Shown: positions 1 through 64,000 of the stretch, in pieces
How positions within the stretch are numbered: position 1 is the first letter of the stretch
Layout: each line of letters opens with the position of its first letter
From: Hyphomicrobiales bacterium
Lineage (GTDB): Bacteria; Pseudomonadota; Alphaproteobacteria; Rhizobiales; Rhizobiaceae
Length of the DNA stretch: 64,000 bases
Reading direction: 5' to 3'
Assembly (NCBI GenBank): GCA_900469615.1
Contig: UBYA01000020.1
Location: 1-64,000, forward strand
The notes under the pieces: model-generated
Seen by the model: the letters and a program-made list of their open reading frames with translations, nothing else
What the model was told of the DNA's origin: nothing
Database searches by the model: none
Made by a program: the position numbers and the translations under genes

Positions 1-60
1 AAAGCACGGCTTTGCCTATACAAGCGTCGGTAGACCCTCGAACGACGTCACGCTTTAGGG

Positions 61-112
61 CGTTTACGCATTCCGAACGGAAAACCGCTACGCACCTTTC
101 CTGGAAATGCTT
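61..112 (-). repeat. Dispersed intergenic repeat, copy 1
   Basis: Read on the minus strand, this stretch carries TTCCAGGAAAGGTGCGTAGC followed by a GGTTTTCCGTTCGGAATGCG block. It closely matches the plus-strand stretch at about 12161-12231 and more weakly 58601-58650. It lies in the non-coding leader before the epimerase gene. Short shared blocks of this type are common between rhizobial genes; no function is known to me. Confidence 0.6.
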
Positions 113-129
113 CAAGCAAAGGCCGATCC

Positions 130-1134
130 ATGCGCTACCTCATCACCGGCACGGCCGGCTTTATCGGATTCCACCTTGCCAGGCGGCTGCTCGACGAGGG
201 CCATTTCGTGGTCGGCTTCGACGGCATGACGCCCTATTATGACGTCAGGCTCAAGGAAAAGCGCACCGCCATCCTCGCCCGCTCCAACGGCTTCAAGGCC
301 GTGACCGGCATGCTGGAGGACAAGGCGGCGCTGGATCGCGCAGCGGAACTCGCCGAGCCGGACGTGATCGTCCACCTCGCCGCCCAGGCCGGCGTGCGCT
401 ACAGCCTCGAAAATCCGCGGTCCTACGTCGATTCCAATCTCGTCGGCTCCTTCAACGTCCTCGAACTGGCGAGAAACCTGCAGCCGAAGCACCTGCTTTT
501 GGCCTCGACGTCCTCGGTCTACGGCGCCAACGAAAAGATCCCCTTTGCCGAAAGCGACAAGGCCGACGAGCAGATGACGATCTATGCCGCGACCAAGAAG
601 AGCATGGAACTGATGGCGCATAGTTACGCCCATCTTTTCCATGTGCCGACCACCGCCTTCCGCTTTTTCACGGTTTACGGCCCCTGGGGCCGGCCGGACA
701 TGGCGCTGTTCAAGTTCGTCGACGCCATCCGCAACGACAGGCCGATCGAAATCTACGGCGAAGGCAAGATGAGCCGCGATTTCACCTATATCGACGATCT
801 CGTCGAAGGCATCGTCCGCCTCATCAACGTCATACCCTCGGAGGAGAACCGGGTGGTATCGGATACGATCATCGATACCCTGTCGAAAAATGCGCCCTTC
901 CGCGTCGTCAATATCGGCGGCGGCCAACCGGTGGGCCTGATGAGCTTCGTCGAGACCATCGAAACGATGCTCGGCAAGAAGGCGATCCGCAAGATGCTGC
1001 CGATGCAGCCCGGCGACGTGCACAACACCTATGCCGTGCCGGACCTGCTGGTAGCGCTGACCGGCTTCAAGCCGGGTATCGAGGTGGAAGAAGGCGTGCG
1101 CCGCTTCGTCGAATGGTATCAGGAAAATTATTGA
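130..1134 (+). CDS. NAD-dependent epimerase, UDP-glucuronate 4-epimerase-like
   Basis: Extended short-chain dehydrogenase of 334 residues. The NAD-binding GTAGFIG loop is at residues 7-13, the ASTSSVYG strand at about 125-132, and the catalytic Tyr152/Lys156 pair in YAATK. The length and the [16 protein letters not shown] stretch resemble UDP-glucuronate 4-epimerases (LpsL/CapI type), which make UDP-galacturonate for lipopolysaccharide or exopolysaccharide. The enzyme should be cytosolic. No polysaccharide gene is visible on either side, because the upstream neighbour lies outside the window. Other UDP-hexose epimerases of the same family are possible. The ATG follows a purine-rich AAGCAAAGG stretch. 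Confidence 0.85.
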
Positions 1135-1146
1135 GGAAACCGGTGC

Positions 1147-1169
1147 CGGCAGGGTGGCAGGCCCTGCCG
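1147..1169 (+). terminator. GC-rich hairpin between convergent genes
   Basis: CGGCAGGG and CCCTGCCG form a perfect 8-bp stem with a 7-nt loop just after the epimerase stop codon. There is no T-tract, so it may act as a weak or Rho-assisted terminator or only protect the mRNA 3' end. Confidence 0.4.
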
Positions 1170-1275
1170 AAATAGACGAGCCCCTGGCCGCCGTGGCGCC
1201 GGTTCCGACCATGCGGCGGCGAACCGTTCCGCAACCGGAGATTTTCCGCCGAAAAGGCGTCCGGGCGATCTGCCG

Positions 1276-2004
1276 TCAGGTTCTGGTCGAAATCAGAAGA
1301 AACATCGGCCGCTCGCGCTCGATCGCCCAATCCGGGTGAATGGCGAGATCCTCGTCGCTCGGCGACCATTCCTCGACATGAGCGATGGTGAAACCGGACC
1401 TGATCAACAGGTTGAGCGTCGTGCCCATCGTGCGATGCTGCTTGACGACACCCTCGGCGAGCCAGTTGGTCAGCCTTTTCCCTTCGATCTGATAGGCGCT
1501 GAGCGGCCAGATATTGCCGCCTTCGGCATCCGCCTGCCATTCAGGCTGTCGCGGCGCCATGTAGATCGGATGCTCGATCGAGAAGATCAACCGGCCACCC
1601 GGCTTCAGCGCCTGACGGATCGTCGACAGCAGCCCGGCAAAGCCCTCGATATAGTGGAAAGCAAGGGAGCTGTAGACGAGATCGAAGCCAGCCTTCGGAA
1701 GCTGGAGCCTTTCCAGATCGGCCCTGTCATAGCGAATGCGCGCATCCGCCGTCTGCGCGCGGGCGCGCTCCAGCATTTTCTCCGAAACATCCAGTCCCAA
1801 GACGCTGGCGGCGCCCTGCTCGGCGGCCCAACGGCAGTACCATCCAAAGCCGCAGCCGAGATCCACGACGTCGAGACCGTGCATGTCCGGCATCAAGGCC
1901 CGTATCGCCGGCCATTCCGCCGCACCTGCCAGCCCATCGACCGAGCGCTGCAGGCGGCTATAACCCTCGAAGAAGCCCGGATCGTCATAGATGTTTTGCG
2001 TCAT
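1276..2004 (-). CDS. Class I SAM-dependent methyltransferase
   Basis: A 242-residue Rossmann-type methyltransferase. SAM motif I (VVDLGCGFG) is at residues 47-55, followed by an acidic end of strand 2 (LGLDVSEKML) and a post-motif region with YSSLAFHYI. It fits the UbiE/Methyltransf_11 group of small-molecule methyltransferases; the substrate cannot be read from the sequence. It is the last gene of a same-strand run behind the EamA transporter and the RidA-like gene, 67 bp from the latter. A GGAGACGAAC ribosome site precedes the ATG. Cytosolic. Confidence 0.8.
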   Translation of the reverse strand: MTQNIYDDPGFFEGYSRLQRSVDGLAGAAEWPAIRALMPDMHGLDVVDLGCGFGWYCRWAAEQGAASVLGLDVSEKMLERARAQTADARIRYDRADLERLQLPKAGFDLVYSSLAFHYIEGFAGLLSTIRQALKPGGRLIFSIEHPIYMAPRQPEWQADAEGGNIWPLSAYQIEGKRLTNWLAEGVVKQHRTMGTTLNLLIRSGFTIAHVEEWSPSDEDLAIHPDWAIERERPMFLLISTRT

Positions 2005-2071
2005 GTTCGTCTCCTGCAGATCGGCAGTGCCGATCCGGCAGCGCTGAATTGAGAGGTCCTGACCGCCGGGA

Positions 2072-2461
2072 TTACATCACCTTCGCCGCCGTCACCTCGA
2101 CCTCTACCAGAAACTCGGCTCGGGTAAACCCGCCAACGATCAGCAGCGTGGAAACCGGTTTGGGATCGAGAATATAGCGGTCGCGCACGGCCATATAGGC
2201 CGGAAAATCTTCGCGCGTGGTGACGAAGCCGGAAATGCGGATGACATCGGCAAAGCTCATTCCGGCATCGTCGAGAATGGCCTTGATCGCTTCGAAGCAC
2301 ATCTCGGCCTGCGCCGTAACGTCAGCCGGAATACGGTCGTCGAGACCAATGCCGAGCTGGCCGGATGTGACCAGAAGACTGGCGCCCGGCGGCACCAGCA
2401 GCCCGTGATTGTAGTTGCCGAAAGGGCGGCGAACGGATGGCGGATTGAATACCTTTTTCAT
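2072..2461 (-). CDS. RidA (YjgF/YER057c/UK114) family protein
   Basis: A 129-residue single-domain protein with the RidA fold pattern: an N-terminal GNYNHGLLVPPG segment, central ASLLVTSGQLG, and a C-terminal LVEVEVTA strand. RidA proteins hydrolyse reactive enamine/imine intermediates of PLP enzymes. The arginine of the canonical PARS motif that binds the substrate carboxylate appears replaced here (PVST), so this looks like one of the Arg-lacking Rid subfamilies rather than a proven deaminase. It lies between the EamA exporter and a methyltransferase on the same strand, probably one transcript. Its partner metabolite is unknown. Confidence 0.8.
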   Translation of the reverse strand: MKKVFNPPSVRRPFGNYNHGLLVPPGASLLVTSGQLGIGLDDRIPADVTAQAEMCFEAIKAILDDAGMSFADVIRISGFVTTREDFPAYMAVRDRYILDPKPVSTLLIVGGFTRAEFLVEVEVTAAKVM

Positions 2462-2522
2462 CGATACCGACTCCTGATGACCGCGTCGATTTCAGCATTT
2501 TGAGACGAAAGGGGCAAGACGC

Positions 2523-3419
2523 TCAATGCGCCCGCGCCGAGGTCACGGCGCGATTCCGCCGTACTTCCAACAGGATATGCCCGAAAAGCGCGGCCAGGAC
2601 GATTGGGCCGCCGACCAAGGTCGCCGCCGAAGGGCGTTCGGCAAAGACCATCCAGACCCAAAGCGGCGTCAGCGGCACCTCGAGCGCCGTCAGCAGTGCC
2701 GCGTCTGATGCCGGAAGCAGCCGGGAACCGAAGGTATAGAGGCTGAGACCCATCGCATTCTGCACGATGCCGAAAGTGACGATCAGGCCGAAATCCTGGC
2801 CCGAGATCGAAAGCGGCGAAGCGAACCAGAATGTAACGAAGGAGCACAGCCAGGCGGACAGCGCCATGGCCGGCAGCATGGGCACACTGCGATGCCGGCG
2901 CATAATGACGGCAAGCGCGGCGACGGTCAGCGTCATGACGGCCGCAAGCCCTTTGCCGAGCCAGCTGCCGCCATCGCCCGAATGGCCCGAAAGCATGACG
3001 AGCACGCCGGCGAAAGCGATGCCGCTGGCAATCAGCGTCCTCATATTCGGCCGCTCGCCGATGAACAGAAATGCGACGCCCGCGGTGACGAAGGGCACGG
3101 TCGCATAGATGACCATGGCATCGGCAACCGAGGTATAATAGATCGAGCCGATGCCGCTGATCATGGATGCGGTGGAAAAGATCGTCGCCGCCAGCGAAGG
3201 CCCGCGCATGGAGCGCAGGATGCGGAAGGCGTTGCGGCGCTCGATGTAGAAAAACAGCACGAAGACACCGAGACCGGAGACGATTCCGCGACAGAACAGG
3301 ATGGTCATGAGATCGGCATGGATCGCCCGCACGAAAAGACCGGATGTCGACCACGCCAGTGCCGAAAGCGCAACGTAGATCACGCCGAGCCTGTATTGTT
3401 GCTGTTCCGCCAGCGTCAC
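2523..3419 (-). CDS. EamA/DMT family transporter
   Basis: A predicted inner-membrane protein of 298 residues with about ten hydrophobic helices and the two-fold repeat of drug/metabolite exporters (first repeat begins LGVIYVALSALAWSTSG). I prefer the GTG at 3419 because the family usually starts a few residues before the first helix and a GGGG purine stretch lies upstream. The frame stays open to 3617, but the extra 66 residues do not look like family sequence. It heads the same-strand group with the RidA-like protein and methyltransferase. Substrates of such exporters are often amino acids or metabolites and cannot be assigned here. Confidence 0.8.
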   Translation of the reverse strand: MTLAEQQQYRLGVIYVALSALAWSTSGLFVRAIHADLMTILFCRGIVSGLGVFVLFFYIERRNAFRILRSMRGPSLAATIFSTASMISGIGSIYYTSVADAMVIYATVPFVTAGVAFLFIGERPNMRTLIASGIAFAGVLVMLSGHSGDGGSWLGKGLAAVMTLTVAALAVIMRRHRSVPMLPAMALSAWLCSFVTFWFASPLSISGQDFGLIVTFGIVQNAMGLSLYTFGSRLLPASDAALLTALEVPLTPLWVWMVFAERPSAATLVGGPIVLAALFGHILLEVRRNRAVTSARAH

Positions 3420-3666
3420 GATGAATCCCCCGCCCCTTGGTGGCAGATCATTAGCGGGCGGCATCAAGGCCCACAAGCCAAGCTTGCGTCGCGGCTTGTC
3501 GCTGATGCGGGAAGATGGCGAGGGTTGCAGGAAGGCCACGGCCAACCCCTGCTCGCATGTGCATGACATGCCTCCGCGGCCGGCCCATGTTGGCAAGATC
3601 ATATCGATCTTGCACATATTTGTGATCTCTCTAGGGTTCCGCGCAGCCCGGTCGAAGGAGAATCAG

Positions 3667-4092
3667 TTGCGCCTGCTGTCCGCCACGTTGTTCGCCTGCG
3701 GCTGCGTCAGCCTGGTCGACGGTCCATTGTGGCCGCCGGCGCAAACCTATGTCGACAAAACGGTGCAATGCAGCCAAAGCAGCAATCCCGCCCGCTGCGA
3801 GCATACGCGCGATAGCTGGAAGGTCGATTACGAGGAGGCAATCGCAGGCGGGTATCGCGCGCAGAAGCATGTCGCCTTATGCCTGAGCACCGGTTGCGAC
3901 GCGGCGATCCAGCCCGACAGGATGCTCGGCTGCGCCTGGCGCATGGTCATTGCGGAAGCCAACCACGCTCAACCAGGCAGCACGGATTTTACAAATCTCA
4001 ACCGCTTCTGCGGAACGGATTATATCGACGAGAAGGCAAAATTCGCGGCCGCCTCGCAAGCCAAGGCAATGCTGCGGCTGATCGGCAAATAG
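3667..4092 (+). CDS. Small Cys-rich putative lipoprotein, unknown function
   Basis: I do not recognise this 141-residue protein. A TTG start at 3667 is chosen because GAAGGAG lies 6 nt upstream. From there it begins LRLLSATLFACGCVSL, a short hydrophobic leader with a lipobox-like LFAC. The rest is soluble with further Cys residues (VQCSQ, ARCEH, ALCLSTGCD, LGCAW, RFCGTD), suggesting disulfides in the periplasm. The spacing resembles Sel1-like secreted proteins only loosely. It is alone on the plus strand between two minus-strand genes and ends at an imperfect hairpin. The open frame extends back to 3421, but that part overlaps the start of the EamA gene and has no good start signal. Confidence 0.6.
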   Translation: MRLLSATLFACGCVSLVDGPLWPPAQTYVDKTVQCSQSSNPARCEHTRDSWKVDYEEAIAGGYRAQKHVALCLSTGCDAAIQPDRMLGCAWRMVIAEANHAQPGSTDFTNLNRFCGTDYIDEKAKFAAASQAKAMLRLIGK

Positions 4093-4129
4093 CGGACCAC
4101 GCGCCGGAGATCTTCCGCCGCATGGTCCG
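4093..4129. terminator. Imperfect hairpin between convergent genes
   Basis: CGGACCA (4093-4099) pairs with TGGTCCG (4123-4129), with an inner CGGA/TCCG stem around GATC. It sits between the lipoprotein gene and the esterase gene, whose stop codons face each other, so it could serve both strands. A GTCGTTATTCTT stretch follows on the plus strand. Confidence 0.5.
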
Positions 4130-4143
4130 GTCGTTATTCTTGC

Positions 4144-4755
4144 TCACGCATAGGGCGCAAGGAAGGTGCGAATGGCCTCGATCTCGCCGGGACGAATATC
4201 ATGGCCGCCCGGATGCCAGTCGAGCGTCACCTCGGCACCCTGCACCGTAAAATAATCGGCCAGCGCCTTGGTCACAGGCGCGGGCGCGATCGGGTCGCGC
4301 TCGCCGGCCGTGATCAAGACGCGCTTGCCCTCCAGCCTGGCATTGGCCTTCGGCTCGAACGGGATGAGCGGATGCATCAGCACAGAGGCGTCGAACAGAT
4401 CGCCATGCTCGATCAGAACGTTGGCAAGGATGTTCGCACCGTTGGAAAAGCCGAGGCCAAGCACCTGCGATGCACCGTACTGCGCCGCCAGTTCCGAAAC
4501 ATAGGCCGCCATCTTTTCCGTCGCCCGGGCAAGATCGGCCATGTCGTAGACGCCCTCGCCGCTCCGGCGGAAGAATCGCGCCGCGCCATGTTCCGAGACA
4601 TCGCCGCGCGGCGACACGATGGTCGCCTCGGGCAGCAGCCGGGCGGCGAAATCGAAAAACTGGTTCTCGTCGCCGCCGGTGCCGTGGAACGTGAAGAGAA
4701 TGGGCTTTCCGGCTGCGCCGGCCTTCAGCCGGTGTACGTAACTCGTATCCGTCAT
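4144..4755 (-). CDS. Alpha/beta hydrolase, MhqD-like carboxylesterase
   Basis: A 203-residue phospholipase/carboxylesterase-family hydrolase. The nucleophile elbow GFSNG places Ser104. Asp154 (GERDPIAP) and His185 (PGGHD) complete the triad, and HGTGGDE at 24-30 supplies the oxyanion hole. It lies 16 bp downstream of a ring-cleaving dioxygenase gene of the MhqO type and should be co-transcribed. In Firmicutes MhqD-type hydrolases are paired with MhqO-type dioxygenases in the response to hydroquinones, so a role in aromatic/quinone detoxification is inferred. Cytosolic; exact substrate unknown. Confidence 0.8.
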   Translation of the reverse strand: MTDTSYVHRLKAGAAGKPILFTFHGTGGDENQFFDFAARLLPEATIVSPRGDVSEHGAARFFRRSGEGVYDMADLARATEKMAAYVSELAAQYGASQVLGLGFSNGANILANVLIEHGDLFDASVLMHPLIPFEPKANARLEGKRVLITAGERDPIAPAPVTKALADYFTVQGAEVTLDWHPGGHDIRPGEIEAIRTFLAPYA

Positions 4756-4771
4756 GATGTCCTCTCCTGGA

Positions 4772-5704
4772 TTAGCCTTCCAGCGGTTCGAGGTGCTGCT
4801 CGATCAGGCCGCGCAGATGCGCATGCTGCTCGGGCAGTTTCAGCGCCTCGCCGAGATGAGCGGTATCCTCGTCGCGGTCGAAGCCGGGTTCGTTGGTGGC
4901 GACTTCGAACAGCACGCCACCCGGCGTGCGGAAGTAGATCGCCCAGAAATAATCGCGGTCGATGACCGGCGTCACCTGGTAGCCCGTATCCATCAGCGCC
5001 TTGCGAACTTCGAGCTGCTTTGCGCGGTTCTCGACGGCAAAGGCGACATGGTGGACGGAGCCCGCACCCGGAAGCGCACGGTTGATGTTCGGCATGGTTT
5101 CGAGGTCGACATAGTCGGCACCGTTGCCGCCGGGAATGGCAAGCCGCTTGATGCCTTCATGCGTATCGACCACCTCGTAGCCCATATATTTCAGCAGTTC
5201 GGCCGTGGCGCCCTCGTCCCGCAGCCGCATGGCGACGGAATGAAAGCCCCTGATGGCATGCTCGGCATCGACGCCGCCATGGGTCCAGGGAAGGCGCTTG
5301 TCGTCCCTGACCTCGACGAGAGCGAAGCCATCGCCGTCCGGACCGGAAAAATGCAGGCGCTTCTGGCCGAAGGATTCGTCGGCCTTCAGGCCCTCGACGC
5401 CATGCTGGCCAAGCCGCTCGGTCCAATAGCCGATGGCACCCTGCGGAACGGAGTAAACCGTGTTGCCGACCTCTCCGGTGCCCGGCCGGCCGCGTGCCAT
5501 CTTCGGGAACGGGAAGTAGGTCATGATCGTGCCTGGCGTGCCGATTTCGTCGCCATAGTAAAGATGGTAGACATCGGGCGCGTCGAAATTCACGGTTTTC
5601 TTGACGCGGCGCAGGCCGAGCGTATCCGTGAAAAACTTGTTGTTGGTGCGGGCGTCTTCCGCCATCGAGGTAACGTGGTGAAGACCTTTGATCTGGTTGA
5701 GCAT
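4772..5704 (-). CDS. Ring-cleaving dioxygenase, MhqO-like (VOC superfamily)
   Basis: A 310-residue extradiol-type dioxygenase made of two vicinal-oxygen-chelate modules. GLHHVTS near residue 8, GFHSVAMRL near 154 and SVHHVAF near 214 are candidate metal-ligand positions. Length and motifs match the MhqO/LinE group that opens hydroquinone or catechol rings using Fe(II). It forms a two-gene unit with the downstream MhqD-like esterase. A strong inverted repeat at 5817-5840 lies in its upstream region and may be an operator, but no regulator gene is adjacent. The exact aromatic substrate is inferred only from the family. Confidence 0.8.
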   Translation of the reverse strand: MLNQIKGLHHVTSMAEDARTNNKFFTDTLGLRRVKKTVNFDAPDVYHLYYGDEIGTPGTIMTYFPFPKMARGRPGTGEVGNTVYSVPQGAIGYWTERLGQHGVEGLKADESFGQKRLHFSGPDGDGFALVEVRDDKRLPWTHGGVDAEHAIRGFHSVAMRLRDEGATAELLKYMGYEVVDTHEGIKRLAIPGGNGADYVDLETMPNINRALPGAGSVHHVAFAVENRAKQLEVRKALMDTGYQVTPVIDRDYFWAIYFRTPGGVLFEVATNEPGFDRDEDTAHLGEALKLPEQHAHLRGLIEQHLEPLEG

Positions 5705-5816
5705 CTCTAACCCCTTTTCTGCGCCTGCACCGGCAGGCGTCTCTCATGGGCAGAAGATGGTCTTGCGGGCCCTGTTTCGATAGCCCCCAATAGCCAAACG
5801 GATTGTCTTCGATAAG

Positions 5817-5840
5817 TGAACGATAAATTCGGATCGTTCA
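5817..5840. promoter_or_regulatory. Inverted repeat upstream of the quinone-detoxification pair
   Basis: TGAACGAT (5817-5824) and ATCGTTCA (5833-5840) are perfect 8-bp arms separated by 8 nt. They lie about 115 bp before the dioxygenase start, and CGATAAG occurs on both outer sides. The symmetry suggests a dimeric regulator site. The region is AT-richer than the surrounding genes. Confidence 0.55.
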
Positions 5841-5871
5841 ACGATAAGCAATGGAATATGAGACCAGCATC

Positions 5872-6573
5872 TCACGGCGCGTCCGGATTGCTCGGCAGGG
5901 CCCAGTCGATCGGTTCCCTGCCGTGCTCGACCAGATAGGCATTGGCCTTGGAAAAATGCCGGCAGCCGAGAAAGCCGTTATGAGCGGACAGCGGCGAAGG
6001 ATGTGCCGCCTTCAGCACCAGATGGCGTTCGGTATCGACAAAGGCGGCCTTCTTCTGTGCGTAGGAGCCCCAGAGCATGAAGACGACGCCATCGCATTCG
6101 TCGTTGACGTGGCGGATGACAGCGTCGGTAAAACGTTCCCAGCCCTTGCCCTGGTGCGACGCTGCCTGCGATTCCTGGACCGTCAGCACGCTGTTGAGCA
6201 AGAGCACACCCTGTTTCGCCCAGCTTTCCAGGAAACCGTGCCGTGCTGGCGGAATGCCGAGATCGGTTTCCAGCTCCTTGTAGATATTGACCAGCGACGG
6301 CGGAATGCGCACGCCGGGGCGCACGCTGAAGCAGAGTCCATGTGCCTGCCCGAAGCCATGATAGGGATCCTGCCCGAGGATGACGACCTGTACCTCATCG
6401 AGCGGGGTCAGATCCAAGGCGCGGAAATACTCGCTGCCGCGCGGAAAGATCACCTTGCCGCGCTGCTTTTCCTCGACAAGAAACGCCTTGAGCTGCTGCA
6501 TGTAGGGGCTTTCGAACTCCTGCGACAGCGCCTCTTTCCAGCTTTCCTCAAGCTTGATGTTCGCCTCCGCCAT
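5872..6573 (-). CDS. ung: Uracil-DNA glycosylase (family 1)
   Basis: Family-1 UDG of 233 residues, close to the usual 220-230. The water-activating loop GQDPYHG puts the catalytic Asp at residue 69. The uracil-binding loop and the C-terminal [14 protein letters not shown] leucine-loop motif are intact. It removes uracil from DNA in the base-excision repair pathway. It stands between the orphan low-GC gene and the dioxygenase/esterase pair, all on the minus strand but with gaps over 100 bp, so probably its own transcript. The ATG start is supported by family N-terminal length. Confidence 0.96.
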
Positions 6574-6688
6574 CGTCTTTCGCCTCCGTTCGTTGTCAGC
6601 ATGCCGATTGAGGATGAAAGCGGCGACGTGTCAAGGAGATGGCGGACGCCGCGGTAGGGAGATCACAGGTTTTGAAGGGAAGGTGGTT

Positions 6689-7522
6689 TCAAGTCCGCAA
6701 GATCGTCTTAAATGCCCTAACGATTTTGAAACGCTTGTATCTACCATCTAGGGATACTGTGGGCACGCAGGCAATCTGAATTTCGCTAGGCAGTCTATTA
6801 ACATATTTGTCCAGACTGTAGCTCAAGGCGGCATATGTATCAGAATCTAAGCCTTTGGGGGCATAGAAGCGCACTGTCTTACCTACATCTGGCAGATAAG
6901 CACTCCCGTTACCAGAGTTTGCGTTATACGCTCCAACGCTAACTACCATCAGAGTTTCGTCGGTTAGGAAATCGGCATTAACATAATCTTTGGTCACTTG
7001 ATCGAGTTGCAAAAGAGACTTACGCTCCTGCTTCAGCTCCAATGTAGTGGCACCGTCTCCTATAACGGAATGGGCACGCCGCATCGAGGGTTCGATCTTG
7101 TCGATCAAAGCTTCCCTGTCACCTGAAGGAAGGAGATTCAATGTATCTTCTTCCCGTTTTAGAAGAGTCACGGTTAGTCCGCACACCTGTCTTATTGTGC
7201 TCGTTACAAGGCTATTAACGGCTTGGCTAGCAGTGCCTGCAATATAACTTCCTGCAACCGAAGTCAGAAACAAGCTATTTGGTTCCGTTAGGAAAACCCA
7301 AAGCTCCTGTATGTAACTGCCTTGGCGTGAAGGTGCCAAATAGATACGAACATCAGGCGATAGCTCGCCGCGAGTACGAATTTTACCAGTTGCGGCGTAG
7401 TGACTTATTAGTGCGAAAGTCCATGTCATCCCTTCGAGGGAAGTAGCTCCGCTGTGCGCAGGTAAACGGCTCTCAGATGCTGTTCCGCCATCGTAAACTA
7501 ACTCGTATTTTAACGTTTCCAT
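6689..7522 (-). CDS. Orphan low-GC protein of unknown function
   Basis: A 277-residue protein I cannot assign to a characterised family. It opens with a YDGGTASESRLPAHSGATSL segment. That pattern recalls a domain-of-unknown-function group in scattered bacterial accessory genes, but I cannot name it safely. No signal peptide is visible. A hydrophobic stretch around residues 85-110 (LFLTSVAGSYIAGTASQAV) could be a membrane or amphipathic segment, and residues 160-200 are helical and charged. Base composition is clearly lower in GC than all neighbours and codon choice differs (many TTA, ATA, AGA codons), so recent acquisition is likely. No transposase, integrase or repeat flanks it. Confidence 0.7.
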   Translation of the reverse strand: METLKYELVYDGGTASESRLPAHSGATSLEGMTWTFALISHYAATGKIRTRGELSPDVRIYLAPSRQGSYIQELWVFLTEPNSLFLTSVAGSYIAGTASQAVNSLVTSTIRQVCGLTVTLLKREEDTLNLLPSGDREALIDKIEPSMRRAHSVIGDGATTLELKQERKSLLQLDQVTKDYVNADFLTDETLMVVSVGAYNANSGNGSAYLPDVGKTVRFYAPKGLDSDTYAALSYSLDKYVNRLPSEIQIACVPTVSLDGRYKRFKIVRAFKTILRT

Positions 7523-7709
7523 TAACCAATCTCCGCCCTACCATCATGGTTGTAAAGCCACAGGGCGGAGTCAATACTCGCACCATCTTTGTTTTCCACC
7601 GAAACGATCATAAAGGAATATTATGCACTACTTTATATAGCCATAGACAAATTTATGATATTCGCCACAACTCCGCTTCATCCTATCCAGCACCACGCAC
7701 CCTCCATAA

Positions 7710-10157
7710 CTACCCCTTGATCCGCACCATCTGCGGATCATAGAGCGGCTTCAGCGACACCTGGCACGGCACGCGGCTCTGCGCGACGTCGAGCTCGTAG
7801 CGTCCTGACAACACGAAATCTTCCGTCACGCCGCCGGGGTCGCGGACATAACCGTAACCGATGGCCTTGCCGATCGTGTAGCCGTAGCCGCCGCTCGACA
7901 GCCAGCCGACGCGCTGCCCGTCGCGATAGATCGTCTCGCGGCCGAGAAGCACGATCTCGGGATCGTCGGGCACGAAGCAGGCGAGCATCTTCTTCACGCC
8001 GGATGCCAGCTGCCGCGCGATCGCCTCCCTGCCGCGGAATGGGACGTCCTTCTTCATCTTCACTGCCCAGCCGAGCCCGGCCTCGACCGGCGTATGGTCC
8101 GGGCCAATATCGGAACCCCAGGCGCGATATCCCTTCTCCAGACGGCAGCTTTCGATGGCGCGATAACCGGCATTGATAAGGCCGTGCTCACGGCCGGCAT
8201 CCATCAGCACGTCATAGACGGTAGCGGCATATTCCACCGGCACATGCAACTCATAGCCGAGCTCGCCGACATAGGTGATGCGCAGCGCCCTGACCGGGCA
8301 ACCCGCAATCCCGACGGTCTTCACCTTGCCGAAAGGGAATGCGGCGTTCGAAACGTCGGCCGAGGTCACAGCCTGCAAGATGGCGCGCGACTTCGGCCCC
8401 ATCAGCGACAGCACCGAATAGGCCGAGGTCACATCCACCAGCTCCGCATGCATCTCCAGCGGAATATTACGGGCGATCCAGTCGAAATCATGGGTAGCGA
8501 AGCCGGTGCCAGTGGTGATGTAGAATTCGTTCTCGGCAATGCGGGCAACAGTGACGTCGCACTCGATGCCGCCCCGGTCGTTCAGCATCTGGGTATAGGT
8601 CAAGGCGCCGACGGGCTTGGCGACATCGTTGGAGGCGATCCAGGACATCGCCGCCTCGGCATCCCGCCCCTTCAGCACGAACTTGGCAAAGGACGTCTGG
8701 TCGAAGATGACGGCCGCCTCGCGCACCGCCTTGTGCTCTCGCCCGACGGCGTCGAACCAGTTCTGCCTGCCATAGGTATAGATGTCCTTCGGCTCCTCGC
8801 CGGCAAAGAGATCGGCAAACCAGTTCGGGCGCTCCCACCCGAGCTTTTCGCCGAAGCAGGCGCCCTGCGCCTTCAGGTGGTCGTAAAGCGGCGACTTGCG
8901 GGAGGGTCGCCCGCTCGAATGCTCCTCGAAGGGCCATGCCATGGTGTAATGCTTGCCATAGGCTTCCAGCGTGCGGGTGCGCACCCAGTCGGTGTCGAAA
9001 TGCGGACGGCCGAAGCGCCTGATGTCGACCGGCCAGAGATCGTAGGGCGGCTCGCCCTTGGCGACCCATTCGGCAAGCGCCATGCCCGCCCCGCCGGCCG
9101 AGGCGATGCCGAAGGCGTTAAAGCCGGCGCCGACGAAGAAATTCCCCAGTTCCGGCGCCTCGCCAAGAATGAAATTGCCATCGGGCGTAAAACTCTCCGG
9201 GCCGCAAAGGAGCTGCTTGATACCGGCGGTCTGCAAAGCCGGCACGCGCACCAGCGCCTGCTCCATGATCTGTTCGAAATGATCGAAATTGCTGTCGAGC
9301 AGCGTGTAATGGAAATCCTTGGGGATGCCGTCGAGCGCCCAGGGGATCGGGTTCGGCTCATATCCGCCCATGACCAGTCCGCCGACCTCCTCCTTGTAAT
9401 AGGTCAGCCGGTCCGGATCGCGCAGCGTCGGCAGGTTGGAGGGCACACCGAAGGATTCGGTGATGAGATATTGATGCTCCACCGAGACGAGCGGCACATT
9501 GACGCCGAAACGGGCGGCAAAGGTTCGCGTCCATTGGCCGGCGCAGACCACGACACGCTCGCATTCGATACGGCCCTTCTCGGTGACGACGGCGCGAATC
9601 CGGCCTTTGTCGATCTCCAGATCGAGAACCTCGGTATCCTCGAAAATCGACACACCGCTCATGCGGGCGCCCTTGGCCAGCGCCTGGGTGATGTCGGAAG
9701 GATTGGCCTGCCCGTCGGTCGGCAGGAAGGCTGCGCCGACGAGGTCGTCGACATCCATCAAGGGCCAGAGATCGCGCGCCTCCTGCGGTGTCAGGAGATG
9801 CATCTGCAACCCGAAGGATTGCGCGGTCGTCGCCTGCCGCTTCACCTCCGTCCAGCGTTCTTCGTTGCAAGCGAGGCGCAGGCCGCCATTCATCTTCCAG
9901 CCGGTGGCGAGCCCCGTCTCCGCCTCGAGCTTCTTGTAGAGATCGACGGAGTAGCCGAGCATCTGCGTGATGTTGGCGCTGGTGCGCAGCTGACCGACGA
10001 GACCGGCGGCATGGAACGTCGTGCCCGAGGTCAGCTTCTTGCGCTCCAGCAGCACCGTATCGGTGAAGCCGAGCTTGCCGAGATGGTAGGCCGTCGAGCA
10101 GCCGATGATGCCGCCGCCGATGACGACGGTTTTCGCTGTGGTCGGCAGTTCCTTCAT
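7710..10157 (-). CDS. FAD/GcvT-type dehydrogenase, dimethylglycine/sarcosine dehydrogenase-like
   Basis: A two-part protein of 815 residues. The N-terminal half is a DAO-type FAD oxidoreductase with GGGIIG at about 14-19 and SGTTFHAAGL at 44-53; His49 aligns with the covalent flavin histidine of dimethylglycine and sarcosine dehydrogenases. The C-terminal half (from about 430) is a GcvT/aminomethyltransferase fold that passes the methyl carbon to tetrahydrofolate. The family demethylates N-methylglycines such as dimethylglycine. It is followed 9 bp upstream on the same strand by a choline-kinase-like gene, and a DeoR-type regulator is divergent. The exact N-methyl substrate is not fixed by sequence. 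Confidence 0.85.
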   Translation of the reverse strand: MKELPTTAKTVVIGGGIIGCSTAYHLGKLGFTDTVLLERKKLTSGTTFHAAGLVGQLRTSANITQMLGYSVDLYKKLEAETGLATGWKMNGGLRLACNEERWTEVKRQATTAQSFGLQMHLLTPQEARDLWPLMDVDDLVGAAFLPTDGQANPSDITQALAKGARMSGVSIFEDTEVLDLEIDKGRIRAVVTEKGRIECERVVVCAGQWTRTFAARFGVNVPLVSVEHQYLITESFGVPSNLPTLRDPDRLTYYKEEVGGLVMGGYEPNPIPWALDGIPKDFHYTLLDSNFDHFEQIMEQALVRVPALQTAGIKQLLCGPESFTPDGNFILGEAPELGNFFVGAGFNAFGIASAGGAGMALAEWVAKGEPPYDLWPVDIRRFGRPHFDTDWVRTRTLEAYGKHYTMAWPFEEHSSGRPSRKSPLYDHLKAQGACFGEKLGWERPNWFADLFAGEEPKDIYTYGRQNWFDAVGREHKAVREAAVIFDQTSFAKFVLKGRDAEAAMSWIASNDVAKPVGALTYTQMLNDRGGIECDVTVARIAENEFYITTGTGFATHDFDWIARNIPLEMHAELVDVTSAYSVLSLMGPKSRAILQAVTSADVSNAAFPFGKVKTVGIAGCPVRALRITYVGELGYELHVPVEYAATVYDVLMDAGREHGLINAGYRAIESCRLEKGYRAWGSDIGPDHTPVEAGLGWAVKMKKDVPFRGREAIARQLASGVKKMLACFVPDDPEIVLLGRETIYRDGQRVGWLSSGGYGYTIGKAIGYGYVRDPGGVTEDFVLSGRYELDVAQSRVPCQVSLKPLYDPQMVRIKG

Positions 10158-10166
10158 CGTATCACC

Positions 10167-11045
10167 TCAAGAATTGCGAAAATCCTGCCAGGCGCTCTCG
10201 AAGCGCCGCAGATTTTCAGCTGTATAGGAAGAATAATCGAAATCGATGTCGGAATGGATTTCCGAAACCATGCTCCACATCGTCTCGCGCAGGAGCGACG
10301 CGCATTTCATCGCCTGATAGCGCCGGCGCAGATCGTCGCTGATACCGGCCTCGAAATAGGCCGCCAGCATCGCCTCCTCCTGTGCCTCGGAGAATTCATT
10401 GTTGGAGGCAAGGCCGCCGAGGTCGAAAAGTGGCGTGTTGAAGCCGGCATAATCCCAATCGATCAGCCAGAGCCGTTTGCCATCGTCGAGGAAATTCGCA
10501 GCCAGCAGGTCGTTGTGGCCAAAGACTATCTCGAAAGGTCCGGCTTCGCGTTCGAGCCGCTCGGCAATCTCCAGGAAGGAAGGGAGCAGCGTCTCGTGCC
10601 GGCTGCCGTCCGCTTCCAAAGCCGCCGCATAGTCCCTGACGACATGGAAGACCCAGAAAATCGCCGCCGGGCCGCGAAAATGCCGGCGGATATCGCGATG
10701 ACAGGAGCGGACGAGACCCACCACCCGCGCCATCGTCGCAGGCTCGCGGATATCCTGCGCAGACAGCGGCTTCGCATCGATATAGTCAAGCACCAGCAGG
10801 CCGGGCTCGTGATGGAGAACGGCCGGCGACAGGCCGGCGGCATGGGCTGCCCTGCTTGCCGCAACCTCATTGGCGCGGCTGATGTGATGGACTGGAATAT
10901 CCGACCCCAGCCGCACGACGAAACGCCGGCCCGCATTGCCGACCAGATAGTTGCGATTGGTAATGCCGCCCACCAGCGGGGCGATCTCGATCGGCCCGTC
11001 CCAGATGGCGAGAGACTTTATCCTGTCTTCCGGCGTCGCAGTCAT
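10167..11045 (-). CDS. Choline/aminoglycoside kinase-like phosphotransferase
   Basis: A 292-residue APH-fold kinase. The catalytic loop FGHNDLLAANF puts the catalytic Asp at residue 179, and the metal-binding DWD is at 196-198. The N-terminal GGITNRNYLV nucleotide loop resembles choline/ethanolamine kinases (LicA type) more than antibiotic kinases. It is the first gene of a two-gene unit with the dimethylglycine dehydrogenase-like enzyme, 9 bp apart. That context suggests a choline- or betaine-related amine as substrate, although phosphorylation and demethylation are not normally parts of one known route. Cytosolic. Confidence 0.75.
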   Translation of the reverse strand: MTATPEDRIKSLAIWDGPIEIAPLVGGITNRNYLVGNAGRRFVVRLGSDIPVHHISRANEVAASRAAHAAGLSPAVLHHEPGLLVLDYIDAKPLSAQDIREPATMARVVGLVRSCHRDIRRHFRGPAAIFWVFHVVRDYAAALEADGSRHETLLPSFLEIAERLEREAGPFEIVFGHNDLLAANFLDDGKRLWLIDWDYAGFNTPLFDLGGLASNNEFSEAQEEAMLAAYFEAGISDDLRRRYQAMKCASLLRETMWSMVSEIHSDIDFDYSSYTAENLRRFESAWQDFRNS

Positions 11046-11077
11046 TCCCCTCTCCGGTGCTGCGCATCCTTTGGAAT

Positions 11078-11089
11078 AAGAAGCTTCTT
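11078..11089. promoter_or_regulatory. Perfect 12-bp palindrome, candidate DeoR operator
   Basis: AAGAAGCTTCTT is a perfect palindrome 33 bp before the kinase start, inside the 307-bp divergent region shared with the DeoR-type regulator. Position and symmetry suit an operator. The rest of the region (about 11090-11352) is AT-rich near 11100-11160 and shows no open gene. Confidence 0.45.
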
Positions 11090-11352
11090 CACAAAAACAA
11101 TGCTGTCAAGACGCGCGCCACAAAATGAAACGATTATTTGGCTTTTTGTTGGATTTTGAAGGCAAAACCCGATTGGATGCGCTATGGATATTGTGAATAC
11201 GACGCTTCACCGCCAGTGAGAATTGCCTTAAAAACTCAGGCGCGAGGCAACCGGATCGGGGTCGTGCGCGTTGACGCCTCTGGCGGCGACGGGCCGTTTT
11301 TCCGGAAGACACGCATCTTTTGGGATCGATACCCTCAATAGGATCAAGCACC

Positions 11353-12159
11353 ATGTCGGGCATATCCCAGCCGCTTCACTCCAATCATCGCGAACGCGAG
11401 ATCCTGGAGGAACTGCGCCTGGCCGGCGGCGCAAGCCGCATACAATTCCTGGCCGAACGGCTCGGCGTTTCCGAGGAAACCATTCGGCGCAACATCCGCA
11501 GCCTGGAAGCCAACGGGCTGGTGACCAAGGTGCATGGCGGGGTCCATATCAAGGATTCGATGAACGAGCCGCCGCTGCATCTGCGGATGAACGAGAATGC
11601 CGAAGCCAAGCGGATGATCGCAGCCTCGGTTGCCGCCATGATCGAGGATGGCGACACGATCTTCCTCGACGTCGGCTCGACCACCGCCTTCATCGCGGTC
11701 GCGCTGCAGAAGCATCAGAATCTCTTCGTCGTCACCAATGCCATCGCGGTCGCCCACGCGCTTGCCACCCGCAACGGCAACCGCGTCTTCTTTGCCGGCG
11801 GCGAACTGCGCGGCCATGATGGCGGCGCCTTCGGCATGGAAGCCGCCAATTTCCTGCGCCGTTTCAACGTGCGCCACGCCATTCTTTCGGTCGGCGCCAT
11901 CAACGCGACGTCGGGCTTCATGCTGCACGATCTTGAAGAGGCCGAATATTCACGGGAAGCGGCTGCCCGCGCCGAAAATCGCATCGTCGTCGCCGACAGC
12001 GCCAAGTTCGGCCGCAGCGCGCCGATCGTCCTCAGCGAGCCGGCATCCTTCGACGTCCTGGTGACGGACGATACGCCTCCGGCCGATATTCGCGCCATGC
12101 TGGATCGCAACGAGATCGACCTCGTGGTCGCCAACCGGCAACGGGTGGAACGGCGATAG
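11353..12159 (+). CDS. DeoR/GlpR family transcriptional regulator
   Basis: A 268-residue regulator from the ATG at 11353, which I prefer to an ATG 11 codons upstream because AGGATCAAGC precedes it at a normal distance. The N-terminal winged helix-turn-helix (REILEELRLAGGASRIQFLA, then VSEETIRRNIRSLE) is followed by a DeoR sugar-phosphate sensor domain with DGDTIFLDVGSTTAF and NAIAVAHALA. Such proteins usually repress catabolic genes and respond to a phosphorylated metabolite. It is divergent from the kinase/dehydrogenase pair, whose kinase could make the phosphorylated inducer; this is inference. Confidence 0.85.
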   Translation: MSGISQPLHSNHREREILEELRLAGGASRIQFLAERLGVSEETIRRNIRSLEANGLVTKVHGGVHIKDSMNEPPLHLRMNENAEAKRMIAASVAAMIEDGDTIFLDVGSTTAFIAVALQKHQNLFVVTNAIAVAHALATRNGNRVFFAGGELRGHDGGAFGMEAANFLRRFNVRHAILSVGAINATSGFMLHDLEEAEYSREAAARAENRIVVADSAKFGRSAPIVLSEPASFDVLVTDDTPPADIRAMLDRNEIDLVVANRQRVERR

Positions 12160-12160
12160 C

Positions 12161-12231
12161 CTGCCGGAATTCCAGGAAAAGTGCATAGCGGTTTTCCGTC
12201 CGGAATTGCGCAAGAACAAAAGGATGAAGCG
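12161..12231 (+). repeat. Dispersed intergenic repeat, copy 2
   Basis: This stretch after the DeoR gene contains TTCCAGGAAAAGTGCATAGC and then CGGTTTTCCGTCCGGAATTG. It matches copy 1 (61-112, opposite strand) over most of about 45 nt. It fills the gap between the DeoR gene and the convergent LysR gene and may be part of the 3' untranslated region. Confidence 0.6.
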
Positions 12232-12262
12232 TTTTCGCGATTCGAAGAAAGGCGGAAATGCT

Positions 12263-13186
12263 CTATTGCTCGCGCTCGTCTGCGTCGAAGGCGATGGACT
12301 TGCGATAAGTCCTGCACATGGCTTCCAGCGTCTGGGCCGCCTTGCTGGCATGGCGCTCCTTGTGGCGCAGCAGCCGGAAGCTGCGGGCGGGCAGATCGAA
12401 GGTTGCCTGAACCAGCAGCCCCTGCCCGAGATAGGCTTTCGCCGCCGCGCTGGAAATAGCCGCCGCACTTTGACCCACGCAAACCGCCGACAGAACGGCT
12501 TCGTTGGACGGCAGGACCAGCGCCACTTCGAGTTCCCGGGGCGCCGCGCCAAGCCTGGCGACCGCATTCTCGAATTCCGAACGAGTGCCAGACCCCTCCT
12601 CGCGCATCACCCAGGACGTGCCGCCGGCAAGATCGGCGGCCGTCAGTTGCCGCCCGCCCGCCCAGGGGTGGTGCGGCGGCACGACGATGACGAGCGCATC
12701 CTGCGCGACGATCTTCATCGATAGTGCCGGCGCATCGACCTCGCCTTCGATGAAACCCAGTTCGGCCGCACCGTCGACCACGGCCTCGGTGACGGTGCGG
12801 GTATTGCCGATCGTCAGGTCCAGCTCGATGCCGGGATAGTCGCGGTGGAACCGCATCAGCAGCGGCGGCAGCCAGTAGCTGGCAATGGTCTGGCTCGCAT
12901 AGAGGCTGAGCCGGCCACGCTGCAGCCCGCCCAATTCCGAGAGCATGAGCTCTGCCGAGCGCACGCGCGCAAGCGTCGCCTTGGCTTCGCCGAGGAAGGA
13001 GCGGCCGGTTTCCGTGAGTTCGATCCGCCGGCCGACGCGATGGAAGAGTTCGACGCCGTAATAGGCTTCCAGGTTCTTGATCGCGGAGCTGACGGCGGAG
13101 GGTGTCAGGTGGATGGCTTCCGCGGCCTGCGTCAGGTGCTCTCGCTCCGCGACGGCGACGAAAATGGCGAGTTGCTCGAAGGTCAT
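12263..13186 (-). CDS. LysR family regulator of the YeiH-type transporter
   Basis: A 307-residue LysR protein. The N-terminal helix-turn-helix spans about residues 4-60 (LAIFVAVAEREHLTQAAEA, PSAVSSAIKNLE), followed by a substrate-binding co-inducer domain. The N-terminus resembles CysL/YeiE/CbbR-type regulators. It is divergent from the YeiH-family transporter with a 116-bp gap, an arrangement also known for yeiE/yeiH in enterobacteria. It likely controls that gene and itself, with candidate half-sites at 13205-13233. The inducer is unknown; sulfur compounds would fit the family. Confidence 0.88.
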   Translation of the reverse strand: MTFEQLAIFVAVAEREHLTQAAEAIHLTPSAVSSAIKNLEAYYGVELFHRVGRRIELTETGRSFLGEAKATLARVRSAELMLSELGGLQRGRLSLYASQTIASYWLPPLLMRFHRDYPGIELDLTIGNTRTVTEAVVDGAAELGFIEGEVDAPALSMKIVAQDALVIVVPPHHPWAGGRQLTAADLAGGTSWVMREEGSGTRSEFENAVARLGAAPRELEVALVLPSNEAVLSAVCVGQSAAAISSAAAKAYLGQGLLVQATFDLPARSFRLLRHKERHASKAAQTLEAMCRTYRKSIAFDADEREQ

Positions 13187-13204
13187 GGGAAATCATTCTA
13201 ATTA

Positions 13205-13233
13205 ATCGAACGAAACATAGGATAATATTCGAT
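13205..13233. promoter_or_regulatory. Candidate LysR binding site
   Basis: ATCGAA (13205-13210) and TTCGAT (13228-13233) form an inverted repeat with a 17-nt AT-rich spacer in the LysR/YeiH divergent region. This matches the usual layout of a LysR activation site near the promoter, but only one copy exists here to judge by. Confidence 0.4.
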
Positions 13234-13302
13234 GGATGTCGACATAGACAGATGAGACTTTCCTACCGTCACCAAAGCATAACAAATGAATGACGGCACG
13301 AT

Positions 13303-14325
13303 ATGTCCATTGCCCAACGCACGAATATGATCCTCCCAGGCCTGGCGCTGACCTGCGCCGTCGCTCTCTTGGCCTATGCCGCCGAACATGTTGAAACCAG
13401 CCTTCTCGGCGGCCGATGGATCGAAAGCCTGGTGCTTGCCATCGCGCTCGGCATCGCCGTCTGCACGATCAGGCCGCTGAAGCCGGCCATGAAGCCGGGC
13501 ATCGATTTCAGCGCCAAGTTTCTTTTGGAAATCGCCATTGTCCTCCTCGGCGCCTCCATCAGCCTTTCGGCGATCCGCGGCGCAGGTGTCTGGCTGATCG
13601 CCGGGATCGCCATCGTCGTAGTCCTGTCGATCGCCGCCACCTATATGATCGGGCGGGCGCTTGGCCTGCCGCCCAGGCTCGCAACGCTGATCGCCTGCGG
13701 CAATTCGATATGCGGCAACTCGGCCATCGTCGCCGTCGCACCGGTGATCGAGGCGGATTCGCAGGAAATCGCCGCAGCCCTCGCCTTCACCGCCGTCCTC
13801 GGCATCGCCGCCGTGTTCCTGCTGCCGCTTCTCTATTTCCATCTCGGCATGAGCGTTCCGCAATATGGCACCCTGGCCGGACTGACGGTCTACGCCGTGC
13901 CGCAGGTGCTGGCCGCGACCGCCCCCGTCGGCCTGCTCGCCGTCCAGACCGGCACGCTGGTCAAGCTCGTCCGCGTCCTGATGCTCGGTCCGGTCATCTT
14001 CCTGCTCGGCATCATCACCAAGGCGGAGACCGCCGGCACGGACGGACGCACCGGGCACCATCATTCGCTGGTTCCGTGGTTCATCTGCGGCTTTCTCGGC
14101 CTGATGGCCCTTCGCTCCTTCGGGCTTATTCCGGATACGCTGGTGGTGCCGATGGAAACGGTTTCCGGCATCCTGACCGTCATCGCCATGGCTGCGCTCG
14201 GTCTCTCGGTCAATATCCGTTCCGTCGCCCATGCCGGCGGCCGGGTGATCGCGGCGGCCACCCTGTCGCTGCTGACGCTGGGCGCCATCAGCTATGGTCT
14301 GATCGTTGCCCTGCAGATTCAGTAG
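13303..14325 (+). CDS. YeiH/UPF0324 family putative sulfate/sulfite exporter
   Basis: A 340-residue inner-membrane protein with about ten predicted helices and the family's conserved GNSICGNSAIVAVAPVI segment near residues 128-145. It belongs to the YeiH (UPF0324) family, annotated as putative sulfate exporters. Some members are linked to sulfite or taurine/cysteine metabolism. The divergent LysR regulator is its probable control. Its 3' end overlaps the convergent diguanylate cyclase/phosphodiesterase gene by 38 bp. Substrate not provable from sequence. Confidence 0.85.
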   Translation: MSIAQRTNMILPGLALTCAVALLAYAAEHVETSLLGGRWIESLVLAIALGIAVCTIRPLKPAMKPGIDFSAKFLLEIAIVLLGASISLSAIRGAGVWLIAGIAIVVVLSIAATYMIGRALGLPPRLATLIACGNSICGNSAIVAVAPVIEADSQEIAAALAFTAVLGIAAVFLLPLLYFHLGMSVPQYGTLAGLTVYAVPQVLAATAPVGLLAVQTGTLVKLVRVLMLGPVIFLLGIITKAETAGTDGRTGHHHSLVPWFICGFLGLMALRSFGLIPDTLVVPMETVSGILTVIAMAALGLSVNIRSVAHAGGRVIAAATLSLLTLGAISYGLIVALQIQ

Positions 14326-16120
14326 CACGCACGCCGGCACCGGCTGGCGATCGGCTCCGGCTCGTTGCCTGGGCCGATTTCAGCAAAATAGCGGTCTCAC
14401 TTTCGCAAGCGGGATAGCCGATCGCATAACCCTGCAGCTCGTCGCAGCCGAGTTCGGCCAGAATACGCGCGTGATCCTCGGTTTCCACCCCTTCGGCGAC
14501 GACCTCGACATTCAGAGCCTGCGCAATTTCGACGATGGAACCGACGAGACGGCGCTGTTCGTCGGATATGGCTATCGCCGTTACCAGCTGCCGGTCGATC
14601 TTCAGCCGTTTCGGCTTGAGCTTCACCAGGCCGATCAGCGAGGCATGGCCCGAGCCGAAATCGTCGATCTCGATATCGATCCCCATTTCCTTGATGCCGG
14701 CGATATTGGCGAGCACCCTGTCGTCGGGATCGTCGAGAAATATGGTTTCCACCAGTTCGAAGGCGATGGCGTGGCGCGGTATCCTGAGTGCCCGCAATCC
14801 GTCGATCAGATCGGGATCGGCAAGCCGCCGGCCGGAGATATTGACGGCGATGCGCGGCGGCGAGAGACCTTGCGAGACCCAGGCGGCCCGGTCTGCCAGC
14901 GCGCTTTTCAGCACGGACGCATCGATCTCGGCGGTAAGCCCGTATTCGTCGGCGACCTTGAGGAAGGCGGCCGGGTTCAACAGACCTCTTTCAGGATGCC
15001 GCCAGCGCGCCAGCGCTTCCAGCCCGACGATGCTGCGGGTGCGGGCATCCACCTGAATCTGGTAAAAAGGTTCGATCTGGCGCAGCACCGGCGCCAGCCG
15101 CAATTCATCGGCCAGCCGGCGTTCCGCCTGCAGATCGGATTGCAGCTTCGATGTGAAGAACTCCACCCGGTTGCGCCCGAGCTTCTTGGCTTGAAAGAGG
15201 GCCACATCGGATTCCGCCAGCAGGTTGCCCGCACCCTCGGCCCCGCTCATGGCGACGCCGATGGAAGCACCGATCTTCAACATCTCGTTACCGAAACGCA
15301 CCTCGCGCCGCAAGCGCGAGAAAATATCGTCCGCGATCGCCTTCAGCTTCTCGACGCTGCCGACATTGACCAGAACAGCCACGAATTCATCGCCGCCGAT
15401 GCGCGCGACGACATCGTTGGCGGTGATCGCGCCGGAGATTCGCGCGGCTGCGCTCTGCAGCGTGGCGTCGCCGGCGGCATGGCCCCATTTGTCGTTGATT
15501 TCCTTGAAACCATCGAGATCGATATGGAGCACGGCCAAGGTCTCGACCGACGCGTCCTTGCGCAGCTCGGCCAGCCGCCGGTCGAAATAACGGCGATTGG
15601 GAAGCCCCGTCAGATAGTCGTGATCGGCGGCATGCTCTATCCGCGATCGGCTCTGTTCCAGCGCCACGGCGCGCGCTTCGGCAATGGCTTTCTGCTTCGT
15701 CAGTTCCCGATTGAGCAGAACGTCGGCGGTGACATCCCATTCGGCGCCGATGAAGGAGGGCGCTCCATCAGGGCCTTCGTAATAATGTGCGCGCGAGCGC
15801 AGGTGGCGCACCTCTCCGCCGGGCAGGATGATGCGGAACTGGGAATTGTAGAAGCCCTTGTTCTCCAGGGCGGTGTCGAAGTCGTTGATCGCCCTTTCCA
15901 GATCCTCCGGATGCAGCGCCTTCATCCAGACATCGGAAGAGACCCTGCGATTGTGCCGGCGGGTTCCGTAGAGCCTGTGCATCTGGAGATCCCAGAGCAG
16001 TTCCTGGTCATTGACGTTATGCTGCCAGACACCGATTTGAGACGCCTCCAGCGCCAGCTCCAGCCTTCTCAAAAGGTCCTGGAACTCTTCCTCGCTTCGT
16101 CCTGATATCGTCTCTGCCAA
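14288..16120 (-). CDS. PAS-GGDEF-EAL cyclic-di-GMP signalling protein
   Basis: A 610-residue protein with a PAS sensor at about residues 17-140, a diguanylate cyclase domain (GGDEF at 242-246) and an EAL phosphodiesterase domain (EAL at 368-370). The EAL domain keeps the VNIS Asn, FELVET Glu, IDDFGSG, LKIDRQ Lys, AEGVE and LQGYAIG motifs, so it should be able to hydrolyse c-di-GMP. The cyclase active-site motif is also intact, making it potentially bifunctional. No product-inhibition RxxD is seen just before GGDEF. No transmembrane segments are obvious; probably cytosolic. The last 12 codons overlap the end of the YeiH gene on the other strand. Confidence 0.93.
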   Translation of the reverse strand: MAETISGRSEEEFQDLLRRLELALEASQIGVWQHNVNDQELLWDLQMHRLYGTRRHNRRVSSDVWMKALHPEDLERAINDFDTALENKGFYNSQFRIILPGGEVRHLRSRAHYYEGPDGAPSFIGAEWDVTADVLLNRELTKQKAIAEARAVALEQSRSRIEHAADHDYLTGLPNRRYFDRRLAELRKDASVETLAVLHIDLDGFKEINDKWGHAAGDATLQSAAARISGAITANDVVARIGGDEFVAVLVNVGSVEKLKAIADDIFSRLRREVRFGNEMLKIGASIGVAMSGAEGAGNLLAESDVALFQAKKLGRNRVEFFTSKLQSDLQAERRLADELRLAPVLRQIEPFYQIQVDARTRSIVGLEALARWRHPERGLLNPAAFLKVADEYGLTAEIDASVLKSALADRAAWVSQGLSPPRIAVNISGRRLADPDLIDGLRALRIPRHAIAFELVETIFLDDPDDRVLANIAGIKEMGIDIEIDDFGSGHASLIGLVKLKPKRLKIDRQLVTAIAISDEQRRLVGSIVEIAQALNVEVVAEGVETEDHARILAELGCDELQGYAIGYPACESETAILLKSAQATSRSRSPAGAGVRATESAGQRSDHS

Positions 16121-16248
16121 AGAGCTCCACCCCCTTCGGAATTTGAAGAGACTGCCTGACTGCCGCTAAATATATATGCACTACTCCCTTTCACGAACTT
16201 TAATGGCAGCGCATTGTTTCCAATCAGCGGTTTTTTCCAAAATCCCGG

Positions 16249-18033
16249 CTAGTGATTATGCCGAGGCGGAATGGCGGCGATGTTGCGGAAATCGGCAGCG
16301 CCGTCGAGCACCGCGCCATCGGAAAGCTGCGTGACCGAACGGCGGTAGATGCGCTGCCATGGCGTCGCATCCGGCGGAACGGCGGGAATGCCGTCGCCCT
16401 TGCGGCGCTGAATTTCCGCCTCGTCCACCAGCATGTCGCAACGGCCCTGATTGAAATCGATGCGGATGACGTCACCGGTCCTGAGCCAGGCAAGGCCGCC
16501 GCCGGCGGCACTCTCCGGCGAGGCGTTGAGGATCGACGGGCTGTCGGCCGTGCCCGATTGGCGCCCGTCGCCGATGGTCGGCAGGCTGCGGATGCCCCGC
16601 TTCAAAAGCGCGTCCGGCGGCTGCATGTTGACGACTTCGGCAGAGCCCGGCCAGCCGATCGGTCCGGCGCCGCGGATGACGAGGATCGTCCTCTCGTCGA
16701 TGCCGAGGCCGGGATCGTTGATGCGCTTGTGATAATCCTCCGATCCGTCGAAGACGACGGCCCTGCCCTCGAACACGCCTTCGTGGCCCGGCTCCTGCAG
16801 ATAGCGGCTGCGAAACTCCTCGGACACGACGCTCATCTTCATGATGGCGAAATCGAAGAGATTTCCCTTGAGAACGAGGAAGCCGGCGCGCTCCTTCAGC
16901 GGCTCGGTGAACGGACGGATGACCTCGCGATCCGTTGCCTGCCGGCCCTTCAGGTTTTCCGCCATCGTCCTGCCCGTCACTGTCGGACAGTTTCCGTCCA
17001 GCTTGCCGGCCTGCAACAGCTCCCACATGACGGCCGGAACGCCGCCGGCGCGATGGAAGCGCTCGCCGAGATAGGCGCCCGCCGGCTGCACATTGGCGAG
17101 CAGCGGAATGTCGAAGCCGTGCACCTGCCAGTCGTCGGGATAAAGCGCGACGCCGGCATGCTTGGCCATGGCGGCCAGATGCGGCTGCGCATTGGTCGAG
17201 CCGCCGATGGCGGAATTGACGCGGATGGCATTGAGGAAAGCCTCCCGCGTCAGCACGTCGGAAGGCTTGATATCTTCCAGCACCAGTTCGACCGCGCGCC
17301 GTCCGGTGCGATAAGCCATCTGTCCGCGCTCGCGATAGGCGCCGGGAATGGCGGCGCAGCCGGTCAGCGACATGCCGAGCGCTTCCGCCATGGCATTCAT
17401 GGTCGAGGCCGTTCCCATCGTATTGCAATGGCCGATCGAGGGCGCCGAGGCGAGCGAGGCATCCATGAACTCCTCCTCGTCGATTTCGCCCGCCGCCAGC
17501 TTGCGGCGCGAGCGCCAGATCACCGTGCCGGAGCCGGCAAGCTCGCCCTCATGCCAGCCATCGAGCATCGGGCCGCCGGAGAGAACGATTGCCGGAATAT
17601 TGACCGTCGAAGCCGCCATCAGCGCCGACGGCGTGGTCTTGTCGCAGCCGGTGGTCAGGACGACGCCGTCGAGCGGATAGCCATAGAGCACTTCCACCAG
17701 GCCGAGATAGGCGAGATTACGATCGAGCGCCGCCGTCGGGCGCTTGCAGTTCTCGAAGATCGGATGGGTCGGAAACTCGATCGGAATGCCGCCGGCATCG
17801 CGAATGCCGTCGCGCACGCGCTTGGCAAGATCGAGGTGATGCCGGTTGCAGGGCGTCAGGTCGCTGCCACTCTGGGCAATGCCGATGATCGGCTTGCCCG
17901 ACCGCAGTTCCTCCGGCGTGATGCCGTAGTTCATGAAGCGCTCGAGATAGAGCGCCGTCATATCGATATGATCCGGATTGTCGAACCAGTCCTGCGAACG
18001 CAGGCGACGCTTGGATGCACCCTTCTCGTTCAT
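16249..18033 (-). CDS. IlvD/Edd family dehydratase (sugar-acid dehydratase-like)
   Basis: A 594-residue Fe-S dehydratase from the ATG at 18033, which has GAGGAAGAG directly upstream. The frame stays open to 18132, but that part overlaps the neighbouring dehydrogenase. Three cluster cysteines are visible: TPCNRHH (Cys62), TTGCDKTTPS (Cys130) and HCNTMGTAS (Cys203). The HHxDLA/RDAGG region resembles L-arabinonate/D-xylonate and related sugar-acid dehydratases more than classical IlvD. It would convert an aldonate to a 2-keto-3-deoxy acid. It follows a beta-hydroxyacid dehydrogenase gene by 7 bp, suggesting one sugar-acid pathway. Substrate not determined. Confidence 0.85.
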   Translation of the reverse strand: MNEKGASKRRLRSQDWFDNPDHIDMTALYLERFMNYGITPEELRSGKPIIGIAQSGSDLTPCNRHHLDLAKRVRDGIRDAGGIPIEFPTHPIFENCKRPTAALDRNLAYLGLVEVLYGYPLDGVVLTTGCDKTTPSALMAASTVNIPAIVLSGGPMLDGWHEGELAGSGTVIWRSRRKLAAGEIDEEEFMDASLASAPSIGHCNTMGTASTMNAMAEALGMSLTGCAAIPGAYRERGQMAYRTGRRAVELVLEDIKPSDVLTREAFLNAIRVNSAIGGSTNAQPHLAAMAKHAGVALYPDDWQVHGFDIPLLANVQPAGAYLGERFHRAGGVPAVMWELLQAGKLDGNCPTVTGRTMAENLKGRQATDREVIRPFTEPLKERAGFLVLKGNLFDFAIMKMSVVSEEFRSRYLQEPGHEGVFEGRAVVFDGSEDYHKRINDPGLGIDERTILVIRGAGPIGWPGSAEVVNMQPPDALLKRGIRSLPTIGDGRQSGTADSPSILNASPESAAGGGLAWLRTGDVIRIDFNQGRCDMLVDEAEIQRRKGDGIPAVPPDATPWQRIYRRSVTQLSDGAVLDGAADFRNIAAIPPRHNH

Positions 18034-18040
18034 CTCTTCC

Positions 18041-18925
18041 TCAAGCCTTTCCTCGGGCATTCTTGTCTTCCAGATGCTGCAGCAAACCGCTGTGATCCCG
18101 CTCGCCGCCGCCGTCCTCGACGAATTCGGCAAACTCCGCCCTCACCGCCTCGGTCAGCGGCAAGCGAAGCGACAGGCCCTCGGCCGTAGCCAGAACGGTG
18201 TCGAGGTCCTTCAGCTGGTTGCGTGCCGTTCCGCCGGGTTCGAAATTGCGCTCGATCATCCGCTGGCCATGCAGCTCCAGAATCCGGCTTTCGGCAAAAC
18301 CGCCACGAATGGCGGCGCGAAAGGCTTCAGGCGATCCGCCACCGGCTTCGACCAGCAGCATCGCTTCCGCGACGGCTCCGATGGTGACGGCAACGATCTG
18401 CTGATTGCCGAGCTTTGCCAATTGCCCCGTACCGCTCGGGCCGACGCGGGTCACGCGGCCGAGCGGCGCCATTATATCGCGGACGCTATCTATGACATCG
18501 GCTTCGCCGCCGGCCATGATCGCGAGCGTTCCGCCCTCCGCACCCACCACGCCGCCCGACACCGGGGCATCGACATGCCTGATACCGCGTTCGGCGAGCT
18601 TTACCGCATGTTCGCGGGCAGCCGCGGGCGATATCGAGCTGGTATCGACCACGACCGCACCGGCCTCCAGTACATCGGCAACGCCGCTGCCGAACAGGAC
18701 TTCGCTGACGGCGCCGCCATTGGTGAGCATGGTGAACAGTACCGATGCTCCCCGCGCCGCCTCAACCGCCGTATCCATGACGACGGCACCCTCGGCGCCC
18801 AGAGGCTCCGCCTTGCTTCTGTCGCGATTCCAGACGGTGAGGGCAAAGCCGGCGGCCAGCAGCCGCCGCGCCATCGGCGCTCCCATCAATCCCGTTCCGA
18901 GAAAAGCGATCTTCCTGCCGCCCAT
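18041..18925 (-). CDS. NAD(P)-dependent beta-hydroxyacid dehydrogenase (3-hydroxyisobutyrate dehydrogenase family)
   Basis: A 294-residue enzyme of the 6-phosphogluconate/3-hydroxyisobutyrate dehydrogenase family. The Rossmann FLGTGLMGAPMA loop is at about 9-20, the substrate-binding DAPVSGGVVGAEGG near 118-132, and the catalytic Lys in GTGQLAKLGNQQ near 168-179. Members include tartronate semialdehyde reductase and L-threonate dehydrogenase. The tight spacing to the IlvD/Edd dehydratase suggests both act on an aldonate or related acid. The C-terminal alpha-helical domain is complete. Cytosolic. Confidence 0.88.
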   Translation of the reverse strand: MGGRKIAFLGTGLMGAPMARRLLAAGFALTVWNRDRSKAEPLGAEGAVVMDTAVEAARGASVLFTMLTNGGAVSEVLFGSGVADVLEAGAVVVDTSSISPAAAREHAVKLAERGIRHVDAPVSGGVVGAEGGTLAIMAGGEADVIDSVRDIMAPLGRVTRVGPSGTGQLAKLGNQQIVAVTIGAVAEAMLLVEAGGGSPEAFRAAIRGGFAESRILELHGQRMIERNFEPGGTARNQLKDLDTVLATAEGLSLRLPLTEAVRAEFAEFVEDGGGERDHSGLLQHLEDKNARGKA

Positions 18926-19098
18926 AGACTATCCTCCGAATTGAACCGCGCAGGCTCCAAAGCGGCATCGGGTCCGATCGTGGCTGCTGCATCCAGCCAT
19001 GATCTCCAGTTCCCCATCGCCCTTGAAAACTTTCGGTCCACGGGCAACTCCTCATGCCCGACGTACGTTAATCAACTCATCCAAGAGCTTGATAAACC

Positions 19099-19113
19099 CA
19101 TGCTGCCAGCATG
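19099..19113. promoter_or_regulatory. Perfect 15-nt palindrome in an intergenic region
   Basis: CATGCTG and CAGCATG flank a single C. It lies in the 334-bp gap (18926-19259) about 175 bp before the dehydrogenase gene. Apart from this site and the terminator at 19194-19220 I see no gene in the gap. It is a candidate operator for the dehydrogenase/dehydratase unit. Confidence 0.4.
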
Positions 19114-19193
19114 CAAAGGAAATTGGCGGCCATGCGGCAAATTCTTCAGGAATCGTATTCCATTAGCAAAATAAACATGCAGAGCCGTGAACG

Positions 19194-19220
19194 CAAAAGG
19201 CGGGACCTTGCGGTCCCGCC
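19194..19220 (-). terminator. Rho-independent terminator of the RND efflux genes
   Basis: GGCGGGACC and GGTCCCGCC form a perfect 9-bp stem with a TTGC loop. On the minus strand the stem is followed by TTTTGCG. It lies 40 bp past the stop codon of the RND pump gene. Confidence 0.75.
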
Positions 19221-19259
19221 CATAGCGTGTCGAGCACTGGAGTACCCTCGGCACGGCTC

Positions 19260-22200
19260 CTATTCGGCGGCGATCGGGAGTACCGCCGCCGAATGGTCGT
19301 TGTCGTTGTGATGGTGCTGCTTCAGCGGACGGTTGCCCGTCAGGCTGCGGATCAGCACATAGAAGACCGGCGTCATGAAGATGCCGAAGAAGGTGACGCC
19401 GATCATGCCGGCGAACACCGCGACGCCCATGGCCGCGCGCATCTCGGCGCCGGCGCCGGTCGACGTGACCAGCGGCACGACACCCATGATGAAGGCCATG
19501 GAGGTCATCAGGATCGGGCGCAGACGCAGGCGGCTCGCCTCGATTGCCGCCTGCACCGGCTTGCGGCCTTCCAGCTCCAGCTCGCGGGCGAATTCCACGA
19601 TCAGGATCGCGTTTTTCGCCGAAAGCCCCACCAACACCATCAGGCCGATCTGCGTGAAGATGTTGTTGTCGCCCCCCGTCAGCCAGACGCCCGTCAAGGC
19701 GGCCAGCACACCCATCGGCACGATCATGACGATCGCAAGCGGCAGGGTGACGCTTTCATACTGGGCTGCCAGCACGAGATAGACGAGCAGCAGGGCCAGC
19801 GGGAAGATGATGACGCCCGAGCTGCCGGCCAGGATCTGCTGATAGGTCAGATCCGTCCATTCGAAGCCGATGCCCGGAGGCAGCGTCTCGCTGGCGATCC
19901 GCTCGACGGCAGCCTGCGCCTGGCCGGACGAGTAGCCCTGTGCCGGTCCTCCGTTAATATCGGCGGCAAGGAAGCCGTTATAGCGGGTCGTGCGTTCCGG
20001 CCCGGTACTGGCCTCCACCTTCAGGAGCGCCGATAGCGGGATCATCTGGCCCGACGCCGAGCGAACCTTCAACTGGCCGATATCGCTGGCATGCGAACGG
20101 AACTGGGCGTCCGCCTGCACGCGCACGCTGTAGGTGCGGCCGAATGCGTTGAAGTCGTTGACGTAGAGCGACCCCAGATAGATCTGCAGCGTATCGAAGA
20201 CATCGGTCACGGAGACGCCGAGCTGTTCGGCCTTGGCGCGATCGAGATCGGCAAAGAGCTGCGGCACGTTGATCTGGTAGCTCGAGAAGATGCCCGTCAG
20301 TTCCGGCGTCTGGTAGGCCTTGGCGAGGAACGCCTTGTTGGCCTGGTCGAGCGCCTGATAGCCGAGACCGGCACGGTCCTCGATCTGCAGCTTGAAGCCG
20401 CCGGTCGTGCCGAGGCCCTGCACGGGCGGCGGCGGGAACATGGCGATGAAGGCATCCTGGATCGCGCCGAACTTCTGGTTCAGCTGCATGGCGATCGCCC
20501 CGCCCGACAGATTGGGCGTCGTTCGATCCTCGAATGCCTTCAGCGTCACGAAGACGATGCCGGCGTTGGAGGAGTTGGTGAAGCCGTTGATCGACAAGCC
20601 CGGGAAGGCGATCGCATGCTCTACGCCCGGCTGTTCCAGGGCGATCTTGCTCATCCGCTGGATAACGTCATCCGTGCGGTCAAGGGTCGCGCCGTCGGGC
20701 AGCTGGGCAAAGCCGATCAGATACTGCTTGTCCTGCTGCGGAACGAAGCCGCCGGGGACGGCCTGGAACAGGTAGTAGGTCGCGCCGATGAGCGCGAGGT
20801 AGACGACCATGACGAGGCTTTTCACCGACAGGATGCCGCCGACGCCCTTGCCATAGGCGGAAGAGCCGCGATGGAAGACCTTGTTGAAGCCGCGGAAGAA
20901 CCAGCCGAACGCGAAGTCCATCACCCGCGTCAGCATGTCCTTCGGCGCATGGTGATCCTTCAGAAGCATTGCCGCCAGAGCCGGAGACAAGGTCAGCGAA
21001 TTGAAGGCGGAGATGACGGTGGAAATCGCGATCGTCAGGGCGAACTGGCGATAGAACTGGCCCGACAGGCCGGAGATGAAGGCCAGAGGCACGAAGACGG
21101 CGACCAGCACCAGCGCAATCGCGATGATCGGGCCGGAGACTTCCCGCATGGCGCGATAGGTCGCTTCACGCGGGCTGAGGCCGTTCTCGATGTTGCGCTC
21201 GACGTTTTCGACAACCACGATGGCGTCGTCTACCACGATACCGATCGCCAGCACCAGACCGAAGAGACTGAGAGCGTTGATCGAGAAACCGCAGATATAC
21301 ATCACGGCGAAGGTGCCGATGATCGAGACCGGAACGGCGATCAGCGGGATGATCGAGGCGCGCCATGTCTGCAGGAACAGGATGACGACGATGACGACGA
21401 GCACGATGGCTTCGAGCAGCGTGTGCACGACCTTGTCGATCGAGGCGCGCACGAACTGCGTGGTGTCGTAGACGATCTCATACTTCACACCGTCAGGCAT
21501 TGCGGTCTGCAGCTCGTTCATCGTCTTGACGACGTTGTCCGAGATGGTGATCGCGTTGGAGCCCGGCGACTGGAAGACCGGAATGGCGACGGCCGGCTTG
21601 CCGTCGAGCAGCGAGCGCAGCGAATAATCGGCGGCGCCGAGTTCGATGCGGGCGACGTCTCGCAGACGCGTGATCTCGCCATTGCTGCCGCTCTTGACGA
21701 TGATGTTGCCGAATTCCTCCGGCGTCGTCAGACGGCCCTGGGCGTTGACGTTCAACTGCACGTCGATGCCGGGAACGCTCGGCGACTGGCCGATGATGCC
21801 GGCAGCCGCCTGGATGTTCTGTGCGCGAATGGCGTTGGCGATGTCGCTTGCGGCGAGACCGCGCTCCGCCGCCTTCTGCGGATCGACCCAGACGCGCATC
21901 GAATAATCGCCCGAGCCGAACACGCGGACCTGGCCGACGCCGTCGATGCGGGCGAGCCGGTCCTTGACGTTCAGCGTGGCGTAGTTGCGCAGATAGGTGA
22001 TGTCGTAGCGATTGTCCGGCGAGATGAGGTTGACCACCATCATCAGGTCCGGCGAGCTCTTGACCGTGGTGATACCGAGGTCACGCACATTCTGCGGCAA
22101 GCGGGGCTCGGCCTGCGAGACGCGGTTCTGCACGAGCTGCTGCGCCTTGTCCGGATCGGTGCCGAGCTTGAAGGTGACGGTCAGCGTCAGCAGTCCGTCA

Positions 22201-22457
22201 GATGTCGCCTGGCTGCTCATGTAGAGCATGCCTTCGACGCCATTGATCTGTTCCTCGATCGGCGTTGCCACCGTCTCGGCGATGACCTTGGGGTTGGCGC
22301 CCGGATATTGGGCGGTGACGACGATCGACGGCGGCACGACTTCCGGATATTCGGAAATCGGCAGCAGCTTCAGACCGATCAGGCCGGCGACCACGATGAG
22401 GATCGACAGCACGCCGGCAAACACCGGTCGGTCGACGAAAAATCTTGAGATGTTCAT
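19260..22457 (-). CDS. RND efflux pump inner-membrane transporter (HAE1 family)
   Basis: A 1065-residue AcrB/MexB-type proton-driven pump. It has the N-terminal ISRFFVDRPVFAGVLSI helix, porter and docking domains, and twelve helices. The proton-relay residues are present: VVDDAIVVVENVERN (the AcrB Asp407/Asp408 pair) and SAKNAILIVEF (the AcrB Lys940 equivalent). It exports hydrophobic or amphiphilic compounds across both membranes with the adaptor encoded just upstream. No outer-membrane channel gene is nearby, so it probably uses a TolC-like protein from elsewhere. A terminator closes the unit. Confidence 0.95.
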   Translation of the reverse strand: MNISRFFVDRPVFAGVLSILIVVAGLIGLKLLPISEYPEVVPPSIVVTAQYPGANPKVIAETVATPIEEQINGVEGMLYMSSQATSDGLLTLTVTFKLGTDPDKAQQLVQNRVSQAEPRLPQNVRDLGITTVKSSPDLMMVVNLISPDNRYDITYLRNYATLNVKDRLARIDGVGQVRVFGSGDYSMRVWVDPQKAAERGLAASDIANAIRAQNIQAAAGIIGQSPSVPGIDVQLNVNAQGRLTTPEEFGNIIVKSGSNGEITRLRDVARIELGAADYSLRSLLDGKPAVAIPVFQSPGSNAITISDNVVKTMNELQTAMPDGVKYEIVYDTTQFVRASIDKVVHTLLEAIVLVVIVVILFLQTWRASIIPLIAVPVSIIGTFAVMYICGFSINALSLFGLVLAIGIVVDDAIVVVENVERNIENGLSPREATYRAMREVSGPIIAIALVLVAVFVPLAFISGLSGQFYRQFALTIAISTVISAFNSLTLSPALAAMLLKDHHAPKDMLTRVMDFAFGWFFRGFNKVFHRGSSAYGKGVGGILSVKSLVMVVYLALIGATYYLFQAVPGGFVPQQDKQYLIGFAQLPDGATLDRTDDVIQRMSKIALEQPGVEHAIAFPGLSINGFTNSSNAGIVFVTLKAFEDRTTPNLSGGAIAMQLNQKFGAIQDAFIAMFPPPPVQGLGTTGGFKLQIEDRAGLGYQALDQANKAFLAKAYQTPELTGIFSSYQINVPQLFADLDRAKAEQLGVSVTDVFDTLQIYLGSLYVNDFNAFGRTYSVRVQADAQFRSHASDIGQLKVRSASGQMIPLSALLKVEASTGPERTTRYNGFLAADINGGPAQGYSSGQAQAAVERIASETLPPGIGFEWTDLTYQQILAGSSGVIIFPLALLLVYLVLAAQYESVTLPLAIVMIVPMGVLAALTGVWLTGGDNNIFTQIGLMVLVGLSAKNAILIVEFARELELEGRKPVQAAIEASRLRLRPILMTSMAFIMGVVPLVTSTGAGAEMRAAMGVAVFAGMIGVTFFGIFMTPVFYVLIRSLTGNRPLKQHHHNDNDHSAAVLPIAAE

Positions 22458-22556
22458 GGCAGAACCCTCTCCACGAGTGAATCAAGGGACAAGAAAGTCC
22501 CGGCCCGCGGCCCAGGAGGCGCCACGAGCATTGCAAAATCGAAGCATTGGAACGAA

Positions 22557-22582
22557 CGGCCGGAAGCTAAACATTCCGGCCG
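22557..22582 (-). other. Intercistronic hairpin between adaptor and pump genes
   Basis: CGGCCGGAA and TTCCGGCCG form a 9-bp perfect stem with an 8-nt loop, 6 bp past the adaptor stop codon. It has no clear U-run, so it may attenuate transcription into the pump gene or protect the adaptor mRNA. Confidence 0.5.
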
Positions 22583-22588
22583 GATGAA

Positions 22589-23776
22589 TTACTTGGCGGC
22601 GACCTTCTCTTCCGGCTTCGGATCGACCACGGCACCCGGGCGAACCCGCTGCAAACCGTTGACGATAATCCGGTCGCCGGCGTTCAGGCCCGACGTGACG
22701 ATGCGCAGGCCGTCCGAGGTGTCGCCGAGGCTGACGGGACGATACTCGACCTTGTTGTCTGCGCCGACCACGAAGACGAACTTCTTGTCCTGATCGGTGC
22801 CGATCGCCCGTTCGCTGATCAGCAGCTTGGTCTCGGCCTTCGGCTGGCCCATGCGGACCCGCACGAACTGGCCGGGGATGAGACGTCCGCCGCCATTGCC
22901 GAAGACGGCGCGAACGCTGACGGTGCCGCTCGCCGCATCGACTTCGTTGTCGATCAGCTGCAGCTTGCCCTTGATCGGCGTGCCGTCATCGCTTGCCGTG
23001 CCGATCTGCACCGGGATCTGCTCGACGGGCGGAACGGCTCCGCCGGTGGCAGGCAGTTCGGCCAGGGCCTGGGTCACGGTCTGCTCGTTGGCGCTGAAGC
23101 TCGCATAGATCGGATCGACAGAAACGAGCGTCGTCAGCGCCGGCGAGGAAGAACCGGCTGCCACGAGATTACCCACGGTGACGGCGATCTTGCCGACACG
23201 GCCGGCGATGGGAGCGCGGACCTGCGTGTAATCGAGGTTGAGCTGCGCCGTCTGCAAAGCCGCCTCGGCCGCCTTCAGATTGGCGCCCGCCTCGGCATAG
23301 TTGCTGATGCGCGTGTCCATGTCGCTCTGCGAGATCGTTCTGCTGTCGGAGAGCTTCTGGCCGCGATCGACCTCGACCTTGGCAAGGTCGAGCTTGGCTT
23401 TTGCGGCGCCCACCTCAGCCTGTGCCTGGGCGACGGCCGCCTCGTAGGGTGCGGGATCGATCGTCACCAGAAGGTCGCCCTGCTTGATCAAAGCGCCTTC
23501 GCGGAAATGCACCGATTGAATCGCTCCGGCAACGCGCGGCCGGATCTCGACGCGGTCGATAGCCTCGAGCCGGCCGGAAAACTCCTGCCACGCCGTGACG
23601 TCGCGCGGCTCGACGGCAGCAACGGTGACGGGGATGGCCGGCGGTGCCGCCTGGCTGGCCGTTTCGGTTGCCTGAGCGCCGCGCGGCAGCTCCAGATAGA
23701 AAGCCGCGCCTGCAACAGCCGCAGCAACACCCATGCCGGCGCCCCACAGGGCCCAGCTTTTACCGTTGGACTTCAT
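22589..23776 (-). CDS. RND efflux periplasmic adaptor (membrane-fusion protein)
   Basis: A 395-residue adaptor. An N-terminal hydrophobic segment near residues 10-30 is followed by a lipoyl/barrel-sandwich half (SGRLEAIDRVEIRPRVAG), an alpha-helical hairpin (about 100-170), the second lipoyl half (RAPIAGRVGKI), a beta-barrel domain and a membrane-proximal domain. No lipobox Cys is visible, so it is probably anchored by its N-terminal helix. It links the RND pump to an outer-membrane channel. Order on the minus strand is adaptor, hairpin, pump; a 170-bp gap separates it from the esterase upstream. Confidence 0.93.
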   Translation of the reverse strand: MKSNGKSWALWGAGMGVAAAVAGAAFYLELPRGAQATETASQAAPPAIPVTVAAVEPRDVTAWQEFSGRLEAIDRVEIRPRVAGAIQSVHFREGALIKQGDLLVTIDPAPYEAAVAQAQAEVGAAKAKLDLAKVEVDRGQKLSDSRTISQSDMDTRISNYAEAGANLKAAEAALQTAQLNLDYTQVRAPIAGRVGKIAVTVGNLVAAGSSSPALTTLVSVDPIYASFSANEQTVTQALAELPATGGAVPPVEQIPVQIGTASDDGTPIKGKLQLIDNEVDAASGTVSVRAVFGNGGGRLIPGQFVRVRMGQPKAETKLLISERAIGTDQDKKFVFVVGADNKVEYRPVSLGDTSDGLRIVTSGLNAGDRIIVNGLQRVRPGAVVDPKPEEKVAAK

Positions 23777-23946
23777 GTTGGTCTCTCCTTTGGCCTCGTC
23801 TTGGGATACGAGACCGAATTCCTATCGTCGCAATAAAATCGGGGGTCCGAAGCGCCGCTTATCCGCGTGACCATCGCTCCGGTCTCGTGCCTTCGACATC
23901 CGGTCCGGTCCGCGCTTGTTCCTCGCGGACGGGATACCCTGGTCGA

Positions 23947-24798
23947 TCAAGCCTGCACGTCTTCGACAAAGCCCTTGAAACAACAGCAGACATCCTGCTG
24001 CCACGAAGGCTTGTCCTTCGACTGCCCGCCGTAGAGAGTGGGCCAGCCTGTCCCGGCGGGAAGGACTTGCTGGCGAACACGGACCCCGGCCGCTTTCAGC
24101 CGACTGCCGTATTCCATGCTCTCGTCGCGGAGCGGGTCGTCCTCGGCCGTGAGCACCAATGCCGGCGCGAGGCCCGAAAGCCGCGAACAGTATCGAGGCG
24201 CTGCATAGGGGTGGCAGACTCCGCCCAGGAAACCCAGGTATCGGTTCCAGCCTTCCGTCCAGCGCTCGCGCATGCCGCTTTCCTCCGCCTGGAGGAAAGA
24301 TTTCGATCCCATGAATGGATCGAGCAAAGGCGATATCAGCACCTGTCCGTCCAGCGAACCGGGTATCTGATCGCGCGCCTTTAAAGCGACACCCGCTGCG
24401 ACATTGCCACCCGATTCCTCTCCGGCGACAAACAGCAGCGATTTTTTCGCCCCACCCAGCGCAAGCATGTTCCGCTTGTTGCTGAGGTAGGCGAGAATCC
24501 CGTAGGCGCATTCCAGCACCTTCGGAAAAGCATTCTGATTGCAGCTCGTATAATCAGCCGCAACCACGATGGCACCGGCCTCGGCGAGGCTTGCGGCCAC
24601 CGGTCTGTCGGTCGCGTGCTCGGTGTCGAGAAAAGCGCCGCCGTGCAGATAAAGCACGAGAGGTGCTGCTTTCTTCAAACCTTCGCCGTTGTAGATCCGA
24701 GCTGCCACCGGCCCCGTAGGCACGTTTTCCAGCACAACATCTTTCCACGGCGCACTCATCGACCCAAATCCCTGTCTGCTCGAGTAAATATGATCCAA
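23947..24798 (-). CDS. Alpha/beta hydrolase (HSL-type esterase)
   Basis: A 283-residue esterase-like protein with the hormone-sensitive-lipase signature: LYLHGGAF (oxyanion HGG, about residues 49-56) and a GEESGGN elbow holding the nucleophile Ser. The elbow has Glu-Glu where family members usually have Asp-Ser (GDSAGG), so the exact nucleophile context is unusual though the Ser is kept. A downstream LTAEDDPLRDE segment supplies the acid. An alternative start is the ATG at 24759. It precedes the efflux adaptor/pump genes on the same strand and faces a LysR regulator, so it may belong to one inducible resistance unit. Substrate unknown. Confidence 0.7.
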   Translation of the reverse strand: MDHIYSSRQGFGSMSAPWKDVVLENVPTGPVAARIYNGEGLKKAAPLVLYLHGGAFLDTEHATDRPVAASLAEAGAIVVAADYTSCNQNAFPKVLECAYGILAYLSNKRNMLALGGAKKSLLFVAGEESGGNVAAGVALKARDQIPGSLDGQVLISPLLDPFMGSKSFLQAEESGMRERWTEGWNRYLGFLGGVCHPYAAPRYCSRLSGLAPALVLTAEDDPLRDESMEYGSRLKAAGVRVRQQVLPAGTGWPTLYGGQSKDKPSWQQDVCCCFKGFVEDVQA

Positions 24799-24993
24799 TC
24801 CGCAAGCGGTTTATCATGCTTTGCAATCATATTCTCGAAAATGCGATCCTTGGCGCCCCCATGCCGCATTGCATCAATCACGATAAAAACATATTGTTAT
24901 TCCGCTTCGAGAATAAGTAGCCTATATTCGATCAGACTATTCAGGATCACAAACAATCGACTCCTTTTCTTCGGCGTCGAGGGACATCATAGA

Positions 24994-25905
24994 ATGGATC
25001 AGTTGTCAGCAATGCGGGCATTCGCGCGTGTGGTGGAAACGGGTAATTTCACCCGCGCCGCAGCGGCCCTTTCCATGCCGAAGGCGACGGTGACGACGCT
25101 CATCCAGTCGCTGGAAGCGCATCTGCATGCCAAGCTTCTCAACCGGACGACCCGCCGCGTCATGGTGACGACGGATGGCGCGCTCTATTACGAGCGCGCA
25201 GTTCAGATCCTCTCGGAAATAGAGGAGCTGGACGGCAGCATCAGCAATTCGCAGAGCCTGCCGAGCGGGCGCCTGCGTGTCGAGATGGCCGGTGCCTTCG
25301 CCGAACGCATCGTCATGCCGGCGCTATGCGACTTCCACCAGCGTTACCCCGATATCCATATCGACCTCGGCGTCGGCGACAGGCTCGTCGATTATCTCGC
25401 GGAAAACGTCGATTGCGCCCTGCGTGCCGGCATTCCGAGCGACCAGTCACTGATTGCCCGCCGCGTCGGCGAAATACATCTCGTCACCTGTGCCGCTCCG
25501 CTCTACATCGAGAAGCATGGCATGCCGGAACGGCCGGACGAGCTGGAAACCAGTCACTATGCCGTCAGCTATTTTCGCGCTCAAACCGGCCGCACGGTTC
25601 CTTTCGCCTTCGAACGCGGCAACGAGTCCCTGGAAATCAGCCCGCGCTACATCCTTTCGGTGAACGACAGCCGCAGCTACGTCGAGGCGGCCTTGACCGG
25701 GCTGGGCATCGCGCAGGTTCCGAGCTTCATGGCGCGGGACGCGCTTGCCAGCGGCGAACTCGTCCCGATCCTACCCGGCTGGACACGCCCGTCGCTGCCC
25801 CTGCATATCGTCTATCCACCCAATCGCCACCTCAGCAACAAGGTGCGCGTCTTCGTCGACTGGCTGGCAAAGCTGCTGGTGACGTCGCGCGTCGCGGAAG
25901 CTTGA
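24994..25905 (+). CDS. LysR family transcriptional regulator (AaeR/DmlR-like)
   Basis: A 303-residue LysR protein from the ATG at 24994, where family N-termini begin (MDQLSAMRAFARVVETGNFT). The open frame runs back to 24616, but that part overlaps the esterase gene. The helix-turn-helix region includes SMPKATVTTLIQSLEAHL; the rest is the periplasmic-binding-like effector domain. It is divergent from the esterase/efflux genes with a 195-bp AT-rich gap and is the likely activator or repressor of that unit. Effector unknown. Confidence 0.88.
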   Translation: MDQLSAMRAFARVVETGNFTRAAAALSMPKATVTTLIQSLEAHLHAKLLNRTTRRVMVTTDGALYYERAVQILSEIEELDGSISNSQSLPSGRLRVEMAGAFAERIVMPALCDFHQRYPDIHIDLGVGDRLVDYLAENVDCALRAGIPSDQSLIARRVGEIHLVTCAAPLYIEKHGMPERPDELETSHYAVSYFRAQTGRTVPFAFERGNESLEISPRYILSVNDSRSYVEAALTGLGIAQVPSFMARDALASGELVPILPGWTRPSLPLHIVYPPNRHLSNKVRVFVDWLAKLLVTSRVAEA

Positions 25906-25990
25906 AACGCCGGGGCGCCTTTTTCTCCGGCGCGTGAGAAGAAGGCGCGGCCCTCGTGAAGGATCATTTCCCGAAAGCACCTGCCGGCTG

Positions 25991-26153
25991 ATGGACTGTC
26001 GAAGTCAGCCGGTTCCAGATCTCGTCGACCGATCAAGGCATCCGCTCGGTCGGCGAGCCGGGTGATCGCCTCCCCGAGCATAAGGGCCGCCGCACGCTCG
26101 GCCTCCGAAAATCGGGGCATTTTCCGCCATAAGGAAACGGCGACGATCCGAAA
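25991..26153 (-). pseudogene. Frameshifted AhpD/carboxymuconolactone decarboxylase-like relic
   Basis: On the minus strand, 26153-26030 reads RIVAVSLWRKMPRFSEAERA then ALMLGEAITRLADRADAL, which matches the mid-section of AhpD-like proteins (WR..P.FSEAERAAL...EA.TRL.DR). The expected continuation (VDEIWNRL, 26029 downward) is in another frame, one base away. The N-terminal part with the CxxC redox site is absent. I read it as a decayed gene rather than a working one. It fills most of the 308-bp gap between the LysR and AraC genes. Confidence 0.55.
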
Positions 26154-26213
26154 GAACTGCGCAAGCTGAAGATCGTTTTGACGGAGCCTGGCATGCGCCA
26201 ATGCGTGACAAGC

Positions 26214-26975
26214 CTAACGCATCTGCAGTGGGCTCGTGCCCGTCAGCCTGCGGAACATGGCAATGAAGGCGGACGCATTGCTGTAACCCAGCCGCGATGC
26301 GATCCGGTGCACGGGCTCGCCCGCCTCGATCAGCGACAACGCGGCAACCAGTTTCAGGCGCTGTCGCCACTCGTTGAAAGAAAGGCCGAGATCGTCCTGA
26401 CAGCGCCGCGACAACGTGCGCTCGGTCGTCCCCATCCGGCGCGCCCATTCCGCCAGGGAATGCCGGTCGCCGGGATCGGACTGCAAAGCGCTCAGTACGG
26501 GACCGAGCAGCGGATCGTCGGAAAGCGGCAGGTAGCTCTCGCAGCGTGGCGCCGCCCGAATCTGATCGACCAGAACCTGCGCGAGCCGCAAGTCCTCGGC
26601 CGTTTCCGGTATGGTGACATCGCGCGCCGCGAAATCCGCCAGAATCGCCTTCAGCAGCGGGCTGATGCTGAGCGTCGAAGGCGTATCCGGCAGATCGATG
26701 CAGAGCGCGCGCTCGACATAGACGGTGACATAGCGCAGATCATGCTTGTTATGAGCGCCATGCATGGTGTCCGGCGGCAGCCAGATGGCATAATGCGGCG
26801 GCGACAGATAAGGGACGCCCTGAATATCGAACTCGCAGACGCCGACAAGCGCATAGTTGAGCTCGCCCCAGGGCTGGCTCTTGTTGGGAAAGACCGTGCC
26901 CGCCTTATAGTTCTCGGTTCGGAAGGAAACCGGGTTGGGCGGATCGCCCTCGATGCGTGGAACCCTGACCGACAT
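26214..26975 (-). CDS. AraC family transcriptional regulator with cupin domain
   Basis: A 253-residue regulator. An N-terminal cupin-like half (PWGELNYALVGVCEF, PHYAIWLPPDTMHGAH) is followed by two helix-turn-helix motifs at about 165-253 (LAEWARRMGTTERTLSRR and RIASRLGYSNASAFIAMFRR). This is the usual AraC DNA-binding pair. It is divergent from an EamA transporter gene with a 137-bp gap and probably controls that exporter. The small effector is unknown; the cupin half would bind it. Confidence 0.88.
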   Translation of the reverse strand: MSVRVPRIEGDPPNPVSFRTENYKAGTVFPNKSQPWGELNYALVGVCEFDIQGVPYLSPPHYAIWLPPDTMHGAHNKHDLRYVTVYVERALCIDLPDTPSTLSISPLLKAILADFAARDVTIPETAEDLRLAQVLVDQIRAAPRCESYLPLSDDPLLGPVLSALQSDPGDRHSLAEWARRMGTTERTLSRRCQDDLGLSFNEWRQRLKLVAALSLIEAGEPVHRIASRLGYSNASAFIAMFRRLTGTSPLQMR

Positions 26976-27112
26976 GTCCTCATTTCACTACCGTTTGTCT
27001 TGATATCGTTATATACCACAATTCGGACAAAGGGTAGAAAGGCCGGGATGGCGAACCACGTCCGCCTTCCCGCATTTTGCCCCAAGCCAGAAGACGACGA
27101 GAGACCGATTCC

Positions 27113-28072
27113 ATGAACACCCAGCCGAACACGTCCACCTCCATCCTCAGCGCGGCGGGTCTTGCGCCGCTGCTGACGGTGCTGATCTGGTCCGGCAATA
27201 CGGTCGTCACCAAGGCGTCTGCCGGCGTCATCTCGCCGGGTTCCATCTCCTTCTATCGGTGGCTGCTCGCCTTCGTCGTGCTGCTTCCGTTTATCGGCCG
27301 GGCAGCATGGCGCAACCGGGCACAGTTGCGCGAACATTGGCTGAAGCTCGCCACTCTCGGCGCGCTGGGCATGGTGATCTACCAGAGCCTCGCCTACGAG
27401 GCGGCCAAAACCACCTCGGCCGTCAATATGGGTGTCATGATCGCTTTGATGCCGCTGCTGTCGACAGTGCTTGCCGGCTTGCTGGCGGGCGAAAGGCTTA
27501 CCGTCGCGAGCCTCGCCGGCGGGGCAATCTCCCTGATCGGGCTTGTCTATCTGACGTCGCAGGGCGATCCGATGCGGCTGGTCACCGGCGGCTTCCATAT
27601 CGGCGACGGCCTGATGATAATCGCCGTGCTCTCGAACGCGCTCTATGGCGTGATGCTGAAGCGCTGGGCGATGCCGCTGCCGATGTGGCAGCAACTCTTC
27701 TGGCAGATCGGCTTTTCGACCTTGCTGCTGATCCCGGTTTTTCTCATGGGCGATATCTCGCCAGTCACCACGGCGAACCTGCCGCTGATCCTTTATGCCG
27801 CGATCCCGACCTCACTGATCGCGCCGCTCTGCTGGATGGTCGGCATCCATAAGCTCGGGGCAAGCCGGACCTCGCTGCTGATCAATCTCCTGCCCATCGC
27901 CGTTGCGGCGCTGGCCTGGGCGCTTCTTGGCGAACAGCTGCATTCCTACCATGCCATCGGCGGCGCCCTCGCCCTCATCGGCGTCGGCCTTGGCTTACGG
28001 AAGCGCCGGGCGAAGAGCGATCGGACCGCGCCCGCGACCGATCGGGCAAGCTGGGAAGCGGAGGAAGCCTGA
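27113..28072 (+). CDS. EamA/DMT family transporter
   Basis: A 319-residue inner-membrane protein with about ten helices and duplicated EamA domains (repeat 1 from LLTVLIWSGNTVVTK, repeat 2 from IGDGLMIIAVLSNALYG). I use the ATG at 27113; a TTG 12 codons upstream is also open but has no better ribosome site. Divergent from the AraC-type regulator, which suggests inducible export of a metabolite or amino acid. The C-terminus is a charged tail of about 25 residues. Its relation to the downstream GntR gene is unclear. Confidence 0.85.
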   Translation: MNTQPNTSTSILSAAGLAPLLTVLIWSGNTVVTKASAGVISPGSISFYRWLLAFVVLLPFIGRAAWRNRAQLREHWLKLATLGALGMVIYQSLAYEAAKTTSAVNMGVMIALMPLLSTVLAGLLAGERLTVASLAGGAISLIGLVYLTSQGDPMRLVTGGFHIGDGLMIIAVLSNALYGVMLKRWAMPLPMWQQLFWQIGFSTLLLIPVFLMGDISPVTTANLPLILYAAIPTSLIAPLCWMVGIHKLGASRTSLLINLLPIAVAALAWALLGEQLHSYHAIGGALALIGVGLGLRKRRAKSDRTAPATDRASWEAEEA

Positions 28073-28155
28073 CGGCCGCTCCGGGAGACCCCTTTCCTTT
28101 CGCCCGCCCTTCGTTCTACCATGAACGAGTCCTGAAAAGCGAAAAGGAAGCGAGC

Positions 28156-28878
28156 GTGCGCATAGCCCTGGAACCGGTGTCCTCCAGAACGACGATCCAG
28201 GAGAGCGTCTATCAACAATTGAGAAACGCGCTCATGGCCGGCAATTTCGATCCCGGCCAGACGCTGACCATTGCCTCGCTCGCCGAAACCTTCGGAACCA
28301 GCAACATGCCGGTGCGCGAGGCGCTGCGCCGGCTGGCGGCGGAAAATGCGCTGGAAGTCGCCGCCAACGGCTCGGCCCGCATTCCGATCGTCACGCTCTC
28401 CCGGCTGGACGATCTCTGCCGCGCCCGCATCGCCGTGGAAGGGCTGGCCGCCGAACTCGGCATGCCGAACCTCACCCCGACGGACATTGCGACCCTGGAG
28501 CGCATCGCCGGCGAACAGCATGTGATCGGCCTCGGCGCCAATGTCTACGACCTGATGGCCAGGAACCAGCAGTTCCACTTCACCATCTACCGCGCCTCCG
28601 GCTCCGAGGTACTGCAGCAGCTGATCGAGACCCTGTGGCTGCGCTTCGGCCCTTACATGCGCATGCTCTCTGCCTCCGTCGAGCCCCTGATGCGCAGCGG
28701 CGAGCTCGATCCCGCCGGCGAGCATGTCGCGATCGTCAAGGCCCTGAAGGCCGGTGATTTCGCCGGCGCCCGGGACGGCGTCGTCGCCGATATCAGACGC
28801 ACCCATGAAATCCTGCGGGATTATTGCCCGGCCACGCAGGACGAGCCGCGCAAGGGCTCCGGCTCGGCCCGCCGCTAA
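28156..28878 (+). CDS. GntR family (FCD/FadR subfamily) transcriptional regulator
   Basis: A 240-residue regulator with GTG start. The winged helix-turn-helix is at about residues 15-75 (TLTIASLAETFGTSNMPVRE), followed by an all-helical FCD effector domain with its Asp/His metal-binding pattern (RNQQFHFTIYRAS). FCD regulators sense small carboxylic acids. It points toward the PLP-enzyme gene 117 bp downstream, where a TGATC/GATCA palindrome (28941-28954) could be its operator. It may also govern the following aldolase gene; this is inference. Confidence 0.88.
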   Translation: MRIALEPVSSRTTIQESVYQQLRNALMAGNFDPGQTLTIASLAETFGTSNMPVREALRRLAAENALEVAANGSARIPIVTLSRLDDLCRARIAVEGLAAELGMPNLTPTDIATLERIAGEQHVIGLGANVYDLMARNQQFHFTIYRASGSEVLQQLIETLWLRFGPYMRMLSASVEPLMRSGELDPAGEHVAIVKALKAGDFAGARDGVVADIRRTHEILRDYCPATQDEPRKGSGSARR

Positions 28879-28940
28879 CCTCACGTCGCGAACCTTCAAA
28901 GAAAAGATCGAGAAATTTGGTTGAACCTTAAAGTATTTTG

Positions 28941-28954
28941 TGATCAAATGATCA
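28941..28954. promoter_or_regulatory. Palindrome upstream of the PLP-enzyme gene
   Basis: TGATC, AAAT, GATCA: perfect 5-bp arms in an AT-rich stretch 41 bp before the ATG at 28995 and just downstream of the GntR gene. Candidate binding site for that regulator. Confidence 0.45.
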
Positions 28955-28994
28955 AACTAGAGATTTCAATCCCAACGTCCAGAGCGAGATCCCC

Positions 28995-30275
28995 ATGAGC
29001 TCCGCACCTTCCGCCTCTCAATTCGCCGGCCATAACAGTTTTCCGGTCGATGAAGTCCGTGCCATGTTCCCGGCCATCCAGAAGGCCGGCGATTTCGTCT
29101 TTCTCGACAATGCCGGCGGGGCGCAGGTTCCCCAGACGGTGGTCGACGCGGTTGCCAACCACCTCATCGACTTCAACGTCCAGCGCATGGCGAAGTACCA
29201 GCACAGCCAGGGTGTCGACCGTAATCTCGATGAAGCGCGCGAAAGCGTGGCCATGCTGGTCAATGCCTATCGCCCCGAAGAAATCTCATTCGGCCAGAAC
29301 GCCACCTCCTTCATCCGCCTCGTAAGCCTCGGCATCGCCAAGCTGCTCGGCGAGCGCAACGAGATCGTCGTCACCGACATGGATCACGATGCCAACATCG
29401 CCACCTGGATGGCGCTGGAAGCGGATGGCGCCAAGATCGTCTGGTGGCGCATGCGCGAGGACGGCACGCTGCATCCGGAAGACCTGAAGCCGCTGCTCAA
29501 CGACAAGACCCGTCTCGTCGCCTGCACCGTCACGGCGCACTCCATCGGCACGATCGTCGATGTCGCCGCGGTCTGCAAGCTGGCGCATGCCGCCGGCGCC
29601 GAAACCTTCCTCGATTGCGTCCATTATGGCCCGCACGGCCTGATCGACGTTCAGGCCTGGGGCTGCGACTATCTTGTCTGCTCCGGCTACAAGAATTTCT
29701 CGCCGCATATGGGCTTCCTCTGGGGCCGCTACGACGCGCTGGTCAAGCTTCCCACATTCAAGGAAGACTTCATTCCGGACGTGCCGCCCTACAAGATCGA
29801 AGTCGGCACCTTCACCTATGAGAACGTCGCGGGCATGAACGCCGCCGTCAAATATCTCGAAGGCCTCGGCCGCCGTTTCCTGCCGGCCGGCGATCATAGC
29901 CGTCGCGAAGCGCTTGCAGCCGCCATGGGCGCGATCCGCCAATACGAGCTGATGCTTTCGCGCGAGATGATCGCGGCGCTGAAACGCCACGGCGCCACCA
30001 TCTACGGCATTTCCGACGAGGCCCGCCTGGCGCAGCGCGTTCCCACAATCTGCTTCAACATGCCAGGGATCACGCCGCAGGAATTTGCCGGCGAGATGGG
30101 CAAGCAGCGCATCGGCCTGCGCGACGGGCACATGTTCGCACCGCGCCTGATGAAGCGGCTCGGCCTTTCCATGGAAACGGGTGCCATCCGCGTGTCGCTG
30201 GTGCATTATAACAAGGTCGAAGAGATCGCCCGGTTCGACGCGGTCCTGACTGAAATCATGGCACGGCGCAAATAA
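28995..30275 (+). CDS. Cysteine-desulfurase-like aminotransferase class V enzyme
   Basis: A 426-residue fold-type I PLP enzyme. It has the [11 protein letters not shown] entry motif, [11 protein letters not shown], an [14 protein letters not shown]-ring aspartate region, and the Schiff-base Lys in [10 protein letters not shown]. It matches the cysteine-desulfurase-like group of class V aminotransferases, whose true reactions are mostly unknown. The active-site cysteine loop of IscS/SufS is not evident, so sulfur transfer is unlikely. Kynureninase shares the fold but not these motifs. It sits after a GntR regulator and before an HpaI-type aldolase, suggesting amino-acid or amino-sugar catabolism. 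Confidence 0.8.
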
Positions 30276-30288
30276 GCCGTGCCTGTGA

Positions 30289-30353
30289 GCGGTGGCGGCG
30301 CCCGAACAACTCCGCCACCGCAAATCCTCCGTGCCGGCACATCGACCGGCACG
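30289..30353 (+). terminator. Tandem hairpins after the PLP-enzyme gene
   Basis: Stem 1 pairs GCGGTGGCGG (30289-30298) with CCGCCACCGC (30312-30321). Stem 2 pairs CGTGCCGG (30330-30337) with CCGGCACG (30346-30353). Both are perfect but lack a T-run. They probably separate the PLP-enzyme transcript from the aldolase gene. Confidence 0.5.
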
Positions 30354-30360
30354 AAACGCT

Positions 30361-30376
30361 GTCCTGAATTCAGAAC
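30361..30376. promoter_or_regulatory. Palindrome before the aldolase gene
   Basis: GTCCTGAATTCAGAAC has a perfect CTGAATTCAG core and matching outer GT/AC, with one mismatch. It is 74 bp before the aldolase start, so a candidate operator. Confidence 0.4.
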
Positions 30377-30449
30377 AGATTGCCGCTTCGCAGTTGTATC
30401 TTTTCGGTCTATCCCTCGTTGAGAGGACCGCTGAAATGTGAGGATGACG

Positions 30450-31232
30450 ATGAGCGATTTCCGACGGAACTGTATCGAGCAGAAGCTGCTCGTCGGTACG
30501 TTTGCGGCCATTCCGCATCCCGTCGCCATCGAAGTCACGGCGGCCTCGGGCATCGACTTCCTCTGTATCGACTGGGAGCATTCGCAGATCGGCCGCGAGC
30601 GCATCGAGGATCTGATCCGCGCCGCCGATGTCCATCGCGTTCCGGCCATGGTCCGCGTGCCCGGCCATGCAGCGGAGGATATCGCGGCCGTTCTGGATGC
30701 GGGTGCCGCGGGCGTTCTCGTGCCGCGCATCTCGACGGCGGAGGAGGCCCGCGCGGCGGTCAGGGCCACCCGCTATCCCCCACATGGCGCGCGCGGTGTC
30801 GGCCCCGGCCGCGCGGCGGCCTACGGCTACCGCATTCCGGATTATCTCGCCAAGGCCAATGCCGAGCTGGTGCTTGCCATCCAGGTCGAAACGGCCGGCG
30901 GACTTGCCAATATCGCCGAGATCGCTGCCGTCGAGGGCGTCGATCTCATTTTCATCGGTCCCGGCGACCTTTCGGTCTCGATCGATGCCATGGGACCGGG
31001 CGGCAAGGAAAGGCTGGATGCGGCCATCGGAACCATCGCGCAAACGGCTTTGTCCGCCGGCCGCGCGGTCGGTATCTTCCGTCCCTCGCCGGACGATGTC
31101 GGCGCATGGGCGCAGGCCGGCATAAGCTTCTTCGTGCTGGCAAGCGACACCATATTTCTCGGCGCCGCCATGGCGGCGGGCGCCGACGCCGCAAGACGGG
31201 GAAAGCAAACCGCGCAAACGAGAGAAAACTGA
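30450..31232 (+). CDS. HpcH/HpaI family aldolase
   Basis: A 260-residue class II, metal-dependent aldolase of the HpcH/HpaI family: FLCIDWEHSQIGRERIEDL near the N-terminus, GVLVPRISTAEEA, the metal-binding Glu in AIQVETAGG, and IFIGPGDLSVS. Relatives cleave 4-hydroxy-2-oxoheptanedioate or 2-keto-3-deoxy sugar acids to pyruvate and an aldehyde. I use the ATG at 30450 because GAGG lies 6 nt upstream; GTG 30438 and ATG 30444 are also in frame. It precedes the aminotransferase/ABC unit but is separated from it by an operator-like palindrome. Confidence 0.85.
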   Translation: MSDFRRNCIEQKLLVGTFAAIPHPVAIEVTAASGIDFLCIDWEHSQIGRERIEDLIRAADVHRVPAMVRVPGHAAEDIAAVLDAGAAGVLVPRISTAEEARAAVRATRYPPHGARGVGPGRAAAYGYRIPDYLAKANAELVLAIQVETAGGLANIAEIAAVEGVDLIFIGPGDLSVSIDAMGPGGKERLDAAIGTIAQTALSAGRAVGIFRPSPDDVGAWAQAGISFFVLASDTIFLGAAMAAGADAARRGKQTAQTREN

Positions 31233-31292
31233 TTATTATCAGCATGTTAAAAAGTGGAGCGGCCACATGGAATCAAGCAGAGAGGTAGACTT

Positions 31293-31304
31293 TTTAAGCT
31301 TAAA
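31293..31304. promoter_or_regulatory. Shared palindrome, site 1
   Basis: TTTAAGCTTAAA is a perfect 12-bp palindrome, 117 bp before the aminotransferase gene. It is the best copy of a motif found in front of several operons of the island (see 36585, 45365, 53269, 53399). The size and AT-rich symmetry suit a MarR-type operator. Confidence 0.6.
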
Positions 31305-31420
31305 CTTTGTCCTTGAAATGCAGCCGTTTTTGGATAACCATTCGAAATTGAGGGGTCTTCCGAACGAAAGCTTCCGCAGCCGTTTCAACCCTTCAGCACC
31401 GGATTCCCAGGGGAAATTCC

Positions 31421-32629
31421 TTGTCTCTTCAGCCGCAGCATAACCTGCCGAACGCGATGTCAGGCCGCGATGCCCTCGAAGGCATCCGCGCCCAGATCCG
31501 CGACATGCGCACCGACAACATCGCAGTCCTTGCCAAGCGCGCCCGCGAACTCGGCGGCGTCATTCCGCTCTGGTTCGGCGAAGGCGACATGGTGACGCCG
31601 GACTTTATCCGCGAGGCGGCAAAGAAGACGCTCGACGACGGCGCCACCTTCTACGTTCCGAACATGCGCGGTCTGGCGACGCTGAACGAGGCGCTGTCGG
31701 ATTATCAGACGCACTGGCACCAGCGCCCCATCCCCATCGAGCGCACGACTGTCGCTCCCGGCGGCATGCAGGCGCTCTACATGGCGCTCGAGCTGCTCGT
31801 CGATGTCGGCACCAATGTCGTCTACGTCGCGCCGCAATGGCCGAACATTCACAATGCCATCCATCTGATCGGCGGCGAGCCGCGCGCCGTATCGCTCGAT
31901 TTCGACACCGACTGGCGGCTCGATCTCGACAAGCTCTTTGCCCGCTGCGATGCCCGCACCCGCGCCATCTTCCTGTCGACTCCCGCCAACCCGACGGGCT
32001 GGACAGCCTCGCGCGAGGAGATGCAGGCCCTGCTCGATTTCAGCCGCCGCACCGGCATCTGGATCATTTCCGACGAAGTCTATGCCCGCCTCTATTTCGA
32101 CGGCGAAATCGCTCCTTCGATCCTGCAGGTGGCCGAGGACGGCGATCGCGTGATCGCAATCAACAGTTTCTCGAAAGCCTGGGCGATGACCGGCTGGCGC
32201 GTCGGCTGGCTCACGCACCCGTCCGCCATCGCCGACCAGCTCGGCGCCATGACGCAATATATCAACAGCGGCACCTCGGCCATGGTTCAGGCAGGAGCAG
32301 CGGCCGCCCTGCGCGAGGGTGAGCCGCTGGTGGCCGAGATTCGTGGCCGGATCAAGGCCGGCCTCGACCTTGCCTATGAGAAGCTGCCGAAGATACCGGG
32401 CATGATCCTGCCGGAGAAGCCGCGCGGCGGCATGTATGCCTTCTTCGCGCTGCAGGGCGAACCCGATGCCACGGCGCTCTGCGAGCGCATCCTGGAAACG
32501 GCGCGCGTCGGTCTGGCACCCGGATATCATTTCGGAGAGTCGTCGCGCGCGTTCCTGCGCATGTGCACGTTCCGCGAAACCGGACAGATGCGTATCGCAC
32601 TCGACCGCATGGTCGATGCGATGTCATGA
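31421..32629 (+). CDS. Class I/II pyridoxal-phosphate aminotransferase
   Basis: A 402-residue fold-type I aminotransferase starting at a TTG with AGGGGAAA upstream. Motifs: STPANPTGW (PLP-binding Asn), IISDEVYARLYF, and SFSKAWAMTGWRVGW with the Schiff-base Lys and the phosphate-binding Arg. This is the aspartate/aromatic subgroup. It is followed by a polar amino-acid importer on the same strand, so its substrate is probably the imported amino acid. An aromatic amino acid would feed the IorA/IorB enzyme encoded further on, which acts on aryl-pyruvates; that link is inference. Confidence 0.88.
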   Translation: MSLQPQHNLPNAMSGRDALEGIRAQIRDMRTDNIAVLAKRARELGGVIPLWFGEGDMVTPDFIREAAKKTLDDGATFYVPNMRGLATLNEALSDYQTHWHQRPIPIERTTVAPGGMQALYMALELLVDVGTNVVYVAPQWPNIHNAIHLIGGEPRAVSLDFDTDWRLDLDKLFARCDARTRAIFLSTPANPTGWTASREEMQALLDFSRRTGIWIISDEVYARLYFDGEIAPSILQVAEDGDRVIAINSFSKAWAMTGWRVGWLTHPSAIADQLGAMTQYINSGTSAMVQAGAAAALREGEPLVAEIRGRIKAGLDLAYEKLPKIPGMILPEKPRGGMYAFFALQGEPDATALCERILETARVGLAPGYHFGESSRAFLRMCTFRETGQMRIALDRMVDAMS

Positions 32630-32710
32630 TACGGCCGCCCGACCGGGCGGACGAGAATACTGCGGGCGAGAGGAAAAGCCTGCAGCCGTAACCAGAGGGA
32701 GACCAAGAAA

Positions 32711-33508
32711 ATGCCTATTACTCGTCGCAGTCTGCTGGTCCTGGCAACCGCCGTCGGCCTGGCGGGCGGAAGCCATTTCGCCTATGCCGCCGATGTGCTG
32801 AACGTCGGCTCCTATCCGAACAACCCGCCTTTCGAATACAAGACCGCCAATGGCGGCTTCGAGGGCTTCGAGGTCGATGTCGTCAACGAAGCGGCCAAGC
32901 GCGCCGGCATGACGACCAACATCGCCGACTACGGCTTCCAGGCCCTGTTTGCGGCAACCAGCTCCAAGCGCATCGATGTGGCGATCTCGTCGATCACCAT
33001 CACGCCGGAACGCCTGAAGTCGCAGTCCTTCACGCAGCCCTACTACGATTCCGACATGGGCGTCGCCACCAAGGAAGGCAGCTCGATCAAGTCGCTTGCC
33101 GATCTCAAGGGCGCGGTCGTCGGCGTGCTGTCGGGTTCGACCGGCGAAAAATGGGTCAACGACAACAAGGCGGCCCAGGGCTTTGCCGACGTCAAGGGCT
33201 ACAATTCGCAGCAGGACATGTTCCTCGATCTCGGCGCCGGCCGCATCGATGCCGTCGTCAGCGACATTCCCGGCATGCAGTACCTCTTCATCAAGACCAA
33301 GGGCTTCGCCATCAAGGATCGCATCAAGACCGGCGAGCAGTACGGCCTGATGATGACCAAGGATTCGCCGCTGGTCGCCAAGATCAACGACGCCATCACG
33401 GCGATGAAGAAAGACGGCACGCTGGAAAAGATCCACGAGAAGTGGTTCGGCAGCAAGGCCCCGGCAGGCTCTTCCACCGTCACCGAATTGCCTATCCCCA
33501 AGGCGTGA
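32711..33508 (+). CDS. Amino-acid ABC transporter substrate-binding protein (family 3)
   Basis: A 265-residue periplasmic binding protein. A Sec-type signal (ITRRSLLVLATAVGLAGG, cleavage probably after AYA near residue 27) precedes the family-3 two-lobe fold (LNVGSYPNNPPFEY, GFEVDVVNEAAKRAG, ISSITITPERLKSQSFTQPY). The family binds polar, basic or aromatic amino acids. It follows the aminotransferase gene by 81 bp and precedes its permease gene after a strong hairpin that may raise its relative expression. The ATP-binding subunit is not in this window. Confidence 0.9.
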   Translation: MPITRRSLLVLATAVGLAGGSHFAYAADVLNVGSYPNNPPFEYKTANGGFEGFEVDVVNEAAKRAGMTTNIADYGFQALFAATSSKRIDVAISSITITPERLKSQSFTQPYYDSDMGVATKEGSSIKSLADLKGAVVGVLSGSTGEKWVNDNKAAQGFADVKGYNSQQDMFLDLGAGRIDAVVSDIPGMQYLFIKTKGFAIKDRIKTGEQYGLMMTKDSPLVAKINDAITAMKKDGTLEKIHEKWFGSKAPAGSSTVTELPIPKA

Positions 33509-33532
33509 TCAAAAGATCATCATCGAAATGAA

Positions 33533-33559
33533 CTACGCCGGTCGCAACGACCGGCGTAG
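33533..33559 (+). other. Strong intercistronic hairpin
   Basis: CTACGCCGGTCG pairs perfectly over 12 bp with CGACCGGCGTAG across a CAA gap. It lies between the binding-protein and permease genes with no U-run. It probably stabilises the 3' end of the binding-protein message, giving more binding protein than permease. Confidence 0.7.
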
Positions 33560-33603
33560 ATATGGAAACCTTATCCCTGTCTTCGTTGCGCGCGGGAGTG
33601 CCA

Positions 33604-34278
33604 ATGTCTTTCGTCGATACCTTCCTCAACTCCGACGTCATGATCTCGGCTTTCCCGCAGCTGCTGCGCGGGCTCTGGATGACGATCGCGCTCGGCGTTG
33701 TCAGCATCCTGATCGGCGTGACCGGCGGCCTCGTCATCAGCCTGATCCGCCTCTATGCCCCCAGGCCGCTGCAGCTGCTGATGGTCGCCTATATCGATAT
33801 CATGCGCGCCATGCCGATGCTGGTCGTATTGATCCTGATCTACTACGCCCTGCCCTTCGTCGGCGTCAGCTTCTCGGCCTGGTGGTCGGCCATTCTCGGC
33901 TTTTCCATCGTCCTTGCCGCCTATTCGGCCGAAGTCTTCCGCTCAGGGATCGAAAGCGTGCCGCGCGGCCAGTTCGAAGCGGCCGCCGCTCTCGGCATTC
34001 CCTTCCTGATCACGCTCTACAAGGTCGTACTGCCGCAGGCGGTCCGCATCGTCATCCCGCCGACGACAAGCAACTGCGTTTCGATGTTCAAGGACACCTC
34101 GCTTGCCTCGACCGTGGCCTTGCCGGAATTGCTGAAAGAGGGGCAGAACGCGCAAGGATTCTATGCCAATCCCTCGCCGCTGATCATGGCCGCGGTGATC
34201 TACGTCATCCTGCTCTGGCCGATGGTGCGCCTCGTCAGCGTGCTGGAGAGGAAATTCAAGAGCGAGCGCGCCCGATAA
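33604..34278 (+). CDS. Amino-acid ABC transporter permease (HisM/GlnP family)
   Basis: A 224-residue inner-membrane permease with about five helices and the EAA-type cytoplasmic loop (GQFEAAAALGIPFLITLYKVVLPQA) that contacts the ATPase. I prefer the ATG at 33604 (GGGAGTG upstream); an in-frame ATG at 33562 would add 14 residues and starts right after the hairpin. It pairs with the family-3 binding protein. Only one permease is present, consistent with a homodimer, and no ATPase gene follows: the next gene is convergent. Confidence 0.88.
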   Translation: MSFVDTFLNSDVMISAFPQLLRGLWMTIALGVVSILIGVTGGLVISLIRLYAPRPLQLLMVAYIDIMRAMPMLVVLILIYYALPFVGVSFSAWWSAILGFSIVLAAYSAEVFRSGIESVPRGQFEAAAALGIPFLITLYKVVLPQAVRIVIPPTTSNCVSMFKDTSLASTVALPELLKEGQNAQGFYANPSPLIMAAVIYVILLWPMVRLVSVLERKFKSERAR

Positions 34279-34310
34279 AGCGCACCTCCGGAAAATCGCA
34301 GAGCGGTTTG

Positions 34311-34337
34311 ACATTTCTGTGAGATACCGGACCGCTC
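34311..34337. terminator. Hairpin between convergent permease and MarR genes
   Basis: GAGCGGT (34311-34317) pairs with ACCGCTC (34331-34337), loop 13 nt. The same AGCGGTTT...ACCGCTCC layout recurs near 58620-58697. It could end both transcripts, though no T-run is seen. Confidence 0.4.
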
Positions 34338-34349
34338 CAAGCGCGACTG

Positions 34350-34865
34350 TCAATCGAAGTCGGCACCGGAAAGATGATTGCTCACCGATGACTTCACCGC
34401 GCCGATATCCCGCCAGAGCTCGCTGACGATCGCAGGATCGACATCCGCCATCATGTCGCGCAGCCAGCCCTCATGGGCAGCGGCCATGGCGCCGAACAGC
34501 GTCTCGCCCTTGGCCGTCAGCTTCGCGACCGTCACCCGCCGGTCGCCGTCGGGCGTTACGCGCAACACGAGCCCATCCGTCTCCAGGCGTTCGACGAGCC
34601 CGGTGACATTTCCGTTCGTGACCATGGTTCGCTTGGACAGTTCGCCGAGCCGCAGGCCGTCACGCTCGCGGTAGAGCTGCGCCATCAGGTCGAACTGCGG
34701 CAAGGTCGCCCCGAACTCGTTGCGCAGCCGGCGGCGGATTTCCTGCGAGATCAGCTTCGTCGTGGAAAGCATGCGCAGCCAGAGCCGCAGCTCCAGCTTT
34801 TTGCCTTCCTGCGTTCCCTGAACGATGATCTCCAGGTCAACGGTTGCACTCTCGGACTCTGTCAT
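34350..34865 (-). CDS. MarR family transcriptional regulator
   Basis: A 171-residue winged-helix regulator from the ATG at 34865 (GAGGCGACG upstream). The frame is open to 34949, but the extra 28 residues are not family-like. The recognition region includes LGELSKRTMVTNGNVTGLVERLE and the wing DGDRRVTVAKLTAKG. It lies just downstream of a CrtI-like FAD oxidoreductase gene on the same strand. A TTTGA/TCAAA palindrome sits between the two, so it may have its own autoregulated promoter. MarR proteins often respond to aromatic acids or their CoA esters. Confidence 0.88.
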   Translation of the reverse strand: MTESESATVDLEIIVQGTQEGKKLELRLWLRMLSTTKLISQEIRRRLRNEFGATLPQFDLMAQLYRERDGLRLGELSKRTMVTNGNVTGLVERLETDGLVLRVTPDGDRRVTVAKLTAKGETLFGAMAAAHEGWLRDMMADVDPAIVSELWRDIGAVKSSVSNHLSGADFD

Positions 34866-34921
34866 GACGTCGCCTCGATCTACGTTCCACATCGTTCGCC
34901 TATGCGATCTAGGGAGCAATA

Positions 34922-34935
34922 TTTGAAATGTCAAA
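34922..34935. promoter_or_regulatory. Palindrome upstream of the MarR gene
   Basis: TTTGA, AATG, TCAAA: perfect 5-bp arms 57 bp before the MarR start codon and just past the stop of the FAD oxidoreductase gene. Likely autoregulatory site. Confidence 0.5.
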
Positions 34936-34961
34936 GGTTTGGACGTCAAGTCGCGCGACTG

Positions 34962-36533
34962 TCACTTCGCCAGCATTTTCGCCAACATGAAACCGGAGCC
35001 GGCCCCCGTCCCCGCACCCGGCCATGTCGAGGCGCCGCACATGAACAGCGAACCCACCGGCGTCTTGTAGCGCGAGTAGCCGGCAACGGGCCGGAAAAGG
35101 AAATTCTGGTCGAGATGATGGCTGCCCGAGAGGTTGTCGCCGCCGACAAGGTTCGGATTCTCGCGTTCGAGATCGATGGGCGAGAACACCGAACGTCCCA
35201 ATATCTTGCCGCGCAGACCCGGAGCGTAGCGTTCCATGATATCGAGCACGCGTTCCGCGTATGTATCCTTGATCTCGTCCCAGCTTGCGCCGCTGATTTC
35301 GCCGGCGGCGTCGCCGTGGAATTCCGCCGGCAGCACGCGCACCTGGATCCAGAGCGCATGTTGCCCCGCGGGAGCGCGGGAGGGATCGATGGCGGTGGGC
35401 TGTCCAACCACCAGTGCAGGCTCCGCCGGCAGCAGGCCCCCCATCGCCTCGGCATAGACACGCGACATCATCTCCAGATCCGGCGCGATATGCACATAGG
35501 CGAAACTCTGGAGCGCCTTGCCAGCCAGCCAGTCCGGAAGGCCCGAGAGCGCCAGGTGGATCATCATCGTGCCGGGGCCGGCGCGGAAGCGCGAAACCTT
35601 GCCGTCGAATTCCTGCCGCGACGGGTCCTTTTCCAGAAGCGTGCCGAACAGGATCTGCGGATGGACATTGGCGATCACGGCGCGCTTCGCCTCATAACGG
35701 CGCCCGTCGGCAAGAACGACGCCCGTCGCCTTGCCGCCCGTCGTGACGATCCTCTCGACCCGCGTGCCGAGCATCAGCTCGCCGCCCTTGCTTTTCAACA
35801 CCGCCGCCATCGCCTTGATGACGGTATCGGCGCCGCCCTTGCCGATCACCATGCCGAAGGCCTGGTTGGCCATGGATTCGAGATAGGGAAACAGCGCGCC
35901 GCCGGCGACATCCGGTGCGAAATCGAGATGCAGCCCCCAGGCGGCCATCATCGTCTTGAGCTTGATATTCTGGAAGCGCGCGTCGAGAAAATCGCGGGGC
36001 GAGGCAAACAGCATGCGCGCCGTGTCGTAGACCCAGCCCATCCCCTTCTCGCGCCAGGCCTTCCACACGACCTTGGCTGCCGCCATGGAAGGCATGGGCG
36101 AGCCGAGCAGGCCGAAGATATGGGGCGCATCCGCGCCGAACTGCGAGAGCATATTGCGCCACGCCGCAGCATCCTGCGGCGATATCTCGGCAATGGCGCC
36201 CGTGGTCTTTTCAAGGTCGGTGCTGACGCCGAGATAGGTATTGTCGCGAAAGACGCTCGCGAAGCAATCCGCGGCGGGAACGAAGCCCAACCCCTCGGCC
36301 GTCAACTCGTTCTTGTATTGAGCGAAGAAAGCCGAACCGGCGAACATGGAAAGGTTCATGGCGCAAAGATCGTGCCGGAATCCGGGCAGCGTCACCTCGC
36401 GGGTCTTGACCGCACCGCCGGCCTCGGCATTGCCCTCGATGACGGCAACCTTCCAGCCTTTGGAGGCCAAATGGACCGCTGCCGCCAGGCCATTATGGCC
36501 GGCCCCCACGACAATCGCATCATAGCTCATCAC
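34962..36533 (-). CDS. CrtI/phytoene-desaturase-like FAD oxidoreductase, paralogue A
   Basis: A 523-residue NAD(P)/FAD-dependent oxidoreductase of the phytoene-dehydrogenase-like group. The FAD-binding GAGHNGLAAAVHLASKGW loop is at about residues 8-25, and the C-terminal FAD motif GAGTGAGSGFMLAK is near the end. It shares motifs with the gene at 37791 (LDPSRAPAG, NLVGGD, the final GxGSGFxLA), so the two are paralogues. They flank a cyclase gene resembling isatin hydrolase, and a shared operator-like palindrome lies 52 bp upstream of this gene. Carotenoid genes are absent, so oxidation of an aromatic or indolic metabolite is more likely. The substrate is unknown. Confidence 0.8.
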   Translation of the reverse strand: MMSYDAIVVGAGHNGLAAAVHLASKGWKVAVIEGNAEAGGAVKTREVTLPGFRHDLCAMNLSMFAGSAFFAQYKNELTAEGLGFVPAADCFASVFRDNTYLGVSTDLEKTTGAIAEISPQDAAAWRNMLSQFGADAPHIFGLLGSPMPSMAAAKVVWKAWREKGMGWVYDTARMLFASPRDFLDARFQNIKLKTMMAAWGLHLDFAPDVAGGALFPYLESMANQAFGMVIGKGGADTVIKAMAAVLKSKGGELMLGTRVERIVTTGGKATGVVLADGRRYEAKRAVIANVHPQILFGTLLEKDPSRQEFDGKVSRFRAGPGTMMIHLALSGLPDWLAGKALQSFAYVHIAPDLEMMSRVYAEAMGGLLPAEPALVVGQPTAIDPSRAPAGQHALWIQVRVLPAEFHGDAAGEISGASWDEIKDTYAERVLDIMERYAPGLRGKILGRSVFSPIDLERENPNLVGGDNLSGSHHLDQNFLFRPVAGYSRYKTPVGSLFMCGASTWPGAGTGAGSGFMLAKMLAK

Positions 36534-36577
36534 TTGCCCCTCTTTCGTCGATTATTATTATTGTCACATGCATACAT

Positions 36578-36597
36578 CTTGAGCTTTAAGCTTCAAG
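36578..36597. promoter_or_regulatory. Shared palindrome, site 2
   Basis: CTTGAGCTTTAAGCTTCAAG contains TTTAAGCTTCAA (36585-36596), one base from site 1, within outer CTTGA/TCAAG arms. It lies in the 396-bp divergent gap (36534-36929) between FAD oxidoreductase A and the cyclase gene, nearer the former. The gap contains no gene; it also holds the palindrome at 36756. Confidence 0.6.
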
Positions 36598-36755
36598 TAC
36601 CTGTTGGCGCGAATTGTGATCGCAAAGCACAAGCAAAAGTAGATTCCATCCAGAGTTTCCGGAAATTTACTGTTTCGCTTCAGCGATTTAGCGATATCCC
36701 TCAACCGGCAGGCGAAGGATCAAATTTGGCCGCCGAAACCGCACCGGAATGCTTG

Positions 36756-36770
36756 CAATATCATATATTG
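36756..36770. promoter_or_regulatory. CAATAT/ATATTG palindrome
   Basis: CAATAT, CAT, ATATTG: perfect 6-bp arms with a 3-nt spacer, 160 bp before the cyclase gene. It is a different motif from the TTTAAGCTTAAA group, perhaps the site of a second regulator. Confidence 0.45.
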
Positions 36771-36929
36771 TGACATAGGCTCCCCTTCATTCCGCTGCCG
36801 CGCGGACCCGGTGCCGGGAGGAAAGGCACCCCGCGCATGGCGATATCGACTTCAAGCCTGATTCCGATCGGAAGGTCCGCCTGACGGTTTTCCGCGCGGG
36901 ATCACGCGACAACAAGGGGAACCCGACAC

Positions 36930-37712
36930 ATGACTGCCAACACCCTCGCCAGCCTCGCCTCGGCCCTGATTTCGGGCTCCGTCAAGGTCGTCGACCTCAC
37001 CGCGCCGCTCGGCCCTGATACTCCGGTGCTCTACCTGCCGCCGCAGTTCGGCAAGAACACGCCCAAGGTCGCGGTCCACACGATCTCCGAATACAATCAG
37101 GACGGCCCTTTCTGGGCCTGGAACTGGCTGGAGCTCGGCGAGCATACCGGCACCCATTTCGATGCGCCCTGTCATTGGATCACCGGCAAGGACAATCCGA
37201 ACAACACGACGGACACCATCCCGCCGCAGAATTTCGTGGCTCCGGTCAACGTCATCGACCGCTCCAAGGAGTCCGCCGCCGATCCCGACTACCTGCTGAC
37301 GGTGGACAGCATCAAGGAATGGGAAGCCCAGAACGGCGAGATCGAAGCCGGCAGCTGGGTGCTGCTGCGCACCGACTGGTACAAGCGCAACGGCTCCACC
37401 GATACCTTCCTGAACGCCGATGAAAACGGCCCCCACTCTCCCGGCCCGACGGCCGAGGCGATCGAGTATCTGCTGAGCAAGGGCATCATCGGCTGGGGTT
37501 CGGAAACGGTCGGCACCGATGCCGGCTCGGCCGGCGGCATGAACCCGCCCTTCCCCGCGCACAACCTCATGCACAAGGCCAACCGCTACGGCCTCGCCAG
37601 CCTCTCCAACCTGGATCAGCTTCCGGCCAAGGGCGCGGTGCTGATCGCCGCTCCGCTGAAATTCGTCAAGGGCACCGGCTCGCCGGTTCGTGCACTGGCA
37701 TTGATTGCATGA
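36930..37712 (+). CDS. Cyclase-family metal hydrolase, isatin hydrolase-like
   Basis: A 260-residue Mn/Zn-dependent hydrolase of the cyclase/kynurenine-formamidase family. The metal motif EHTGTHFDAPCH gives His72, His76, Asp78 and His82, offset by one residue from the ligands I recall for the isatin hydrolase of Labrenzia. The tryptophan-rich lead-in FWAWNW and the Ser224 region (GLASLSNLDQLP) also fit isatin hydrolase better than bacterial KynB, which is shorter (about 210 residues). Isatin hydrolase opens the isatin ring to isatinate. AAGGGGAACC precedes the ATG. The FAD oxidoreductase B gene follows 78 bp on, and an anthranilate operon lies 16 kb downstream. Confidence 0.75.
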   Translation: MTANTLASLASALISGSVKVVDLTAPLGPDTPVLYLPPQFGKNTPKVAVHTISEYNQDGPFWAWNWLELGEHTGTHFDAPCHWITGKDNPNNTTDTIPPQNFVAPVNVIDRSKESAADPDYLLTVDSIKEWEAQNGEIEAGSWVLLRTDWYKRNGSTDTFLNADENGPHSPGPTAEAIEYLLSKGIIGWGSETVGTDAGSAGGMNPPFPAHNLMHKANRYGLASLSNLDQLPAKGAVLIAAPLKFVKGTGSPVRALALIA

Positions 37713-37718
37713 TAGGCT

Positions 37719-37760
37719 GGAAAGGCCGGAGTCCGGGGGCGAATTAGACTCCGCCTTTCC
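37719..37760 (+). other. Long intercistronic hairpin after the cyclase gene
   Basis: GGAAAGGC plus GGAGTC (one bulged C at 37727) pair with GACTCC plus GCCTTTCC, a 14-bp stem with a 13-nt loop starting 7 bp after the cyclase stop. No U-run follows. It may limit read-through or stabilise the cyclase message. Confidence 0.6.
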
Positions 37761-37790
37761 ACATATCCTGGCTGTGAGGGGCAGCGCGCA

Positions 37791-39380
37791 ATGGGCGATC
37801 ATGATTACGTCATCGTCGGCAGCGGCATCAATGCGCTTGTCGCAGCCGCGATGCTTGGCAAAAAGGGCCATAAGGTGCTCGTCCTCGAGCGCAGCGACCG
37901 CATCGGCGGCTGCCTGCGCACCGAGGAAATCACCGAGCCCGGCTTTATCCACGATGTCATGGCAACGACCATGGTGCTGTTCCTCACCTCGCCGGCCTAT
38001 GGCGCCATCGGCAAGGATCTGGAGGCGCGGGGCCTGGAATTTGCCCATGCCGATCTGCCGACAGGCGTGTTGCGGCCCGACGGATCGCATGTCATCTTTT
38101 CCAAGGACAGGCGGCGAAACATCGCCACCTTCGACGAACTGTCGCTCGGCGATGGGCAGACCTTCTCCCGCGAGATGGATGCGCTTGGCGCCGATGCGCC
38201 ATTCCTGTTTTCCCTCCTCGGCGGCGCGCTGTGGTCCGGATCGACGCTGAAGACCGTCGGCAAGCAAGGCTGGAGCCGCGGGTTGCGCAAGCTCGCGGCC
38301 TGGTTCGGCGATGCCCTGACGCCGGCGCGCGGCTATCTGGAAACCAATTACAAGTCCGAGGACATCCATGCGCTCTGGGCGCCCTGGGTGCTGCATTGCG
38401 GCCTCGGGCCGGAAAGCGCCTATTCCGCCGAAATGTTGAAGGTGATCGGCTTTGCGATAGAGCTGGCCGGCGCACCGATCGTCAAAGGCGGTGCCGCGAA
38501 ACTGCTGACGGCCTTCGAACGGCTGATTACCGATCATGGCGGAGAAATCCGTCTCGGCGCCGATGTCGAGGCCATCCTTCCAGGCCCCGGCCGCCGCGCC
38601 GCCGGGGTACGCCTTGCGAACGGCGAAACGCTGGGAGCGAAGGCCGGGGTCATCTGCTCCGTGACGCCCAACCAGCTCTACGACCGGCTGGTGGCGGATT
38701 GGCCGGACCCGCTACCGGCCGAGGTCAGGTCCGGCGTCGCCAATTACCGTTACGGCAAGGGCGACATGCAGATTCACTACGCCCTTTCCGAGCCGCCGCG
38801 CTGGAAAGCCGATGCCGAACTCGGCAAGGTGGCGCTGCTGCACCTGACATCCGGCCTCGACGGCGTCTCGCGCGCCGCCAACGAATGCGAGCGCGGACTA
38901 TTGCCCGCCGAGCCGACCGTCTGCGTCGGGCAGCCCGTCGCACTCGATCCCAGCCGCGCGCCGGCGGGAAAATCGATCCTCTGGCTGCAGCTTCCCGAAG
39001 CGCCACGGCATATCAAGGGCGACGCTGCGGGCGAGATCGCAGCGCCGCCGGACGGCCGCTGGACGGAAGAGGTGCGCGAACGCTATGCCGACCGCATAGA
39101 AGCGCTGCTCGCCAGCCACATCGAGAACTTCGCGGAGATAAAGCTCGCGCGCCGCGCCTACTCTCCGGGCGATCTGGAAGCGATGAACATGAACCTCGTC
39201 GGCGGCGACCCTTACGGCGGCTATTGCGGCCTCGACCAGTTTTTCATCTGGCGCCCTTTCAAGTCATCTGTTAACCACCGCACCCACATAACAGGCCTGT
39301 ACCACATCGGCGCGTCGGCGCATCCCGGTCCAGGCCTCGGTGGAGGCTCCGGCTTTCTGCTCGCATCATCGCTGAAGTAA
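37791..39380 (+). CDS. CrtI/phytoene-desaturase-like FAD oxidoreductase, paralogue B
   Basis: A 529-residue NAD(P)/FAD-dependent oxidoreductase. The FAD-binding loop VGSGINALVAAAMLGKKG is at about residues 8-25, a typical second-strand ERSDRIGGCLRTEE follows, and the C-terminal FAD motif is GPGLGGGSGFLLA. It is a diverged paralogue of the enzyme at 34962. It is probably co-transcribed with the upstream isatin-hydrolase-like gene and the downstream MarR gene (23 bp). By context it may oxidise an indole-ring intermediate before or after isatin; no substrate evidence exists in the sequence. Confidence 0.8.
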   Translation: MGDHDYVIVGSGINALVAAAMLGKKGHKVLVLERSDRIGGCLRTEEITEPGFIHDVMATTMVLFLTSPAYGAIGKDLEARGLEFAHADLPTGVLRPDGSHVIFSKDRRRNIATFDELSLGDGQTFSREMDALGADAPFLFSLLGGALWSGSTLKTVGKQGWSRGLRKLAAWFGDALTPARGYLETNYKSEDIHALWAPWVLHCGLGPESAYSAEMLKVIGFAIELAGAPIVKGGAAKLLTAFERLITDHGGEIRLGADVEAILPGPGRRAAGVRLANGETLGAKAGVICSVTPNQLYDRLVADWPDPLPAEVRSGVANYRYGKGDMQIHYALSEPPRWKADAELGKVALLHLTSGLDGVSRAANECERGLLPAEPTVCVGQPVALDPSRAPAGKSILWLQLPEAPRHIKGDAAGEIAAPPDGRWTEEVRERYADRIEALLASHIENFAEIKLARRAYSPGDLEAMNMNLVGGDPYGGYCGLDQFFIWRPFKSSVNHRTHITGLYHIGASAHPGPGLGGGSGFLLASSLK

Positions 39381-39403
39381 CACGTTCCGGAGGAGTATCG
39401 TCG

Positions 39404-39910
39404 ATGGAAGAGCGGTTTTCAGGCACCGTTTTGAGGCGCACGCGCGATGAAAACGCCACGCGCCCGACCATGGGCGAAATCGGCCTCAATCACTTCGCAC
39501 CCTATCTGATGAACCGGCTGATGGCGCGCTGGAACGCCAACCTGTCGGAAGAGCTGCGCGAATACGATATGACGACCGCCAAGATGCGGGCGCTGGCGGT
39601 CCTCTGCGTCTCCTCCAGCGTCACCATCAACGAGCTCTCCGTCTTCGCCGTGACCGAACAGTCGACGATGAGCCGCACGCTCGACTCGCTCGAGCAGCAG
39701 GGCTACATCCGCCGTCAGCCCCGGGTCGAGGATATGCGCATCCGCGACGTTTCCATCACCGAGGAAGGCCGCACCGCCTTCGAGAAGGTGTGGCCGACCA
39801 TGTACGACCTGTTCCTGCAGATGTTCGACGGCGTCGAAGAGGCCGAATATCGGGCCTTCATCTCGACCCTGCACAAGGTACTGCACAACATCCGCAAGCA
39901 TGAGATCTGA
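39404..39910 (+). CDS. MarR family transcriptional regulator (cyclase operon)
   Basis: A 168-residue winged-helix regulator with recognition region INELSVFAVTEQSTMSRTLD followed by the wing VEDMRIRDVSITEEGR. It has an extended N-terminus of about 25 residues. It is the last gene of the cyclase/FAD oxidoreductase B unit and ends in a strong hairpin. Being embedded in the catabolic operon makes it the leading candidate to bind the TTTAAGCTTAAA sites of the island; that is inference, and the MarR at 34350 is an alternative. Confidence 0.88.
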   Translation: MEERFSGTVLRRTRDENATRPTMGEIGLNHFAPYLMNRLMARWNANLSEELREYDMTTAKMRALAVLCVSSSVTINELSVFAVTEQSTMSRTLDSLEQQGYIRRQPRVEDMRIRDVSITEEGRTAFEKVWPTMYDLFLQMFDGVEEAEYRAFISTLHKVLHNIRKHEI

Positions 39911-39933
39911 GCGGGCGGAAGCAGCGCCCGCTC
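39909..39933. terminator. Bidirectional terminator-like hairpin
   Basis: GAGCGGGCG and CGCCCGCTC form a perfect 9-bp stem with a 7-nt loop. It begins at the MarR stop codon and lies between the convergent MarR and MFS genes. Confidence 0.6.
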
Positions 39934-39942
39934 CCGATTTCG

Positions 39943-41253
39943 TCAGCGTTTGTTCGGAATGAGCGCCGTTGCCAGTGCCGCGATGGCGGCGACGATGGCG
40001 AAAACATAGAAATTCCATTCGGGACCGACGTTCAGGCTGGCGATATATCCTCCCATCAGCGGGCCGGAGAGCGCGCCGATGCGCGAGAAGCTCAGCGCCC
40101 AGCCGGTGCCGGCCGCCCGCACGAAGGGCGGAAGGTAGGCGGCAAGATAGCCCGTGAGAATCAGCGAGGCCGAAACCGTGCCGAAGCCGGCAATGGCCAC
40201 GACTGTATAGTTCAGCCAGATGGAGCCCTTGAAGGCGAGAAGCGCGATACCGACTGCGCCGAGCAGATAGGAGAGCATCACGGTCAACCGCACGCCGAAA
40301 CGATCCGCCCATTGGCCAAGCACGATACCTCCGATCGCCGAAGTCAGGCTGAAAACCGCGAGAAACAGCAGGCTGTCGCCAAGGTCGTAGCCGCTCTTGC
40401 GCATGATCTGCGGCAGCCACTGAGCAAGCCCGTAGACCAGAAGCAGCCCCATGAACAGGGCAATCCAGAAGCAGGCGGTGGCAAAGGCGTTTCTCGGCGA
40501 AAAGATCTCGCCCAGCACGGCCCGCCAGCCGAGGCCGGTTTCCCGCAGTGCGCCCCCTGGGGGAACGGCGACGCCGAGCCTGGCGGCCAGCCGTCTCGCG
40601 CTTTCGCTCCGTCCGCGCGCCACGAGGAAATCGAGGGATTCGGGAAGCAGCCACGCCATGAAGGGCACGAACAGCACCGGAAGCGCGCCGACCAGAATGA
40701 CGGGCCGCCATCCGTAATCCGGCAACAGCCATCTGCCGACGAGCGCCGCGGCGAAAAGGCCGAGGGAATAACCGGAATACATGATGCCGTAATTGACGTT
40801 CTTCCTTGCGGCCGGCGAATATTCGATGGTCAAGGCCGCTGCCAGGGGGATGATGCCGCCGAGCCCGAGGCCTGCCGCAAAGCGGCTGACGCCGAACCAT
40901 GCCGGCGTCGGGGACCATGCGGTTATTGCCGTGCAAAGGGCAAACAGCGAAAGGCAGGCCAGAAACATCGGCTTGCGGCCATAGAGATCGCTGAGCGTGC
41001 CGACGACGATGCCGCCGACAAGCATGCCGAAGACGGTGTAGCTGCCCATCGCTCCAAGCTGAAGCGGCGACAGATGCCAGACGTTGTCCGTGGACAGCGC
41101 CGGCAGGATGGCGCCGAGGACGCCGACATCGTATCCCTCCGCAAAGATCGCCAGCCAGCAGATGAGCACGACGACAAGGCTTTTGGCATGCGAGATTTCT
41201 CCGCCGCCAGGACTTGAAAGGTCCCTCGCGACGCCGTTTCGAAGACTGTCCAT
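39943..41253 (-). CDS. MFS transporter, aromatic acid:H+ symporter-like
   Basis: A 436-residue inner-membrane transporter with twelve helices. An EGYDVGVLGAILP first helix and GTLSDLYGRKP between helices 2 and 3 are typical of the AAHS group (PcaK, BenK) that imports aromatic acids with protons. The ATG at 41253 has GAGGGATAATC upstream; the open frame extends to 41307 without family-like residues. It lies downstream of iorA/iorB on the same strand after a hairpin. It probably imports an aromatic or indolic acid such as anthranilate or an indole carboxylate. Confidence 0.85.
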   Translation of the reverse strand: MDSLRNGVARDLSSPGGGEISHAKSLVVVLICWLAIFAEGYDVGVLGAILPALSTDNVWHLSPLQLGAMGSYTVFGMLVGGIVVGTLSDLYGRKPMFLACLSLFALCTAITAWSPTPAWFGVSRFAAGLGLGGIIPLAAALTIEYSPAARKNVNYGIMYSGYSLGLFAAALVGRWLLPDYGWRPVILVGALPVLFVPFMAWLLPESLDFLVARGRSESARRLAARLGVAVPPGGALRETGLGWRAVLGEIFSPRNAFATACFWIALFMGLLLVYGLAQWLPQIMRKSGYDLGDSLLFLAVFSLTSAIGGIVLGQWADRFGVRLTVMLSYLLGAVGIALLAFKGSIWLNYTVVAIAGFGTVSASLILTGYLAAYLPPFVRAAGTGWALSFSRIGALSGPLMGGYIASLNVGPEWNFYVFAIVAAIAALATALIPNKR

Positions 41254-41311
41254 GCGATTATCCCTCTTGGAAGTTATCAGCCTCGACCAATATTGCCCGC
41301 TTCCCAAGCAT

Positions 41312-41333
41312 ACGGGGCGGACTGCCGCCCCGT
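41312..41333 (-). other. Hairpin between iorB and the MFS gene
   Basis: ACGGGGCGG and CCGCCCCGT form a 9-bp stem around ACTG, 19 bp past the iorB stop codon on the minus strand. No T-run follows, so it could be partial termination or mRNA protection. Confidence 0.5.
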
Positions 41334-41352
41334 TCGGCCGATCCGGTCGTGG

Positions 41353-42912
41353 TCAGAGCGTCGCGACCGTTTTTAGCGCGCCGTCGAGTGCAGCACCCTT
41401 CTCGTCCAGAAGAGCCGCCTGCCGCAGCCGCCGCATCCAGGCGGCGCCGTCTTCCCGGTCGCGCAGCAGCGGCAGGGCCGACATGACGCGATCGAACTTG
41501 GAAAGCCCGCGCGCATGCGTATCGGAATAGCCCTTGACGAGGCGGCGGTTGCCGAGCACTTCGACGGCGAGATCGTAATTCACGGCCAGCAGATTGGACG
41601 CTGCTGTCAGCCAGGCCTCGCGATGCTCCACCTCGCGCGCGTGCCGCAGCGTGCCGCGACGAATACGGCGTAGCGCCGAAACCATGTAGAGACCAAGGAA
41701 CCAGAACAGCGTGCCGGTCTGAACGCGCCGCCCCTTGTTGATGAAGCGGTCGAGCCGGGCAAACAGGCGCGGCCGGCTTTCGATCCAGAGACCCATGCCC
41801 TTCGGCATCGTGCCGCAGACTTCGTCCATGCGCGGATGCATGTACTCGGTCATGTAGACGATCTGGTCGTCCCTGGCGCCGACCTCCTTGCGAACGCGCT
41901 CGAAGCGGGAGCCGCGCACCTTCAGGTCTGCGACGCGGATGACATCGTCGTAAGCCATGGCGATGGCGACATATTTGGCGGCCTGAACGGTGAAGGCGAA
42001 ATCCTTGCTCGCACCGCCGGCCTTGCGATCCAGTGCGTGAAGCGCCGCGACACGGCTCAGATACTCGTCGGCATAGGCCGGGTCCTGAAAGTCGGTGAGC
42101 TTCTTGGCGCCGGCAAACAGCAGCGGCCACGCCATTTCCGGAAATTCGGAGCGGATGCGGTTGACCAGACGGTCCAGCGCCGGATGACCGGCCGTCTCCG
42201 GCAGGGCATCGAAGTGCTTCGGCGGCGTGGCCGAGACAGCATCTCGCGGCTTGTCCTTGACCCTCTCGAACGCGGCATTGAATGCCTTGAGGCTGGGCTC
42301 GATGCCCTTGCCGCCGGCACGGATCATCGCTTCGAAAGCCTGCTTGCCGAAAGGCAGCGCCCCGGAGCCGGCGAGCGCGCCAAACATGGAGGCGGAAATC
42401 ACGCTGCCGTTCCTGACGGCCATCGTTTCCATATCGAAAGCGATGGTGCGCTTGGCAGCGAAATCCGTAGCATCGACCACCACCTCGGCATTGCCGATGC
42501 CATCGCCCGGCTTTTCCTTTTCCGCGACCGCAAAGGAGCGGTGCGTCGAGGCGATCAGCAGCGTCTTGTCCGGCGTGACGAGGCCACGCAGCACCGAGCG
42601 GCCGGCCTCCATCAGCTCCGCGGCCATGACGACATCGACATCGCCGGGCGTCGGCATCAACGAGAAGATCGGCTCGTGACCGTCGCGGGCCGGCAGCATC
42701 TCGATATAGTAGATCGTCGCGCCGGTACGCTGTGCCACGCCGGGCACGGACGTCGTCTGCGCCATCCAGCCTTCGGCTTCGGCAAGGTCGACGATCCAGT
42801 CGGCCAGTACGCCGCCGCCCTGCCCGCCCATGGCGAGGATGGCAAGCGACAGCGGCTTGTCCGTGGAAAGTCTGTTCGCACCGAGATCACTCATGTTCAC
42901 ATGCTCGTTCAT
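41353..42912 (-). CDS. iorB: Indolepyruvate oxidoreductase subunit beta (IorB) with C-terminal extension
   Basis: A 519-residue protein. The N-terminal pyruvate/ketoisovalerate oxidoreductase gamma-type domain (AILAMGGQGGGVLADWIVDL, about residues 28-220) matches IorB. The C-terminal half (about 240-500) is the extra DUF6537-type domain seen in aerobic proteobacterial versions. With IorA it oxidatively decarboxylates aryl-pyruvates, classically indolepyruvate, to the arylacetyl-CoA. It starts 9 bp after iorA. The MFS gene follows past a hairpin. Confidence 0.9.
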   Translation of the reverse strand: MNEHVNMSDLGANRLSTDKPLSLAILAMGGQGGGVLADWIVDLAEAEGWMAQTTSVPGVAQRTGATIYYIEMLPARDGHEPIFSLMPTPGDVDVVMAAELMEAGRSVLRGLVTPDKTLLIASTHRSFAVAEKEKPGDGIGNAEVVVDATDFAAKRTIAFDMETMAVRNGSVISASMFGALAGSGALPFGKQAFEAMIRAGGKGIEPSLKAFNAAFERVKDKPRDAVSATPPKHFDALPETAGHPALDRLVNRIRSEFPEMAWPLLFAGAKKLTDFQDPAYADEYLSRVAALHALDRKAGGASKDFAFTVQAAKYVAIAMAYDDVIRVADLKVRGSRFERVRKEVGARDDQIVYMTEYMHPRMDEVCGTMPKGMGLWIESRPRLFARLDRFINKGRRVQTGTLFWFLGLYMVSALRRIRRGTLRHAREVEHREAWLTAASNLLAVNYDLAVEVLGNRRLVKGYSDTHARGLSKFDRVMSALPLLRDREDGAAWMRRLRQAALLDEKGAALDGALKTVATL

Positions 42913-42921
42913 ATCGCCCTC

Positions 42922-45075
42922 TCAATCCGAAAAGACGATGCGGCCGGCGCGGCGGCGCGCCTGCAGCCAGCCGATGACGCGGGAGCGCATGCGGGCGACG
43001 AAGCGATCCCAGCCCGTCGGGTTATGGATGATATCGGCGCGATAGAAGGAGGGACAGAGCACCGCCGCCTCCGACACCTCGCCGCAATTGCCGCAGCCGA
43101 CGCAATTATTGTCGATCGCCGCCACCGGATCGTCCTTCAGCGGATCGTCGGTGTGCTTGACCGACAGCGAAGGACAGCCGGAGAGACGGATGCAGGCATG
43201 ATCGCCGGTGCAGACGTCCTCGTCCACGCCGAAGCGCTCCTTGACCATGCGCTTGCCGTCCTTGACCGCCTTGGCGAATTGCGGCTTCACGCGCCGCTGC
43301 TTGTTCAGCATGCACTCCGAAGACGCGACGATGATCTTCGGCCCCGGCTCCTTCGATGTCAGCGCCTCGCGCAGCGTGTCGCGCATTTTTGCGACATCGT
43401 AGGTCCGGTCGATCTGCCGCACCCAGGTCGCGCCGATGCCCTTGACCGCATTGACGATGGAATTGTTGGTCTTGCGGCGCGGATTGAGCGCGCGCGAGGA
43501 CGGTATGTCCTGCCCGCCGGTCGCCGCCGAATAATAATTGTCGACGACGAGGATGACGCCGTCCTGCTTGTTGAAGACCGCATTGCCGACCGAGGTCGCA
43601 AGGCCGTTGTGCCAGAAGCCGCCGTCGCCCATGACGGAGATCACGCGCTTGTCGGCCTCGACATTGAAGGCGGACGCGGCGGCCGGCCCGAGCCCGTAGC
43701 CCATGGTCGTGCTGCCGATATTGAACGGCGGCAGGATCGAGAAGAGGTGGCAGCCGATGTCGCCCGATATGTGATGCTGGCCAAGCTCGCTTTCCACCAT
43801 CTTCATCGCCGCGAAGATCGGCCGCTCCGGACAGCCGATGCAGAAACCCGGCGGACGCGGCGGCACCACTTCGGCCAGCGCCTTGATCTTCGGATCGTTG
43901 AGGATCGGCGTCGGGTCCGGCAGCGGCGGCTGGTTGCCGAGCAGCACGCGCTGGTGGATCTCCAGAAAATTCTTGATGCCCTTCATCAGCACCGGCGCGG
44001 TATATTCGCCGCCCATCGGCAGCACGTCCTTGCCCGCGACCTTGGTCTGGATATCGCGGCGGCGCAGGATGGTGTTGAGGGACTGCTCGATATATTCGGG
44101 CGCCCCTTCCTCGACCATCAGCACGGCCTTCTTGTTGGCGCAGAACTCGGCGAGCTGGTCGTCGACCAGCGGATAGGCGACATTGAGAACATAAAGCGGC
44201 ACGGCGGAATTGCCGTAGACATCGGCAAGCCCGAGCTGCTGCAGCGCGCGCATGACGCCATTATACGCACCACCCAGCAGGATGATGCCGACCTCGCCTT
44301 CCGAAGGGCCGAAATACTCGTTGAGCTGGCGCTTCTTGATGAAATCGACGGCCGCGGGCCAGCGCTTCTCCAGCTTTTCCTTCTCATGAATGAAGGATGC
44401 CGGCGGCAGCACGATACGGTTGACGTCGCGGACGGGATTTTCGAGCGCCTGCTTCAGCGTATAGGCCGGCCGCTTGTTGTCCTTGGCGACGAACTGGCCG
44501 TGCACATGACAGCTGCGGATCCCGACCTGCAGCATGACGGGCGTGTTCGATACTTCCGAAAGCTCGAAGCCCTCCTCGACCGCCTGCACGATCGACGGCA
44601 GGTTCGGGCGCGGGTTGAGCAGCCACATCTGCGATTTCATCGCATAGGCATGGCTGCGCTCCTGCATGATCGACGAGCCCTCGCCGTAGTCCTCACCGAT
44701 GATGATGAGCGCGCCGCCCGTGACGCCGCCCGAAGACAGGTTGGAAAGCGCATCGGAGGCGACATTCGTTCCGGCCGTCGATTTCCAGGTTACGGCGCCG
44801 CGCACCGGATACATAACAGAGGCGGACAGCATCGCGGCGGCCGCCGCTTCCGACGCCGATGTCTCGAAATGGATGCCCAGATCCTGCATCACGTCCTTGG
44901 CGTCCGCCAGGACGTCCATCAGATGGGAAATCGGCGAACCCTGATAGCCTCCCACATAAGAGACACCGGATTGCAAAAGTGCCTTGGTGATCGCGAGAAT
45001 ACCCTCGCCGCGGAAGACATCGCCTTCCCCGAGCTTCAGATCCTCGACCTCGCGCGCAAATGATCGCTCGGCCAT
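42922..45075 (-). CDS. iorA: Indolepyruvate oxidoreductase subunit alpha (IorA)
   Basis: A 717-residue TPP-dependent subunit. An N-terminal pyrimidine-binding domain (GYQGSPISHLMDVLADA), a TPP/Mg site (VISVMGDGGFWHNG, then NYYSAATGGQD) and a C-terminal ferredoxin region with CTGDHACIRLSGCPS and CVGCGNCG...CPS can hold two 4Fe-4S clusters. It oxidises indolepyruvate or other aryl-pyruvates with CoA. In strict aerobes the electron acceptor is uncertain. It is divergent from the peptide-type ABC operon; the 377-bp gap carries two palindromes. Together with the aminotransferase at 31421 it could degrade aromatic amino acids. Confidence 0.93.
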   Translation of the reverse strand: MAERSFAREVEDLKLGEGDVFRGEGILAITKALLQSGVSYVGGYQGSPISHLMDVLADAKDVMQDLGIHFETSASEAAAAAMLSASVMYPVRGAVTWKSTAGTNVASDALSNLSSGGVTGGALIIIGEDYGEGSSIMQERSHAYAMKSQMWLLNPRPNLPSIVQAVEEGFELSEVSNTPVMLQVGIRSCHVHGQFVAKDNKRPAYTLKQALENPVRDVNRIVLPPASFIHEKEKLEKRWPAAVDFIKKRQLNEYFGPSEGEVGIILLGGAYNGVMRALQQLGLADVYGNSAVPLYVLNVAYPLVDDQLAEFCANKKAVLMVEEGAPEYIEQSLNTILRRRDIQTKVAGKDVLPMGGEYTAPVLMKGIKNFLEIHQRVLLGNQPPLPDPTPILNDPKIKALAEVVPPRPPGFCIGCPERPIFAAMKMVESELGQHHISGDIGCHLFSILPPFNIGSTTMGYGLGPAAASAFNVEADKRVISVMGDGGFWHNGLATSVGNAVFNKQDGVILVVDNYYSAATGGQDIPSSRALNPRRKTNNSIVNAVKGIGATWVRQIDRTYDVAKMRDTLREALTSKEPGPKIIVASSECMLNKQRRVKPQFAKAVKDGKRMVKERFGVDEDVCTGDHACIRLSGCPSLSVKHTDDPLKDDPVAAIDNNCVGCGNCGEVSEAAVLCPSFYRADIIHNPTGWDRFVARMRSRVIGWLQARRRAGRIVFSD

Positions 45076-45259
45076 AGACGTTACCCCTTTGCCCCATGGG
45101 CTTCTTCTAAATCATTTGCAAAATCATATTTTGAACTTCCTTGAACTGTCAACGAACAATTATCGGATCGCGCGCCTCTGATTTGCGATATCGGCGACGC
45201 ATCCAGATCGTTCAGCCATTCGAATCCATCACTCCACGCATCGGGAGATTGGTCAAATC

Positions 45260-45273
45260 TATGCATATGCATA
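45260..45273. promoter_or_regulatory. Perfect 14-bp palindrome between iorA and the ABC operon
   Basis: TATGCATATGCATA reads the same on both strands. It lies 185 bp before iorA and 180 bp before the binding-protein gene, in an AT-rich 377-bp divergent region (45076-45452). Candidate operator for either unit; distinct from the TTTAAGCTTAAA motif. Confidence 0.5.
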
Positions 45274-45363
45274 AAATTTACGCGAAATTTTGAAACCATT
45301 CGCGAAAAGGGGCCGGATTTTGCAAAACGGCCCGAGAAAGCGCTTGCCGCTCCGAAATACGTA

Positions 45364-45377
45364 TTTTAAGATTAAAA
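45364..45377. promoter_or_regulatory. Shared palindrome, site 3
   Basis: TTTTAA, GA, TTAAAA: perfect 6-bp arms. The core TTTAAGATTAAA (45365-45376) differs from site 1 at one position. It is 76 bp upstream of the binding-protein gene at 45453. Confidence 0.6.
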
Positions 45378-45452
45378 CATTCCGACAATAAATCGCCAGC
45401 GGCAGGCGGGCCTCATTGCTTTTTTGCCGCTCAACAGGGGAACGGAGTGACC

Positions 45453-46988
45453 ATGACAACGCTTACTCGGCGCGAGGCCCTCAGCCTCGGCGCAGCCGCA
45501 TTCATTACCGGGATTCTCGCAGGCAGGACGCCGGTGGAAGCTGCCGAAGCCGGCACGCTTACCATCGCCTTCAACGTCAACCTGCCCTCCTTCGATCCGA
45601 CGACCGGCCCGTCCGCCGTCAACCCGACGATCCAGGCGATCTATCGCTCGGTCTTCGACCAATACATCGGCCAGGGACCGGATCTGAAGTTCCAGCCCGG
45701 CCTGCTGACCGCCTGGGGCTGGAACGACGACAAAACCAAGGTCTGGATGGACGTTCGTGAAGGCGTCACCTGGCATGATGGCTCCAAATTCACCCCCGAC
45801 GATGTCGTCTGGTCGCTGGAGCGCGCCGCCAAGCAGGACACCGGCAACCCGATCCAGTTCATCTGGTCCACCGCCAACAATTACAAGGTGGAAGGCAATC
45901 GCATCACCGGCGATGTCGTGCGTTTCGAGCCGACCTTCTTCAAATGGATGGCCTTCCTTACCGGCTATGTCCTGCCGAAGGACTATTATACCAAGGTGGG
46001 TGCGGAAGGCTTCGAAAAGAAGCCGATCGGCACCGGGCCCTATATGGTCGATGCCTATGAGGGCAATTCCTATCTGCGCCTGAAGGCAAACCCCAACTAT
46101 TTCGGCGGCAAGCCCGCTTTCGAGACGGTCATCTTCAAGTTCGTGCCGGATACGACGAGCCGCGTCGCCGAAATCGAATCCGGCTCGTCCGACGTGACGC
46201 TGGAAATCCCCTATGAGGATTTCGACCGACTGAAGAAGAAATCCGGCCTTGCCGGCGTCGCGACCCCGATCTCCGACATCGGCATGATCTTCATCAGCAA
46301 TGTCGAACCGATGCTCGACAAGAATGTCCGCCTCGCCGCCAACATGGCGATCGACAAGGAAGCGATCATCAAGCGACTGCTGCGCGGCTACGGCAAGCCT
46401 CTGTCGACGCTGGAAGCGCCGGAATACGAGGCTTACGACGCCTCCGTCAAAATTCCCTACGATCCGGAACAGGCCAAGAAGCTGCTCGCCGCCAGCGGCT
46501 ATTCGCCGGAAAAGCCGGTCAAGTTCGGCATCAAGACCACCCGCGGCTTCAAGCCGAAGGATTACGAGATGATCCAGGCGATCGTCGGCATGTGGCGCAA
46601 GGTCGGCATCCAGGCGGAAATCGAAGTCTACGAAATCGCCAAGCACTACGAGTTGCGCGCCGCCCATCAGCTCGGCCCTGCCGCCTTCTACAACTGGGGC
46701 AACGCCATCGGCGACCCGACGACCTCGACGGGTTTCGCCATGTTCGGCCCCTCGCCGCACTCGGCCTGGAAGACCAAGGATGTCGACGACATGATGGGGC
46801 CGCTCTGGGTCGAAAAGGACGAGACGAAGCGCATCGACGGCTGGAAGGCGGTGATCAAGTACATCGCCGAGCAAGGCTATGTGATTCCGCTGCTGCAATA
46901 CGCCCAGCCGATCGTCTACAAATCGAGCCTGAAGGTCACGCCGAACGTTTCCGGCGCCCTGCAGCCGACGCTGGTATCGAAGGCCTGA
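45453..46988 (+). CDS. ABC transporter substrate-binding protein, peptide/nickel family (family 5)
   Basis: A 511-residue periplasmic binding protein. A twin-arginine-like leader (LTRREALSLGAAAFITG, probable cleavage near residue 30) is followed by the family-5 fold (LTIAFNVNLPSFDP, GVTWHDGSKFTPDDVVWSLE, GTGPYMVDAY). GGAG lies 5 nt before the ATG; a GTG two codons upstream is also in frame. It is the first gene of a five-gene transporter unit, interrupted only by an intergenic repeat. By context the cargo may be an aromatic or amino-acid conjugate rather than a peptide, but sequence does not say. Confidence 0.9.
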   Translation: MTTLTRREALSLGAAAFITGILAGRTPVEAAEAGTLTIAFNVNLPSFDPTTGPSAVNPTIQAIYRSVFDQYIGQGPDLKFQPGLLTAWGWNDDKTKVWMDVREGVTWHDGSKFTPDDVVWSLERAAKQDTGNPIQFIWSTANNYKVEGNRITGDVVRFEPTFFKWMAFLTGYVLPKDYYTKVGAEGFEKKPIGTGPYMVDAYEGNSYLRLKANPNYFGGKPAFETVIFKFVPDTTSRVAEIESGSSDVTLEIPYEDFDRLKKKSGLAGVATPISDIGMIFISNVEPMLDKNVRLAANMAIDKEAIIKRLLRGYGKPLSTLEAPEYEAYDASVKIPYDPEQAKKLLAASGYSPEKPVKFGIKTTRGFKPKDYEMIQAIVGMWRKVGIQAEIEVYEIAKHYELRAAHQLGPAAFYNWGNAIGDPTTSTGFAMFGPSPHSAWKTKDVDDMMGPLWVEKDETKRIDGWKAVIKYIAEQGYVIPLLQYAQPIVYKSSLKVTPNVSGALQPTLVSKA

Positions 46989-47011
46989 TATCGCTCTTGC
47001 GGCTTTGCCCT

Positions 47012-47176
47012 TCACCCTAACCCCCTCCCCGCCCCTGCGACAAGCTCAGGACGGGAGCGGGAACGATCTCTGTTCCCTCGCGTGAACAGGCGGTTGGGGG
47101 TAGGCTGCAGGCGCCTCCTTCCCTTCTCCCCGTCATGACGGGGAGAAGGTGCCCGACAGGGCGGATGAGGGGCTTG
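47012..47176. repeat. RIME-like intergenic mosaic repeat
   Basis: A GC-rich non-coding block begins CACCCTAACCCCCTCCCCGC and ends GGCGGATGAGGGGCTTGGG. It contains a 28-nt perfect palindrome at 47122-47149 (CCTTCTCCCC on the left, GGGGAGAAGG on the right). Elements of this look are interspersed in rhizobial genomes. It separates the binding-protein gene from the first permease gene and could fold in the operon mRNA. Confidence 0.75.
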
Positions 47177-47219
47177 GGACTCTTCAGCGCCATAGCCGTG
47201 CGATCGGAACTCATAACGA

Positions 47220-48227
47220 ATGATAGCAGTGTCCATTCTCAACCGGCTGATCATGGCCGCCATCACGCTCTTCGGAGTGGCGGTGATCGTCTTCGTTCTG
47301 CTGCGGGTCGTTCCGGGCGATCCGATCGCCATGATGATCTCGCCGGGAGCAAGCCCGGCCGACATCGCCGCACTTCGCGCCCATTACGGTCTCGACGCAA
47401 GTCTGACCACGCAATTCTGGCTCTGGCTGAAATCGGTTCTGACAGGTGATTTCGGCACATCGATCTCCCTGAAGCGCGATGTGCTGTCGCTGCTCGGGGA
47501 GCGTCTTCCGGCAACGCTGGAACTGGCCTTTGCCGCCCTCGTGCTGGCCGTTCTTCTTGGCGGTGTGGTCGCCATCGTCGGCACGCTCGCCCGCCGCACC
47601 CTGTTCGAGCCGGTCATCGACAGCCTCAACGGCCTCTTCCTTGCCGTGCCGGATTTCGTCTGGGCTCTGGCTTTGGTCCTCGTCCTCGGCGTTCTCTTTC
47701 CGCTTTTCCCGCTTTCCGGCCGCATCGATCCGAGCATCGACGCGCAGTTCGCCACTCCCTTCTATCTGCTGGAAAGCCTCGTCACGCTGCGTTTCGGGAT
47801 TTTTGCGGACATCTGCGCCCATATGGTCATGCCGGTTCTGGCTCTCGGCCTGCCCCTGGCGGCCGTTATCGCCCGCGTGCTGAAAGCCGCGCTCTCCGAG
47901 GCGATGGTGCAGGATTATGTCCTGCTCGCCAAGCTGAAGGGCATGTCCGATCTGCGCCTCGTTCTTCAAGAGGCGCTGCGCAACGCCGTCGGGCCGACGA
48001 TCGCGCTGACCGGCGTGCAATTCACCTTCCTGATCGGCGGCACCGTCATCGTCGAGCGCATCTTCGCCTATCCCGGCATCGGCAACATGGCGATCGATGC
48101 CGTCATCAACCGCGACCTGCCGCTGATCCAGGGGCTGGTGCTGGTGTTCGGCGCCCTCTTCATTCTCGTCAATCTGGCTGTGGACTTGCTGGTCGCGGCT
48201 TTCAATCCGAGGCTTGCTCATGGCTGA
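47220..48227 (+). CDS. ABC transporter permease (DppB-like)
   Basis: A 335-residue inner-membrane permease. It has the N-terminal DppB/OppB signature (LNRLIMAAITLFGVAVIVF, RVVPGDPIAMM) with a periplasmic region near residues 30-90, about six helices, and an EAA loop (DYVLLAKLKGMSDLRLVLQEALRNA). It pairs with the following DppC-like permease, whose start it overlaps by 8 bp, so the two are translationally coupled. Part of a peptide/opine/nickel-type importer with two ATPases. Confidence 0.92.
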   Translation: MIAVSILNRLIMAAITLFGVAVIVFVLLRVVPGDPIAMMISPGASPADIAALRAHYGLDASLTTQFWLWLKSVLTGDFGTSISLKRDVLSLLGERLPATLELAFAALVLAVLLGGVVAIVGTLARRTLFEPVIDSLNGLFLAVPDFVWALALVLVLGVLFPLFPLSGRIDPSIDAQFATPFYLLESLVTLRFGIFADICAHMVMPVLALGLPLAAVIARVLKAALSEAMVQDYVLLAKLKGMSDLRLVLQEALRNAVGPTIALTGVQFTFLIGGTVIVERIFAYPGIGNMAIDAVINRDLPLIQGLVLVFGALFILVNLAVDLLVAAFNPRLAHG

Positions 48228-49113
48228 CGTCACCTCGCCCGCCATCCCCCGCCCGCCGTCGAGAATGGCGAAACGCGTTCGAGCGCTGCTTTCCGAGCCG
48301 AAGGTGATCTTCGGCGGCGGCTTCATTCTCATCCTTCTCATCCTCGCGATCTTCGCGCCCTATATCGCGCCGAAGGATCCGCTGGAGCAGGACCTGATGT
48401 CCGGCACCCTGCCGCCGGCGTGGATCGATGGTTCCGATCCGGGCTTCCTGCTGGGCACGGACGATCTCGGCCGCGATGTCCTGTCTCGCGCCATTTTCGG
48501 CACGCGCATCGCTCTGACGGTCGCCTTCGTCGCGGCCGGGCTTGCCGCCTTGATCGGCACGCTGCTCGGCCTTCTCGCCGGCTGGTACGGCGGCTGGATC
48601 GATAAGGTCATTTCCCGGCTCGTCGATATCTGGATGGCCTTCCCGCCGGTACTCTTGTCGATCCTGCTGGTCGCCGTCTTCGGCTCGGGCGTTCACTCGG
48701 TCATCGCGGCCATCGTCATCATCGACTGGACGCGCTTCTGTCGCGTCGTGCGCTCGGAAACGCAGGCACAGGCACGCATGGATTATGTGACGGCCGCCCA
48801 TACGATCGGCTTTTCGCGCGCCAGAATCCTTTTCAGCGAAATCCTGCCCAATGTGACGCCGGTGCTGATCGCCCTCGTCAGCCTGGAAATGGGCATTGCC
48901 GTCATCGTCGAAGCTATCCTGTCCTTCGTCGGCCTCTCGGTCGCCTCCGACACGCCGACCTGGGGCGGCATGATCGCCGAAGGGCGGCAGATGATCTATC
49001 AAGGCTGGTGGGTGCTGGTCGTGCCGCTGATCGCGCTCTTTGCGACGGTGCTTGCCTTCAATCAACTCGGCGACGGCCTGCGCCGCGCCCTCGATCCGGT
49101 GATGCGCCGATGA
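48220..49113 (+). CDS. ABC transporter permease (DppC-like)
   Basis: A 297-residue inner-membrane permease. The cytoplasmic N-terminus is followed by GGFILILLILAIFAPYIAP, the DppC-type GTDDLGRDVLSRAIFGTRIA segment and an EAA loop (MDYVTAAHTIGFSRARILFSEI). The ATG at 48220 lies inside the end of the preceding permease gene, and the stop overlaps the start of the next ATPase gene (ATGA). Forms the channel heterodimer with the DppB-like protein. Confidence 0.92.
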   Translation: MADVTSPAIPRPPSRMAKRVRALLSEPKVIFGGGFILILLILAIFAPYIAPKDPLEQDLMSGTLPPAWIDGSDPGFLLGTDDLGRDVLSRAIFGTRIALTVAFVAAGLAALIGTLLGLLAGWYGGWIDKVISRLVDIWMAFPPVLLSILLVAVFGSGVHSVIAAIVIIDWTRFCRVVRSETQAQARMDYVTAAHTIGFSRARILFSEILPNVTPVLIALVSLEMGIAVIVEAILSFVGLSVASDTPTWGGMIAEGRQMIYQGWWVLVVPLIALFATVLAFNQLGDGLRRALDPVMRR

Positions 49114-49982
49114 CGACGCCGCTTCTCTCCATTGCCGGCCTCAGCGCCGTATCCGATCGCGACGGCGGCATGCCGATCCTGCGCGATGTCTCCCTCACGC
49201 TGGAGCGCGGCGAAGTGCGCGGGCTGGTCGGTGAAAGCGGCGCCGGAAAATCGACCATCGCCAAGGCCCTGCTCGGCATTCTGCCGCGCAGCGTCCGCAT
49301 CACCGCCGGCTCGATCCTCTTCGAGAGCCGCGACCTCCTCACTCTCTCGGCCAAAGAGCTGCGCGGCATCATGGGCAGCGAAATTTCGCTGATCCCGCAG
49401 GACCCGCAGACGGCGCTCAATCCCGGCCGGCGCATCGAGGCACAACTGACCGACGGCCTCAGGCTGAAGCGCGGAATGTCGTCGCGCGATGCAAGGCAGC
49501 GCGCGTTGAAACTGCTGGAGGAAGTGCATATCCGCGATCCCGAGCGCGTGCTGCGCGCCTATCCTCATGAATTGTCGGGCGGCATGCGCCAGCGCATCCT
49601 GATCGCCGCCGCCTTCGCGCTGGAACCGAAGCTGGTGGTGGCCGACGAACCGACCACCGCGCTCGACGTCACCGTGCAGAAGCAGATCCTGCGGTTGATC
49701 CGCGGCCTGCAGGAAGCGCACGGCACCGCCGTCGTCTTCGTCACGCACGATCTCGGCGTCGTCGCCCAGATCTGCGACAGCGTCACCCTGCTTTACGCCG
49801 GCAAGGTCATCGAAGAGGGGCGAACGGGTGACGTGCTCGCGCATCCGCAGCATATCTACACGAAATCGCTCATTGCCGCCGGGCCGCGCTACGACCGGCC
49901 GGATGCCGGGCTGACGCCGGTTCCACAGGCGGTCTTCGACCAATTGCGCCGCGAAATCGGCATTGCGGAGGGCGGCCGATGA
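49110..49982 (+). CDS. ABC transporter ATP-binding protein (DppD-like)
   Basis: A 290-residue ATPase starting at the ATGA overlap at 49110. Walker A GESGAGKST (about 38-46), Q-loop LIPQDPQTALNP, signature LSGGMRQR, Walker B KLVVADEPTTALD and H-loop VFVTHDLGVV are all intact. The C-terminal region lacks a clear oligopeptide-type Cys cluster. It energises the importer with the DppF-like partner, whose start overlaps its stop by 4 bp. The longer open frame from 49008 overlaps the permease and is not the start. Confidence 0.93.
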   Translation: MTTPLLSIAGLSAVSDRDGGMPILRDVSLTLERGEVRGLVGESGAGKSTIAKALLGILPRSVRITAGSILFESRDLLTLSAKELRGIMGSEISLIPQDPQTALNPGRRIEAQLTDGLRLKRGMSSRDARQRALKLLEEVHIRDPERVLRAYPHELSGGMRQRILIAAAFALEPKLVVADEPTTALDVTVQKQILRLIRGLQEAHGTAVVFVTHDLGVVAQICDSVTLLYAGKVIEEGRTGDVLAHPQHIYTKSLIAAGPRYDRPDAGLTPVPQAVFDQLRREIGIAEGGR

Positions 49983-50833
49983 GCGTTTCCGACAGCCTTC
50001 TCTCTGCCAGGGGCATCGAGGTAACCTATGGTGCCAAGCCGCATCTCTTCGGCCCGTCGGGCCTTGGCATCAAGGTGCTGCACGGTATCGATATCGACAT
50101 CCGCCGCGGCGAGACCGTCGGCATCGTCGGCGAAAGCGGCTCGGGCAAGACGACGCTCGGCCGCGCCCTGCTGCGGCTGGTCGACGTCACCGCGGGCAGC
50201 ATCCATTTCGACGGCAAGGACATCACCCGTCTACCCGATGCCCGCATGCGGCCGCTACGCCGCCGCATGCAGATGATCTTTCAAGACCCGATGGCCTCGC
50301 TCAATCCGCGCCATACGATCCGCCGTATCCTCGCCGAACCGCTGCTCCTGCATGGGCTGGCTTCGAACCGGAAGGACGCCGAGCGACGCGTCGCCGAAAT
50401 CCTCGATCGCGTAACGCTGCCGCAGGTCTGTCTCGACCGCAACCCGCATGAGCTTTCCGGCGGTCAGCGCCAGCGCGTCGGCATCGCGCGGGCGGCGCTG
50501 CTGAAGCCGGACTTCGTGCTTGCCGACGAAATCGTCTCCGGTCTCGACGTATCGACCCAGGCACAGGTGCTCAACCTGCTGAAAGAGCTTTCGCGCGACC
50601 TCGGCCTTTCCATGGCCTTCATCAGCCATGATCTGTCCGTTATCCGCGCCATTTGCGACCGCGTCTATGTGATGCGCCATGGCCGCGTCGAAGAGCAAGG
50701 CGAGTGCGAACGCGTCTTCACCGCACCCGCCTCGGCCTATACGCGCATGCTGCTCGACGCCATCCCCTTGCCGGAGGTCGACCCGCACTGGCTGCGCCGC
50801 GAGAGCGTGGCCGCAGAAACGTCCGATGCCTGA
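49979..50833 (+). CDS. ABC transporter ATP-binding protein (DppF-like)
   Basis: A 284-residue ATPase. Walker A GESGSGKTT, Q-loop MIFQDPMASLNPRHT, signature LSGGQRQR, Walker B DFVLADEIVSGLD and H-loop AFISHDLSVI are all present. In Walker B the usual ADEPVSALD is ADEIVSGLD, a variation common in this subgroup. It is the last transporter gene; a VOC-protein gene follows 77 bp on. The pair of ATPases makes this a complete five-component importer. Confidence 0.93.
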   Translation: MSVSDSLLSARGIEVTYGAKPHLFGPSGLGIKVLHGIDIDIRRGETVGIVGESGSGKTTLGRALLRLVDVTAGSIHFDGKDITRLPDARMRPLRRRMQMIFQDPMASLNPRHTIRRILAEPLLLHGLASNRKDAERRVAEILDRVTLPQVCLDRNPHELSGGQRQRVGIARAALLKPDFVLADEIVSGLDVSTQAQVLNLLKELSRDLGLSMAFISHDLSVIRAICDRVYVMRHGRVEEQGECERVFTAPASAYTRMLLDAIPLPEVDPHWLRRESVAAETSDA

Positions 50834-50910
50834 CCGAAGGGCGAAGCGAAGGCTTGAACAGGGGTAGCGGCGAGCGCGCAACAATACCCGCCTACAGAAA
50901 GGGAACGACT

Positions 50911-51504
50911 ATGAAAGACCCGGAGTCAAAGGCAACGAACGTTTCAACTGTTGGACCGGGAAAGGCAAAAGCCGCCGGACTGCCCGGCCTTCGCGGTCAC
51001 GACCATACGGGACTTACGGTGCCGGACATGAAGCAGGCGATCGATTTCTTCGAGAATGTGCTGGGCTGCAAGGTCGCAATGTCGTTCGGGCCGTTTGCCG
51101 ACGACAAGGGCACCTTCATGACCGATCTGCTTGGTGTCGACCCCAAGGCTGAAATAAAGCAGATAGTGCAAGTTCGCTGCGGTTTCGGATCGAACATAGA
51201 GCTGTTCGAATATTCGGCTCCCGATCAGCGCGACCTCAAGCAGAGGAACAGCGACATCGGCGCGTTCCATATCTCGCTCTACGTCGACGACATCGATGCG
51301 GCAAAGGCTTATCTCGACAGCAGGAACGTTGAAACGCGGTTAGGGCCGCTCCCGATCAACGATGGCCCGGCCGCAGGCCAGTCGATCCTTTACTTCCAGG
51401 CACCATGGGGTCTGCAATTCGAGGCAATCAGCTATCCCAGGGGCATGGCCTATGAAAAAGATGCCGAAACCGTGCTGTGGAATCCGAAAGATCCAGCCAA
51501 GTGA
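50911..51504 (+). CDS. VOC (glyoxalase/dioxygenase superfamily) protein
   Basis: A 197-residue protein. The ATG at 50911 follows AAAGGGAA; the open frame back to 50653 overlaps the ATPase gene. One VOC module starts GHDHTGLTVPDMKQAIDFFE, with a second half ending LYFQAPWGLQFEAISYP. His near GHDH, a Glu in NIELFEY and Glu in FEAI are possible metal ligands. The family includes glyoxalases, extradiol dioxygenases and epimerases, so a role on an aromatic or CoA intermediate of the island is possible. A perfect hairpin ends the unit. Confidence 0.75.
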   Translation: MKDPESKATNVSTVGPGKAKAAGLPGLRGHDHTGLTVPDMKQAIDFFENVLGCKVAMSFGPFADDKGTFMTDLLGVDPKAEIKQIVQVRCGFGSNIELFEYSAPDQRDLKQRNSDIGAFHISLYVDDIDAAKAYLDSRNVETRLGPLPINDGPAAGQSILYFQAPWGLQFEAISYPRGMAYEKDAETVLWNPKDPAK

Positions 51505-51513
51505 AACGAGGCG

Positions 51514-51537
51514 GGATACCGTCCGCCGACGGTATCC
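51514..51537. terminator. Terminator-like hairpin between convergent genes
   Basis: GGATACCGTC and GACGGTATCC form a perfect 10-bp stem around CGCC. It fills most of the 33-bp gap between the VOC gene and the convergent CoA-ligase gene and may serve both strands. Confidence 0.6.
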
Positions 51538-53151
51538 TCAGCTACGCAGGCGGAAGCGCTGTATCTTGCCGGATTCCGTCTTCGGCAAGGCATCCACGAA
51601 GACGATGGAGCGCGGATACTTGTAGGGCGCGATGACCGCCTTGACGTGATCCTGCAGCGCCTTGACGAGCAGATCCGAGCCGATGACGCCGGGCGTCAGG
51701 ACCACATGGGCCTGAACGATATGGCCGCGGTCCTCGTCCGGCTTGCCGATGACGGCGCATTCCAGCACGTCGGAATGTGAAAGAAGCGCGGCTTCCACTT
51801 CCGGCCCGGCGATATTGTAGCCGGCCGAAAGAATGATGTCGTCGGAACGCGCGGCGAAATGAAAATAGCCGTCCTCGTCCTGAATGAAGCTGTCGCCGGT
51901 CAGGTTCCAGCCATCGCGCACATAATCGGCCTGGCGGTGATCTGCGAGATAGCGGCAGCCGATCGGCCCGCGAACCACCAGTTTGCCGATCGTACCGCGC
52001 GGGACCTCGTTCATCTCGTCATCGACGACGCGAGCCTCGTAGCCCGCCAGCGGCTTGCCCGTGGAGTTCGGCTTGGCGTCGGACAGCCGGTTCGAAATGA
52101 AGATATGCAGCATTTCCGTCGAGCCGATGCCGTCGAGGATCGGCTTGCCGGTCTTGCGCGTCCATTCTTCGAAGATCGGTCCGGGCAGGGTCTCGCCGGC
52201 CGAAACCGCAACTCGAAGCGAAGAGAGATCTGCCCCCTCCTCCATCGCCGCCAGCATGGCGCGATAGGCCGTCGGCGCGGTGAAGCTGATCGTCGCGCCA
52301 TATTCCTGGATAATCTCGACCATGTTCTTCGGCGAGGCGTTTTCAAGCAAGGCCGTCGATGCGCCGAAGCGCAGCGGGAAGACCACCAGACCGCCGAGTC
52401 CGAAGGTGAACGCGATCGGCGGCGAGCCGATGAAGACATCCTCGGGCGTGACCTGCAGCACCTCCTTGGCATAGGCATCGGCGATAATCAGGATATCCCG
52501 ATGAAAATGCATCGTGGCCTTGGGCACGCCGGTCGAACCCGAGGTGAAGCCGAGCAGCGCCACGTCGTCACGCCCGGTCTTGACCGGCTCGAAGCGCACA
52601 GGCTTGTTGAGCGCGATGCGGTCGAGTTCGGCATCGTGATTGGCTGTGCCGTCGAAGCCGACCACCTGCTTCAGGAAGCGGCTGTCCTTCGCCACCGTGA
52701 CCAGTTCCTCGAGCAGCCGCGTATCGCAGAGCGCAAAGGAAATCTCCGCCTTGTCGATAATCTTCGAAAGCTCGCCGGCCCGCAGCATCGGCATGGTGTT
52801 GACGGCAACCGCGCCGACCTTCGTCACCGCCAGCCAGCAGGCAATCATCGCGGGGTTGTTTCCGGAACGGATGAGAACGCGATTGCCGGGCTTGACGCCG
52901 AAATTCTCGACGAGGGCGTGCGCGATGCGATTGGTCCAGTCCGCTAGTTCCTTATAGGTGCGGCGGCGGCCATTGCCGATCAGGGCCACATTGTCGCCGA
53001 AGCCCTTTTCGACCATCCGGTCGCTGAGTTCGAAGCCGGCATTCAACCACTCCGGATAGTCGAAGCCATCCATCAGCAACTCGGGCCATTCGCTGAAAGG
53101 CGGCAGATTGTCCCGCGTGAATGTATCGGTATGACCGGTCGGTCCCAGCAT
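51538..53151 (-). CDS. 2-aminobenzoate (anthranilate)-CoA ligase-like AMP-forming synthetase
   Basis: A 537-residue acyl-CoA synthetase. The P-loop GFTSGSTGVPKATMHFHRD, the A5/A7 region FHFAARSDDIILSAGYNI and the catalytic Lys in PKTESGKIQR are intact. Length and N-terminus resemble benzoate/2-aminobenzoate-CoA ligases. It activates an aromatic acid, forming the AMP intermediate and then the thioester. It is divergent from the 2-aminobenzoyl-CoA monooxygenase/reductase gene, and the 300-bp region between holds two shared palindromes. That pairing makes anthranilate the best substrate guess; benzoate or salicylate cannot be excluded from sequence alone. Confidence 0.85.
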   Translation of the reverse strand: MLGPTGHTDTFTRDNLPPFSEWPELLMDGFDYPEWLNAGFELSDRMVEKGFGDNVALIGNGRRRTYKELADWTNRIAHALVENFGVKPGNRVLIRSGNNPAMIACWLAVTKVGAVAVNTMPMLRAGELSKIIDKAEISFALCDTRLLEELVTVAKDSRFLKQVVGFDGTANHDAELDRIALNKPVRFEPVKTGRDDVALLGFTSGSTGVPKATMHFHRDILIIADAYAKEVLQVTPEDVFIGSPPIAFTFGLGGLVVFPLRFGASTALLENASPKNMVEIIQEYGATISFTAPTAYRAMLAAMEEGADLSSLRVAVSAGETLPGPIFEEWTRKTGKPILDGIGSTEMLHIFISNRLSDAKPNSTGKPLAGYEARVVDDEMNEVPRGTIGKLVVRGPIGCRYLADHRQADYVRDGWNLTGDSFIQDEDGYFHFAARSDDIILSAGYNIAGPEVEAALLSHSDVLECAVIGKPDEDRGHIVQAHVVLTPGVIGSDLLVKALQDHVKAVIAPYKYPRSIVFVDALPKTESGKIQRFRLRS

Positions 53152-53268
53152 TGCCTCGCTCCCACATTCTTCTCGATCAAACCGCCATCATCGCCGCCTC
53201 CCCCAAGAACGGCATGCATGGCGTGCCAAAAAGATCGCATTGAAGATAGAATTGTTCAAGCGAGAAAT

Positions 53269-53280
53269 TTTAAGTCTAAA
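53269..53280. promoter_or_regulatory. Shared palindrome, site 4
   Basis: TTTAAGTCTAAA has TTTA/TAAA arms. It lies 118 bp before the CoA ligase start in the 300-bp divergent region 53152-53451, which has no gene. It is a weaker copy of the TTTAAGCTTAAA motif. Confidence 0.5.
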
Positions 53281-53398
53281 CTATTTCTGATTTACCATTG
53301 ATTCTAAATGACTATTTTCGAGTTTCAGACGACTGCCGCGTACAGCGGGCCGCAGATTCCGGCGGGATGAGCCTTGACGAATGGCAGCGACAAGATAT

Positions 53399-53410
53399 TT
53401 TAAACTTAAA
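53399..53410. promoter_or_regulatory. Shared palindrome, site 5
   Basis: TTTAA, AC, TTAAA: perfect 5-bp arms, 42 bp before the monooxygenase/reductase start. Core differs from site 1 at two central positions. With site 4 it gives two copies, about 130 bp apart, in one divergent promoter region. Confidence 0.6.
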
Positions 53411-53451
53411 TGATTTCGCGACAGGCTCCGGCCTCAAAGGAGGGATAAGCG

Positions 53452-55770
53452 ATGCGTATCGTCTGTATCGGCGGCGGCCCCGCAGGACTCTACTTCGCGC
53501 TTCTGATGAAGAAGCTCCATCCTGAACATTCGATCCGCGTGGTGGAACGCAATCGCCCCTACGACACCTTCGGCTGGGGCGTCGTCTTTTCCGACGCGAC
53601 AATGGTATCGATGCGCGAGTGGGACCCTGAAAGTGCTGCCGAGATCGAGGATGCCTTCAACCATTGGGACGATATCGAGGTTCTGTTCAAGGGCACGCGC
53701 CAGCGCACCTCCGGCCACGGTTTCGTCGGCATCGGCCGCAAGAAGCTGCTCAATATCCTCCAACGTCGCTGCGAGGCACTCGGCGTCGAGCTGATCTTCG
53801 AAACGGAGGTCGATTCCGATCTCGATTACCCCGACGCGGATCTGGTGATCGGCTCGGACGGCCTCAACTCCAAGATCCGCAATCATTATCCGGAGGTTTT
53901 TCAGCCGGATATGATCACACGGCCGAACCGCTACATCTGGCTCGGCACCAACAAGCTTTTCGACGCCTTCACCTTCGATTTCCGCCGCACCGATCACGGC
54001 TGGTTCCAGGCGCATATCTACAAGTTCGACGATCAGACCTCGACCTTCATCGTCGAGACCACCGAGGAAGCCTATCTCGCCCACGGCCTCGACAAGGTGG
54101 ATCAGGATGGCTCCATCGCCTTCTGCGAGAACCTGTTTGCCGAAGTGCTCGAAGGCTCGTCGCTGATGACCAATGCCCGTCATGTCCGGGGATCGGCCTG
54201 GCTGAACTTCAACCGCCTGATTTGCGGCAAGTGGAGCCATTTCAACGGCAATTCGCATGTCGTGCTGATGGGCGATGCCGCCCACACCGCGCATTTCGCC
54301 ATCGGCTCCGGCACCAAGCTCGCCATCGATGACGCCATCGAATTGACCCGCCAGTTCCAGATCCACGGGCACGAGAAGGACAAGATACCGGCCGTCCTCG
54401 AAACCTACGAGGAAATCCGCCGCGTCGACGTCGCCCGCATCCAGAACGCCGCCCGCAATGCCATGGAATGGTTCGAAGTCGTCGGACGCCGCTATGCCGA
54501 TACGCTCGAGCCGCCGCAGTTCATGTATTCCATGCTCACGCGCTCGCAGCGCATCAGCCACGAGAATCTGAGGCTCCGGGACAAGACCTGGCTCGAAGGC
54601 TATGAGCGCTGGTTCGCCGAGAAATCCGGCCTTACCGTCGGCAACGACCGGTGCCTGCCGCCGATGTTCACGCCCTACAAGCTGCGCGATGTCCAGCTCG
54701 TCAACCGCATCGTCATGTCGCCGATGGCGATGTATTCCGCCGAGGACGGTGTGATGAACGATTTCCACATCGTCCATCTCGGCTCGCGCGCGCTCGGCGG
54801 CGCCGGATTGATCTTCGCGGAAATGACCTGCGTCACCCCGGACGCACGCATCACGCCCGGCTGCCTCGGCCTGTGGAACGAGGAGCAGGTGACGCAGTGG
54901 AAACGGCTTGTCGATTTCGTTCACATGAACAGCGCCGCCAAGGTCGGCATCCAGATCGGCCATGCCGGGCGCAAGGGCGCGACGAAGCTCGCCTGGGAAG
55001 GGATCGACCAGCCGCTCGCCGAAGGCGGCTGGCCGCTGATCTCCGCATCGGCGATCCCCTATCTCAAGAACAGCCAGGTGCCGAAGGCCATGGATCGCGC
55101 CGATATGGACCGCGTCAAGGCCGACTTCATCCGCTCGACGGAACTGGCGGTCGAAACCGGCGCCGACTGGCTGGAGCTGCATTGTGCCCACGGCTATCTG
55201 CTGTCGAGCTTCCTGTCGCCACTGACCAATGTGCGCGACGACGAGTATGGCGGCAGCCATGAAAACCGCGCCCGCTACCCGCTGGAAATCTTCCATGCGA
55301 TACGGGCGATCTGGCCCGCGGACAAGCCGATTTCGGTTCGTCTTTCCTGCCACGACTGGACGGACGGCGGCAACACGCCGGAAGATGCTGCAATCTTCGC
55401 CCGCATGTTCAAGGAGGCCGGCGCCGACCTGATCGACTGCTCTTCCGGCCAGGTCTCGAAGCAGGAAAAGCCGGTCTATGGCCGCCTGTTCCAGACGCCC
55501 TTCTCCGACAAGATCCGCAACGAGATCGGCATCCCGACGATCGCCGTCGGCGCGATCTCGGAGGCCGACCATGCCAATTCGATCATCGCCGCCGGCCGTG
55601 CCGACCTTTGCGCCGTCGCGCGCCCGCATCTGGCGGACCCGGCCTGGTCGCTACACGAGGCCGCCAAGATCGGCCTGACTTCCATTCCCTGGCCGAAGCA
55701 ATATGTTTCCGGCAAGATGCAGTATGAAACCAATCTCGCCCGCGCGGCCGCAGCCGCACCGGCAAAATGA
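53452..55770 (+). CDS. 2-aminobenzoyl-CoA monooxygenase/reductase-like fusion flavoprotein
   Basis: A 772-residue fusion of two flavoenzymes. Residues 1 to about 370 are a class A FAD monooxygenase ([13 protein letters not shown]; second FAD motif [14 protein letters not shown]). Residues from about 395 are an Old Yellow Enzyme-type FMN reductase ([38 protein letters not shown]). This layout matches 2-aminobenzoyl-CoA monooxygenase/reductase, which hydroxylates and reduces the ring to a non-aromatic cyclohexenone CoA ester. Relatives are annotated as salicylyl-CoA 5-hydroxylase/oxidoreductase, so salicylyl-CoA is an alternative substrate. It is the first gene of a long plus-strand operon. Confidence 0.9.
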
Positions 55771-55777
55771 GGATGAG

Positions 55778-56557
55778 ATGACGACTTCGGGCAAACTCGC
55801 CGGCCGTCACGCCCTCGTCACCGGGGCCGGCAGCGGCATCGGCGCCGCGATCGCCAAGGCGCTCGCGGCCGAAGGGGCTAATGTCAGCCTGGCGGGACGC
55901 CGCAGGGAGCCGCTGGAAGCGGTCGCTGCCGAACTCGGTGCGGCTGCATTCGTCGTCGATGGCTTCGATGTCACGAGCCCCGAAGCCGTGGCTCAAGGTC
56001 TCGCCAAGGCACGCGAAACATTCGGCCCGGTGGATATCCTCGTCAACAATGCCGGCGAAGCGCCGAGCGCGCCCTTCGAGAAGACGAGCCTGGAGGCATG
56101 GAACCATGTCCTGTCGGTCGATCTCACCGGGGTCTTCCTAGTGACGCAGGCAGCCCTTTCCGACCTGAAAGCCTACGGCCCCGGCGCACGGATCATCAAC
56201 GTCGCCTCGACGGCCGGCCTGAAGGGATATGGCTACGTTTCCGCCTATGTCGCCGCCAAACATGGCGTCGTCGGCCTCACCCGCTCGCTGGCGCTGGAAC
56301 TTGCCAGAACCGGTATCACCGTCAATGCCGTCTGCCCCGGCTTCACCGACACGCCGATCATCCAGCGCTCGATCGAGACGATCGTCGCAAAGACCGGGCG
56401 TACGCCGGAACAGGCGCTTGCCGAGTTCACCAAGTCCAATCCGCAGGGACGGCTCGTCAAGCCGGAAGAGGTTGCAGATACCGTATCGTGGCTGGCATCG
56501 CCGGCCGCGGCATCGATCAATGGACAGGCAATCGCGATTGCCGGTGGAGAGGTTTGA
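55778..56557 (+). CDS. SDR family NAD(P)-dependent dehydrogenase
   Basis: A 259-residue classical short-chain dehydrogenase from the ATG at 55778 (GAGGATGAG upstream; the stop of the previous gene is 7 bp away). Motifs: TGAGSGIG cofactor loop, NNAG, Ser in NVASTAG, and YVAAK as the Tyr-x-x-x-Lys pair. In the operon it probably oxidises or reduces the hydroxyl/keto group of a cyclohexane carboxyl-CoA intermediate. It lies between the monooxygenase/reductase and a crotonase. The actual intermediate is inference. Confidence 0.88.
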
Positions 56558-56562
56558 ACGCG

Positions 56563-57414
56563 ATGAGCGATCGGGACATGACGATGAAGGGACATCTGAA
56601 GCCCTTCAAGGATTTGAAGCCTGAGCATTTCCTCTGGGATGTCAGCGAGGACGGCCGCGTCGCCACCATCCGCCTGAACCGCCCCGAGCGTAAGAACCCG
56701 CTGACCTTCGACAGCTACGCGGAGCTGCGCGATCTCTTCCGCGACCTCGTCTATGCATCGGATATCCGCGCCATCGTGCTGACCGGCGCCGGCGGCAACT
56801 TCTCCTCCGGCGGCGACGTCTTCGAGATCATCGAGCCTCTGACCCGCATGGCGATGCCGGAGCTTCTGGCTTTCACCCGCATGACCGGCGATCTCGTCAA
56901 GGCGATGCGCAAATGCCCGCAGCCGATCATCTCGGCAGTGGACGGCATCTGCGCCGGCGCTGGCGCGATCCTCGCCATGGCCTCCGATCTGAGGCTTGCA
57001 ACGCCGGAAGCCAAGACCGCCTTCCTCTTCACCCGCGTCGGCCTTGCCGGCGCCGATATGGGCGCCTGCGGCATCCTGCCCCGCATCATCGGCCAGGGCC
57101 GCGCCGCCGAGCTTCTCTATACGGGCCGCTCGATGACGGCGGCGGAGGGACAGGCCTGGGGCTTCTATAACGGCCTGCACGCCACCACCGATCTGGAGCA
57201 GGAAGCAGTCAAGCTCGCCCGTTCGCTGGCCGACGGCCCCTGGTTCGCGCACGGCATGACCAAGACCATGCTGAACCAGGAATGGGCGATGGGCATTGAT
57301 GAAATGATCGAATCCGAGGCGCAGGCGCAGGCGATCTGCATGGCGACGCAGGATTTCCGCCGCGCCTTCGAAGCCTTCGCCGCCAAGCGCCGGCCGGAAT
57401 TCCAGGGGGATTGA
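56563..57414 (+). CDS. Enoyl-CoA hydratase/isomerase (crotonase) family protein
   Basis: A 283-residue crotonase-fold protein from the ATG at 56563 (GGAGAGG upstream). The oxyanion-hole segments are present: [15 protein letters not shown] and [16 protein letters not shown]. The usual catalytic Glu (in FGQPE-like context of hydratases) is not seen in the equivalent [15 protein letters not shown] stretch, so it is probably not a standard enoyl-CoA hydratase. Ring hydrolysis, isomerisation or another crotonase reaction is possible. It is next to the SDR and acyl-CoA dehydrogenase genes with 4-5 bp gaps, in the middle of the operon. Confidence 0.82.
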
Positions 57415-57418
57415 ACCG

Positions 57419-58597
57419 ATGTCCACGGCAAGCAGCCTCGCCGGCCCGACCCGCGATCATCTGGATTGGCCCTTCTTCGAGGAGCGCCATCGCCGTTTCG
57501 CCGCCGAGGTCGATGCCTTCGCAAAGTCCGGCGTCATGGCTTCGATCGATCATGCCGATGTCGATGGCGCCTGCCGCAAGCTGGTCAAGGCGCTGGGCGA
57601 AGCCGGGCTTCTGACCGCCGCGACCGGGTCCTCCGACAGCGAACCGCTGATCGATTCCCGCATGGTCTGCCTCGCCCGCGAAACGCTGGCCTGGCACGAC
57701 GGCCTTGCCGATTTCGCCTTCGCCATGCAGGGCCTCGGCACGGGCGCCATCGGCCTTTCCGGCTCGCCCGAACTGCGTTCGGCCGTTCTGCCCAAGGTGC
57801 GCTCGGGCGATTGGCTGTCTGCTTTCGCGCTGTCCGAGAAGGATGCCGGCTCCGATGTGGCGGCCATGAGCTGCGCTGCACGCCTCGACGGCGAGCACTA
57901 TGTCCTTGATGGCGAGAAGACCTGGATTTCCAACGGCGGCATCGCCGATGTCTATACGGTCTTTGCCCGCACCGGCGAAGCGTCGGGAACGCGCGGCATC
58001 TCGGCCTTCGTCGTCTTTGCCGACGATCCCGGCTTCTCGATTGCCGAACGCATCGAGGTGATTGCGCCGCATCCGCTGGCGACGATCCGCTTCGACAATT
58101 GCCGTATTCCCGCCTCGCGCCGCCTCGGCGCGCCGGGCGAAGGCTTCAAGATCGCCATGCGCACGCTCGATATCTTCCGCGCTTCGGTCGCCGCCGCCGG
58201 CCTCGGCTTTGCCCGCCGCGCGCTTGATGAATCTCTTGCCCATGCGCGTGCGCGTCCGATGTTCGGCGCCACCCTTGCCGACCTTCAGTTGACGCAGGCC
58301 GCTCTCGGCGATATGGCGACCGGCATCGACGCGGCGGCACTGCTCACCTACCGGGCAGCCTGGCGTCGCGACGTGCAGCGCTTGCCGACGACGCGCGAGG
58401 CGGCCATGGCCAAGATGACGGCGACGGAAACCGCGCAGAGCGTCATCGACCGTGCCGTGCAGCTTTTTGGCGGGCGCGGCGTGAAGTCGGGCGAGATAAC
58501 GGAAAAACTCTATCGGGAAATCCGCGCGCTTCGTATCTATGAAGGTGCGACGGAAGTTCAGAAACTCATCGTCGCGCGCGAACTTCTGAAGACCTAG
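57419..58597 (+). CDS. Acyl-CoA dehydrogenase family protein
   Basis: A 392-residue FAD enzyme. The acyl-CoA dehydrogenase core is clear: [15 protein letters not shown] (middle domain), [17 protein letters not shown], and [19 protein letters not shown] near the C-terminus, whose Glu is the probable catalytic base. It would introduce a double bond in a CoA thioester of the ring-derived acid. The gene starts 4 bp after the crotonase. A 116-bp gap with a dispersed repeat follows. Confidence 0.88.
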
Positions 58598-58600
58598 GGC

Positions 58601-58650
58601 AATGCCGGGAAAAACGCCGAGCGGTTTCCCCTCGGGATTGCGTGAGACAA
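58601..58650 (+). repeat. Dispersed intergenic repeat, diverged copy 3
   Basis: AATGCCGGGAAAAACGCCGA, then GCGGTTTCCCCTCGGGATTG: resembles copies 1 and 2 in order of blocks but with several changes. It interrupts the catabolic operon between the two acyl-CoA dehydrogenase genes. Confidence 0.4.
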
Positions 58651-58713
58651 GGAAAATTGAGCAGTTCGGGGCCGACTGGACATATCGAACCGCTCCAATG
58701 GGAGATTAAGAGC

Positions 58714-59895
58714 ATGAGCCGCGAGATTTTCGACTGGGCCGACCCGTTCCGGCTGACGGAGCAACTCACCGACGACGAACGCATGGTGCTGGACACGGCG
58801 CATTCCTATGCGCAGGAAAAGCTCGGCCCCCGCGTGCTCGAAGCTTTCCGCAACGAAAAGACCGATCCGGCGATCTTCCGCGAAATGGGCGAACTCGGCC
58901 TGCTCGGCCCGACGATCTCCCCCGAATATGGCGGTGCCGGCCTCAGCTACGTCGCCTACGGGCTGATCGCCCGCGAAGTCGAACGCGTCGACAGCGGCTA
59001 TCGCTCGATGATGAGCGTCCAGTCCTCGCTCGTCATGGTGCCGATCGAAACCTTCGGTTCGGAAGCGCAGAAGCAGAAATACCTGCCGAAGCTTGCGACC
59101 GGCGAATGGATCGGCTGCTTCGGCCTGACCGAGCCGAACCACGGTTCCGATCCCGGCTCGATGGTCACGCGGGCAAAGAAGGTCGACGGCGGCTACAGCC
59201 TGACCGGCGCCAAGACCTGGATCTCCAACGCGCCGATCGCCGATGTCTTCGTCGTCTGGGCGAAGACCGAGGATGGACTCATCCGTGGCTTCATCCTTGA
59301 AAAGGGCTGGAAGGGCCTGTCCGCACCTGCTATCCACGGCAAGGTGGGCCTGCGCGCCTCCATCACCGGCGAAGTGGTCATGGACAATGTGTTCGTGCCG
59401 GAAGAAAACCTGCTGCCGAGCGTTTCCGGCCTCAAGGGTCCTTTCACCTGCCTGAATTCGGCGCGTTTCGGCATTGCCTGGGGCGCGCTCGGCGCGGCTG
59501 AGGATTGCTATGCCAAGGCACGGCAATATGTGCTGGACCGCAAGCAGTTCGGCCGGCCGCTGGCCGCCAACCAGCTCATCCAGAAGAAGCTCGCCGACAT
59601 GGTGACGGAAATCACGCTCGGACTGCAGGGTTGCCTGCGCCTAGGCCGCATGAAGGAAGAAGGCCATCCGCCCGTGGAACTGACCTCCATCCTCAAGCGC
59701 AACAGTTGCGGCAAGGCGCTGGATATCGCCCGCGCCGCGCGCGACATGCTGGGCGGTAACGGCATTTCCGATGAGTTCGGCGTCGCCCGCCATCTCGTCA
59801 ACCTCGAAGTGGTCAATACCTACGAGGGCACGCACGACATTCACGCCCTCATCCTCGGCCGCGCCATCACCGGCATCGCCGCCTTTTCGAACTGA
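58714..59895 (+). CDS. Glutaryl-CoA dehydrogenase-type acyl-CoA dehydrogenase
   Basis: A 393-residue FAD enzyme from the ATG at 58714 (GGGAGATTAAG upstream). Motifs: [33 protein letters not shown], the decarboxylase-type [14 protein letters not shown] stretch, and the C-terminal [20 protein letters not shown] with the catalytic Glu. These are characteristic of glutaryl-CoA dehydrogenase, which oxidatively decarboxylates glutaryl-CoA to crotonyl-CoA. This suggests that the ring ends up as glutaryl-CoA. The repeat upstream may mean it also has its own promoter. Confidence 0.88.
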
Positions 59896-59903
59896 GGCCC
59901 GAC

Positions 59904-60335
59904 GTGGCGTTCAAGACCATCAGACCTTTGCGTTTCGGAGATTGCGATCCCTCGGGGATCGCCTATTTCCCGTCCTATCTGAACATCCTCGTCGGGGTGT
60001 TGGAAGACTATTTTGCCTCGCTCGGCTTTCCCTGGAGAAAACTGATCGACGACCGCCGCCTCGGCGTGCCCACGGTGCGGCTCGATCTGACCTTCGTGAA
60101 GCCGGGCCTTCATGGCGACGATCTCGAATTCCTGCTGACGGTTCATGGCATCGGCCGCTCCTCGCTCGACCTGCAACATCAGGTCTCGGCGAACGGCCAT
60201 GTGTTGTGGACGGCCAGGCACCGCGTCGTCGCCACCTCGCTCGATACGCATACATCCATTGAATGGCCGGAGGATCTCCGCGCCGCGCTGACCTCTCATC
60301 TGGAGAAAACCGATGCACACCATCCTGCAACCTGA
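59904..60335 (+). CDS. 4-hydroxybenzoyl-CoA thioesterase-like hotdog protein
   Basis: A 143-residue hotdog-fold protein with a GTG start. The 4HBT active-site segment FGDCDPSGIAYFPSYLN carries the catalytic Asp. Such enzymes release free acids from aromatic CoA thioesters. It may rescue CoA from stalled aminobenzoyl-CoA intermediates. Its stop overlaps the next start by 23 bp, showing translational coupling. Confidence 0.85.
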   Translation: MAFKTIRPLRFGDCDPSGIAYFPSYLNILVGVLEDYFASLGFPWRKLIDDRRLGVPTVRLDLTFVKPGLHGDDLEFLLTVHGIGRSSLDLQHQVSANGHVLWTARHRVVATSLDTHTSIEWPEDLRAALTSHLEKTDAHHPAT

Positions 60336-60711
60336 AGGCTGGGCCAAGCCGATCGGCTATGCCAATGGCGTAGCGGCGACGGGCCGCACGGTGTTCGTCG
60401 GCGGCCAGATCGGCTGGAATGCCGCTTGCGAATTCGAAAGCGACGATTTCGTCGAACAAGTGCGCCAGACGTTGAAGAATGTCGTCGCCATCCTTGCCGA
60501 AGGCGGCGCCGAGCCGAAGCACATCACCTCGATGACCTGGTATTTCACCGACAAGCAGGAATATCTCGGCAATCTGAAAGGCCTCGGTCAGGCCTATCGC
60601 GAGATTATCGGCCGGCACTTCCCGGCCATGGCTGCCGTGCAGGTCGTGGCGCTGGTCGAGGATCGCGCCAAGATCGAGATCCAGGCAACTGCCGTCATCC
60701 CGGAAGAATAG
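60313..60711 (+). CDS. RidA family protein lacking the substrate-binding arginine
   Basis: A 132-residue YjgF/RidA-type protein (FVGGQIGWNAACEFESDDF, VRQTLKNVVAILAEGG). Where archetypal RidA has PARS with the essential Arg, this protein has PAMAAVQV, so enamine deaminase activity by the known mechanism is doubtful. A RidA-like gene in a 2-aminobenzoyl-CoA operon is notable, because the reduced ring carries an enamine that must lose ammonia. It may still act on that intermediate by other residues. It overlaps the thioesterase gene and precedes the hydratase/dehydrogenase fusion by 19 bp. Confidence 0.85.
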   Translation: MHTILQPEGWAKPIGYANGVAATGRTVFVGGQIGWNAACEFESDDFVEQVRQTLKNVVAILAEGGAEPKHITSMTWYFTDKQEYLGNLKGLGQAYREIIGRHFPAMAAVQVVALVEDRAKIEIQATAVIPEE

Positions 60712-60730
60712 AGGACAGGCGGTCAAGATC

Positions 60731-62698
60731 ATGTCGGCATTGCGCTTTTCGGACACCATCTCGGCGACGCTGACCGACGAGGTGCTCGTCGTCACCATTG
60801 ACAACGCGCCGGTCAACGCGCTTTCCGCCAATGTCAGGGCCGGCCTGATGGCCGCGTTCGAGCACGCCGAGAAGGACGGCAATGTTGCCGCCGTCGTGCT
60901 GACGGGGGCAGGCAACAGCTTCATCGGCGGTGCCGACATCAAGGAATTCGGCAAGCCGCCGGTCGAGCCGCTTCTGCCCGATGTCATTGCCCGTATCGAG
61001 ATCTTTGCAAAACCCGTTATCGCGGCGATCAATGGCGCCGCCCTCGGCGGCGGACTGGAAGTGGCGCTCACCTGCCACCGCCGCCTTGCCGCATCCGCCG
61101 CCAAGCTCGGGCTTCCCGAGGTCAAGCTCGGCATCGTGCCGGGTGCCGGCGGCACGCAGCGCCTGCCGCGCCTGACCGGCATCGCGGCCGCCATCGACAT
61201 GATTGCCAACGGCCGGATCGTCTCCACCGCCGAAGCCCTCAAGCTCGGCATCATTGACGCGGCAGCCAGCGGCGAGCTGATTGCTGAGGCAGTTGCAGAT
61301 GCCAAGGCCGCCATCGCCGCCCCCATACGCCGCACCGGATCGCTGACGGTTCAGCCGGAAGCTCCCGAGGCGGTCGACAAGGCAGCAGCCGATGCATTGC
61401 GCAAGGCGCGCGGTCAGCGCGCGCCGGCAGAAGCGGTCCGCCTCGTGCGTCTGGCGGCAACCGCCTCCCTTTCGGATGGTCTTGCCGAGGAACGACGCAC
61501 CTTCATCGCGCTGCGCGACAGCGAGGAGGCGGCCGCACTGCGCCATGTCTTCTTTGCGGAACGCGCAGCCGGCAAGGTCGACGGGCTCGATGCGGTCACT
61601 CCGCGCCGGATCGAAACCGTCGGCATCGTCGGCACTGGCCTCATGGGGTCCGGGATTGCCGTCTCGGCGCTCAACGGCGGCTACCGTGTCATTGGCGTCG
61701 AGCAGACCGGCGAAGCGGCCGAAAAGGGACGCGAACGCATTACCGGCCTCATCGACAAGGCGGTGCAATCCGGTCGCCTCGATGCTGCCGGCCGTGACGA
61801 TCGCCTTAGCCGCCTGACGGTGACGGCGCAAATGCAGGAACTGGCGGAGGCCGATATCGTCATCGAAGCCGTCTTCGACGATCTCGCCGTCAAGACCGAA
61901 CTTTTCCAGCGCCTCGATGACATCGTTCGCGCCGATACGATCCTCGCGACCAATACGAGCTATCTCGATCCGGATACGATTGCCGCGGCCACCAGGCTGC
62001 CGGCGCGCGTCGTCGGGCTGCATTTCTTTTCGCCCGCCAACATCATGCGGCTGCTTGAGGTGGTGAACTGCAAGGAGACCGCGCCCGACGTGCTGGCGAC
62101 GGCCCTTGCCTTGGCAAAACGGCTGGGCAAGCTGCCCATCGTCTCCGGCGTCACCGAAGGCTTCATCGGCAACCGCATCTTTTCCGCCTATCGCCGCGAA
62201 GCCGAATATATGCTCGAAGACGGTGCCTCGCCGCAGGAGATCGATGCCGCGCTGGAAGCCTATGGTTTCCCGATGGGTCCATTCGCCGTCTTCGACATGG
62301 CCGGTCTGGAAATCGCCTGGGCGCGCCGCAAGCGGCAAGCCGCAACCCGTGACCCGAATGAGCGTTACGTCGTCATCGCCGACCGGCTCTGCGAGGCCGG
62401 CCGCTTCGGCCAGAAGTCCGGTCGCGGCTGGTATGCCTATCCCGATGGCAAGCGCACCGTCGATCCGGCAGTGACGGCGATGATCGGGGCCGCGCGGGCC
62501 GAAAAGGGTATCACGCGGAAGCATTTCAACGCCGAAGAGATCGTCGCCCGACTGTTGAAGGCTATGGTCGCCGAAGGAGAGAAGTTGCTTTCGGAAGGCA
62601 TCGCTGCCCGCGCAAGCGATATCGATCTCGTGATGATCAACGGCTACGGCTTTCCCGCGAGCAAGGGCGGCCCGATGTTTGCCTCCGGCCGCCGTTAA
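60731..62698 (+). CDS. Enoyl-CoA hydratase/3-hydroxyacyl-CoA dehydrogenase fusion (FadJ/FadB-like)
   Basis: A 655-residue multifunctional beta-oxidation enzyme. The N-terminal crotonase domain (to about 190) keeps GAALGGGLEVALTCH and the LPEVKLGIVPGAGGTQ Glu. The second Glu position appears to be Asp (AAAIDMIANG). From about 295 it has the dehydrogenase Rossmann motif GIVGTGLMGSGIA and a NTSYLDPD/HFFSPAN region. It carries out hydration and NAD-dependent oxidation of ring-derived CoA chains. It is the last gene of the operon and stops 4 bp from the convergent cyclase gene. A thiolase is not present nearby. Confidence 0.92.
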   Translation: MSALRFSDTISATLTDEVLVVTIDNAPVNALSANVRAGLMAAFEHAEKDGNVAAVVLTGAGNSFIGGADIKEFGKPPVEPLLPDVIARIEIFAKPVIAAINGAALGGGLEVALTCHRRLAASAAKLGLPEVKLGIVPGAGGTQRLPRLTGIAAAIDMIANGRIVSTAEALKLGIIDAAASGELIAEAVADAKAAIAAPIRRTGSLTVQPEAPEAVDKAAADALRKARGQRAPAEAVRLVRLAATASLSDGLAEERRTFIALRDSEEAAALRHVFFAERAAGKVDGLDAVTPRRIETVGIVGTGLMGSGIAVSALNGGYRVIGVEQTGEAAEKGRERITGLIDKAVQSGRLDAAGRDDRLSRLTVTAQMQELAEADIVIEAVFDDLAVKTELFQRLDDIVRADTILATNTSYLDPDTIAAATRLPARVVGLHFFSPANIMRLLEVVNCKETAPDVLATALALAKRLGKLPIVSGVTEGFIGNRIFSAYRREAEYMLEDGASPQEIDAALEAYGFPMGPFAVFDMAGLEIAWARRKRQAATRDPNERYVVIADRLCEAGRFGQKSGRGWYAYPDGKRTVDPAVTAMIGAARAEKGITRKHFNAEEIVARLLKAMVAEGEKLLSEGIAARASDIDLVMINGYGFPASKGGPMFASGRR

Positions 62699-62702
62699 AC
62701 GG

Positions 62703-63914
62703 CTACGCAGCCGAGGAGAGCAGCGTGAACAGTTCCTGCGGCCGCTTGACGCCACGCAGCGCATAACGCCCGACGGAAACAAGGTCGTTGCTCTGCTGGC
62801 CCGAAAGCGCCTCCACAAAATTCGACGACATCAGAATATTGCGATCGGCCGAACGGCACATCGAGGCGATACGGCTGACCTCGTTGACGGCCGGCCCGAT
62901 GACCGTGAAGTCCAGGCGATCCATGCTGCCGATATTGCCATAGAAGACATCGCCGATATGCAGGCCGAGATAGACGTCCGTCACCGGCCTGCCTTCGATC
63001 TGCCGCTGCGAGTTCAGGTCGCTGAGGCGTTGGCGCAGCAGCGATTCCGCCATCAGCGCGGCAGTGCAGGCATCGGCGGAATTCCTGGCCTTGAAGATCG
63101 CCAGCGTACCGTCGCCGATCAGCTTCAGCACGTTGCCGCCCGCCTCGTGGATCGAGGAGATGACCGCATCCGCATAGGCGTTCAGCATGGGAATGATTTC
63201 GTCGGGTTCGGCCGTATCCGAGATGCGCGTGTAGTTGGCGAGATCGGAGAACCAGAGCGCCGCCGAGATCCGTTCCGTCTTGCCGCGCGTGATCTTGCCT
63301 TCGAGCACATGCCGGGCCGCGTCCTCGCCGAGATAGACCTCGGCAATGGTTCGGGCGATGCGGCTCATGCCGGTGCACTTGATTGCCAGCGCCAGCGCCG
63401 GCGTCAGCTTGCGCAGCACGCGCAAATCTTCTTCCAGGAACCCCATTTCGGCGGCCGTGGCGAAGTTGGAATAGAAGCAATCCATCTCGCCGATCGTACC
63501 GCCCTCTTCGAAACGGTGCACCATGGCGATGTAATCGGTGTGCCCATCGGCGAGCAGCGTGTCGAGCCCGAAGAAATCGATCGGGTCGCCAAAACCGATA
63601 CGCCGGCGCACCTCGTCTCCCCCCGTCGACAACATGTGATAGAAGGCGGAACGCTGCCAGTTCTCGGAGGCGATGCCCTGGTGCGATGGACCGTATTCGA
63701 ACTCACGTTCGATTACCTGGTTGCCGTCCCAGCGGAAGGCGCGGCCTTCATAGACCGGATGCAGCGTATCCATCAGCGCCATGGCCCGATCGACGTTGAG
63801 GCCATGCTGACGGCATTGCTCGCAGAAACCCGACAGGATATCGGCTTCCGCCACCCCTTTCAGGCCGGCCTGCATGAGCCAGCTGGCAATTTCGCCGATG
63901 TCCTTCGCGTCCAT
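62703..63914 (-). CDS. Adenylate/guanylate cyclase domain protein (class III)
   Basis: A 403-residue protein from the ATG at 63914 (GGGAGACATCC upstream). The C-terminal class III cyclase catalytic domain (about 215-390) has ISAALWFSDLANYTRISDT with the first metal Asp, and GNVLKLIGDGTLAIF with the second. The N-terminal half (residues 1-210) has no recognised domain and no transmembrane segment. It may be a sensor that regulates cAMP production. It is convergent with the catabolic operon and only 4 bp from its end; no functional link is shown. Confidence 0.85.
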   Translation of the reverse strand: MDAKDIGEIASWLMQAGLKGVAEADILSGFCEQCRQHGLNVDRAMALMDTLHPVYEGRAFRWDGNQVIEREFEYGPSHQGIASENWQRSAFYHMLSTGGDEVRRRIGFGDPIDFFGLDTLLADGHTDYIAMVHRFEEGGTIGEMDCFYSNFATAAEMGFLEEDLRVLRKLTPALALAIKCTGMSRIARTIAEVYLGEDAARHVLEGKITRGKTERISAALWFSDLANYTRISDTAEPDEIIPMLNAYADAVISSIHEAGGNVLKLIGDGTLAIFKARNSADACTAALMAESLLRQRLSDLNSQRQIEGRPVTDVYLGLHIGDVFYGNIGSMDRLDFTVIGPAVNEVSRIASMCRSADRNILMSSNFVEALSGQQSNDLVSVGRYALRGVKRPQELFTLLSSAA

Positions 63915-64000
63915 GGATGTCTCCCGACCCTTTGAAGGATTCGCTTTAGTACGAAACGAATAGGCTTGGAATGCCGTACGAAGCAAAATAGCCCCGATAC

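What the first reader, a model, noticed from the sequence alone, without database searches (positions are those of the whole stretch)
36930..39910. Isatin-hydrolase-like cyclase with a CrtI-like oxidoreductase and MarR: possible undescribed indole-ring degradation module
Seen: a cyclase-family hydrolase with EHTGTHFDAPCH and a Trp-rich lead-in, then a phytoene-desaturase-like FAD enzyme and a MarR gene. A paralogous FAD enzyme is divergent upstream. Known: isatin hydrolase opens isatin to isatinate in indole-3-acetate or indole breakdown. Inference: isatin or a close analogue is an intermediate, and the FAD paralogues may perform ring or side-chain oxidation normally done by a dioxygenase, none of which is visible here.
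Basis: partly seen in the sequence, partly recalled or inferred. Interest (0 to 1): 0.8.

Follow-up and report, generated by a model that had tools for sequence, protein, structure and literature searches.

The report
Isatin-breakdown gene module in Rhizobium
A soil Rhizobium carries a conserved set of genes that most likely breaks down indole-type compounds through isatin, and its neighbours suggest candidate enzymes for two steps of that route that still lack assigned enzymes.

Summary
The cyclase (36930-37712) groups with isatin hydrolase B (PDB 4j0n, E 6e-125; nine of eleven mapped functional residues identical).

Of 398 genomes 25 have the hydrolase. All 14 with a FAD2 homologue and 23 of 25 with this type of IorA are among them. 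Of eleven indole-monooxygenase/SDR loci, four carry IifA (dioxindole to anthranilate) without hydrolase or FAD2, four carry hydrolase plus FAD2 without IifA, three carry neither; two were picked because they had the hydrolase.

Best reading: FAD2 oxidises dioxindole to isatin, the hydrolase makes isatinate, IorAB turns isatinate into 2-aminobenzoyl-CoA. In some loci without IorAB a different thiamine-diphosphate enzyme follows the hydrolase. FAD1, linked to the importer, feeds in an unknown substrate. Nothing was assayed. Against the IorAB step: a Variovorax iad segment without iadAB still gives anthranilate. A new variant of a known kind.

The parts
34350..34949 (-). MarR1 regulator, same strand as and behind FAD1
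   Evidence: ORF; PF01047 44.4 bits
34962..36533 (-). FAD1, CrtI/CrtO-like FAD enzyme; between hydrolase and importer gene in most relatives
   Evidence: gaps
36930..37712 (+). Isatin hydrolase (B type), predicted Mn-dependent, isatin to isatinate
37791..39380 (+). FAD2, CrtI/CrtO-like FAD enzyme, predicted dioxindole to isatin
39404..39910 (+). MarR2 regulator
   Evidence: kept in 57 of 60 full named loci
39943..41307 (-). MFS transporter, aromatic acid/H+ symport type (278 bits, below the cut-off of 418.6)
   Evidence: in 3 of 60 full named loci
41353..42912 (-). IorB-like subunit with DUF6537
   Evidence: NF006179 712 bits against 348; PF20169, PF01558
42922..45075 (-). IorA-like ThDP 2-oxoacid oxidoreductase subunit, predicted isatinate to 2-aminobenzoyl-CoA together with IorB
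   Evidence: TIGR03336 292 bits, below its cut-off of 651; PF02775
45447..50833 (+). Peptide-type ABC transporter: solute-binding protein 45447-46988 (SBP_bac_5), two permeases, two ATPases
   Evidence: binding protein by Pfam; the other four assigned from their translations and by clustering with other loci
50653..51504 (+). VOC (glyoxalase superfamily) protein; ORF limits, true start probably further in
51538..53151 (-). Aryl-CoA ligase, benzoate-CoA ligase-like (363 bits, cut-off 375)
53452..55770 (+). FAD monooxygenase/OYE fusion, family of salicylyl-CoA 5-hydroxylase and (by recall) 2-aminobenzoyl-CoA monooxygenase/reductase
   Evidence: NF006101 1349 bits against 1078; PF01494, PF00724
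55703..62698 (+). SDR, enoyl-CoA hydratase, two acyl-CoA dehydrogenases, thioesterase, enoyl-CoA hydratase/3-hydroxyacyl-CoA dehydrogenase fusion

Best explanation
The locus is an isatin-centred catabolic module. (1) An unknown, water-soluble indole- or oxindole-type compound is imported by the peptide-type ABC transporter and brought to the dioxindole level with the help of FAD1 (inferred, weak). (2) FAD2 oxidises dioxindole (3-hydroxyindolin-2-one) to isatin (inferred, moderate). (3) Isatin hydrolase opens isatin to isatinate (orthology strong; activity not assayed). (4) IorAB, a ThDP-dependent 2-oxoacid oxidoreductase, decarboxylates isatinate (2-aminophenylglyoxylate) to 2-aminobenzoyl-CoA (inferred, moderate). 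(5) The FAD monooxygenase/OYE fusion and the beta-oxidation-type genes carry 2-aminobenzoyl-CoA on (inferred from family). MarR2 and MarR1 probably regulate the divergent arms (inferred from position only).
For: Hydrolase: best solved match is isatin hydrolase B, nine of eleven mapped LaIHA residues identical, the other two as in LaIHB. Co-occurrence in 398 genomes: hydrolase in 25; FAD2 homologue in 14, all 14 with hydrolase (p 2e-19); upper-type IorA in 25, 23 shared (p 7e-33); fusion in 70, 24 of the 25 (p 4e-19). By genus (212): FAD2 in 7, all among the 16 with hydrolase (p 3e-9); upper IorA in 16, 14 shared (p 5e-18). IorA tree: upper type apart from lower type, 100/100. FAD2: four loci with SDR, monooxygenase, hydrolase and FAD2 lack IifA, four with IifA lack hydrolase and FAD2; IifA acts on 3-hydroxyindolin-2-one. 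IorAB: the upper type occurs with FAD loci and with loci carrying ligase, thiolase and SDR genes like IadF, IadG, IadH, and iorAB are markers of iad (via isatin) against iac (catechol) loci in PMC9613470. A different ThDP enzyme directly follows the hydrolase in two Deinococcus plasmids and one Rhodococcus plasmid. FAD1-importer link: DppA in 42 of 47 full loci with FAD1, 0 of 13 without.
Against: No assay. Variovorax iadC-K2, without iadAB, restored anthranilate in a locus deletion (PMC12633357), so IorAB is not needed for anthranilate there. A CoA ligase orthologue of 51% identity or more is present in 20 of 25 hydrolase genomes, which also fits free anthranilate. Two genomes have hydrolase without upper IorA and two the reverse. 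Two of the four hydrolase-plus-FAD2 monooxygenase loci (L063, L083) were found through the hydrolase; with only loci found by the monooxygenase search the split is 2 against 4 (p 0.067; 0.014 with all eight). L054 has hydrolase and IifA within 6 kb. Relatives of FAD1 and FAD2 also occur without the hydrolase nearby. Nine of 60 full named loci have neither FAD gene. The aligned genomes are not independent.
Confidence: 0.55

Rival explanations
1. IorAB works upstream on indolepyruvate from tryptophan (aminotransferase 31421-32629, amino-acid ABC genes 32711-34278) and gives indoleacetyl-CoA; the module is a tryptophan or IAA pathway that happens to pass through isatin.
For: Family name and models; aminotransferase and amino-acid ABC genes lie upstream in the window.
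Against: The aminotransferase cluster is in 22 of 119 loci only. Upper-type IorA tracks the hydrolase over different routes into isatin. PMC9613470 finds iorAB in iad but not iac loci although both degrade IAA. No iad-type ligase, thiolase or Rieske gene was seen in the window genes annotated here.
Confidence: 0.15
2. The hydrolase relative acts on another cyclic amide and the FAD enzymes on another heterocycle; isatin is not the intermediate.
For: FAD1, FAD2 and an importer lie beside hydroxyproline genes in Sulfitobacter indolifex; FAD1-type genes occur without hydrolase nearby in Halococcus, Agrobacterium leguminum and Cedecea; the substrate of the importer is unknown.
Against: The hydrolase lies on the same Sulfitobacter plasmid, with MarR and IorAB; isatin-contacting tryptophans and catalytic residues are kept; hydrolase and FAD2 occur inside indole-monooxygenase clusters.
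Confidence: 0.12
3. IorAB is a side branch: isatinate goes to anthranilate by a separate decarboxylase and aldehyde oxidation, then to the CoA ester by the CoA ligase.
For: Variovorax makes anthranilate without iadAB on the transferred segment and shows C7H7NO, the formula of 2-aminobenzaldehyde (the identity is my inference); ThDP enzyme, ligase and aldehyde dehydrogenase genes beside the hydrolase in Deinococcus and Rhodococcus; ligase in the window.
Against: The Deinococcus/Rhodococcus-type ThDP enzyme had no tblastn match at 1e-8 in the other 133 loci tested with it; IorAB is the ThDP enzyme next to the hydrolase there.
Confidence: 0.18

Closest known systems
Isatin hydrolase B of Labrenzia aggregata (PDB 4j0n, 4m8d)
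   Same: Sequence over 256 residues, metal ligands, base, tryptophan pocket
   Different: Activity of the Rhizobium protein not shown
iad IAA-degradation locus (Variovorax, Bradyrhizobium, Achromobacter)
   Same: Route through isatin and isatinate, IorAB genes, MarR regulation, cyclase-family IadI
   Different: No iad-type oxygenase, ligase, thiolase genes seen in the window; FAD1, FAD2 and a peptide-type importer instead
iif indole cluster (Acinetobacter, Burkholderia)
   Same: FAD2 plus hydrolase relatives stand beside iif-type SDR, monooxygenase and reductase in four loci
   Different: The window genome has no PF17885 monooxygenase; IifA is absent where FAD2 and hydrolase are present in those four loci
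Providencia rettgeri GS cluster (PMC9871250)
   Same: Order SDR, monooxygenase, reductase, PF04199 cyclase, oxidoreductase GS-O, porin as in L083; isatin and C8H7NO3 seen; GS-O function unidentified
   Different: Homology of GS-O to FAD2 not tested; authors take isatin formation as spontaneous and C8H7NO3 as N-formylanthranilate
Indolepyruvate and phenylglyoxylate oxidoreductases
   Same: IorA/IorB domains; phenylglyoxylate oxidation to benzoyl-CoA is the chemical parallel (recalled)
   Different: IorA below the IOR_alpha equivalog cut-off; predicted substrate isatinate
CrtI/CrtO carotenoid enzymes
   Same: Fold of the FAD2 model, FAD motif
   Different: Curated cut-offs not reached; neighbours are aromatic catabolism genes

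Membership tests
Isatin hydrolase (cyclase family) | Closest to isatin hydrolases, not kynurenine formamidases | tested here: met
   419 bits to 4j0n, 299-301 to A types, 23-25 to KynB chains
Isatin hydrolase (cyclase family) | Metal ligands H69, H73, D75; base pair D193-H207; H79; pocket W59, W61, W80 (LaIHA numbers) | tested here: met
   All nine identical
Isatin hydrolase (cyclase family) | Q219 and Y204 of the A type | tested here: not met
   A223 and F208, as in the B type 4j0n
Isatin hydrolase (cyclase family) | Mn-dependent hydrolysis of isatin | not testable with these tools
   needs assay
iad locus | iorAB and MarR present | tested here: met
iad locus | Rieske oxygenase IadDE with ligase, thiolase, SDR-OB genes | tested here: not met
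   Not among the genes of 28.9-62.7 kb scanned by Pfam; PF00848 only on other contigs
iif cluster | Styrene/indole monooxygenase (PF17885) | tested here: not met
   absent from the genome
Indolepyruvate:ferredoxin oxidoreductase | Equivalog cut-off of IOR_alpha | tested here: not met
   292.5 against 650.9 bits
IorB family NF006179 | Subfamily cut-off | tested here: met
   712.4 against 348 bits
Isatinate-specific oxidoreductase | CoA-dependent oxidation of isatinate | not testable with these tools
   needs assay
2-aminobenzoyl-CoA monooxygenase/reductase | FAD monooxygenase/OYE fusion | tested here: inconclusive
   Fusion present; the matching model is named salicylyl-CoA 5-hydroxylase and does not tell the substrates apart
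Carotenoid CrtI/CrtO | Curated model cut-offs | tested here: not met
   FAD2: CrtO 156.8 of 1000, crtI_fam 76.5 of 238; FAD1: 216.7 of 1000, 152.1 of 238

The most novel reading that the evidence does not exclude
A route from an oxindole-type compound to 2-aminobenzoyl-CoA without an oxygenase: FAD1 desaturates the imported oxindole to a 2H-indol-2-one-type intermediate, water adds at C3 to give dioxindole, FAD2 oxidises it to isatin, the hydrolase adds a second water, and IorAB yields the CoA thioester with reduced ferredoxin. All oxygen before the monooxygenase/OYE step would come from water. The FAD1 chemistry is proposed from desaturase homology alone.
Probability: 0.15. Interest if true: 0.85.

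Novelty: new variant of a known kind. Interest (0 to 1): 0.6.

Why it matters
Isatin and isatinate have long been known as metabolites of bacterial IAA and indole breakdown, but in the passages I saw isatin formation is called spontaneous (PMC9871250) or has no enzyme, and no function is given for iorAB in iad loci (PMC9613470, PMC12633357). If FAD2 and IorAB do what their contexts suggest, both steps get candidate enzymes that can be tested with four purified proteins. The module recurs in Rhizobium, Mesorhizobium, marine rhodobacters and, in part, Azospirillum and Tsukamurella, bacteria of plants, soil and sea.

Tried and rejected
Conserved MarR operator between FAD1 and the hydrolase: no inverted repeat with 8-base arms and at most one mismatch in the window stretch (0 found, shuffled mean 1.26), and no repeat shared by the seven loci looked at.

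'No CoA ligase is needed because IorAB makes the thioester': weakened and not used as support. An orthologue of 51% identity or more is in 20 of 25 hydrolase genomes, and the Alloyangia stretch, whose gene table lists none, has one by tblastn.

Reading the cyclase beside the monooxygenase genes as IifA: rejected for L063, L083, L230 and L234. IifA is a dienelactone-hydrolase-family protein (PMC4577076; the Burkholderia relative likewise); the genes in question are 53-65% identical to the window hydrolase, two of them checked as PF04199.

Tsukamurella tandem FAD genes as FAD1 plus FAD2: rejected. The first is FMO-like with no blastp match to FAD1 or FAD2 at 1e-10, the second is 41% to FAD2.

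More loci of the L083 type in the order of G296: only G296 itself among 247 genomes. PDB sequence search with IorA: no match at 1e-5. The FAD2 structure model confirmed the fold (pLDDT 88, pTM 0.88; best match 4rep) but says nothing certain about the substrate. The second structure job and FAD1 model were not run.

Papers: searches (open-licence PMC only). Seen as passages: PMC6117287, PMC9613470, PMC6221969, PMC12538310, PMC8383072, PMC9871250, PMC13101512, PMC4577076, PMC10934121; PMC12633357 as outline, abstract and passages. None of these passages assigns isatinate to IorAB or dioxindole to a CrtI-like FAD enzyme; other text of these papers and subscription journals were not seen.
Full report
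What is there. The cyclase (36930-37712) is followed by FAD2 (37791-39380) and MarR2 (39404-39910) on the plus strand; FAD1 (34962-36533) and MarR1 (34350-34949) run the other way. Next to them lie an aromatic-acid-type MFS gene, iorB and iorA (39943-45075, minus strand), a peptide-type ABC transporter (45447-50833), and a VOC gene, aryl-CoA ligase, FAD-monooxygenase/OYE fusion and beta-oxidation-type genes (50.7-62.7 kb).

The hydrolase. The best solved match is isatin hydrolase B of Labrenzia (419 bits), then A types (299-301 bits), one other cyclase (103 bits) and kynurenine formamidases at 23-25 bits. Nine of eleven positions named for LaIHA in PMC6117287 (passages) are identical; Y204 and Q219 are F208 and A223 here, as in LaIHB. 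H72, H76, D78, H82, D197 and H211 are invariant in 14 sequences. The genome has two other cyclase-family genes elsewhere.

Who travels with it. The hydrolase is in 25 of 398 genomes at E 1e-60. FAD2 at E 1e-60 hits 14 of 398, all among the 25 (p 2e-19), and 12 of the 14 hold two such genes (at most three candidates per genome were scored). IorA at E 1e-100 hits 29 of 398. I split these by the gap in scores into an upper type (64% identity or more, 25 genomes, three of them matched in two pieces) and a lower type (53-56%, 7 genomes, three of which also have the upper type). The upper type shares 23 genomes with the hydrolase (p 7e-33; G327 and G237 have only the hydrolase, G262 and G019 only IorA); the lower type shares 2 (p 0.066). 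A tree of 34 IorA rows separates the types with 100/100 support (L225 and L245 dropped as short matches). The fusion gene is in 70 of 398 and in 24 of the 25 (p 4e-19). Genomes are not independent: eight of the 25 are of one genus. Counted by genus (212 in all) FAD2 is in 7, all among the 16 with hydrolase (p 3e-9), and upper IorA in 16, 14 shared (p 5e-18).

Order of genes. The one scan of named genomes kept the best 80 of 586 relatives, so it is biased to close ones. Of the 80 loci 60 are full length. At set identity limits (FAD1 45%, FAD2 50%, IorA 60%, IorB 42%, DppA 50%, fusion 45%, ligase 50%, MarR2 35%) FAD2 is in 50, FAD1 in 47, MarR2 in 57, IorA in 58, IorB in 57, the binding protein DppA in 42, the fusion in 24 and the ligase in 1 of the 60; 44 have FAD1, FAD2, IorA and IorB; 9 have neither FAD gene. 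FAD2 lies next to the hydrolase (median gap 68 bp, 67 loci). FAD1 lies between hydrolase (171 bp, 61 loci) and DppA (119 bp, 52 loci); in the window itself DppA is about 9 kb from FAD1. DppA is in 42 of 47 loci with FAD1 and in none of 13 without (p 1.7e-9). The module thus looks layered: hydrolase, MarR and IorAB as core, FAD2 on the hydrolase, FAD1 with the importer.

What FAD2 may do. In the known iif pathway oxygenase and SDR lead to dioxindole (PMC13101512; PMC12538310) and IifA converts it to anthranilate (PMC10934121). In eleven loci with monooxygenase and SDR, IifA without hydrolase or FAD2 is in four (L253, L254, L255, L259), hydrolase and FAD2 without IifA in four, neither in three (L251, L252, L260). 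Selection matters: L063 and L083 were found through the hydrolase; L251 and L252 come from genomes chosen for having it; of 21 records in the monooxygenase search I read stretches of 10, three of which (L256, L257, L258) have no SDR beside the monooxygenase and were not counted. The eight informative loci give p 0.014, the six found by the monooxygenase search 0.067. L054 has a 68% hydrolase and IifA within 6 kb. Since the hydrolase acts on isatin, the step left for FAD2 is dioxindole to isatin. A Tsukamurella plasmid repeats the theme with an FMO-like oxygenase, SDR, a 41% FAD2, IorAB, hydrolase and fusion. The Providencia GS cluster has the order of L083, a PF04199 gene and an oxidoreductase GS-O of unidentified function; C8H7NO2, isatin and C8H7NO3 were observed (PMC9871250). 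C8H7NO3 is also the formula of isatinate; that GS-O is a FAD2 relative is my inference from order and length.

What IorAB may do. Upper-type IorA serves loci with different ways into isatin: FAD loci and loci with genes like IadF, IadG and IadH. PMC9613470 calls iorAB exclusive markers of iad-like against iac-like operons; iad passes isatin, iac ends in catechol. The shared stretch is isatin to anthranilate, where isatinate is the 2-oxoacid. In two Deinococcus plasmids and Rhodococcus R138 the hydrolase is followed directly by a ~547-aa ThDP enzyme, with no IorAB annotated in the two stretches read; it reaches no cut-off among the families shown. In Agrobacterium pusense such a gene is about 4 kb away. 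Of 8 plasmid records with this enzyme 3 have it beside the hydrolase, 1 nearby, 1 (Nonomuraea) on the same record at a distance not examined, and 3 are not on the hydrolase list. Against: in Variovorax the iadC-K2 segment restored anthranilate without iadAB (PMC12633357). The ligase in the window and in 20 of 25 genomes also fits free anthranilate.

What stays open. The imported substrate and FAD1's reaction. The window genome has no PF17885 monooxygenase; of 12 other genomes with a B-type hydrolase 10 lack it and G194 and G197 have it elsewhere. FAD1-type genes also occur without hydrolase nearby, for example behind a luciferase-type monooxygenase and flavin reductase in Agrobacterium leguminum. 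Sulfitobacter indolifex keeps FAD1, FAD2 and an importer beside hydroxyproline genes, with hydrolase, MarR and IorAB about 64 kb away on the same plasmid. Of 18 plasmid records with FAD2 at 53% or more, 17 hold the hydrolase on the same record, 12 of them adjacent; the exception is Mesorhizobium loti pML2037, whose chromosome was not searched.

Verdict. Hydrolase assignment strong; isatin-centred module well supported; FAD2 and IorAB good testable predictions; FAD1 and the substrate unknown. A new variant of isatin-route catabolism, not a new kind of system. I set the confidence of the combined mechanism at 0.55 since the checked selection bias and the Variovorax result weaken two of its steps.

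Noticed in passing
L244:7962-10375; L243:5315-7773: Isatin hydrolase gene directly followed by, and overlapping, a ThDP-enzyme gene in Deinococcus and Rhodococcus plasmids: a possible second way to process isatinate.
   Followed up: partly
L049; L050 and L051: Genomes G265 and G392 carry both hydrolase types, A and B, on one contig about 14 and 25 kb apart; the A copies sit with ligase, thiolase and SDR genes as in iad loci.
   Followed up: partly
L232:7607-21341: Tsukamurella (Actinomycetota) plasmid with SDR, FMO-like oxygenase, FAD2-like gene, IorAB, hydrolase, a nitrilase-related gene and the fusion gene: perhaps the same route for another indole compound.
   Followed up: partly
L231:1514-21250: Sulfitobacter indolifex: FAD1, FAD2 and a peptide-type importer beside proline racemase, hydroxyproline epimerase and aconitase-family genes, away from the hydrolase on the same plasmid. 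Not explained.
   Followed up: no
L239:6215-9572; L133:3669-7596; L076:18185-19276: A luciferase-type monooxygenase and/or flavin reductase near FAD1-type genes or near B-type hydrolase loci: a candidate oxygenase partner of FAD1. A 90% relative is at G000 C21:1074575.
   Followed up: partly
28995-34278: Class V aminotransferase, HpcH/HpaI aldolase, class I aminotransferase and amino-acid ABC genes upstream; kept beside the module mainly in Rhizobium loci.
   Followed up: partly
L234:17785-20979: FAD1 and DppA of Alloyangia pacifica T6124 are interrupted (matches fall in two frames); sequencing error or decay not decided.
   Followed up: no
L236:8614-15566: Mesorhizobium loti pML2037 has FAD1 with importer, molybdenum-hydroxylase-like genes, a cupin/Ldh/RidA/FAH set and FAD2, but no hydrolase on the plasmid.
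   Followed up: no
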